NCBI GenBank assembly: GCA_005787565.1
Contig: SYAP01000304.1
Span: 1 to 34,668 of the forward strand
Direction of reading: 5' to 3'
DNA length: 34,668 nt
Source: Verrucomicrobiaceae bacterium
GTDB taxonomy: Bacteria > Verrucomicrobiota > Verrucomicrobiia > Verrucomicrobiales > Akkermansiaceae
Shown here one piece after another: positions 1-34,668 of this stretch (position 1 is the first letter of the stretch; every line of letters starts with the position of its first letter). The notes under the pieces are model-generated. The model was not told the origin of the DNA, did not search any database, and saw only the letters and a list, made by a program, of their open reading frames with translations. The translations under genes were made by a program, and so were the position numbers.

Positions 1-253
1 GAGGGCCACGGATCAAGGTTATCAGGGGGCTTCCCGTCACAAAGCGCTGTCCTCACCCATTCTTGGCGCTCATTGGGCGTGTTAGAATCTGGCTCCGCAC
101 CCCGTTTGCCCTTCCCCACTAAATTCTCGATTGTGCCTTTTTTTGCGGCGTCGTGGTGCCTCGATCGCCGCTGAGGGTTGTGTGTTAATGATTTTTCACT
201 GGCACCGAGGGCTTTCTACCGTAATCCAACGACCCGTCAAGAATTTTAACTAA
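1..253. other. No gene recognised; upstream of a truncated reading frame
   Basis: I see no convincing coding frame, RNA gene or clear promoter here. Base composition is less C-biased than the gene that follows. The stretch ends at the in-frame TAA stop (251-253) directly before an open frame that looks coding but has no start codon. It may therefore be sequence joined to the gene by rearrangement, or the true start of that gene may lie elsewhere. Confidence 0.5.
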
Positions 254-340
254 GTAGAATTAGACCGTCTCTCGGACGAAGACCAGGAATTCCTCCGCAA
301 CTACGAGCCACCCGCCGAATCAACAGAATCATCCGAAGAC

Positions 341-1729
341 ATGTCGGACGAACCGGAAGGCCCACGCTCCTTTGACAACATCACCACCGACACCCCGTAC
401 TACTTTCCCGATCTATCAGTCGGCAAGGACAACTCCCACCAACATTTCCCTCTTGGCCCCATCGGCGGCGTCATCTCCGTCGCCATGGAAAACAACGAGG
501 CCGAAGTCAAATCCCTCGCCCTCGAAGCACCCGGCGCCAAAGCCGGCATCGAGGCCGGAGACCTCATCATCGGCGCAGGCGGACGCAAGTTCGACAAACT
601 CAGCGCAGACGAAGCCACCGGCGGCGATGGCCTCCCCCGCCAGCTCGGCCTCGCCATCCTCGCCGCCCAAGCCGCCGGCACTCCGCTCCTGCTAGATATC
701 AAAAGGGGCGCGGAAAAAATCGAAATCAAAATCGACCTCCCCGCCGCCCCGGACTTCACCGACTTCTCACCCAACTGCGCCCGCTCCACCGCCCTCGCCA
801 AAGCCGCCTGCCAATGGCTCGCCGCCAACTACTCCAAATCCGGAAACTTCGGCACCGGCGACAGCTATTCCAACGCCTTCTCCGCCATCGCCCTCCTCGC
901 CTCCGGAAATCCCGAATACAAAGGCATCATCCGCCAGCACGCCCACAAAGTCGCCTCCATCCTCGAAACCAGCGTCGATCATAACAACTGGCGCGCCACC
1001 GCCATGGGTATCTTCCTAGCAGAATACCATCTCGCCACCGGAGATGATACTGTCATCGAAGGCATCAAAGCCTGCTGCAAAGTCATGGGCGAACGCATCG
1101 ACGCCGCCACCGGCAGACTCGGCCACGGCGGCACCGAGCTCCCCTACGAAGGCAAAGGCCTCGTCATCACCTCCGGCCACGCCCACTTGTTATGGGCCCT
1201 CGCCTCCCACTGCGGCATCGACATCGACGAAGAAGCATGGGACTCCTCCTACCGCTCCATCAAAGCCTCCATCGGCGAGGAAGGAAACGTCGGCTACAAC
1301 TTCTCCCTCACCGTCAGCGAGGAATCCATGGCCCGCACCGGCATCACCGCCACCGCACTCGAACTCGCCGCCAAATCCTCCGGCGACAAACGCGGCATGT
1401 ATGGCTGGATCAAGGACAACTACAAACGCTCCACCAACGGCCACACCGTCACCTCCATGGGCCTCATCTTTGGCTTCATGGGAAAAACCAACGGCGACCC
1501 CCGCGCCCTCCGCACCAGCCTCGACTACCACCGCTTCCTCCTCGCCATGTGCACCCCCATCGATCCCGCCCAAGGCGCCTACTACTACGGCCTCCGTACC
1601 AACATCGGCGGCGACAGCTACCTCGGCTTCCGCACCGTCGGCAACTACACCACCGCCCTCATCCTTCACTCCGTCAAAAAAGACACCCTCTGGAGCTTCG
1701 GAAACCGCAAACCCTCCTGGTCCCGCTGA
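341..1729 (+). CDS. PDZ domain / DUF6288-like protein, probably 5'-truncated
   Basis: Residues about 35-130 form a PDZ-like fold, with the run GAKAGIEAGDLIIGAGG typical of the PDZ carboxylate-binding and turn region. The remaining residues, about 145-460, are rich in Ala/Leu helices with repeated HWL-, GY- and T-rich segments, as in DUF6288 proteins of Planctomycetota and Verrucomicrobiota; these look like alpha/alpha toroids. ATG 341 is the first possible start. However, the frame is open back to 254 and reads LDRLSDEDQEFLRNYEPP, which resembles the end of an SHD1 (SLA1 homology) domain commonly fused in front of such proteins. No ATG, GTG or TTG lies in 254-340, and no signal peptide or good ribosome binding site precedes 341. 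I infer loss of the 5' end. Function is unknown; the family is usually exported. Codon use is strongly C-ending, like the 28-34 kb genes. Confidence 0.72.
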   Translation: MSDEPEGPRSFDNITTDTPYYFPDLSVGKDNSHQHFPLGPIGGVISVAMENNEAEVKSLALEAPGAKAGIEAGDLIIGAGGRKFDKLSADEATGGDGLPRQLGLAILAAQAAGTPLLLDIKRGAEKIEIKIDLPAAPDFTDFSPNCARSTALAKAACQWLAANYSKSGNFGTGDSYSNAFSAIALLASGNPEYKGIIRQHAHKVASILETSVDHNNWRATAMGIFLAEYHLATGDDTVIEGIKACCKVMGERIDAATGRLGHGGTELPYEGKGLVITSGHAHLLWALASHCGIDIDEEAWDSSYRSIKASIGEEGNVGYNFSLTVSEESMARTGITATALELAAKSSGDKRGMYGWIKDNYKRSTNGHTVTSMGLIFGFMGKTNGDPRALRTSLDYHRFLLAMCTPIDPAQGAYYYGLRTNIGGDSYLGFRTVGNYTTALILHSVKKDTLWSFGNRKPSWSR

Positions 1730-1832
1730 CTCCCCCACCCTCTCTCCCGGCCGCTCGTCACCAAGGTCCTAACCAGCACACCAAAAGTTTGGCCCCCATT
1801 CCTCTCTTTCCACCGCCGACTAACGTTGATAG

Positions 1833-2318
1833 GCTTCGCATAGCAAACGCCGAAACCATGCGAAATTTGAAAACCGGACTGACCTGCTCTACCTCGACCA
1901 AAACGGCGAAGGCAACCTCGACCTTCACGCCGAATTGAGCGACGCCGAAACCGACCTCCACACCGAGGAAGACCGCGGCACCTCATTCCGCCCATTGCTC
2001 TGCATCGCCTTCGACCTTGCCGTCCTCATCAGCTACGCCAGGGAACCCTTCTTCCACTTCGTCTATCACGACGGCGGCCTCGAACGCCTCCAAAACAAAC
2101 TCATGCTCGCATTCCTCGATCTGCCAACCGACACCGGAAAACTCCCACCCCATGGCGAGGTAGTGGATCGCTTTCAATACCTCAGCGGCATTTGGACGGA
2201 ATGGCAAACGATCCTCAGTCACCCGCGTGCCCTACAGATTGCCGGGGAACTCGGTTACAACTTCGACGGCATCGACGAATCCGCATTGAAGCGGCGCTAC
2301 CTCGGCACCATTTCCTGA
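1833..2318 (+). pseudogene. Fragment resembling the C-terminus of a DUF2326 (ABC-three-component) protein
   Basis: The frame is open from 1833 (after TAG 1830-1832) to the TGA ending at 2318, but the first usable start codon is TTG 1935, without a ribosome binding site. Coding-like sequence begins earlier (TDLLYLDQNGEGNLDLHAEL). The segment FRPLLCIAFDLAVL...FFHFVYHDGGLERLQNK resembles the conserved end of DUF2326 proteins, the SMC/ATPase-like component of ABC-three-component (ABC-3C) systems linked to defence. The N-terminal P-loop part is missing. After FLDL (about 2115) the remaining roughly 65 residues no longer fit what I recall of the family, so the 3' part may be a junction with another sequence. 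I call it a degraded remnant from memory of the family pattern. A free-standing small protein from TTG 1935 (127 aa) cannot be excluded. Confidence 0.5.
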
Positions 2319-2341
2319 TGTTGCCGGAATCCACGGTTTTG

Positions 2342-2363
2342 CCGGTTGCTGAGGCTCAGCCGG
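2342..2363. terminator. Possible hairpin between convergent genes
   Basis: GCTGA-GGC-TCAGC forms a short stem, extended by CCG/CGG after a small bulge. It lies in the 74-bp gap between the plus-strand fragment ending at 2318 and the minus-strand fucosidase ending at 2393. There is no clear T-run, so this is a weak call. Confidence 0.28.
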
Positions 2364-2392
2364 AGGTCGCAGACCCGCAGGCTTCCAGCTGC

Positions 2393-4228
2393 TCATTCGG
2401 AGCTGATAGAAAAGATCTGGAACTCGGCGAGGGTCGGGGTGTCTGACGTCCTCCGGATGTTCAGGCGAAGGGCGCGGGCTTTCACCCCTTCGAGCGGCAA
2501 TCTCATGTTGGGGCCGATGTTCGTCCCGGTGGCGACCTTCTTCCAGGTGCCGTTCGATTGGGCCTCGATGTCGAACGCCTCGGTGCGGTTGTAAGGCGCG
2601 TCGCTGAGGAGGACTTCGGTGATCTCAAGTTCGGAAGCGAACTCGATGGTGACCGTGGCCGAGCGCGCGGCCTCCTCCGCGGCCCACATGCTGTTAGGGT
2701 CACCGTCGGTGATGAACCCCGCGTCGAGCTGCGCCTCGCGGCCCGGCCAGAAGCTGGAAACCTTCGGGCGGATGCCTTTGCTGACCAGTTTGGGTGCGGC
2801 GACCGGCTCCGGTTCGCCCTCGATCTCGACCGCGATCACGGAGGCGACCGGATCGGGGGCGTGTTCCGGCAGCTTGATCTCGATGCCAACGGCCGTGGCA
2901 CGGACGGAGAGCGACCGCTCCGGATTGCCTAACAGCCATGCGCGTTTCACCGTGTTTGCGGCTGGCAGGCGGATCGATCCGTTTTCGGGCCATTTGAAAA
3001 CATGGAGATAGAGGGTGTTTCCCTTGCGGGTGCAGCGACCGTCGAAAGGAAGGTGTGGGAACGGCGACGCGGTGCTGCCATGGATGGATCCGGCGTTCAC
3101 CTTCATCCACGCGCCGAACTTCTCAAGACAACCGAGAGCCTGCGGCGGGATGAAGCCCTCGCCGGTGGGCCCGATGTTGAGCAGCAGATTGCCACCCTTG
3201 CTGGCGACGTCGATGAACTGGCGGAGCAGGTCGGTGTAGGTGCGGAACCCGGTGATGCGGCTGTAGCCCCAGTTGTTAGGAAGCTGCATGGTCTGGCAGG
3301 TTTCCCAATGGATTCCCGGCAGACCGGTGGCGGGAACCTCGCCCTCCGGGGAAATGTAATCTCCGGCGAAGACATAACTGTAGGTGTTCTCGATGTGGAA
3401 ATCGAATTTCGGTTGAGGTGGCAGGTATCCGGAGCGGTTGTTGATGACCACCGAGGGTTGAAGGGTGCGGATGAAATCCTCGAGTTGTTTGCCGTCCTCC
3501 GAGGTCCAGTGCTGGCGATCCCAACTGCCGTCCAGCCAAATCATGCCGATCTCGCCATAGTTGGTGAAGAGTTCCTTGAGCTGCCCGTAGAGGTAGTTGC
3601 GGAAACGCTCCTTGTCCGGCTTGCCTGTGGCGTGGTCGTTGAAATCCGGGCGCCCGGGCCAGTCGGGATGATGCCAGTCGAGGATGGAATGATAGATGCA
3701 GAAAATCACGCCGTGGCGTTTGCATGCTTCAGAAAGCTCCTTGAGCGGATCCCGATTGAAGGGGGTGAGGGAGATGTTCCAGTCATCATTGAGCTTCGTC
3801 GGCCACATGCAGAAGCCGTCGTGATGTTTGGTGGTGACGCAGATGTATTTCACACCGGCGGCGGCGATGGCCTTGATCCACGCATCGGCATCAAAGCCGA
3901 TGGCGGTGAAGGTCTTTGCGAGCGGGCGATACTGCGAGCTCGGGATCTCAAGGTGTTTCTGGATCCACTCCGCTCCGCCGGTGACGTGTTTTTCGCGCCA
4001 TTCGCCGCCGAGCTGCGAGTAAAGGCCCCAATGGATGAACATGCCGAGACGGGCCTCGTCGAACCAAAGCATGCGTTCGGCTTTTTTCCCCGCACTGTCC
4101 TGATAGGGTGGAGGCTTGGGAAAGGATGGAATTTCCTGAGCAAGCGATGGGCCGGCAAAAAGGATGTGTGCGGCGATGACTGGAACGATACGCAAGATCA
4201 TTGGCTTGATGCGGGTGGTTGATTTCAA
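2393..4228 (-). CDS. Secreted alpha-L-fucosidase, GH29, with C-terminal discoidin-like domain
   Basis: Likely hydrolyses terminal alpha-L-fucose from glycans after export. The product is 611 aa from a TTG at 4228. That start gives a signal peptide with a basic n-region and an AHILFAGPSLAQ end; ATG 4201 (602 aa) is the alternative. The GH29 hallmarks are intact: GMFIHWGLYS (His66), TTKHHDGFCMW (His135/136), LDWHHPDW and MIWLDGSW, with Asp233 the expected nucleophile. Residues about 395-470 form a beta-sandwich typical of GH29. Residues about 485-608 look like an F5/8-type C (discoidin) carbohydrate-binding domain. It lies 21 bp downstream of the second GH29 gene on the same strand, so the two are probably co-transcribed. 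No ribosome binding site stands out at either start. Confidence 0.93.
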   Translation of the reverse strand: MKSTTRIKPMILRIVPVIAAHILFAGPSLAQEIPSFPKPPPYQDSAGKKAERMLWFDEARLGMFIHWGLYSQLGGEWREKHVTGGAEWIQKHLEIPSSQYRPLAKTFTAIGFDADAWIKAIAAAGVKYICVTTKHHDGFCMWPTKLNDDWNISLTPFNRDPLKELSEACKRHGVIFCIYHSILDWHHPDWPGRPDFNDHATGKPDKERFRNYLYGQLKELFTNYGEIGMIWLDGSWDRQHWTSEDGKQLEDFIRTLQPSVVINNRSGYLPPQPKFDFHIENTYSYVFAGDYISPEGEVPATGLPGIHWETCQTMQLPNNWGYSRITGFRTYTDLLRQFIDVASKGGNLLLNIGPTGEGFIPPQALGCLEKFGAWMKVNAGSIHGSTASPFPHLPFDGRCTRKGNTLYLHVFKWPENGSIRLPAANTVKRAWLLGNPERSLSVRATAVGIEIKLPEHAPDPVASVIAVEIEGEPEPVAAPKLVSKGIRPKVSSFWPGREAQLDAGFITDGDPNSMWAAEEAARSATVTIEFASELEITEVLLSDAPYNRTEAFDIEAQSNGTWKKVATGTNIGPNMRLPLEGVKARALRLNIRRTSDTPTLAEFQIFSISSE

Positions 4229-4249
4229 TCGATAGCGTGGACCCGGGCT

Positions 4250-7200
4250 TCAGGGAGACTCCTCGATGCGGTAGAATGCCCGGTCTGCCGGAGGATTGGG
4301 GTCGGTGAAATCATCGATGGTCGCATTTGGCAGGCGCGGACCATCCACGATGGTGGTGAAGGCCCCGATCAGACTGGTGGAACGCGTGAGACGGTAGGAT
4401 TTGCCAAGATCGAGATGGTCGAATCGGATGCGGAATGCGTTGCCAACAAACCCTGAATGGCGGACCAGTGCAGGAAAGCCCGGTGGACCTTCAATAAAGC
4501 GGATCTCACTCAGACCGGTGAGACTCCGACCGTCGCCGCCGGAGATGTCGCCCGTCCCGTCGAACACGGCACCATCATGATTCGAACGGATATCGAGCCT
4601 AACAAAGCGAACGCCCGGAAGATTGACAGCCACCGTGTTTCCCAAATAGCCCGCGGTGCCGGGTGCTTGTGCGAACCGGACGCTGCCAGCCGGGGTGAAC
4701 GTAACGCCATCCACACTGCCCAAAACGTCGACCTCGTCAGGTCCGATCTTCGAGATGGCCGTGCCAAAGGTGGGAAACGCCGCATTGTATCCCCATTCGC
4801 GGATCGCCCGGATGTCACGGATTTCGCCTAGATCGAAGATGATCGAAGGACTGAAGTCGGTTCCCGGACCAAGGTTGCCGACGGTGGTCCAAACGATTCC
4901 GTCTTCACCCTCCGAATGCACCGGGCCATCCAGTCCACCTGAGAAGCCGCTGGAGTCCACGGTGTGGCTTGCCGCCCGATTCAACCCGAGCACATTCTGG
5001 CTGGAAACCGACGAAACGGCTGCGGAAGTCGCCGGGGTGACGGGAAATGTGTAGTCGACAACAATCACAGTATTGATCGGATCCGCCATGCCTGCGGGGA
5101 GCATGACCTCAAATCCACCAGCCAGTGGGGTGACGTCGAGAGAGATCGTCGGGTCGGAAAGCAGCCGTGCGCCACCCACGGCTCCGTAGAATCCGGTGGC
5201 AACGATCCTGCCATCTGGCGGGCGGTTGAAGACATGCATGAAAAGGCGGTTCTCATCGCGCTTGCAGGTGTATTCACCCCATGCCGGGCGACTGGCGACC
5301 GGGTTTCCGGTGGTGCCCCGGATCGATTCTCCGTTGGTTGCCATCCAATCTCCGAGGCCGGCATATTGGCTGAGCTGGTCGGGATGCAGGCTGCCGTCGG
5401 CCTTCGGGCTGACACTGAGTTCGATCGTGCCATTCTTCGATGCGACATCCACGATGTCCCATACGAGGTCGCGCGGTGACTTGAAGGGATAGAGGTCGGG
5501 TCGGCCATATCCCCAAGTGGGCGGATCGTTGGCGGACATGATGGCTTCCCAATCACGATCGTATTCGTTGTAGCCGACGTTGTCGATGTTCGCTTCGGGC
5601 GTGGCATAGTCGCCATTCGGATTGTCGAGGCCGTTCCAGAGGCGGTTGTTGATGATGATGTTGGGATGGTACCGGCGAACCATGTGGACAAGTTTCGTGG
5701 CTCCCCATTGTTCACCGCTGATGCCGGATGAGCTGTAGTCAAAATAGACAACATCAAAGGGACCGTAGTCCGTGTTCGTGCCAGTTTCCGATCCCGGCGC
5801 GACGATCTCCCTGACCTGCTGATGGAGGTAGGAAACGTAGTCGGCCCAAGTCTCGGTGTGTCCGGGAGGATTGGCCTCACCGGGTCGTGGATGGGCCCAT
5901 GGGATTCCGCTGTGGGGAAAGTCCGGGTGATGCCAGTCTCCAAGGGAGAAATAGAAGCCAACACGCAGCCCCTCCGCACGCAGGGCATCGACCAGTTCCT
6001 TCAGGTAATCGCGCTGGAAAGGATTGGCGGGACTGTTGGCGATCTTGAATCCGTTAGGGGCGAGAAGAGTAGTGGTCTGTGTGTTCCAGAGTGCATATCC
6101 ATCGTGGTGGCGAGGCATCACATAGACCATCGTCATGCCCGCCTGTTTGCACATTCGGGCCATCCGGGTGGCGTCGAAATTCTCACCCGTCAGATAGGGT
6201 TCAAGTGCATTTCGATAGCTCAACGTGCTGGTATTCGACCAGAACTGCATCCATTCGGCGTAGGTCCACGAAGGATCCTTCGTTCCGGTCACCGGCGGCC
6301 AAACACCCTCCGCTCCGGAATAGAGCCCCCAGACGATGGCACCAAACAACTTGTCATGGCGGAACCAAGCCATGCGGGCATCTTTCTCGCCGCTGGTTTC
6401 CGGGCGGGTGGTGAAGGACCATCTGGGGCCGGAGACCACTCCTCCAGCCGTGGTTTTCTCAACCCGCCACCAGAAGCTCGATCCCTTCTGGATGACATGG
6501 GCGGGTGGTTGCCATGTCATTCGCGCTGCAGCCGATGGAGGCAATGTGGCGGTCTCCACCTCGTAGTTGAAAACCGGGTCACCCACACCGACCACCACAC
6601 GATATCCGGTGGCAGCCCCATCACCGTCGTTGGTGTCCCAAGACAGGGCCGTCTCGGGTTCGATGCCAGTGGCACCTTGTGCTGGTTCCGGATTCCCAGC
6701 CGCAGTTGCCGGCGGCGGAGTGGGAGAACCGACAAACCTCACCTCCGACAATCCAACGAGGTACCGGCCGTCCGAACCGGCGTTGGTCGAACCCGTGATC
6801 GAACTCCAGAACCCCGCACCATCCCAGTTCGAAAGGATTTGAAATCTAACATAGCGGACCGAATTGACAGAAATGGCAAAACTCTGGGCTGGCTCCGCGG
6901 TGGTGCTTCCACCCTGCAGGAGTTCAATGTCACCGGAGGTTGTGAATGTTCCATTGTCCGGCGACGTGGAGATGCGGATGTTCCTCGCACCAAATCTGGT
7001 GAATGTGTTCTCGTTGTAGTTCCAGATGCGTATGGACTGCAAATCGACAAGCGCACCAAGATCATAAGTGATGGAGGGATTGTTATCGATCGGGGGCGCC
7101 GTGTTTCCCCGAGTGGTCCACATCGCACCGTTTGCGATCCGTTGATGGGTGGCATCCCCCGCGCCCGACACACCGGATGCGCCACTTGCCAACCCGGAGG

Positions 7201-7369
7201 CGTCGCGGGTGCGTGAAGCCGAGCGGTCAATGCCATACGGATTTTCAGAGGAAACCGCGGCAACAGCTGGCTGAATGACCACCTGCCCACTGGCGGCAAC
7301 GGAGCAAAACAGACCGGTAAACAGACTGAGCAGAATGGTATTTGTCATGAGTGCGGGCGAAGGAGACAT
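4250..7369 (-). CDS. Large multidomain GH29-family protein with two discoidin-like modules and a variant active site
   Basis: About 1,039 aa from ATG 7369, preceded by a GGTGG-like site; ATG 7348 is an alternative, and both lead into the hydrophobic segment TILLSLFTGLF, a signal peptide. Order from the 7369 start: discoidin-like module (about 36-214), Fn3-like linker (about 220-325), GH29 catalytic domain (about 330-690), beta domain, second discoidin-like module (about 782-961), and a C-terminal beta domain (RLTRSTSLIGAF). Retained GH29 residues are the His pair in MPRHHDGYALW, GDWHHPDF, and Asp544 in VVYFDYSS as likely nucleophile. The usual HWG motif reads AIVWGLYS, so its His is replaced by Val346, and the nucleophile lacks the following Gly. 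I infer altered substrate specificity. It precedes the canonical GH29 gene by 21 bp. Confidence 0.88.
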   Translation of the reverse strand: MSPSPALMTNTILLSLFTGLFCSVAASGQVVIQPAVAAVSSENPYGIDRSASRTRDASGLASGASGVSGAGDATHQRIANGAMWTTRGNTAPPIDNNPSITYDLGALVDLQSIRIWNYNENTFTRFGARNIRISTSPDNGTFTTSGDIELLQGGSTTAEPAQSFAISVNSVRYVRFQILSNWDGAGFWSSITGSTNAGSDGRYLVGLSEVRFVGSPTPPPATAAGNPEPAQGATGIEPETALSWDTNDGDGAATGYRVVVGVGDPVFNYEVETATLPPSAAARMTWQPPAHVIQKGSSFWWRVEKTTAGGVVSGPRWSFTTRPETSGEKDARMAWFRHDKLFGAIVWGLYSGAEGVWPPVTGTKDPSWTYAEWMQFWSNTSTLSYRNALEPYLTGENFDATRMARMCKQAGMTMVYVMPRHHDGYALWNTQTTTLLAPNGFKIANSPANPFQRDYLKELVDALRAEGLRVGFYFSLGDWHHPDFPHSGIPWAHPRPGEANPPGHTETWADYVSYLHQQVREIVAPGSETGTNTDYGPFDVVYFDYSSSGISGEQWGATKLVHMVRRYHPNIIINNRLWNGLDNPNGDYATPEANIDNVGYNEYDRDWEAIMSANDPPTWGYGRPDLYPFKSPRDLVWDIVDVASKNGTIELSVSPKADGSLHPDQLSQYAGLGDWMATNGESIRGTTGNPVASRPAWGEYTCKRDENRLFMHVFNRPPDGRIVATGFYGAVGGARLLSDPTISLDVTPLAGGFEVMLPAGMADPINTVIVVDYTFPVTPATSAAVSSVSSQNVLGLNRAASHTVDSSGFSGGLDGPVHSEGEDGIVWTTVGNLGPGTDFSPSIIFDLGEIRDIRAIREWGYNAAFPTFGTAISKIGPDEVDVLGSVDGVTFTPAGSVRFAQAPGTAGYLGNTVAVNLPGVRFVRLDIRSNHDGAVFDGTGDISGGDGRSLTGLSEIRFIEGPPGFPALVRHSGFVGNAFRIRFDHLDLGKSYRLTRSTSLIGAFTTIVDGPRLPNATIDDFTDPNPPADRAFYRIEESP

Positions 7370-7414
7370 CAGTATCCACCCGCGTCTCCCAAGCAGTTTA
7401 CCATCGATCCATTC

Positions 7415-7428
7415 GGATCGGCACAATC
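7415..7428. promoter_or_regulatory. GGATCGGCACAATC element upstream of the large GH29 gene
   Basis: This 14-mer differs at one base from GGATTGGCACAATC at 10795-10808. Each lies about 45-80 bp upstream of the start codon of a minus-strand gene in the fucosidase locus. It may be an operator or promoter element shared by the locus. The function is inferred only from recurrence and position. Confidence 0.3.
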
Positions 7429-7480
7429 AAATCTCACAAACTTGTTATGAAATATCAGTGGATGCGGCCCCATTTTGAGT

Positions 7481-8323
7481 TCAGCGCCGGCGGCGCAGCA
7501 TCGCGATGATGCCCAAGCCGCCGAGAAGGGCTGCGGCAGGCTCGGGGATTGCTTGAAGATCGGTGGCGGGATTGAATTCGCCCGCACCGAACGTGAAGAA
7601 ATTCGCCTCATCGAAGTCTCCAATGAGATTGTTGGTGCCAACACCCTGCTGGAATCCGAGGGCGAACAGGCCGTCGGTGGTGCCGATCGAAAGGGAAGTG
7701 CTTCCCGCTTCCACGCCATCGACATAGAAGTAGGTCGTCCCCGCATTTCTAACAAGCGCCAGGTGGGTCCATTCGTTGTCGACAACCAGTGTTGTCGAAT
7801 CTCGCGGGATGATGAGGTTGGCCTGCGCGGAACGGTTGACATCCCAGTAAACGTTGCCGTCAGAATGCCGGCGAGCTTCAATCACCAGACCACCCGCCGG
7901 AGCATCGAGCATTCCGTAAACAGCACGGAACGCGCCAACGGTACTGATGCTGGCGGTATTCGTGGAGCGCACCATGAACTGGAACCCCCAGTTGTCGACT
8001 GGAACCGTCTGGGGATCGGAACCCGCTCCAAACATCCAGATTCCCTGGAAGTTCACGCCGCTGGTGCTGGCATAAGCGGTGCTGCCGTTCACACCGGAAG
8101 GACTGGCTGTGTTGACCACAGTGCCTGTGGTGTTGTTGAAGTTGTTTACCTCGCCATCGTTCGCACTTGAAGTATCGAGCCCGATGGAAGGGCCTTCCCC
8201 TAGTCTCCAATAGGACTGGATCGTGATCGCGGACCTCGCCTCATTGCACATGGCAAGCACAGCGAGCGGGAGAACAAGGGCCGCACAACGGCTTTCTGGA
8301 AATGGCTTTAGATTCGGCTTCAT
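7481..8323 (-). CDS. LamG-like PEP-CTERM surface protein
   Basis: 280 aa from ATG 8323. A basic N-terminus and the hydrophobic run AALVLPLAVLAM form a signal peptide. The body (about 38-255) matches the LamG/concanavalin-like jelly-roll pattern of Verrucomicrobiota secreted proteins: YWRLGEGPS at the start, then EWTHLALVRNAGTTYFYVDG. The C-terminus is a textbook PEP-CTERM signal: PEP, then ALLGGLGIIAML, then four Arg. Such proteins are sorted and cleaved by exosortase/archaeosortase systems and usually end up in extracellular matrix. No exosortase gene is in the window. It sits between the choice-of-anchor protein and the large GH29 gene on the same strand, which suggests a surface glycan-binding role. 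The binding target is unknown. Confidence 0.85.
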   Translation of the reverse strand: MKPNLKPFPESRCAALVLPLAVLAMCNEARSAITIQSYWRLGEGPSIGLDTSSANDGEVNNFNNTTGTVVNTASPSGVNGSTAYASTSGVNFQGIWMFGAGSDPQTVPVDNWGFQFMVRSTNTASISTVGAFRAVYGMLDAPAGGLVIEARRHSDGNVYWDVNRSAQANLIIPRDSTTLVVDNEWTHLALVRNAGTTYFYVDGVEAGSTSLSIGTTDGLFALGFQQGVGTNNLIGDFDEANFFTFGAGEFNPATDLQAIPEPAAALLGGLGIIAMLRRRR

Positions 8324-8471
8324 GGGTCCAAATAGTGATGAATGGCTTCGGATTACCGAGTAGAATTGACTTACCTTTACATTACCAGTGTGCGATGCGA
8401 CGAGTCAGGGCTTCAATTGCAAAATATCTCAATTCGTTTAACAAATATCACAATTCCGACGATCTCCCCGC

Positions 8472-10736
8472 TCAATTGGTTTCACCAGCGACCAGGCGGA
8501 CGAACCTCATCGGATTGCCATCAATGGGAAGAGTGAGAGTGATGCCATCCGGATCGGTGCCGTTGGGTGTGATGGCGATCTCCGGGCTGGAGCCGACAAT
8601 GAATACATCCGGCCAAACGACGAGGTCGGTTCCCGCCTCAAAGCGCAGCAGCAGATCGGCAGCTTCGTCGGGACGGTCAAAGGTGAGAACCAGATTCTCG
8701 CCGACGACCTCGGCTTTCGGAAGCTTCTCGGGATCGGACAAGGTCGGATCTCCGCCAATGGAAAACTCGACGAGGTTCGGGGTGCCATCCGCATCCGGAT
8801 CCGCGTCTGCCGAGCGGTCGGCACCCGCGATCGAGTAGCTGTCAAGCCATGCCTCGAATGGCGTGGCAGAAACCTCCGTGCCCTCGAACCGAACCTCGCT
8901 GAGGCCGGTCAGGCTGCGGCCATCGGCAACGCCCGGATTGGCACCACTTCCGTCAAACACCGCGCCGTCGTGATTGCTCTTGATGTCGAGTCGGATATAA
9001 CGTGCGGGAGGAAGGCTAACGGGGATTTCGCTGCCGATGTATGCCGGAGTCCCGGGAGCTAAGGCGAAATTGACCGTGCCTGATGAGGTGAAGTTCACAT
9101 TGTCAGTGCTGGTGAAGACCTCCACTTCGTCGGGGCCGATGATTCGCGCGGAGGTTCCAAGAACCAGATTGATCGTAGGGTCGTTGTATCCCCACTCGCG
9201 AATCGCGGTTACCCGATAGACACCGCCCAAATCATAGGTGATCTGAGGATCGAGATCGTTGGGTGCGATGATGTTTCCGCTGGTGGTCCAGACGAGGTTG
9301 GTCTCCCCGATGCCGACGCTGCTGCCTGCCGAACCGAGTCCGGTGAGTCCGGAGCCGTTGATCGAGTTGGAGGCGGCGCGGCCGAATGCGGTCAGTTCGC
9401 TGGATACACCCGCAACCGAAACCGGGAGGATCAGATTTCCAGTTACCTCCCCGGTGAGTTGCACTATGACATTGGTGTTGAAGGGATCATTGGAGGTAAG
9501 CTCAAGGGTGGCGGCGAAATAGCCGTTGGCCGGTGGATCGAATGTGATTTCAACAGCATCGAAGCCTCCCGGCGCGATGGGCGTGGGCAGGCTCGTGACG
9601 GAAAACGCCGAAGCCCCGGGACCAGAGATCACCGGCGAACCGACCGTTAGATCCGTCGCACCACCGTCGTTGTAGACGAAAATGACGTTTGAGACAGGTT
9701 CCGTCAGGGAAGTGCTGTTGCCAAAGCTGAGTGACGGATCGATATCGATGGCCGGGTCTGCAACCTCAACAGAGAGCGGAACATCGATTTCCGGGGCCGA
9801 AGGGTCATCGGTGAGGAGAGTGACGGTTGCAGCGCGCGTTCCCCCTGCGGTGGGTGTGACATTGACCACGAAGTCGGAGCTGCCTGCGGCGGGCACCGCC
9901 AGCGGAAGGACCGAAGCGCTTGAGAAGTCCGCGGCATCGGGACCGGTGAAGATGGCTCCAGTAATGTTGTAAGGTAAGGAAGCCCCGTTGCCGACCGGGA
10001 AGGTGATGGTATCCGGCGTTCCATCGCTGGTTCCGACGGCGGAAGAAGGAGCAAACAGCCCGGCTTCAACGGAGCGGATGAGAATACCGGCGAGCATCGG
10101 AGGGCTGTTGCCGGTGACATTTGAGACCGACAAATTCAGTGAGGTTTCTCCGGTGGCGGTGAATTTCACCAGAACGCCATCGTTCGCACCTCCATTTCCG
10201 AACTGGGCATTCTGCACCACTCCACCCAGTTCATAGTTCTGGTTTTCAAATTCGGAACGGATGTCGCCGGAGAGCAGTTGGATAAAATAAAAGCGGTTGG
10301 CATCGAGACCCGAGATCGTGAAATTGAGTGCGTCGCCCGACACGGCAGGGAATCTCTGGGTATCCACCGCGTCGTTCATCAGCCCGGCGAAACTCCCGGA
10401 GGTGGTCCATAGGAACCCGTTGAGGTCGAGATTCCGGAGGGATGTGCCTGGAGGTGTCGGAGCGTTGGGAGTGAGGGTGGCACCGGCACCGACAATCGGA
10501 TTACCAACCGTGAGGACCGCACCGGAAAAGCCAATGCCATTGACCGAGCCCCCGGAAACCGCGCCAAGGTTGAGGGCGAGGTCCACCGAGCCCACCGAAG
10601 CGAGAATGGAAGCTGGAGTTGAAGCGGAGTCGATCAAATCGACCCCGTCAGCGGTGACCGTGGCGTCAACGCGAATGGGAGATGCGATCACAATGGCGGC
10701 GAGAACGGCGAGGCAATCTGTAATTCTTGGCTTCAT
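8472..10736 (-). CDS. Exported choice-of-anchor D / discoidin-like multidomain protein
   Basis: 754 aa from ATG 10736, chosen because MKPRITDCLAVLAAIVIASP is a clear signal peptide; the frame is open further upstream but that part does not look coding. The N-terminal beta-rich region (about 25-215) is followed by two Ig-like repeats of the choice-of-anchor D / ASH type (about 225-430; note TLLTDDPSAPEI and ELTSNDPFNTN). Next comes a discoidin-like module (about 440-619), then a short DADPDADGTPN calcium-type segment and a C-terminal beta domain. The discoidin-like module closely resembles the C-terminal module of the large GH29 protein (both contain REWGYN, SNHDGAVFDG and GRSLTGLSE). No PEP-CTERM tail is visible. 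It is the first gene after the regulator. No enzymatic motif is seen, so a glycan-binding or structural role is inferred. Confidence 0.8.
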   Translation of the reverse strand: MKPRITDCLAVLAAIVIASPIRVDATVTADGVDLIDSASTPASILASVGSVDLALNLGAVSGGSVNGIGFSGAVLTVGNPIVGAGATLTPNAPTPPGTSLRNLDLNGFLWTTSGSFAGLMNDAVDTQRFPAVSGDALNFTISGLDANRFYFIQLLSGDIRSEFENQNYELGGVVQNAQFGNGGANDGVLVKFTATGETSLNLSVSNVTGNSPPMLAGILIRSVEAGLFAPSSAVGTSDGTPDTITFPVGNGASLPYNITGAIFTGPDAADFSSASVLPLAVPAAGSSDFVVNVTPTAGGTRAATVTLLTDDPSAPEIDVPLSVEVADPAIDIDPSLSFGNSTSLTEPVSNVIFVYNDGGATDLTVGSPVISGPGASAFSVTSLPTPIAPGGFDAVEITFDPPANGYFAATLELTSNDPFNTNVIVQLTGEVTGNLILPVSVAGVSSELTAFGRAASNSINGSGLTGLGSAGSSVGIGETNLVWTTSGNIIAPNDLDPQITYDLGGVYRVTAIREWGYNDPTINLVLGTSARIIGPDEVEVFTSTDNVNFTSSGTVNFALAPGTPAYIGSEIPVSLPPARYIRLDIKSNHDGAVFDGSGANPGVADGRSLTGLSEVRFEGTEVSATPFEAWLDSYSIAGADRSADADPDADGTPNLVEFSIGGDPTLSDPEKLPKAEVVGENLVLTFDRPDEAADLLLRFEAGTDLVVWPDVFIVGSSPEIAITPNGTDPDGITLTLPIDGNPMRFVRLVAGETN

Positions 10737-10919
10737 GGTGTGAGTGGTCTGAACGTGGATTCGCGGGTCTACCAAGTGCCGCCTGAACAGGTCGGGATTG
10801 GCACAATCGCAGTTACAATCACCCGGTGGTTCGCAATTCCGCAATTGCGATCATTCGCAAAATAATTAAGATATCTGTCACCAGAGTTTCCACTCGGAAC
10901 AAGGGATGGAGGCGCAAGA
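10737..10919. promoter_or_regulatory. Probable control region of the fucosidase locus
   Basis: This 183-bp gap lies between the regulator stop and the first structural gene. It holds GGATTGGCACAATC (10795-10808), which recurs upstream of the large GH29 gene. It also holds a perfect 10-bp palindrome CGCAATTGCG (10840-10849) within a run containing three TCGCAA or related words, and an AT-rich patch near 10858-10875. The local regulator, a XylR/AraC type, could bind here. Neither the binding site nor the promoter boxes can be assigned from sequence alone. Confidence 0.4.
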
Positions 10920-12089
10920 TCAACCGAGTGAGTCCCGGTGATCCCTTCGATAAGTGGCGGGAGTGCATCCCATCTGCTTGGAAAACACCGCGCTGAGATA
11001 CTGCTCGCTACCAAAGCCCGCCTGATGGGCGACCGACCGGATCGGCAACTTGGTTCTGGAGAGAAGTTCGCAGGCCCGGGCAATGCGAACACGGCGGATT
11101 TCCTGGTCGATCGGTCTGCCGATCGTCTCTTTGAATCGTTTGTCCAGAGTGCCACGCGACAGGCCGATACGGCGGCAAACCGCTTCGGCCTGAAGTCCCT
11201 GACAGGCCTCCCGGCGGATGATGGTGAGCGACTGGGCCAACAACGGGTCCGCGACGCACAGTAGATCGGTCGATTGCCTGGCAACGAGGCCTACCGGCCG
11301 GACGATCTGCCTTGGGGGAACATCTTTCTTGTGGGCCATCAGCCGATCAAGCGCTGCGGCGGCGCTATATCCGATCTGGAATTTGCCTTGTTCGATGCTG
11401 GAAAGCGGTGGATCCGCCAGTTCGCAAATCACATCATTGTCCACACCCAGGACAGCCACATCATCCGGCACCCGAAGACCTAACAGCTTACAGGCCTCGA
11501 TCACATGCCTGGCGCGATAATCGTAACAGCCCATGATGCCAACCGGGAGAGGCAACTTTACGAGCCAGGTGGAAAGCTCCTGCAGGACACGCGGCCAATG
11601 GGTGGCGGTGGAGTGCCTGCCGTGGAAAACGGAGCAATCGAAGCCGGCATCCATCAGACGCTTGGTGAAACCGATTTTCCGCTGGGTCATCCAAAGGTTG
11701 GTCCGGTTCTCCGGGTAACCGCAGAATGCGAAGTGCTTCAGGCCCTTCTCGATGAAGTGCTCCGCAGCCAGCTTTCCAATGGCGTTGTCATCCGTGGCGA
11801 TATAGGGAATTCCGGACGCCGGATCATGCCAACCGCTACCGCCTCCAACGGCGATGATGGGTTTGCGCACCTGCCGTAGCGCTCTCACGACGCGCGGATT
11901 GTCGAAGTTCACAATCAGGCCATCACCTTCCCACGCTTTGAAATCCGGAATCCGTTGATGCTCCACCTCCTCGACGAAAACCGACCAGTCGTGGCGCTCC
12001 CGGACATAGGCAGCAATTCCCTGAAGCAGACCCCGATCAAAGTTCTGCCAGAGTTGGAGAATCACAGCTACTTTTCTCGGTGTTTTCAT
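10920..12089 (-). CDS. XylR-type transcriptional regulator (LacI-like sensor + AraC HTH)
   Basis: 389 aa from ATG 12089. Residues about 7-270 form a periplasmic-binding-protein-like sensor as in LacI/XylR (VAVILQLWQNFDRGLLQGI at the start, then GIMGCYDYRARHVIEAC and VAVLGVDNDVICELADPPLSS). Residues about 285-385 carry a double helix-turn-helix AraC domain (CRRIGLSRGTLDKRFKETIG and IRSVAHQAGFGSEQYLSAVFSK). This arrangement matches the E. coli XylR family, in which a sugar bound by the first domain controls DNA binding by the second. It is transcribed in the same direction as the fucosidase locus immediately downstream, so a role as its sugar-responsive activator is likely. The ligand may be fucose or a related sugar, but that is inferred from the neighbours only. 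Confidence 0.92.
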   Translation of the reverse strand: MKTPRKVAVILQLWQNFDRGLLQGIAAYVRERHDWSVFVEEVEHQRIPDFKAWEGDGLIVNFDNPRVVRALRQVRKPIIAVGGGSGWHDPASGIPYIATDDNAIGKLAAEHFIEKGLKHFAFCGYPENRTNLWMTQRKIGFTKRLMDAGFDCSVFHGRHSTATHWPRVLQELSTWLVKLPLPVGIMGCYDYRARHVIEACKLLGLRVPDDVAVLGVDNDVICELADPPLSSIEQGKFQIGYSAAAALDRLMAHKKDVPPRQIVRPVGLVARQSTDLLCVADPLLAQSLTIIRREACQGLQAEAVCRRIGLSRGTLDKRFKETIGRPIDQEIRRVRIARACELLSRTKLPIRSVAHQAGFGSEQYLSAVFSKQMGCTPATYRRDHRDSLG

Positions 12090-12394
12090 GAGCCGAACGA
12101 ACTGTTGCCCCGATCCAAGGTCAAGGACAGGAAAAGCCAGCTACGGAAATGATCCCCACGTCGATCCCGAAGGGAAGGAATAAAAGCTCCGCTCCATTCC
12201 TGAAGAAGAGGATTCTCGCGGAAACGCCAGAATGATCGCCTCCAAACAATCCGGCGATCCACCATTCTTCAAGGCAAGCTTCGATCCAAGGGTTCCCGGC
12301 ATTCCAGCTGCTTCCCATTTCCAACTCGCCCACAACAAGTGCGGCCGTTCCCAACTCAATTTTCGTTAGATAAATGAGAGCGAAAGCCCCAGGT
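12090..12394. other. Intergenic region upstream of the regulator
   Basis: 305 bp with no gene I can defend. A 45-codon plus-strand frame starts at ATG 12232 and ends with TAG after Arg. An overlapping minus-strand frame runs 12555-12121. Neither has a recognisable domain or a ribosome binding site. The promoter of the XylR-type regulator should be in the part nearest 12090, but no box stands out. Confidence 0.4.
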
Positions 12395-12604
12395 TCACAG
12401 CAAGCCCGAGACTCCGAAACCACCAACTCCCCCTCCGACGTCGAAGTTCTGTCCGAATGCCACTGAGTCCCTCCCCTTCTCATCCAACTCCTTTTCCTTG
12501 GGACTGAGTTGGAGCTCATCGGGAAGATTCCGGTAACACCCGGGGCACTTGCCAAAACTCCTCGCCACGATCATTTCTCCACAGTGCTGACATTTTAGAT
12601 TCAT
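12395..12604 (-). CDS. Small zinc-ribbon protein
   Basis: 69 aa from ATG 12604. The first 25 residues hold two Cys pairs, CQHC and CPGC, spaced as in a rubredoxin-like or double-zinc-ribbon knuckle. The arrangement MNLKCQHCGEMI...FGKCPGCYRNLPDEL resembles short zinc-ribbon proteins of Verrucomicrobiota. A charged linker (SPKEKELDEKGRD) and a Gly-rich end (FDVGGGVGGFG) follow. The role is unknown; zinc binding is inferred from the four Cys. It is followed by 305 bp of non-coding sequence. A downstream frameshift that shortened a longer protein cannot be ruled out. Confidence 0.6.
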   Translation of the reverse strand: MNLKCQHCGEMIVARSFGKCPGCYRNLPDELQLSPKEKELDEKGRDSVAFGQNFDVGGGVGGFGVSGLL

Positions 12605-12626
12605 CGAATGGATTGCTAGATCCTAA

Positions 12627-13151
12627 CTACCGATATGCAGCTTCTTTCTCGGGCTGAGTTTTCGCGCTGCCTTCCGGCTTTGGCGCCGGATCTGCGGCAG
12701 GTTGTTCGGCTTCTTTGTCTTCTGTGTAGATATGGACTTCGGTGTCCGCCTGATAGTCGCTGAAGAGGTCTCGCATCAATGGATAGATGATCGCGACCCT
12801 GTCCTTTGCTATTGAGAATTCCAGTTTGTTCCAGATGGCACGGAGATTTTTGGACTCATGATCGGTCCTTTCAGTGCTAACCCTTCGAATTTCAATCGAA
12901 GCTTGATCGAGGATGCCAACAAGACTGCCCAAATCCGAATGGATGTTTTCAAGCCCGTTGCTGGGCCTGCGCGACCATCCAATCATTTCCGAATCTTTCC
13001 ACCCACCTGACAACCATGGGGAGACTTCGTAATATGCCACGGGCACGGAACAGTCCCATTTACCGGTCTTCCCATTGAGTTTGAGGGTGATTCCCCGGTA
13101 ATCTGAAGCTGTTAAATCGATCTCCCCGGCTTCTTCAAGATAAGGGGCCAA
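12627..13151 (-). CDS. Unknown protein, probably the 3' part of a frameshifted gene
   Basis: 174 aa if started at TTG 13151, which has no visible ribosome binding site. The same frame is open upstream to a TAG near 13231 and still reads like protein there (CDKVRSCYQSSDPAETLAPYLEEAGEID). The protein is acidic, shows no signal peptide or membrane segment, and ends in a Pro/Ala/Glu-rich tail (AEQPAADPAPKPEG). I recognise no domain. It overlaps the next upstream minus-strand frame (13112-13474) by 40 bp. Since neither piece has a good start or end, one original gene broken by a frameshift near 13110-13230 is more likely than two genes. Confidence 0.5.
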   Translation of the reverse strand: MAPYLEEAGEIDLTASDYRGITLKLNGKTGKWDCSVPVAYYEVSPWLSGGWKDSEMIGWSRRPSNGLENIHSDLGSLVGILDQASIEIRRVSTERTDHESKNLRAIWNKLEFSIAKDRVAIIYPLMRDLFSDYQADTEVHIYTEDKEAEQPAADPAPKPEGSAKTQPEKEAAYR

Positions 13152-13474
13152 GGTCTCGGCCGGATCGCTGGATTGGTAACAACTTCGGACCTTATCGCAG
13201 CGTTGATGATCGATGGAGATTCGCTACCGGAGTTTTGAAAGACAAGGAGGTTTTCGCGGAATGGGGCAACCTGTAGCTGGACTAGCTTGCGGCCGAATTC
13301 CGGGCATTCGCGGAAGAGGGCGTCTAGCTCGCCTTCGACTTGGCGGGTATCGAGACGGGAGCGGGGTGATTTCGAGGGAGGAAAAGGTGGAGAGGTGAGG
13401 CTTGCTGGGGACGCGGCTTGACTTGATTGACTGTTAGAGTGGGAGATCATCGCAATCGTCCGTGGCTTTGGCAT
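13112..13474 (-). CDS. Unknown protein, probably the 5' part of the same frameshifted gene
   Basis: 120 aa from ATG 13474. The first 40 residues are Ser/Pro-rich and low in complexity. The middle (VEGELDALFRECPEFGRKLVQLQVAPFREN) looks like genuine protein. The last 25 residues (IRPRPWPLILKKPGRSI) look like an out-of-frame tail, while the next frame at that place reads sensibly. I recognise no family. It lies 46 bp upstream of the VapC stop on the same strand, with no sign of co-function. Confidence 0.4.
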   Translation of the reverse strand: MPKPRTIAMISHSNSQSSQAASPASLTSPPFPPSKSPRSRLDTRQVEGELDALFRECPEFGRKLVQLQVAPFRENLLVFQNSGSESPSIINAAIRSEVVTNPAIRPRPWPLILKKPGRSI

Positions 13475-13520
13475 TCCGGATGCGTCGCTCGAACCACCGG
13501 TTGGTGAAGGTTGGCCGGGT

Positions 13521-13985
13521 TCAAGGGGTGGCGATGAGCGGAGTGGTCAGGCCTTCCGAGGAGGCGAGGGCCGCTTGGTTGGAGTCGAAGGTGAGGAAGT
13601 CGGTAGCACCGAGGGTGAGAGCGGTAGCGACGTGGAGAATGTCGAAGCTGCGGTGGCCGCCGATGAAGGTGCGGGATTTGGAGAGACGCTCGGCGGTGAA
13701 GAGGATGTCGGTGAGGTCGCAGTGGACGGTGAGTATGGAACCGGATTCGATGTGCTCGGATATCTTGTTGATCATTCTATCCGCCTCGTGCAGCGGGTAG
13801 CCGACTTGCCGGTTGTGGGAATGGCGGAAGGCGTGGAAACGGGCGGACTGCCTGAATTCCCACAAGAGGAGCCGGGTGACATGGAGCGGTTCATCCATGG
13901 CAGCACGCCAGTTGATGGCTTTTGGGGAGTTGTCCTGCGTCCGGTAGATGGCGCAGAGAAACGAGGTGTCCGGATAAGCCTTCAT
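13521..13985 (-). CDS. vapC: VapC-like PIN-domain toxin
   Basis: 154 aa from ATG 13985. It carries the acidic PIN residues expected of a Mg-dependent RNase: Asp6 (YPDTSFL), Glu43 (LLWEFRQ), Asp115 (SFDILHVATAL) and Asp134 (LTFDSNQ). The length is normal for VapC toxins, which cleave tRNA or rRNA. Its start overlaps the stop of the antitoxin gene by 4 bp (ATGA), giving translational coupling typical of type II toxin-antitoxin pairs. No key residue is missing, so it is probably active when freed from the antitoxin. The RNA target cannot be read from the sequence. Confidence 0.9.
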   Translation of the reverse strand: MKAYPDTSFLCAIYRTQDNSPKAINWRAAMDEPLHVTRLLLWEFRQSARFHAFRHSHNRQVGYPLHEADRMINKISEHIESGSILTVHCDLTDILFTAERLSKSRTFIGGHRSFDILHVATALTLGATDFLTFDSNQAALASSEGLTTPLIATP

Positions 13986-14239
13986 GAGCGGTCTCCGAGT
14001 TCGGCTTCCCGCATTTCACGCACTTCCTCGGCACTGAAGACGCGGTCACCCCAGGTTTCCTTCATCCAGCGCATGTGGGCGTCGGGATCGAATTTCGCTG
14101 CGCCACCAGCAGGACGGGGCGGGGAGAGGTGGGCGACGGGTTTGCCGTGTTTGGTGATCTCGATTTCCTGGCCATCGGCCAACCAGGCCTCCACTTTGGC
14201 GAAGTCGTAACGCAAGTCTCTGACGGTGAGTGTGTGCAT
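13982..14239 (-). CDS. Type II antitoxin, Phd/YefM-VapB-like
   Basis: About 85 aa from ATG 14239. The N-terminal half (MHTLTVRDLRYDFAKVEAWLADGQEIEITKHGKPVAHLSP, read in parts) has the classic Phd/YefM pattern: a short strand, a helix, then the G-x-E-I-x-I-T-x-x-G-K-P-V-A strand that makes the DNA-binding dimer. The C-terminal half (WMKETWGDRVFSAEEVREMREAE) is the charged helix that would neutralise the PIN toxin. Start 14239 is preferred over ATG 14260 or GTG 14263, because the palindromic operator (14242-14265) then lies just upstream instead of inside the gene. It overlaps the toxin start by 4 bp. Confidence 0.87.
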   Translation of the reverse strand: MHTLTVRDLRYDFAKVEAWLADGQEIEITKHGKPVAHLSPPRPAGGAAKFDPDAHMRWMKETWGDRVFSAEEVREMREAELGDRS

Positions 14240-14241
14240 GG

Positions 14242-14265
14242 TTGTGATGATTTGTTTCATCACAA
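14242..14265. promoter_or_regulatory. Perfect inverted repeat, probable TA autoregulation operator
   Basis: TTGTGATGA and TCATCACAA are perfect 9-bp inverted arms separated by 6 bp. The repeat lies directly upstream of the preferred antitoxin start. Phd/VapB-type antitoxins repress their own promoters by binding such palindromes, so this is the expected operator. Binding itself is inferred. Confidence 0.7.
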
Positions 14266-14314
14266 GTTATCCGCAGAAATGCTTGAGTCAAGCTGGGAGG
14301 CTGGTGTGGCGGGG

Positions 14315-15616
14315 TTAACCGAGCTTGGAGATGGTTTGGAAGATGGCGGTGATCATGAGATAGGCCATGGCTCCGATGAGGCCGGCCATGATGATGAGGA
14401 CGGTGGGCATGATGAGGGCCATGATGCGTTGGAGGTCCTTGTCGAGTTCCTTGTCGTATCGCTCGGCGGCGCGGCGGAGGGATTGGTCGATTTTTCCGGT
14501 TTGTTCGCCGACGGAGATCATGTCGATGAGGAGGGGCGGGAAGGCTCCGGTGCGGATGAGTGCTTTGGAGAAGGATCGGCCATCGCCGACTTGTTCGATG
14601 ACGCGGTTGAGTTCGGTGCGCAGGCCGCGGTTTTGGGTGGCGTCGCGTGAGAGTTCGAGGGAGCGGAGGAGTGGCAGGCCGTTTCCGACGAGGTTGGCCA
14701 TGGTTTCGAGGAACTGGACGTAGAAGCGGCTGGTGATGACGGGGCCGACGAGGGGGAGCTTGAGTTTCATGCGGTCCCACGCGGGTTTGTTGGCTTCGTT
14801 GTCTTTCCAGGCTTTGAAGAAGATGGCGGCGGCGATGAGGACGAGGATGACGACGAGCCACCACTTTTTGATGAAGTCGGAGGCGCCGATGAGGATGGCG
14901 GCTCCGAGGGGGATTTTTCCGCCGGTGCTGTCGATGAGGGAGGTGAGCTGGGGGATGAGGGTGGTGACGAAGACGATGGAGACCCCGATGCCGGCGAGGA
15001 CGAGGAAGGCCGGGTAGATCATCGCGAGGATGAGGCGGGCCTGGAGCTCGGCGAGGGTTTTGAGGTAGTGGGCCTGGCGTTTGAGGATGGTGTCGAGGGC
15101 GCCGGAGGCTTCACCGGCGGCGGCGAGGGAGCAGTAGAGGGCACCGAAGCTGGGGCTGACTTTTTTGAGGGCGACGGAGAAGTTCACGCCATCGCGGACG
15201 ATTTGGCGGATTTTGAAGGAGACGGCCTTGAGGTTGCCGAGTTCCTGGCGGTTTTCCATGGACTTGAGGGCGGGCTCAAGCTGGAGGCCGGCGGAGAGCA
15301 TGTCGGAGAGTTCTTCGGTGAAGAGGACGACCTCCTGGCGTTTGAGTTTGATGGGGCCATCGGGGACGGCGTCTTCCTTTTCCTTGGCGGCGGCTTTGGC
15401 GCTGGGTTTCGCCGAGGGTTTTGGGGAGTCGGCGGTGTTGGATTTTTCCTTGCCGCGTTTGGCGACGGGAGCGGAGGAGGTGGACTCGCGGAGGTTGACG
15501 GGTTGGAGGCCTTTGCGATCGAGCATGCGCAGCGCTTCGGGACGGTCCGCGGCGTCGATTTCACCGGTGGTGACGGAGCCGTTGGTGGCGAGGGCTTTGT
15601 AGGCGAAGATGGGCAT
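14315..15616 (-). CDS. Type II secretion / type IV pilus inner-membrane platform protein (GspF/PilC)
   Basis: 433 aa from ATG 15616. It starts with the conserved FAYKAL-type N-terminus. A Lys/Pro/Ala-rich linker (about 50-85) and two T2SSF repeats follow. The first repeat contains GVNFSVALKKVSPSFGALYCSLAAAGEASGALD; the second contains GRSFSKALIRTGAFPPLLIDMISVGEQTGKID. Membrane segments follow each repeat (near 205-235, 250-270 and 400-425). The family forms the inner-membrane base that couples the assembly ATPase to pilin polymerisation. It lies 49 bp downstream of the ATPase gene on the same strand, an E-F operon. Pilins, secretin and prepilin peptidase are not adjacent. Confidence 0.95.
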   Translation of the reverse strand: MPIFAYKALATNGSVTTGEIDAADRPEALRMLDRKGLQPVNLRESTSSAPVAKRGKEKSNTADSPKPSAKPSAKAAAKEKEDAVPDGPIKLKRQEVVLFTEELSDMLSAGLQLEPALKSMENRQELGNLKAVSFKIRQIVRDGVNFSVALKKVSPSFGALYCSLAAAGEASGALDTILKRQAHYLKTLAELQARLILAMIYPAFLVLAGIGVSIVFVTTLIPQLTSLIDSTGGKIPLGAAILIGASDFIKKWWLVVILVLIAAAIFFKAWKDNEANKPAWDRMKLKLPLVGPVITSRFYVQFLETMANLVGNGLPLLRSLELSRDATQNRGLRTELNRVIEQVGDGRSFSKALIRTGAFPPLLIDMISVGEQTGKIDQSLRRAAERYDKELDKDLQRIMALIMPTVLIIMAGLIGAMAYLMITAIFQTISKLG

Positions 15617-15665
15617 GGGTGGTAAACGCTGAAAACTGAAATGCTGACCTGCTGAAAGTCGCGGA

Positions 15666-17387
15666 TCACTCGCCGCCGCCGATGTCGGAGGAGGTGACGG
15701 AGACGACTTCCTCGATGGTGGTTTCGCCTTTCATGACCTTGTGCCAGCCGTATCCGCGCATGGGGATGTAGCCGTCGCGGACGGCTTGGGCGCGGATGTC
15801 TGCGGCTTGGGCGGAGTGGGCGACGAGTTCCTGCATGGGCTGGGTGAGGAGGACGACTTCGTAAATGGCGAGTCGGCCGGCGAAGCCGGTGGAGCGGCAG
15901 CGGTCGCAGCCGCCGGGTTTGTTGGAGTAGGCCTGGCCGGCGAGGTTCATGGGGATGCCGAGTTCCATGCGGTCGGCATCGGAGACTTCGCGGGGAATTT
16001 TGCAGTGAGGGCAGAGGCGGCGAACGAGTCGCTGGGCGAGGAAGGCGCGGACTGCGGCGGAGACGAGGAAGGGCTCGACGCCCATGTCGACGAGACGGCT
16101 GATGCCGCCGATGGCATCGTTGGTGTGGAGAGTAGAGAACACCAAGTGACCTGTTAGAGAGGCGCGGATGGCGATCTCCGCAGTCTCAAGGTCGCGGATT
16201 TCCCCGATCATGACGATGTTGGGGTCGGCGCGGAGGATGGAGCGGAGGGCGGTGGCGAAGGTGAGGCCGATTTCGGATTTCACGGCGATCTGCATGACGC
16301 CGGTGAGTTTGTTTTCGACGGGATCCTCAACAGTGACGATGCGGCGCTCGGGGTGGTTGACCTCGCTGAGGAAGGAGTAGAGCGAGGTGGATTTACCGGA
16401 ACCGGTGGGGCCGGTGATGAGGATGATTCCGTTAGGAAGGTGGAGGAGTTGCTCGATTTTGCGGCGGACGAAGGATTCCATGCCGAGCTTGTCGAGGTTG
16501 AACTTTTCCTGGTTGAGGAGGCGGAGGGAGACGCTTTCGCCTTCGACGGTGGGGACGGTGGCTACGCGGACGTCGATGGTTTGGCCTTCGAACTGGAGGT
16601 TGATGCGGCCGTCCTGCGGGATGCGGCGCTCGGCGATGTCGAGGCGCGCCATGATTTTCAGACGGGCGATGACGGAGCTTTGGAGCGCCTTGATGTTTTC
16701 CGGCACGGCGATTTCGATGAGGCGGCCGTCAATGCGGTAGCGGATGCGGAGGTTGGTGGCGAGCGGTTCGACGTGGATGTCGGTCGCGCGCTGGTCGAGG
16801 GCTTCGCGGATGATCTGGTTGACGAATTTGACGACGCTGGCTTCCTCATCGTCGTCCTGATCGATGACGTTGGCTTCGTCCTCGCCGCTTTCGAGGTGGT
16901 CGTAGTCGAAGTCGCGGCCTTCGAGGATTTGCTCGAAGGTGTCGGCCCCGACGCCGTAGAGGCGGCGGAGGGCTTCATGAAGGCGCTTGCGAGAGGCCAT
17001 GCACCACTCGATGGGCAGGGCTAGCTCCTGGGCGGCGGCTTGGCGGGCGATGAGGTTGAAAGGGTCGAACGTGGCGATTTTCAGGCGTTTTTGATCGCCT
17101 TCGCCCTCGATGGCGACGGGGAGAAGTCGGTGCCGAAGGGCGATGCGCGGTCCGCAGGCCTCGCGGAGGGGAAGCGGAAGTTCGGCGACGGGAATGCTGT
17201 CGAGCCACTCGATGCCGAGGTCGCGGGCGAGTTCCCGCAGGTAGGCTTCCTCTTCGACGACTCCGGCGTCGAGCAGGTCGTCGATGGGTGAACGTTGGCG
17301 CTGCGCCGCCCCTTTGAGGACTTCGGAAAGTGCGTGAAGGTCCTCGCATCCGGTGCGACGGGCAGGTTCGATCAGGAGTTGGGTCAT
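15666..17387 (-). CDS. Type II secretion / type IV pilus assembly ATPase (GspE/PilB)
   Basis: 573 aa from ATG 17387. The start was chosen because MTQLLIEPARRTGCEDL begins the family-like sequence; the frame stays open upstream but reads as low-complexity shadow. The N-terminal domain (about 1-145) is GspE-N-like. The ATPase domain has Walker A GPTGSGKS (about 326-333), the Asp box, Walker B (MIGEIRDLETAEIA) and a His box (TGHLVFSTLHTNDA). Two Cys pairs, CPHC (about 457) and CDRC (about 496), form the zinc-binding C-domain typical of GspE and PilB. The enzyme powers pilin polymerisation at the cytoplasmic face of the inner membrane. An acidic insert rich in Asp/Glu (about 155-180) precedes the core. 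GspF/PilC follows. Confidence 0.96.
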   Translation of the reverse strand: MTQLLIEPARRTGCEDLHALSEVLKGAAQRQRSPIDDLLDAGVVEEEAYLRELARDLGIEWLDSIPVAELPLPLREACGPRIALRHRLLPVAIEGEGDQKRLKIATFDPFNLIARQAAAQELALPIEWCMASRKRLHEALRRLYGVGADTFEQILEGRDFDYDHLESGEDEANVIDQDDDEEASVVKFVNQIIREALDQRATDIHVEPLATNLRIRYRIDGRLIEIAVPENIKALQSSVIARLKIMARLDIAERRIPQDGRINLQFEGQTIDVRVATVPTVEGESVSLRLLNQEKFNLDKLGMESFVRRKIEQLLHLPNGIILITGPTGSGKSTSLYSFLSEVNHPERRIVTVEDPVENKLTGVMQIAVKSEIGLTFATALRSILRADPNIVMIGEIRDLETAEIAIRASLTGHLVFSTLHTNDAIGGISRLVDMGVEPFLVSAAVRAFLAQRLVRRLCPHCKIPREVSDADRMELGIPMNLAGQAYSNKPGGCDRCRSTGFAGRLAIYEVVLLTQPMQELVAHSAQAADIRAQAVRDGYIPMRGYGWHKVMKGETTIEEVVSVTSSDIGGGE

Positions 17388-17533
17388 GCGGGCGACTTCT
17401 TCTCGTGTAAAAACGCCCCGGAGGCAATCTTGTCTCTCGAAAAACCACCGAATGCGGGATTGGGCCGGACGGGGAAGCCGCACAAACCTCTTGCATCGGT
17501 CGAGCGGGGTGCCGAAAAGGGGCGTCCACTCCG

Positions 17534-17740
17534 ATGATTTGGGCCAAGATCGCACTTTCCTTGTTTTTGCTGGCCTGGCTCGGGTTGGGACTGGTGCTGG
17601 TAGTGAAGGCTCAGTCGTTTTTCGGATTGCGGCGCGACGAACCGTGGGAGAGCCCGGGGGCGCGGTCGCTGAGTGTTGCGCACATCGCTTCGGTGTGGTT
17701 CGGGTTTTTCGCGCTCGGCGTGTATTTTTTGCTGCGCTGA
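17534..17740 (+). CDS. Small two-helix membrane protein
   Basis: 68 aa from ATG 17534. Two hydrophobic helices (about 5-25 and 48-66) flank a short charged loop (GLRRDEPWESPGARSL). I do not recognise a family. It is divergent from the ATPase gene and lies 65 bp upstream of the permease on the same strand, so it may be co-transcribed with it. No known motif indicates a function. Confidence 0.65.
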   Translation: MIWAKIALSLFLLAWLGLGLVLVVKAQSFFGLRRDEPWESPGARSLSVAHIASVWFGFFALGVYFLLR

Positions 17741-17805
17741 GCGATTGAGCGATTGGCCGGGGCCTTGGTTGACAGGCCCGATGGCAGCGGGTTTGCTCTG
17801 TGCCG

Positions 17806-18837
17806 ATGTCGCCTGAATCGCAGCAGGACTTTGCCTTGGCTTTCCTCAGCATCCTCTTCGAGGGGGCTCCGTTCATTTTGTTTGGAACGCTGGTGAGCGG
17901 ATTCATCGACATCTATTTGCCGCCGGGGACGATGGACCGCTTCCTGCCGAAGAACAAAACGCTGGCGGTGATGTCCGCGGGGCTGATGGGGGCGGTGTTT
18001 CCCGTTTGCGAATGCGCGGTGGTGCCGGTGATCCGGCGGCTGGTGAAAAAGGGGCTGCCGGTCTCATGCGCGATCACTTACATGCTGGCGGCGCCGATCG
18101 TGAATCCGATCACGGCGTTGAGCACGTGGAAGGCTTTCCAGGGACAGGGAGCCGGAATGATGACTTGTTCGCGACTTTTGTTAGGTTTCCTGATCGCGGT
18201 GGGAGTTGGACTGATTGTTTCGCGCCTGTCGTTGCGCTCGATCCTGAAACCCCAGCTCGCGGAGGAACTGGAAAACGATGCGGCGAGAAGCGCGGCGAAA
18301 GAGGCGAAGTCGCACAAGCCCGATCACAAGCACGATGGCTGCTGCGGGCATGATCACGGGGATCACCATCATCATGATCATGGCGATTGCGGGCACGACC
18401 ATGGTGCACCACAGGACAACCGGTTGGTGGCGGCGTTCCGTTCGGCGCTGAAGGATTTCGTGGACGTTGGCGTTTACTTCAGCATCGGCGTGGCGATCAC
18501 GGCGTTGTTCAACACGGGCATCGCCCCCGGGGCCGAGTGGCTGGATGGTTTGGCGCAGAATCCCTATCAGGCACCGGCAGCGCTGATGGTGCTGGCGTTC
18601 ATCCTGAGCCTTTGCAGCACATCGGACGCCTTCATCGCGGCGACGCTTCACAAGTTTTCCTGGGGCGCGAAACTGGCGTTCCTCACCTTCGGGCCGATGA
18701 TGGATGTGAAGCTGATCTTCCTCTATCAGACGGTGATGCGCCGCCGGTTCATTCTCTTTCTGGCGATCGGGATATTCCTGGCGATCGGCGGGATTTCGAT
18801 TTTCTGGCAGAATCTCTTGCTCTCTTCGATGAAATGA
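17806..18837 (+). CDS. UPF0718 (DUF318, YraQ-like) permease with His-rich cytoplasmic loop
   Basis: 343 aa from ATG 17806; GTG 17800 is an alternative. It has about eight hydrophobic segments in two halves. Each half carries the family's Ser/Cys-containing signature: FPVCECAVVPVIRRLVKKGLPVS in the first and LSLCSTSDAFIAATL in the second. The loop between halves (about 172-207) is packed with His, Asp and Cys (GCCGHDHG, DHHHHDHG, CGHDHG), suggesting binding of Zn, Cu or another divalent metal. The family is a putative permease with no settled substrate. Its stop overlaps the start of the next gene by 4 bp (ATGA), which matches the common UPF0718-TIGR03943 pairing. Confidence 0.88.
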   Translation: MSPESQQDFALAFLSILFEGAPFILFGTLVSGFIDIYLPPGTMDRFLPKNKTLAVMSAGLMGAVFPVCECAVVPVIRRLVKKGLPVSCAITYMLAAPIVNPITALSTWKAFQGQGAGMMTCSRLLLGFLIAVGVGLIVSRLSLRSILKPQLAEELENDAARSAAKEAKSHKPDHKHDGCCGHDHGDHHHHDHGDCGHDHGAPQDNRLVAAFRSALKDFVDVGVYFSIGVAITALFNTGIAPGAEWLDGLAQNPYQAPAALMVLAFILSLCSTSDAFIAATLHKFSWGAKLAFLTFGPMMDVKLIFLYQTVMRRRFILFLAIGIFLAIGGISIFWQNLLLSSMK

Positions 18838-19655
18838 AACCGACACTACGCCGCATCCTGTTTTCGCTGGCCGTGCTGTTGTGGAGCGGTGTGTTGCTTT
18901 ATTTCCACGCTTCCGGCCGGATCAACGTCTATCTGGCACCGGACTTTCGGCCGATCGCGCTGGTTGGCGGGCTGGGGCTGGCGGTGTTGGGTTTGTTCAA
19001 TCTCTTCACCGCAGGCCAATCCGCAGACTGCGGGCACGATCATGAAGGTGCTGATGCGGAGGGGCATGATCACGAGGCCAGCGATCTGCCTCCCCTAACA
19101 GCATTCCTGCTGATGGTGGTGCCGGTGGCGCTTTCGGTGGCGTGGACGAAGGACGAGTATTCGGCGAATGCGCTCACGAGCAAGGGGCTCTACGATGCGC
19201 CGGCGGACTTCAACGCGCCGTTTCTCGCCGCATCGCTGCCGCCATTCACACGCGAGGACATCGAGAAGTCTCAACCGAAAACCGACGATGGATTTTACAA
19301 GTTCAACCTGATGGAGTTGTTCTTTGCCGCCGGTGACCGCGAAATGCAAAAGGCGCTCGACGGGCTGAAGGTGGAGACCGAGGGCCGCTGGATCGACGAG
19401 ATCCAACGCAATCCTAACGGAACAAGGAAGCGTCTCTATCGGCTTTTCATCACTTGCTGCGCGGCGGACAGCCGACCGATTCCGATCGTGCTCGAATTCG
19501 GAAAAACCCCGCCGGAGATGCCTGAAAACGGCTGGGTGCGGGTGGCGGGCGTGATGACTTTCCCGACGGAAGAGGGAATTCTGCAACCGGTGCTTCAAGT
19601 GGAGCGAGCGCTGGCCGCCGAGCCGCCTTACGAGGAAAGTTTCATGCGCGAGTGA
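18834..19655 (+). CDS. TIGR03943/DUF1980 family putative permease subunit
   Basis: 273 aa from ATG 18834, which overlaps the permease stop; a longer upstream frame exists but is out-of-frame shadow. The N-terminal half has four hydrophobic segments (about 8-25, 35-58 and 85-102 clearest) and a His/Asp-rich loop (CGHDHEGADAEGHDHE). The C-terminal half (about 120-273) is a soluble beta-rich domain with FITCCAADSRPIPIVLE, the family's typical CCAAD motif, which may bind metal or form a disulfide. B. subtilis YcgQ-like proteins pair with YcgR-like UPF0718 permeases in the same way. Metal handling is inferred from the His loops in both subunits. The gene ends head-to-head with the next minus-strand gene with no gap (TGA then TCA). 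Confidence 0.87.
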   Translation: MKPTLRRILFSLAVLLWSGVLLYFHASGRINVYLAPDFRPIALVGGLGLAVLGLFNLFTAGQSADCGHDHEGADAEGHDHEASDLPPLTAFLLMVVPVALSVAWTKDEYSANALTSKGLYDAPADFNAPFLAASLPPFTREDIEKSQPKTDDGFYKFNLMELFFAAGDREMQKALDGLKVETEGRWIDEIQRNPNGTRKRLYRLFITCCAADSRPIPIVLEFGKTPPEMPENGWVRVAGVMTFPTEEGILQPVLQVERALAAEPPYEESFMRE

Positions 19656-20309
19656 TCACGGACGCTCGCGCTCGATTTCCACCGCATCGACATCCAACAA
19701 GTCGCGCAGCCGGGTCTTGAGGGTGATGTCGACCGTTTCGAGCATGCCGCTGCGGATGGCTTCGAGCCGCATCTGCTCGCGGAGTTCGCGCAGCACCTGA
19801 GCACGATCCTCGGCCTGGATTCTGTTGAAGATGCCGCTTTCCTCGTTGAGGACATCGAAGTCGACGAGTTCGACGGAGAGGATCTCTGGCTTCGGGAAGC
19901 GGGCGACGGGTTGACCGTTTTCGACACGCAGGGAGATGCCGGGTTTGAGGCGGTATCCGGCTTTCACCTGATAGTGTCCGCGGATGATCAGTTTCTTGGT
20001 GCCGGTGGGGAGATACTTGAGGACGTACCCTTCGTTTTCAAAAGTGCGGGTGGCGTTCATCCGCATCTCTAACAACGAGAGCTCGGAAATCTCGGTGGTT
20101 TCGACAATTTCCGCGCGGCCCTCGACGACGCGTGTGCTGGAATGGGTGATCGCGCCGAGGACCTTGTCGAGGCCGCGGGACAAGTCCTTGCGCGCGCCGG
20201 ACATCACACGCTCGACCGGTGCGACGACGAGCAGCCAGACGCCGACGATGATGCCGATGCAGGTGACGACGCGGCGGATGGTTTTCCACATCTCGGTGTG
20301 ATCCTTCAT
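19656..20309 (-). CDS. DUF4230-like membrane-anchored protein
   Basis: 217 aa from ATG 20309. One N-terminal membrane helix (about 12-32) anchors a soluble domain. The region THSSTRVVEGRAEIVETTEISELSLLEMRM matches the family's start, in which a beta strand leads into an ISEL motif. The rest alternates strands and helices (GHYQVKAGYRL, PEILSVELVDFDVLNEESG). The function of DUF4230 is unknown. It converges with the permease operon with no gap and lies downstream of the lipoprotein gene on the same strand. Confidence 0.78.
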   Translation of the reverse strand: MKDHTEMWKTIRRVVTCIGIIVGVWLLVVAPVERVMSGARKDLSRGLDKVLGAITHSSTRVVEGRAEIVETTEISELSLLEMRMNATRTFENEGYVLKYLPTGTKKLIIRGHYQVKAGYRLKPGISLRVENGQPVARFPKPEILSVELVDFDVLNEESGIFNRIQAEDRAQVLRELREQMRLEAIRSGMLETVDITLKTRLRDLLDVDAVEIERERP

Positions 20310-20347
20310 GCGCGCTTGATACGCGATCCGGCGGCGGATTCAAACGC

Positions 20348-20755
20348 TCAATCGGGGGGATCAAGCGGAACGAGGTCCGCAGGTCCGAGATCGGGAAGCG
20401 GCGGGAGGGTATCCGGATTGGCCCCTGGATCGGAAAGCGGTTCGATCGGCACGGTTTCGACGGGTAGGATGGCAGATGGATCCGCGGTGGGACCGGCGTT
20501 GGGGGTGTTGCGTTTTTTGGCGGCGGCTTCCTTCTCCGCAAGCGCTTCAGCCTTCGCTTTTTCCTGCTCCTTGCGTTTCTTCCGCTCATCCATGGCTGTG
20601 CGGGTGGAATCAACGAGGTCGGTTCCGGCGCGATAGGTGCCACCGGCAACGTTTCCGACAATCTTGAAGGGCGCTCGAATCAATCCGCATGAAGGCAGCA
20701 GCAGGGCGATGGCGCATGCGGCGGTCAGACGCGAGGAAAAGCGATGGATTTTCAC
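20348..20755 (-). CDS. Lipoprotein with Lys/Glu/Ala-rich helix and Pro-rich tail
   Basis: 135 aa from GTG 20755. The signal peptide ends in a lipobox LLPSC (Cys about 23), so it is probably lipid-anchored in a membrane. A short conserved-looking stretch (GLIRAPFKIVGNVAGGTYRAGTDLVDS) is followed by a charged helix, likely coiled coil (MDERKKRKEQEKAKAEAL), and a Pro/Asp-rich C-terminus. Its GTG overlaps the TGA stop of the upstream gene by 4 bp, so the two are translationally coupled and probably work together. No enzymatic motif is seen. A longer upstream start would place charged residues before the lipobox and lose the overlap. Confidence 0.75.
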   Translation of the reverse strand: MKIHRFSSRLTAACAIALLLPSCGLIRAPFKIVGNVAGGTYRAGTDLVDSTRTAMDERKKRKEQEKAKAEALAEKEAAAKKRNTPNAGPTADPSAILPVETVPIEPLSDPGANPDTLPPLPDLGPADLVPLDPPD

Positions 20756-21483
20756 GGGATGGCGGCGGGTTCCAGCTCCGGATCGCGCGGCGGCACGTCG
20801 TCGAACGCACGCATCTGCACTTGGCCGGAGGCGGGGTTGTGAAAGAGGATTTGCAAGGTGCGGGAAGTTCCGGGATGGGGCCAGAGTCCGCTGCCGATCC
20901 TCCGCCATTCGTTGTCCGTGAAGGCGAAGGCTTTCATGCCGGAGTGCTGGTTTTCCCTAACAGGAGGATCTTCGATCAGCAGGGTTTGGCCGGGCTTGAA
21001 ATCGAAGTTTTCCTTTTCCAGCATGATCCTAACGGGTCTTGGGCTGAGGTTGGAGACGCGGAACGAACCTGCGGGAAACGCTTTCTTTGAATCCTCGATC
21101 GGCAGGATCTGCGCTTTGGATTTCACATCCGGAGCGGCGGGCAGGAACAGCAGGATGGCGGAGCGGGCACCATCCGGGAGTGTGGCCTCCCCAAAACGGT
21201 CGGCATCGCGGGTGATGGACGCACGGTCCGGGCTGGTGGTGATGACCAACTTGCGTCCTGTTAGAACAAGCGGGAACGCCTCGTGATTGAGATAGGATTT
21301 GATCTCCGCCTTGACCGCTGCGGTTTCCTCGGCGGCGGAGGGATCGTGCAGAAAAACCTCCGGCGCGGAGAGGCCCGGATGAAACGCCAACAGGCGGAGC
21401 GAGGTGCGCAATCCGTCTCCCCGGGCGATGCCGGAAAGCATAAGGGCACCCAAGACGGGCACCAGGCGGAGGAGATGTTTCAT
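20752..21483 (-). CDS. Exported protein of unknown function next to a cassette A-like gene
   Basis: 243 aa from ATG 21483. The signal peptide is MKHLLRLVPVLGALMLSGIARG. The rest alternates beta strands, with LRLLAFHPGLSAPEVFLHD near the start, FRVSNLSPRPVRIMLE in the middle and LQILFHNPASGQVQMRAF at the end. I recognise no named domain. It is the first gene downstream of the stand-alone cassette A-like gene (gap 47 bp) and overlaps the lipoprotein gene by 4 bp. The parallel with the exported protein that follows cassette A at 33.8 kb suggests an accessory role for this protein class. Confidence 0.72.
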   Translation of the reverse strand: MKHLLRLVPVLGALMLSGIARGDGLRTSLRLLAFHPGLSAPEVFLHDPSAAEETAAVKAEIKSYLNHEAFPLVLTGRKLVITTSPDRASITRDADRFGEATLPDGARSAILLFLPAAPDVKSKAQILPIEDSKKAFPAGSFRVSNLSPRPVRIMLEKENFDFKPGQTLLIEDPPVRENQHSGMKAFAFTDNEWRRIGSGLWPHPGTSRTLQILFHNPASGQVQMRAFDDVPPRDPELEPAAIP

Positions 21484-21530
21484 CGGAGGCGCGGGTTAGT
21501 GAATGGAGGGATGGGGACCTTTGGCAAGGA

Positions 21531-24500
21531 TCAGATTTCGGCGGGGTTGATCCAACGGAAGGAAACTAGGGTGAAGCGGCGGCCGAAAAGCTTGTTGACA
21601 TCGCTCGACAAGCCGGCCGCTGAGGCTTCAGGCTCGTCCGAGGGATCGACATATTCGGGAACACGTTGCACGACGGCCTCGCACCAGGCTTTGGCAAGCA
21701 CCGTAGTCCCGTTAGACGCAAGAGCTTCTCCGTATCCGCGGATTTTGAAGGTATCGCCCCGCACGGTGGCCACCGCAGAGATCGCGGACATGAGGTCGCC
21801 TTGGGTAAGAATCGAAGGCGCACCCTCGGCTGACTGGCCGTCCATCACTTCGGGAGTGATCGTGCCCAGCTTGCGGGCGGCACCGATGGCGGAGGCGCTG
21901 ACCGGTTTCGAATCAAGAGCGTGGAACGGCTGGTTGACGCCCGATTTGTCGATGGCGGTTTGCAGCAGGCCGGACAGCCCTTGAAGCGATGAGCCGGGGC
22001 GGCGATTGACGAATTCCCCGAGTGTTAGAGAGGGGGCTTTATCCGCATTTCCGCGCGACTGGATTTCTGTAACGATGGCCCGGGCGAGGGTTTCAATCTG
22101 GCCATCATCGAGGGTGCGGAATCCCGCCCAGCGGATTTGCCCGAGAACGTCCGCTCCGGAATCACTGTCAGAATCGGCGGATCCCGCAAGAGGGAGGGAA
22201 GTCCGGGCGAAAGGTGTGCGGTCAGAGTTTTCCAATTTGCGGTTGCTCCAGCCATTGACCGATTGGTCACGCAGCGCGGAGAGCAATGCACGCCAGGCAT
22301 CGACCGAAGTGGAGTTGACATTGAATGCACCACGGATGCCCAGATGTGCGGCAAGCGAACGAGAGCGTTCGAGATCGTTTAGCCCGTCCAACTCGTTGAC
22401 GAATCGGGAGACATCTCCCGGATTGACCACAGGAGCTAGGCGGCTGTTCAGCGCGGGGCGCGTGCCATCAATCACGCCGGTCAAAACATCCTTACGGGTA
22501 CGGTTTCCACCGAAAATCTGCGTGTTGTAGTCGGTGATGGATGAGAAAAACCAGCCATCCCAAAGGACATCGTTGAGCAGATAGGAATGATCGAGAGCGG
22601 TGGTGCCTCCCAACAGGCGGCTGATGCTACCGACTGGAATCAGCGGATGCGCACGGGAGTTTCCAAACGGATGCACAACCCGTGGCAAGACCGATCCCGA
22701 GATCAGATTGGAAGAAACCCAGTCGCCAAGGGATGATGCCGGGATCACCGGGACATGCATCATGGAAACATTGGTGGCACCCTCGGAAGATGTCTTGCTC
22801 GCGCCGAAAAAGCCTCGTTTGGTGTCAGGATCAATCTCGATACCCGGAAAACTGGTAAAGCTTGTTAGACTGATCAGCCGGACATCATAACTCTGGTTGG
22901 CCGGACCAACAACGGAGTGGGTTTGTTCCGCTCCCTCGATCACCGGGTTGTTATAGAGCCAGGGTTTGGTGTCATCCAGCGGATCCTTGGTCGTGCGTGC
23001 GCCCATCTCCAACATGGCGAACGGCTTTTTCAATCCGAGACTCTTGTCATCCGGCAGTTGGAGGGTGTCACTGACCGTGAATGAACGGGAAATCGTCGGG
23101 ACGTTGGGATATTCACTGATTTCATTGATCAGATCAGCGAACCGGAACTTATAACTCCGCAGGATATCCGATGTCACCGCCGTCGAGCGACTGGCTAGAA
23201 GATCGATCTGAAAATCAGGAACACCCGAGGCCCCGCCGGTGGTGCGTTCGGGCCTGATCTCGACGCGCACTTCGTCGGTTAGACGCATTGACAGAAATCC
23301 GCCGACGCCCGGCCGCTGACGATTGTTCGCGGCGTCCCATTCAAAGTCGTAAAGCGTGTCGCGCGGTCGGCTGGCGTAGCTCATGTGGTCGGTCTGCAGT
23401 CCCGCCCGCGCGTCCCAACCGGGAACGGCCTCAATGCCCCACTGGTTGTTCGTGCGGCGGTCGATGTTTCCGAAATCACTGCCCGCATTCCAATCGAAAA
23501 ACGAACGTGGCTCATAGCCATTTCCAATTCCGGTTTCGTATCCCCATGTCCATGCATTCTCAATGCGCGGAGAAAACACCTTCACCTCGCCGGGCAACAA
23601 ACGAAGGGAGGACGCGGCGCGCTCGGAGCTGCCATCTGTTAGTTGCAGCGTGAAAAACTTCCGGGCATTGAGATTCTTCTCGTTCGCAATCTGGAATTGC
23701 GCGAGACCATGGAATTTACCGCTCGCCATTTCCGGACGGTAGTAAACAGACGTGCTTTTTTGCTTATCCACTTTCATCAGGCGAAAACCCACCGGCGGAT
23801 CCCAAATCCGGATACGCATGTTGCGCAAATCCAGCCCCACGTCGTATGGATTGTAGAGCGTGATTACCGGATCGTATGCAAGATGGGGAACCGCATGGAA
23901 AGCGTTGCCACGCGGCTCAGCCATCGTGTTGTGAAAATCCACTCGATCCCTGATGTGATGACGGTGTGAGACTACTGAAAACACCAACTGGAATTTTGCC
24001 ACCACCGGAAGTAAACGCTCTCGCTGCGGCGACGTGTCGATACCGACTGAGTTGGGTGATGTCTCGGCCGTCGGCGGCGAATAACGCGGAGTTCCGTTAG
24101 AAACCGTCTGGATGGTTTTGTATTTCCGGTAGTGGTCGTAAAGATATCTCCATCTGGGAGCACCCTCGCGGATGCTGAAATAGGGAGTTTCATCCGCAAA
24201 GGCCGTCGATGGAAAGGCGGTCGCCTCGAACAATGATGTAAGATCACCTTTCAAACCGCCGGTTGCCGGATTGGTCAGAAGCCCGAGGGAGCTTGTGGTG
24301 AAGTCATGAAATCTGCGGCGGAAGTCAGGCGCTGTGTTGTTTCCTGCCGGGATAACTGCGGTTTCCAGCGACACCAAATTCTTCGGCTCCGCGAGGCTCT
24401 CCAATTCGCTGGATAGAGAATCGGCACGATACCGGTAAGGTGCCGTCCGAGAGGCGACTTCCTCCGCCTTCGTGGGTGCCGCTAATGGATCTCCGAGATC

Positions 24501-25103
24501 TATCGCAGCCTTGGTGCTTTCGTCAAAAACCGCCCACGCCAATCCTCCTCGCAAGCTCCCGCTGCTCACCTGCACTTTCTGAGCCTTCATCGAGTTGGAT
24601 CGACCGTCGTTCTGCAACGCACCTACCAACTCAACCACATCATTTCCCGCAGCTTGCGAGGGGAGGTCGAACGACTCCGCCCCGGCTGGCGTCGCGCTTG
24701 AAACCAACCAGCTTCGAAACTTCGCTGCCTTCTGCGTATAGTCCGGAGCCCCGCCAGAGCCCGGCGTCCAACGCCACGATTCCCACGCGCCGGTCAAATG
24801 TGGACGTGTCGCTCCCGGAATCACCGCAGATGCAGGTGCCGAAATCGACTGATCCGTCCCAAGCGTCGCCTGCAATTCACCAAGCGCCAACATCAGCGAA
24901 AGCCGCGCGTTTCCTCTCGCCAACGCCATCGCATCGCCCTGCCCAGATGATCGCAAACTCACCGAGGAAAGCGTCAGCAAAGCGAGCGCGATCATGGTCA
25001 TCAGAACCATAAGCAAAACGGTCACCACCAACGCGAATCCGCGCGGCTGTCGCCCAGTTTGGCGAACGCGAATCTTGGACAAAAATGGAATGTGGATTTT
25101 CAT
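21531..25103 (-). CDS. Stand-alone Verru_Chthon cassette protein A-like, very large
   Basis: 1,190 aa from ATG 25103, chosen because RGFALVVTVLLMVLMTMIALALLTLSSVSLRSS then falls near residues 20-52. That is the N-terminal membrane helix and conserved SLRSS/RGNARLSLMLALGELQ start I associate with Verru_Chthon cassette protein A (TIGR02600). The large exported part has many WxxR, Gly/Asn-rich and aromatic segments (RMRIWDPPVGFRLM, YDFEWDAANNRQRPG) and no catalytic motif I can name. It also has stretches resembling minor-pilin (GspK-like) organisation, such as a late GDTFKIRGYGEAL block. Partner genes B, C and D are absent here. Secreted or surface assembly is inferred. Codon use is less C-biased than in the 29-34 kb cassette. 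Confidence 0.8.
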   Translation of the reverse strand: MKIHIPFLSKIRVRQTGRQPRGFALVVTVLLMVLMTMIALALLTLSSVSLRSSGQGDAMALARGNARLSLMLALGELQATLGTDQSISAPASAVIPGATRPHLTGAWESWRWTPGSGGAPDYTQKAAKFRSWLVSSATPAGAESFDLPSQAAGNDVVELVGALQNDGRSNSMKAQKVQVSSGSLRGGLAWAVFDESTKAAIDLGDPLAAPTKAEEVASRTAPYRYRADSLSSELESLAEPKNLVSLETAVIPAGNNTAPDFRRRFHDFTTSSLGLLTNPATGGLKGDLTSLFEATAFPSTAFADETPYFSIREGAPRWRYLYDHYRKYKTIQTVSNGTPRYSPPTAETSPNSVGIDTSPQRERLLPVVAKFQLVFSVVSHRHHIRDRVDFHNTMAEPRGNAFHAVPHLAYDPVITLYNPYDVGLDLRNMRIRIWDPPVGFRLMKVDKQKSTSVYYRPEMASGKFHGLAQFQIANEKNLNARKFFTLQLTDGSSERAASSLRLLPGEVKVFSPRIENAWTWGYETGIGNGYEPRSFFDWNAGSDFGNIDRRTNNQWGIEAVPGWDARAGLQTDHMSYASRPRDTLYDFEWDAANNRQRPGVGGFLSMRLTDEVRVEIRPERTTGGASGVPDFQIDLLASRSTAVTSDILRSYKFRFADLINEISEYPNVPTISRSFTVSDTLQLPDDKSLGLKKPFAMLEMGARTTKDPLDDTKPWLYNNPVIEGAEQTHSVVGPANQSYDVRLISLTSFTSFPGIEIDPDTKRGFFGASKTSSEGATNVSMMHVPVIPASSLGDWVSSNLISGSVLPRVVHPFGNSRAHPLIPVGSISRLLGGTTALDHSYLLNDVLWDGWFFSSITDYNTQIFGGNRTRKDVLTGVIDGTRPALNSRLAPVVNPGDVSRFVNELDGLNDLERSRSLAAHLGIRGAFNVNSTSVDAWRALLSALRDQSVNGWSNRKLENSDRTPFARTSLPLAGSADSDSDSGADVLGQIRWAGFRTLDDGQIETLARAIVTEIQSRGNADKAPSLTLGEFVNRRPGSSLQGLSGLLQTAIDKSGVNQPFHALDSKPVSASAIGAARKLGTITPEVMDGQSAEGAPSILTQGDLMSAISAVATVRGDTFKIRGYGEALASNGTTVLAKAWCEAVVQRVPEYVDPSDEPEASAAGLSSDVNKLFGRRFTLVSFRWINPAEI

Positions 25104-25306
25104 GGCTGGAGTTTCCGGTTGCGCCACCTGATGCACTCGGTCGACGCGAAGCAAATCTGCAGCCGCGTAACAGGGTGAATCAGGTGACTGATTCGCAAAG
25201 GCTTTGGCGTCTGAATCCGGAAGCTCTCCCACTCTTCCGAGCAGGTCCATGATTCAAATGGGTGACGTCCAAAGCGCCTCAACTCAACCTACGGTAAACA
25301 CCTGAT

Positions 25307-25360
25307 AAATACACCATCTCCAGCGATGCGCTTGGAAAACCTCGCCAAAATGGTGTATTT
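25307..25360. repeat. 11-bp perfect inverted repeat with 32-bp spacer
   Basis: AAATACACCAT (25307-25317) and ATGGTGTATTT (25350-25360) are exact inverted copies. They lie about 205 bp upstream of the cassette A-like start and 72 bp downstream of the next gene's stop. The AT-rich arms and long spacer argue against a simple terminator. A pair of protein-binding half-sites is possible. Confidence 0.6.
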
Positions 25361-25431
25361 TTCCGACACCTCCCCAACACAGGAAGGCAAATTCCACTCG
25401 TAGACAGCAAAAATCCTGTGGATTCTCCCGT

Positions 25432-26025
25432 TTATTTCATATCCTTCAGGCCCCGCCGATCGATTTCCCTCACCAGCTTGATCGCCTCATCCTCGGTCGC
25501 TCCGCCTTTTCCGATCACTTTGACCAGAATCCGTTCATCCACCGGCATGTTTAGTTCCACATTGCCACCCGTTTCCTTGATCAGAACCCGCTCGGAATTC
25601 GCACGCTTGATCTTGTAGCCCTGCGATTCCGCAACCTGATCGTTCGCAACCAACCCCATCAACAACTTGATCGTCGGTGCATCGTAAATCACCTCCAGCA
25701 CCAAATCCTTCCGACCCTCCTTCGACGAATAGGTCTTGCGAACCACTCGCCCACCGCCAAACGCAGCCGGGATATCCTCCGTTACGGTTTCCCCTGCTGT
25801 CCATCCTTCAGGTGCATCGGGAAAGGTGCTCACCACAGCCTTCGCCTGCTGCTTGTCGAGCACCTCCTTCGCCTTGGCCAACGCCTCCTTCGCCTCACCA
25901 ACCTTCCCCACACGGTAAAGCTTGATCGTTTCCCGCATCGCATCCTCAAACGGATCCGCAGGCGCGGTTTGAGCGGAAAGAGGCAGGGCAGCGGCAAAAA
26001 ACAACGGCAGCAAATGACGGTTCAT
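25432..26025 (-). CDS. Exported protein of unknown function
   Basis: 197 aa from ATG 26025. The signal peptide is HLLPLFFAAALPLSAQ. A Lys/Ala/Glu helix (about 30-65, likely coiled coil) precedes a beta-rich domain (about 75-195) with FPDAPEGWTAGETV, VLEVIYDAPTI and ILVKVIGKGGATEDEAI. I recognise no family. The gene lies upstream of the cassette A-like gene on the same strand, separated by 328 bp that include the inverted repeat, so it is probably a separate transcription unit. No membrane segment follows the signal peptide, so the protein should be periplasmic or secreted. Confidence 0.7.
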   Translation of the reverse strand: MNRHLLPLFFAAALPLSAQTAPADPFEDAMRETIKLYRVGKVGEAKEALAKAKEVLDKQQAKAVVSTFPDAPEGWTAGETVTEDIPAAFGGGRVVRKTYSSKEGRKDLVLEVIYDAPTIKLLMGLVANDQVAESQGYKIKRANSERVLIKETGGNVELNMPVDERILVKVIGKGGATEDEAIKLVREIDRRGLKDMK

Positions 26026-26102
26026 GGTGTTTGGGGTCGTGGAATCTCAAACGGGTACGAAAACTGAAGCCAAAAAGTTACATTCATCGAAAACCCACAC
26101 CC

Positions 26103-27014
26103 TCACGGCGAAGGCGGTGCCATCTGATCCAAAATAAAACGCTGGTTCGCCAGTTCAGCCTCATAGCGCAGCATTTGCGCCGGTGTCAGAATTCCCTTCA
26201 AACGTTCCACCTTCTGGTCAAGTTCGCGCCGCTGATTCTCAATCAACTCCAAATGCGCAATCCGGGGATCATCCGACGCCGGAGCATCCTTCATCAGCAC
26301 CAACGACTCTACCGCCTGCGCATTCATCGTCCCCGCACCCAACGGTAACGGGGACGACTCCAAAACCAACGCCACCTCCGCAGAAATCGCCGACTCCACC
26401 AATTCCTCCGTCAAACGCTCGCGAAGCAATCCCCGCTGTTCCTCTGTTAGATCGACCATGTCCTGAATCTCAGCCAATTCGCGGCTCGTCCGCGAAGCCA
26501 CACGATTCTCCTCCTGCCGCTTCCGCATCTCCCCGAACGCCACCAGTTGCTCCGGCGTCAAAATCGCTTTCAACGTCGCATCCAACGATTCCCCCGTAGC
26601 CTTCAAACTCGCCAGAATCTCACTCGGCCCAGGAAATCCCGAGTTCTCCGCGTCCTCCGGAGCCGTCCGCACCTTCTCAATCATTTCCACTAGCGATGCC
26701 GCCTGCTCCTCTGTTAGACCCAAAACCTCCACCAACCGCTTCAACTTCGCCTCATCCCGCAACTTCACATTCGCCTCCGCCTGCGATCCAATCATCGGAA
26801 CCGGCGGAGTGAAATTCTGCTGCTCCGAAATCGGCGGTGCCACCGGATCAGAACCAGCAGGTTCCTCAACCTCCGGTGCCGGAGCCTCAACACGCGGCAC
26901 CGCCGGCTTCGCAACCGTCGCAGTCTCCTTGACCGGTTCCGCGCCAGGCTTCAGCAACCAGCCGACAACAAGACCGACCCCAAACAACAACGATGGCAAA
27001 ACAACGGATTTCAT
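26103..27014 (-). CDS. Membrane-anchored helical protein with four LTxxQ motifs
   Basis: 303 aa from ATG 27014. An N-terminal hydrophobic segment (about 5-20) anchors the protein. A Pro/Glu-rich linker (about 25-75) is followed by a long helical domain with four LTxxQ-type motifs: LTEEQ, LTPEQ, LTEEQ and LTPAQ (about 100, 151, 190 and 278). LTxxQ motifs mark CpxP/Spy-like periplasmic helical proteins that act as chaperones or stress sensors, but this protein is longer and anchored. It may face the periplasm. Two of the motifs are encoded with the same CTAACAGAG word. The family assignment is tentative and the function unknown. Confidence 0.68.
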   Translation of the reverse strand: MKSVVLPSLLFGVGLVVGWLLKPGAEPVKETATVAKPAVPRVEAPAPEVEEPAGSDPVAPPISEQQNFTPPVPMIGSQAEANVKLRDEAKLKRLVEVLGLTEEQAASLVEMIEKVRTAPEDAENSGFPGPSEILASLKATGESLDATLKAILTPEQLVAFGEMRKRQEENRVASRTSRELAEIQDMVDLTEEQRGLLRERLTEELVESAISAEVALVLESSPLPLGAGTMNAQAVESLVLMKDAPASDDPRIAHLELIENQRRELDQKVERLKGILTPAQMLRYEAELANQRFILDQMAPPSP

Positions 27015-27042
27015 GAGTGATTAAATACATCGGGGCTAGCGA

Positions 27043-27062
27043 AACGAAATCCCCTTTTCGTT
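27043..27062. repeat. 7-bp inverted repeat downstream of the epimerase gene
   Basis: AACGAAA and TTTCGTT pair around a 6-base loop, 8 bp after the stop of the epimerase gene. No T-run follows in the transcribed direction, so a terminator role is weakly supported. Confidence 0.3.
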
Positions 27063-27069
27063 CAGCGGA

Positions 27070-27738
27070 CTAAGCCTCCCGGATCGCCCTCACCGCCTCA
27101 GCCATGTCAGCCGCACGGAAAGTCGAGGACCCCGCAACAAGCACATTCGCCCCCGCCTTCGCACAAAGCGCCGCCGTTCCCGCATCAATCCCCCCGTCCA
27201 CCTCTATGTGAAATCCCAGCCCACGCCGCGCCCTCTCCGCCGCCGCCGCCTCGATCTTCGGCAACATCTCGGACATGAACGCCTGCCCACCGAAACCCGG
27301 AACCACCGTCATGCAAAGCAACAGATCGATCTCTCCCAAATACGGCAAAGCCGCCTCTAACGGAGTAGCCGGATTCAACGCCAGCCCCGCCTGACAACCC
27401 GCCTCCCGGATCCGCCGCAACGTCTCCCCAACCTCATGCTCCGCCTCCACATGCACCGTGATCAAATCCGCACCCGCAGCCACAAACCTCGGCAAATAAT
27501 GATCCGGCCGGGAAATCATCAGATGCACATCCAAAAACACATCATTCGTCTCATGCACCGCCTGAATCACCGCTGGACCGAACGAAATGTTATCCACGAA
27601 ATGCCCGTCCATCACATCCAGATGCAGCCAATCCGCACCACTGTGAATCGCCCGCGTCACCTCCTCGCGCAAACGGGAAAAATCCGCCGCCAACAACGAC
27701 GGCGCAACCACTCGGTCCTGAAACTGTTTCGCAATCAC
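27070..27738 (-). CDS. rpe: Ribulose-phosphate 3-epimerase
   Basis: 222 aa from GTG 27738. It interconverts D-ribulose 5-phosphate and D-xylulose 5-phosphate in the pentose phosphate pathway, in the cytoplasm. Family blocks are in the right order for a TIM barrel: APSLLAADFSRL, LHLDVMDGHFVDN (metal His39, catalytic Asp41), DVHLMI (His72), GLALNPATP, CMTVVPGFGGQAF and IEVDGGID (Asp181). The length is standard. It is divergent from the DUF1328 gene, with 157 bp between, and shows no functional link to the neighbours. This is a housekeeping gene. Confidence 0.97.
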   Translation of the reverse strand: MIAKQFQDRVVAPSLLAADFSRLREEVTRAIHSGADWLHLDVMDGHFVDNISFGPAVIQAVHETNDVFLDVHLMISRPDHYLPRFVAAGADLITVHVEAEHEVGETLRRIREAGCQAGLALNPATPLEAALPYLGEIDLLLCMTVVPGFGGQAFMSEMLPKIEAAAAERARRGLGFHIEVDGGIDAGTAALCAKAGANVLVAGSSTFRAADMAEAVRAIREA

Positions 27739-27895
27739 GCCGCAACTCCTATCCCGGTCCCCGCCACCACGTGGAGAAAAATCTCACGCAACCCGATTTC
27801 CCAACCCGCCCGATTGCCAGTTGCGATACCCCAACACACACGCTCGATTCGAAATAGCGGAAAATCATTCGCATCCAACAAAAAGCCCAACCACC

Positions 27896-28051
27896 ATGCT
27901 CCACTACACCCTCATCTTCATCGTCGTCGCCATCATCGCCGGAGTCCTCGGATTCGGCTCACTCTCCGGCCTCGCCGCCACCATCGCCCAAGTCTGCTTC
28001 ATCCTCTTCCTCGTCTTCGCCGTCATCTCATTCCTCAAAAAGAAAGGTTGA
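27896..28051 (+). CDS. DUF1328 / UPF0391 small membrane protein
   Basis: 51 aa from ATG 27896, chosen over an upstream ATG because MLHYTLIFIVVAIIAGVLGF starts the family-typical first helix. The second helix ends in FLKKKG. Two membrane segments with a Gly/Ala-rich turn (GSLSGLAATIAQ) match DUF1328 proteins, which are widespread and often stress-induced in Proteobacteria. No role is established. It is separated by 33 bp from the next plus-strand gene. Confidence 0.85.
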   Translation: MLHYTLIFIVVAIIAGVLGFGSLSGLAATIAQVCFILFLVFAVISFLKKKG

Positions 28052-28084
28052 TGCCCCGCACCCACCCCCCATCCTGATCGCGGA

Positions 28085-28858
28085 ATGATCCGAAACCTCA
28101 CCGCGATCCTCACCCTCCTCTCAGGCACCCTCGCCTTCCTCGGCATCGCCACGCCCACCCGCCTCGCCGCCCAGACACTGCCCTACTCAATGGTCAGCAC
28201 CCTCTTCGGCGCCGCCCAAAAGATCACCGCCGTCGAGGGCATCACCTTCGAAATCAAAATCGTCCACTCCGACCCCAAAGACAAACGCCCCTTCAAAATC
28301 TTCGTCGAAGGCCCCGATGGAAAACACGAAATCCCCATCGACAAGCAAGGCTTCTTCAAACTCCCACCCGTCCCCGCTGCCGACCAGCCAAACACCGTCC
28401 TCCGCCACACCCTCGGCAAAGGCGACCTCACCTTCTCCTTCAACCTCAACCTCGCCGGAACCCTCGAAAAATGGGACGGCATCCCCCTCTCCGAACTCGC
28501 CAAAGCCCTCGCCAACGGATTCGCCTCCATCGACCCCGATGTCTGGCAGGAAATCGGCCGCATCATCCCTCAATTCGAAAACTTCCGCATGGCCATCACC
28601 GGCTGTGTCATCCCCCGCAACACGCCAAAGAAAGGCCGCCTCCTCCTCAAAAAAGGCGACCAAACCGTCATGACCATCCCCCTCTCCGAACTCGGCGATG
28701 TCACCATCCCCTTCGCCAAATTCGATCCCGCCACCCACCGCATCGAATTCGAAGGAATCCCCGACGAACAAAAAACCAAACTCTCCTTCACCTTCGCCCT
28801 CGGCGACGAAGCCGAACGCAGCCCCAACGCTATCCAGGCCATCAAGCCAGCCCCCTGA
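28085..28858 (+). CDS. Exported protein of unknown function
   Basis: 257 aa from ATG 28085. The signal peptide is NLTAILTLLSGTLAFLGIATP. The rest is beta-rich, with FEIKIVHSDPKDKRPFKIFVEG, a central helix pair (LSELAKALANGFASIDPDVWQEIG) and a C-terminal strand-rich end. I recognise no family. Codon use is strongly C-ending, as in the downstream cassette operon. That operon starts 159 bp later behind its own promoter-like sequence, so co-transcription is not required. Confidence 0.7.
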   Translation: MIRNLTAILTLLSGTLAFLGIATPTRLAAQTLPYSMVSTLFGAAQKITAVEGITFEIKIVHSDPKDKRPFKIFVEGPDGKHEIPIDKQGFFKLPPVPAADQPNTVLRHTLGKGDLTFSFNLNLAGTLEKWDGIPLSELAKALANGFASIDPDVWQEIGRIIPQFENFRMAITGCVIPRNTPKKGRLLLKKGDQTVMTIPLSELGDVTIPFAKFDPATHRIEFEGIPDEQKTKLSFTFALGDEAERSPNAIQAIKPAP

Positions 28859-28966
28859 TTTCCCACCACTCCCCACACCCCCCTTGCCCAAAAGTGGCCG
28901 GAATGTCACTTTCACGCGCTTGGGAACCGCCGCTTGGCAGACGACGGCTGCTGTGTTTACTTCGTG

Positions 28967-28984
28967 TTGGCACAATCTCTGCAA
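28967..28984 (+). promoter_or_regulatory. Sigma-54 (RpoN) type promoter for the pilin-like operon
   Basis: TTGGCAC at 28967-28973 and CTGCAA at 28979-28984 place the invariant GG (28969-28970) and GC (28981-28982) exactly 10 bases apart, as sigma-54 promoters require. TGGCAC matches the consensus in full. Transcription would begin near 28994, about 24 bases before the ATG at 29018. Pilin genes are classical sigma-54 targets in other phyla. The match is sequence-only; a sigma-54 activator is not in the window. Confidence 0.65.
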
Positions 28985-29017
28985 CCATCGGGGCAATCAA
29001 AGACGTAAGAGAACACA

Positions 29018-29659
29018 ATGCAACTCTCCCTCAGGGCGCTCCCATCCGGGCGCAAAGCATTCACCATGACCGAAATGGTCGTGGTCATCGCCATCATCAC
29101 CATCCTGATGACCGCAGGAATCCGCATCCTCGGCGGAACCAGCAGCCAATCCAGAAAATCCGCCACCGACACCGTCACCGGCCTCATCGAACAAGCCCGC
29201 ACCACCGCCATCACCTCCCGCTCCATCATCGTCATGGCCATCGCCGAACCCGGTGACCTCCCCGCCTCCGACAAACGCTGCCGCGTCGGCCTCTTCCGCG
29301 TCCCCGCCTGGCCCGCAGACCCCACCACCGTCGAAGCCGTCCTCATCCGCCGCTGGCAAACCCTCCCCACCGGCGTCGTCCTCTTCCCCGGCGAAGTCGA
29401 CGGCATCCGCAACCCCCTCGACGAAGACCAAATCACCCTCCGCTACCGCGCCGGAAACAAAAACATCGAAGTCGTCGCCCACGCCATCGCCTTCGGCACC
29501 CGCGGCGGCCTCCACTTCCCGACCGGCTCAGACCCCGTCGCCCTCCGCGTCATCGAAGGCGCATACCGAAACGGCGCACCCTCCCCCAACTCCAAACCCA
29601 TCGCCGAAAATCGCCTCAAAATCGGCCGCGTCGTCGCACGCCCATACCGCACCAACTGA
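29018..29659 (+). CDS. Prepilin-like protein, Verru_Chthon cassette D-type
   Basis: 213 aa from ATG 29018; a weak AGAGA site lies 8 bases upstream. The N-terminus has a basic leader and the prepilin cleavage/methylation segment A/FTMTEMVVVIAIITILM, with Glu at position +5, so a prepilin peptidase should cut before Phe. The rest is the mixed alpha/beta body of a pseudopilin (TSRSIIVMAIAEPGDLP, then VVLFPGEVDGIRNP). I assign it to the cassette D family (TIGR02596) by position and N-terminal pattern. It is the first gene behind the sigma-54-like promoter. Its stop overlaps the next start by one base. Confidence 0.82.
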   Translation: MQLSLRALPSGRKAFTMTEMVVVIAIITILMTAGIRILGGTSSQSRKSATDTVTGLIEQARTTAITSRSIIVMAIAEPGDLPASDKRCRVGLFRVPAWPADPTTVEAVLIRRWQTLPTGVVLFPGEVDGIRNPLDEDQITLRYRAGNKNIEVVAHAIAFGTRGGLHFPTGSDPVALRVIEGAYRNGAPSPNSKPIAENRLKIGRVVARPYRTN

Positions 29660-30168
29660 TGAACCCCAATCCCCCAAAACCATCACCCCGCGGTGCCTCC
29701 CTCGTCGAAGCCATCGTCGCCGTCGGCGTCATGGCCCTCGCCGTCCCACTCGTCCTCGCCACACTCGTCCAATCCGGAGAAACCGGCCTCTCCTCCCAAG
29801 CCGAAACACGCTGTTCCTGGATCATCCCCGCATGCATGGACGAACTCCAAGCCACCCGCGACGGCAACGCCCAATTCCTCGACCCCACCCAGCCCGGACA
29901 AGCCTTCCCACCCTCCGGAGACGTCTGGGTCCTCGCCTTCTCCAACGACGGACGCACCCTCGGTAAAATCTCCAAAGCCGAATACGAAAAAGGCATCAAA
30001 ACCCTCACCAACCAGCCCGTCCGCTACCTCGCCACCCTCAAAGGCACACCCGCCACCCCAAAACCCGGCGTCACCCCCATGCTCCGCGTCGCCATCACCC
30101 TCGAATTCCCCGCCGCAGCCCCCGCCGCCAAACGCCAGAAAATCGAGTTCCACACCCGCATGCCATGA
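29659..30168 (+). CDS. Prepilin-like protein, Verru_Chthon cassette B-type
   Basis: 169 aa from ATG 29659. A short basic/Pro-rich leader is followed by the prepilin segment G/ASLVEAIVAVGVMALAVPLVL, with Glu at +5 and Gly at -1. The body contains CSWIIPACMDELQATRDGN, a stretch I associate with the cassette B family (TIGR02598), and a strand-rich end (PMLRVAITLEFP). It is expected to be an inner-membrane pseudopilin exposed to the periplasm before assembly. It overlaps the previous gene by 1 bp and the next by 4 bp. This tight packing indicates one co-regulated unit. Confidence 0.82.
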   Translation: MNPNPPKPSPRGASLVEAIVAVGVMALAVPLVLATLVQSGETGLSSQAETRCSWIIPACMDELQATRDGNAQFLDPTQPGQAFPPSGDVWVLAFSNDGRTLGKISKAEYEKGIKTLTNQPVRYLATLKGTPATPKPGVTPMLRVAITLEFPAAAPAAKRQKIEFHTRMP

Positions 30169-30926
30169 CGCCACACCGCACATCGCCACGCGGCTTTACC
30201 CTCGTCGAACTCATGGCCTCCATGGCCGTCGGCATGATCGTACTCCTCATCGCCGTCTCCGTCCTCGGCTCCACTGGCGATGGCTACGAACGCGTCGGCG
30301 GCGGCGTCGGTGCCGAACGCGAAGCCCGCGCACTCATCACCCAACTCACCGCAGACCTCGCCACCGCACGCTTCAACAAAGACACCGTCTTCGAAAAAAG
30401 CTCCGCCAACTGGCCCACCGACCGCCTCGCATTCCTCACCCTCCAACCCTCCGACGCACAATCCGACACCGGCCGCATCGGCGACCTCTGCGCCGTCAAC
30501 TACTACATCAAAGACCTCCAGATCGGCAACAAAACCGTCCGCTGCCTCATGCGCGGATTCCGCGAAAGCGAAGAAACCTTCCAAGCCCTCCGCAACGGCA
30601 AACTCGACACCCTCTTCACACCCCTCGACCGCGACGAACCCGTCGCCTTCGACGTCCTCTCCTTCGAAGCACGCCCCAAATCCCGCGGAACCTCCGGAAA
30701 CATCGACGACTGGCAGAAATCCGACGACCAAGGCCCGCAAATCCTCGACGTCAAACTCATCGTCGCCCGCCGCGAACTCGCCGGCAAACTCAACACCACC
30801 TCCGACTGGGACGGCGCCGGAAAAACCGCACTCCTCCTCGGCCAACCCGCAGAAGCCCTCCGCAACCGCAACCTCGAAGCCTACGGAACCCTCATCCGCT
30901 TTGGAAACTCCCATGAAACCCCCTGA
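30165..30926 (+). CDS. Prepilin-like protein, Verru_Chthon cassette C-type
   Basis: 253 aa from ATG 30165. The prepilin segment is PRG/FTLVELMASMAVGMIVLLIAV, the closest to consensus in the operon (Gly -1, Phe +1, Glu +5). The body includes EREARALITQLTADLATARF and RTEW-free strand-rich parts such as LAFLTLQPSDAQ and YGTLIRFGN. The assignment to cassette C (TIGR02599) follows gene order and the minor-pilin (PilW/GspJ-like) pattern. The start overlaps cassette B by 4 bp, and its end overlaps the start of cassette A by 14 bp. Confidence 0.82.
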   Translation: MTPHRTSPRGFTLVELMASMAVGMIVLLIAVSVLGSTGDGYERVGGGVGAEREARALITQLTADLATARFNKDTVFEKSSANWPTDRLAFLTLQPSDAQSDTGRIGDLCAVNYYIKDLQIGNKTVRCLMRGFRESEETFQALRNGKLDTLFTPLDRDEPVAFDVLSFEARPKSRGTSGNIDDWQKSDDQGPQILDVKLIVARRELAGKLNTTSDWDGAGKTALLLGQPAEALRNRNLEAYGTLIRFGNSHETP

Positions 30927-33828
30927 AACACGACGGAACACCCCGTCCGCCACCCCCACAGGGCACCAGGGATTCACCCTGCCAGCCGTCCTCGTCGTCG
31001 CCGCAGCACTCCTCATCCTCGCCGTCGGCATCCTCACCATCACCGCCATCGAACGCCGCACCGCACGCTCCTACGTCGACCTCCAACGCGCCGAACTCGC
31101 CGCACGCGCCGGCCTCGAAGACATCAAAGGCATCCTCACCGCAGAAGCCGCCAACGACGACTTCATCATCCTCCAATCCACCCTCCCACAACCCATCGAA
31201 ATCGGCAAAACCCCAGCCCCACACCTCTTCCTCGCCCGCGGCAAAGCCAGCGGCCCCTCCCTCTCCTACCGCTACGTCCCACTCTTCAGCACCACCACCC
31301 AACCCGCCGAAACCCCCACCCTCACCACTCCCCCGCTCGATACCCTCGCCTCCTCAAACGCCAACGAACGCACCGACTTCAACACCCAACCCTTCCTCGA
31401 TAAATCCCGCGCCGCCTGGATCTACATCCAGGACGACAAAGGCCGCAACATCGGCCGCTACGCATACTTCGTCGAAGACCTCCAATCCAAACTCGACCCC
31501 GCACTCGCCGGCAACACCGAAGGCTCCGGCGGCACACACGCCCGCACCCCATGGCCCCACCCAGCCCCCGGCATCAACCCCACCCCCCCCGATGAAAATC
31601 GGCCCGCCCTCGACCAAGTCGCCCTCCACGCCATCGACCCCGCCGCCACCGCAGACATCCCCGGCCCACTCGGAAAAACCCTCATCACCGGCCGCCCCCT
31701 CCTCGTCTCCCCGGACTCCCTCCTCGCCGCCGCAGACATCAAACCTCCCCTCACCCGCGATCCCGCAGGCCGCCTCACCGACGTCAAAGCACGCGCCGTC
31801 GAAGAAAACCTCGCATCCTCCCTCCAACCCTACCTCGAACAACCCCTCATCCCCTACGCCCAAGGCATCTCCCCCACCGTCGCAGGACAACCCAAACTCA
31901 ACCTCAACGAACTCCTCTCCAAAGGCGACGACGCCGTCGCCGAAATGGCCGAATTCATCGACAAAGCCCTCCCACAATTCAAAACCCGCAAAGGCGGATT
32001 CCCCGACGACTACCTCCGCACCCTCGCCGCCAACGCCATCGACTACGCCGACGAAAACCCCAAATCCACCCTCCTCGAAGGCAGCCACCGCGGCCTCGAT
32101 GGATACCCTCTCGTCAGCGAATTCCTCATGCGCTTCCGCTGGGAAAACGTCCTCACCGAAAACGGCCGCAAATTCATCATCCTCAGCGCCACCACCTACG
32201 CCGAACTCTGGAACATGTCCGACCAAACCGTCGCCGGATCCTGCGAACTCAGCTACGAAACCAAATACGAATTCCCCCTCGGTGCCAACCCCTCCGTCAC
32301 CTTCGACGACATGGCGGACGCCACACCCAAACTCCCCGAAAGCGACGGCTACCGCTGGTTCCCCGCCATCAGCGTCTCCCTCCGCCCCAACGAATACAAA
32401 GTCTTCAACTTCGGCACCGTCACCTACAAATTCGACGCCGGCCCCGCAGCCGTCTTCGTCCCCAGCCCCCTCGAACTCGGCGGTGAAACCTACGGCTCCT
32501 CCGGCGCAGGCTACCGCATGAAATGGAACGGCCAACTCGTCGACCAATCACGCGGCGGCGTCCACCGCAACAACTCCAGCCTCAACTACCCCACCAACAC
32601 CGAAAACCAACCCCGCCAGCGCATCCGCACCACCATCCCCTGCCACTCCCACACCCGCGGACCCAACCTCTTCAAAAACAACATGGGAGACCCCCGCATG
32701 GCCTACTACCTCGAATCCCCACAGGACGCCAACGTCTACCCCGGAAACTACAGCCCTAACAGACGAAACATCCGCTGGGACACCATCTACAAAAGCGACG
32801 GCGCCACCAAACCCAAAGTCTACGGCCGCGTCCTCCCCTCCGAATGGCCCGATGGCGGCCACAACTCACTCTACGGATCTAACACCTTCATCACCACCAG
32901 CCAGCTCGTCAACCCGGACGACGCCCGCTTCTTCAGCGGCCTCCCCACCCCGCGCCGCGAAGAAGCACCCCTCCGCCTATCCAACCAGAACCGCTTCTAC
33001 AGCGCCACCGAACTCGGCCGCGTCTACGACCCCATTATGTGGGAAACCGCCCTCGCCACCCCAGGCCAGTCATGGGGCGACGTCACCTCATCCACCCCCT
33101 CCACCACCGACTTCGGCGGCGGAAACTCCCTCCGCATCGGCCGCCCCGAACACCCCCGCTTCGACAAACCCGAAACCCACGCCGCCCGCTTGCTGGACCT
33201 CTTCCACGCCGGCATCCCCCGCTCCGAAGACCTCGCCGAACGCGAAGGCCCCGTCGTCCGCATCGAAGGACACATCAACCTCAACACCGCCTCCCGCGAC
33301 GCCCTCCGCGCCGTCGTCGCCGGCGAACTCGTCATGGACCCCCTCCTCGCACGCCGAACCTCGGAAAACCATGAAACCAACGTCCGCATGGCCCCACCCA
33401 CCCAGACCCTCAAACTCAACGCCCCCACCAACTCCCTCCAGGCAGACCGCATCGCCGACGCCATCATCCGCTCCCGCCCCTTCGACACCACCTCCTCCGC
33501 CGCAGGTGCCCGCGAATCAGACGGAACCCTCGTCTTCGGCAACAAAGCCATCTACCCCGACAACACCAAAATCCACTGGACCGACTCCGCCGCCGAGGAA
33601 CTCTTCGCCCGCCTCTACGAATCCTCCACCGTCCGCTCCCGCAACTACCGCGTCTGGGTCGTCGGCCAATCCATCGCACCCACCACCTCCACCTCCGCCA
33701 CCCCCGAAGTCCTCGCCGAAGTCCGCCGCGTCTTCACCGTCTTCGCAGACCCCGGCGAACGCCAGCAAGACGGCTCCATCGACCCCTCCGAAACCCGCAT
33801 CAAGGTCCTCCATGAAAACGCTTACTAA
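30913..33828 (+). CDS. Large prepilin-like protein, Verru_Chthon cassette A-type
   Basis: 971 aa from ATG 30913, inside the previous gene. Its N-terminus carries a prepilin-like segment (G/FTLPAVLVVAAALLILAVGI) with Pro instead of Glu after the usual Phe-Thr-Leu, so the +5 Glu is absent. A missing Glu5 is typical of tip-located minor pilins such as GspK. The very long exported body has RAELAARAGLEDIKGIL near the helix, a middle region with many Tyr/Trp blocks, and a C-terminal GspK-like part (HINLNTASRDALRAVVAGELV). This suits a pilus-tip or surface protein of the cassette A family (TIGR02600). It overlaps the exported-protein gene by 17 bp. Codon use is extremely C-ending. Confidence 0.85.
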   Translation: MKPPETRRNTPSATPTGHQGFTLPAVLVVAAALLILAVGILTITAIERRTARSYVDLQRAELAARAGLEDIKGILTAEAANDDFIILQSTLPQPIEIGKTPAPHLFLARGKASGPSLSYRYVPLFSTTTQPAETPTLTTPPLDTLASSNANERTDFNTQPFLDKSRAAWIYIQDDKGRNIGRYAYFVEDLQSKLDPALAGNTEGSGGTHARTPWPHPAPGINPTPPDENRPALDQVALHAIDPAATADIPGPLGKTLITGRPLLVSPDSLLAAADIKPPLTRDPAGRLTDVKARAVEENLASSLQPYLEQPLIPYAQGISPTVAGQPKLNLNELLSKGDDAVAEMAEFIDKALPQFKTRKGGFPDDYLRTLAANAIDYADENPKSTLLEGSHRGLDGYPLVSEFLMRFRWENVLTENGRKFIILSATTYAELWNMSDQTVAGSCELSYETKYEFPLGANPSVTFDDMADATPKLPESDGYRWFPAISVSLRPNEYKVFNFGTVTYKFDAGPAAVFVPSPLELGGETYGSSGAGYRMKWNGQLVDQSRGGVHRNNSSLNYPTNTENQPRQRIRTTIPCHSHTRGPNLFKNNMGDPRMAYYLESPQDANVYPGNYSPNRRNIRWDTIYKSDGATKPKVYGRVLPSEWPDGGHNSLYGSNTFITTSQLVNPDDARFFSGLPTPRREEAPLRLSNQNRFYSATELGRVYDPIMWETALATPGQSWGDVTSSTPSTTDFGGGNSLRIGRPEHPRFDKPETHAARLLDLFHAGIPRSEDLAEREGPVVRIEGHINLNTASRDALRAVVAGELVMDPLLARRTSENHETNVRMAPPTQTLKLNAPTNSLQADRIADAIIRSRPFDTTSSAAGARESDGTLVFGNKAIYPDNTKIHWTDSAAEELFARLYESSTVRSRNYRVWVVGQSIAPTTSTSATPEVLAEVRRVFTVFADPGERQQDGSIDPSETRIKVLHENAY

Positions 33829-34501
33829 ACTCCTCCTCGCCTCCCTCCTCCTCGCGGCACCCACCCTCACCCACGCCCAGGAAGACGGCCCACCCCAAGT
33901 CGGCTTCATCCGCATCGTCAACGCCGTCGCCCCCGGCCTCGGCCTCGCCAACGTCTTCGTCGATGGCGACGACATCTTCCCCAAAGGCTACCAACTCGGC
34001 CAACGCACCGGCGGCATCGGCCTCAAAGCCGGCGCACACTCCATCGAAGTCCGCAAAGAAGGCGTCGAATCCGGAACCACCCGCATCAGCCTCGCCACCG
34101 GCGAAACCATGACCCTCATCGCCTTCGCCGAACGCCTCCCCGTCGAAAAAGTCGACGATCCCCCACGCTGGGCCGTCAAAATCCTCCGCCTCAAACAAAG
34201 CGACCCCGAACGCGGCTACCGCATGACCCTCGTCTCCGTCTGCGGAAAACCCGAAGTCAAAGTCCAAGCCGCCGTCGCCGGAAAAGCCGACATCGAATCC
34301 ACCACCGTCAAACGCCTCGCCGTCTCCAGCATCGACCTCGGCCGCAACCGCGCAGAAGTCATGGTCAAAGCCGACGACGAAATCATCACCACCGTCTCCC
34401 CCGAAGACCCCGGCAACTACGTCGTCGTCCTCTACGCCGACCCCGAAGGAAAAACCAAAGCCATCTCCTTCTTCGACCCCAAATTCGTCATCGCCGGCTA
34501 A
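33812..34501 (+). CDS. Exported DUF4397-like protein at the end of the cassette operon
   Basis: 229 aa from ATG 33812, which overlaps the cassette A stop by 17 bp. The signal peptide is TLTKLLLASLLLAAPTLTHAQ. Residues about 28-90 (VGFIRIVNAVAPGLGLANVFVDG, then GLKAGAHSIEVRKEG) resemble DUF4397, a beta-sandwich found in secreted proteins of bacteria with pili or adhesins. The remainder is another strand-rich domain. The last operon position and tight overlap argue for co-function with the pilin-like proteins. A similar pairing of cassette A with an exported protein is present at 20.7-25.1 kb. Confidence 0.76.
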   Translation: MKTLTKLLLASLLLAAPTLTHAQEDGPPQVGFIRIVNAVAPGLGLANVFVDGDDIFPKGYQLGQRTGGIGLKAGAHSIEVRKEGVESGTTRISLATGETMTLIAFAERLPVEKVDDPPRWAVKILRLKQSDPERGYRMTLVSVCGKPEVKVQAAVAGKADIESTTVKRLAVSSIDLGRNRAEVMVKADDEIITTVSPEDPGNYVVVLYADPEGKTKAISFFDPKFVIAG

Positions 34502-34668
34502 TCCCACCAACCCACCCACCCCCCATCCAAGATACCCTACCACGCTCCAGAGCTTTTATTGTTTCCATCCTTGCCTCCCACCGCCCTTTCCGCTTCCCTC
34601 CCCCCAAGCGCCGCCGCCGCTGGACCCTCCAACCCCCCCCCCCCCCCCCCGCCCGGCCCCCAGCCACC
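34502..34668. other. Non-coding C-rich end of the window
   Basis: No gene or clear terminator is visible in these 167 bases. The strand is almost purine-free in places and ends in an 18-base C run and further C-rich sequence. This suggests low-quality or low-complexity sequence at a contig end. Confidence 0.5.
34633..34650. repeat. 18-base poly-C tract
   Basis: An uninterrupted run of 18 C at the extreme end of the window, flanked by more C-rich sequence. It may be a real homopolymer or a sequencing/assembly artefact at the end of a contig. Confidence 0.85.

Follow-up and report, generated by a model that had tools for sequence, protein, structure and literature searches.

The window analysed here, a stretch of 34,668 nucleotides, is contig C300 of a 4.03-Mb draft genome, 78% complete, whose relatives are Verrucomicrobiales of the Akkermansiaceae/Luteolibacter/Haloferula type. 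Five genes on the + strand, labelled H, I, J, K and E in the order of transcription, span positions 29018-34501 and overlap by exactly 1, 4, 14 and 17 bp (Table 1), as claimed in a first-pass annotation of this DNA. Three clear prepilin N-termini, also predicted there, were found in H, I and J (motifs KAFTMTE, RGASLVE and RGFTLVE, each with Glu5). The 971-aa protein said to carry a prepilin-like helix without Glu5 is K, which reads QGFTLPA and has Ala at position 5, and the one exported protein is E, whose signal peptide was recognised by eye (...THA-Q).

Table 1. Features of the operon and of its upstream region in the window.
Feature	Position	Strand	Description
Inverted repeat AGTGGCCGGAATGTCACT	28893..28910	+	Candidate activator-binding site (UAS), 57 bp before the -24 element
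Block TGTTTACTTCGTGT	28954..28967	+	Operon-specific, directly upstream of the -24 element
Sigma-54 -24/-12 element TGGCACAATCTCTGCA	28968..28983	+	GG-N10-GC within TGGCAY-N6-TGCW
Gene H	29018..29659	+	GspH/FimU-like minor (pseudo)pilin, 213 aa, with Glu5 in the prepilin motif
Gene I	29659..30168	+	GspI/PilV-like minor (pseudo)pilin, 169 aa; from operon position, Glu5 motif and XpsI model
Gene J	30165..30926	+	GspJ/PilW-like minor (pseudo)pilin, 253 aa; from operon position
Gene K	30913..33828	+	Predicted giant GspK-fold tip protein, 971 aa, without Glu5
K insert	32122..33252	+	Approximately residues 404-780, beta-sandwich plus loops; limits approximate
Gene E	33812..34501	+	Exported protein of 229 aa with two beta-sandwich domains; 17-bp overlap with the end of K

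The H-I-J-K-E operon is conserved across the Verrucomicrobiales. K was matched in 38 of the 59 genomes searched, mostly from the same genus, and 79 loci lie in named genome contigs. In all 35 loci where the five genes were found, they were in the same order, and no clear conserved neighbours beyond these five were seen among the homologous loci. E. coli gspHIJK has the same H-I-J-K order, and this is the gene order of minor pseudopilins. Of 57 homologous operons, 38 keep the 17-bp overlap between K and E, a feature that suggests that translation of E is coupled to that of K. As to the small pilins, Glu5 is present in most H, I and J orthologs, the GspH model TIGR01708 is matched by 17 of 24 H orthologs (E<=0.01), and the product of gene I matches the XpsI model with an E-value of 0.002, below the cut-off. 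H, I and J are probably minor pilins of the FimU/PilV/PilW or GspH/I/J type, a judgement made jointly with that on the whole tip complex discussed below.

By sequence, K was not filed as a member of the GspK family, because its match to the GspK model NF037980 reaches 24.3 bits over the N-terminal 76 residues, against a curated whole-protein cut-off of 130 bits. No Pfam family was matched by K of the window, and comparisons with solved GspK by sequence alone, or of a K profile with E. coli GspK, where the N-terminal helix only was aligned, were uninformative. Among 46 K orthologs, NF037980 is matched by 40 (E<=0.01) and Pfam T2SSK (PF03934) by 14 (E<=0.1). Glu is never found at position 5 of K orthologs.

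The relation was settled by fold comparison alone. An AlphaFold2 model of K, built from 46 sequences, has a pLDDT of 90.5 and a pTM of 0.88. In the Foldseek ranking by itself GspK came 24th and no E-value was <0.001, and realignment of the candidates separated GspK clearly: four GspK/XcpX entries came on top with Z scores of 15.4, 15.2, 15.0 and 14.7 over 224-259 residues, followed by an unrelated entry at 4.3 and everything else at <=4.3. The best match, 9a1f_T, has 259 residues aligned with model residues 20-971. K is thus GspK-like in its predicted fold, a pilin core into which a helical domain is inserted, and this supports the earlier proposal of a structure of the pseudopilus type that carries a giant tip protein. 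In the model the GspK core is in two parts, with helices at 238-379 and 795-903 on either side of a beta region that begins at about residue 397, and an insert of ~375 residues (404-780), mainly beta, lies between the two helical halves. We placed this insert after the motif AIDYADENPKS..EGSHRGLDGYPLVSE, as this motif resembles a GspK region; on sequence comparison, the aspartate-rich pattern AIDYAD..G..G.D..P..SE of K resembles SIADYIDVDDSPRFHGAED of E. coli GspK, calcium binding being one mark of the GspK family. Residues 397-664 gave weak and generic matches to glycosidase beta-sandwich domains (Z about 4), which say nothing firm about a ligand of the predicted insert.

The model of E (pLDDT 90.2) consists of two beta-sandwich domains. 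It resembles the extracellular domain of PepT1/PepT2 (Z about 14 over 170 residues), and its single domains resemble AlgF and transthyretin (Z about 8). These likenesses give no function, since such arrangements are common.

The first-pass annotation had also placed the operon among the Verru_Chthon cassettes, and this claim was rejected on the curated models. Verru_Chthon proteins A-D (TIGR02600, TIGR02598, TIGR02599 and TIGR02596) do share with the operon prepilin-like N-terminal helices, a giant protein without Glu5 and the phylum, and TIGR02600 is matched by 17 of 46 K orthologs at E<=0.01. In the window, however, TIGR02596 gave 20.7 of the 70 bits required on H, TIGR02599 gave 32.7 of 256.5 bits on J, both at the N-terminus only, and neither TIGR02598 nor TIGR02600 matched any of the window proteins. 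Matches are far below the curated cut-offs, none is full-length, and they are confined to the prepilin helix region that these families share. About 11 other open reading frames are the Verru_Chthon_A-like giants of this genome, one of them at 21531-25250 in the window; K aligns to such a giant over <=35 residues, and the loci of the giants have neither adjacent pilin-like genes nor the GspK-type NxNT motif. That the operon is a Verru_Chthon cassette is therefore very improbable. The name Verru_Chthon was absent from the open-licence PMC literature.

Upstream of gene H lies an element with the exact GG-N10-GC spacing of sigma-54 promoters. It had been reported at 24 bp from the leader; the spacing was right, and the distance to the ATG is in fact 34 bp, 24 bp being about the distance from the predicted transcript start (28993-28995) to the ATG. 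The window by itself contains no more such elements than chance would give (8 matches at <=2 mismatches, 8.69 expected), but the element is significant because it is conserved upstream of homologous operons. With weights set after the published consensus, so that scores are relative, the region upstream of gene H was scored in 62 homologous operons: a sigma-54 score >=14 is reached by 19 of these regions and by 0.3% of random windows, and a score >=10 by 30 of them and by 2.3% of random windows; many of these loci come from related genomes, and the counts are not independent events. The expected conservation upstream of homologous cassettes was thus obtained in about half of them, the -24/-12 element being absent or decayed in about half. 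Where present, TGGCA and TGC are kept at the GG-N10-GC spacing while the intervening bases vary freely. The element is also kept between operons whose K proteins are only ~30% identical (L065, L070 and L222), which argues for selection on it. Luteolibacter pohnpeiensis (L192), a cultured relative, is among those that have the element.

The genome has the corresponding sigma factor. The rpoN gene, whose presence had been proposed as a check, is cut by contig ends into two pieces (C49 and C15) that match profile positions 1-272 and 271-434 and together cover the family, and an rpoN match was found in 58 of the 59 genomes searched. Genome-wide, the sigma-54 pattern gave 32 matches, against 9 in a reversed control, and it finds sites before glnB, glnA and rpoN itself. 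Together with the conserved element and the inverted repeat at fixed spacing described below, these observations strongly support, at the level of sequence, the earlier suggestion that the operon is under sigma-54 control.

Two further conserved parts lie upstream of the -24 element. The inverted repeat of the window has 9 of 12 matches to TGTGAC-N6-GTCACA and is weaker than that of many homologs: of 61 regions upstream of homologous operons, 28 have at least 10 of 12 matches, a level reached by 1.3% of random windows. The repeat ends mostly 56-61 or 42-47 bp before the TGG, two spacings that differ by about one helical turn, and sigma-54 activators bind at such distances upstream. An activator gene is generally not adjacent to the operon, and lies within the locus in L187 and L189 only. 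The second part, block TGTTTACTTCGTGT, defines a motif with 20 occurrences in 1.13 Mb, of which 19 are upstream of this operon. The composite TTTACT-N6-TGGCA-N7-TGC gave 13 matches in 59 genomes and none in the reversed control. Eleven of the 13 are single copies in their genome, upstream of this operon; this count includes G022 and G024, accepted on a fitting contig place, the contig of G024 ending before K is visible. When 17 distinct upstream regions were picked by the TTTAC block alone, 14 had GG-N10-GC at the same place, with 0.7% expected by chance. At glnA and glnB of this genome no TTTACT-type block was seen, and the shared promoter was found at none of the other pilus or secretion loci in 20 stretches from four genomes (G000, G004, G014 and G027). 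We know of no sigma-54 promoter type in which TTTACT next to the -24 element is a part.

Some operons (L160, L203, L210 and L213) keep the inverted repeat and all or most of the TTTAC block but not GG-N10-GC, so the block is a separate conserved part, which may serve an overlapping promoter or another protein. Its persistence in such operons, and the lack of a -24/-12 element in about half of all, would fit a different arrangement, in which a sigma-70 or ECF promoter would include TTTACT, and TGGCAC-N6-TGCA would lie within an operator. We consider this improbable, given that TGGCA and TGC hold their spacing around free bases, that the glnA and glnB sites of the same genome share the -24/-12 form, and that no -10-like hexamer was seen by eye 16-18 bp downstream of TTTACT. 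No consistent partner hexamer was seen by eye either when TTTACT was taken as a sigma-70 -35 or -10. The two promoter types could also overlap.

No machinery genes lie inside the operon, and linkage to gspC-G or gspL-M was not found. Elsewhere in the genome, an ordinary gspG-H-I-J-K cluster lies on C223, with a K of 312 aa, C346 carries two PilB/GspE-type ATPases, a PilC/GspF protein and a GspG-like pilin, and PilT-like ATPases and secretins are also present. A GspE/GspF pair lies in the window itself (14315-17912, minus strand), 11-15 kb from the operon; its linkage to the operon was rejected, as the two are unlinked in G004 and, judged by contig, also in G014 and G027. Because a separate canonical gspGHIJK cluster exists, the operon of the window is a second, specialised set, and we think it likely that it encodes a second minor-pilin tip complex, of a filament of the type IV pilus family.

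It is possible, though we consider it rather unlikely, that the operon instead serves a second type II secretion system and encodes its pseudopilus tip. The filament would then stay in the periplasm and act as a piston, the K insert would recognise or gate cargo, and E would be cargo or a periplasmic chaperone. The predicted fold of K is that of GspK and not of PilX, a GspE/GspF pair is in the same window, and such bacteria secrete many hydrolases, fucosidases being encoded in the window. Yet the ordinary gspGHIJK set elsewhere in the genome is complete, the operon has no gspC, D, G, L or M, and sigma-54 control is more usual for pilin genes.

For the specialised tip complex of a type IV-pilus-family filament, the following mechanism may be proposed. 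Sigma-54 RNA polymerase would start ~25 nt before gene H, once remodelled by an AAA+ activator that occupies the inverted repeat at about -80 to -90. H, I, J and K would then prime and cap the filament, with K probably at the tip, since its large beta insert is too bulky for the filament shaft. The insert would present a binding surface, comparable to that of ComZ of Thermus, and E would be a partner of K, probably translated coupled to it. We infer tip location and surface exposure from fold prediction and gene context; any ATPase and platform, ligand, activator or start site proposed for the operon would likewise be putative. An extended version, which we regard as doubtful when taken as a whole, would have a clade-specific Verrucomicrobiales filament with a giant receptor derived from GspK, which would bind a surface ligand, e.g. 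a polysaccharide, through its beta-sandwich insert, the tip operon alone being switched by a sigma-54 promoter with TTTACT as a third essential element.

In type IVa pili, the minor pilin operon is fimU-pilV-pilW-pilX-pilY1-pilE. The order seen here matches in that four minor pilins are followed by an exported protein. The difference is that no protein of the size of PilY1 is present in the operon: the bulk of the tip would be in K, and E has 229 aa. A priming complex of type IVa pili is described in Myxococcus (PMC7541494). In such filaments the tip or priming complex is made up of proteins of the minor-pilin and GspK types (PMC6211770, PMC7541494). With the pseudopilus tip GspH-I-J-K (PDB 3CI0, 5VTM, 9A1F; PMC6211770) the operon shares the gene order H-I-J-K with short overlaps, and GspK/XcpX, like K, lacks the Glu5 of other pseudopilins and has the GspK fold (Z about 15 in the K model) and an aspartate-rich motif. 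However, GspK/XcpX has ~310-330 aa, against 971 aa for K with its ~375-residue beta insert, and K scores below the curated GspK cut-off. The operon is also without gspC-G or L-M, and has the extra gene E and a sigma-54 promoter.

A close likeness for the enlarged K is ComZ of Thermus thermophilus, a pilin that has GspK as its nearest structural relative, bears a large extra beta domain and is encoded with minor pilins. The tip is argued to be the place where so large a pilin is best accommodated, and ComZ can serve there as a receptor (PMC6561018). If this argument is carried over, K would be expected at a tip with its insert exposed. The construction differs, as ComZ has a beta-solenoid between its last two strands, whereas K is predicted to have a beta-sandwich-type insert between the GspK helical halves. 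For regulation, a parallel is pilE of commensal Neisseria, whose expression depends on sigma-54 with a dedicated activator (PMC6528607); there, as proposed here, one pilus locus only is under such control. There it is the major pilin, whereas here it is a minor-pilin operon with an additional TTTACT block; the terms sigma 54 and minor pseudopilin did not occur together in the open-licence PMC literature.

The Verrucomicrobiota are rich in pseudopilin genes; one isolate genome has 67 homologs of one pulG-like pseudopilin (PMC13274419). The operon described here offers a conserved gene set in which the tip protein can be identified and the promoter is defined, and this makes it possible to test the filament, and the signal that induces it, in cultured relatives, for example Luteolibacter pohnpeiensis. 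With K, a GspK-type tip subunit that has grown by domain insertion would be seen for a second time after ComZ, and in a different construction.

Sigma-54-type sites were found in the source genome upstream of glnA-like, glnB-like and rpoN genes (loci L115, L095 and L091), and their placement suggests nitrogen control together with autoregulation of rpoN. In two of the relatives' loci carrying homologous operons, L187 and L189, a gene for a GAFTGA-type sigma-54 activator lies within a few kb of the operon, about 1.5-3 kb from the start of the locus, and is a candidate regulator.

Dispersed through the genome are about eleven giant ORFs, each 1100-1250 aa long, whose Verru_Chthon_A-like prepilin helix lacks Glu5; one of them lies in the window (table below). 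Pilin-like genes were absent from the neighbourhoods of these ORFs. By eye, a putative PIN-like/Phd-like pair adjoins the GspF gene of the window. The C run close to the contig end is probably an assembly limit.

Features of the window and of the hairpin element
Feature	Position	Strand	Remarks
Two alpha-L-fucosidase-domain proteins with F5/8-type domains	window 2393-7426	-	mutually adjacent
AraC/XylR-type regulator	window 10920-12089		
Putative toxin-antitoxin-like pair (PIN-like protein, Phd-like antitoxin)	window 13521-14263	-	by eye
GspE/PilB-type ATPase and GspF/PilC-type platform protein, paired	window 14315-17912	-	11-15 kb from operon
Giant Verru_Chthon_A-like ORF	window 21531-25250	-	group listed with loci L003-L013
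C run	window 34634-34650		near contig end
Hairpin RNA-like element, 85 nt	L088 = C12:22550-22634 (contig of the source genome)	+	further copies L093, L113 (two copies), L233-L262

The 85-nt element is built of a stem, GCGGTCCGACTGA...TCAGTCGGGCCGC, a loop including GGTTAATGGGTTTTCC, and a T-run, and its fold z-score is -3.6. It was found in 35 of the 37 genomes of the source genus, mostly in multiple copies each, and in none of the 22 genomes from other genera. Comparison with Rfam gave no match. A sigma-54-type site stands directly ahead of the element in 23 of the 43 copies read. The element looks like an undescribed small RNA family, often sigma-54-driven.
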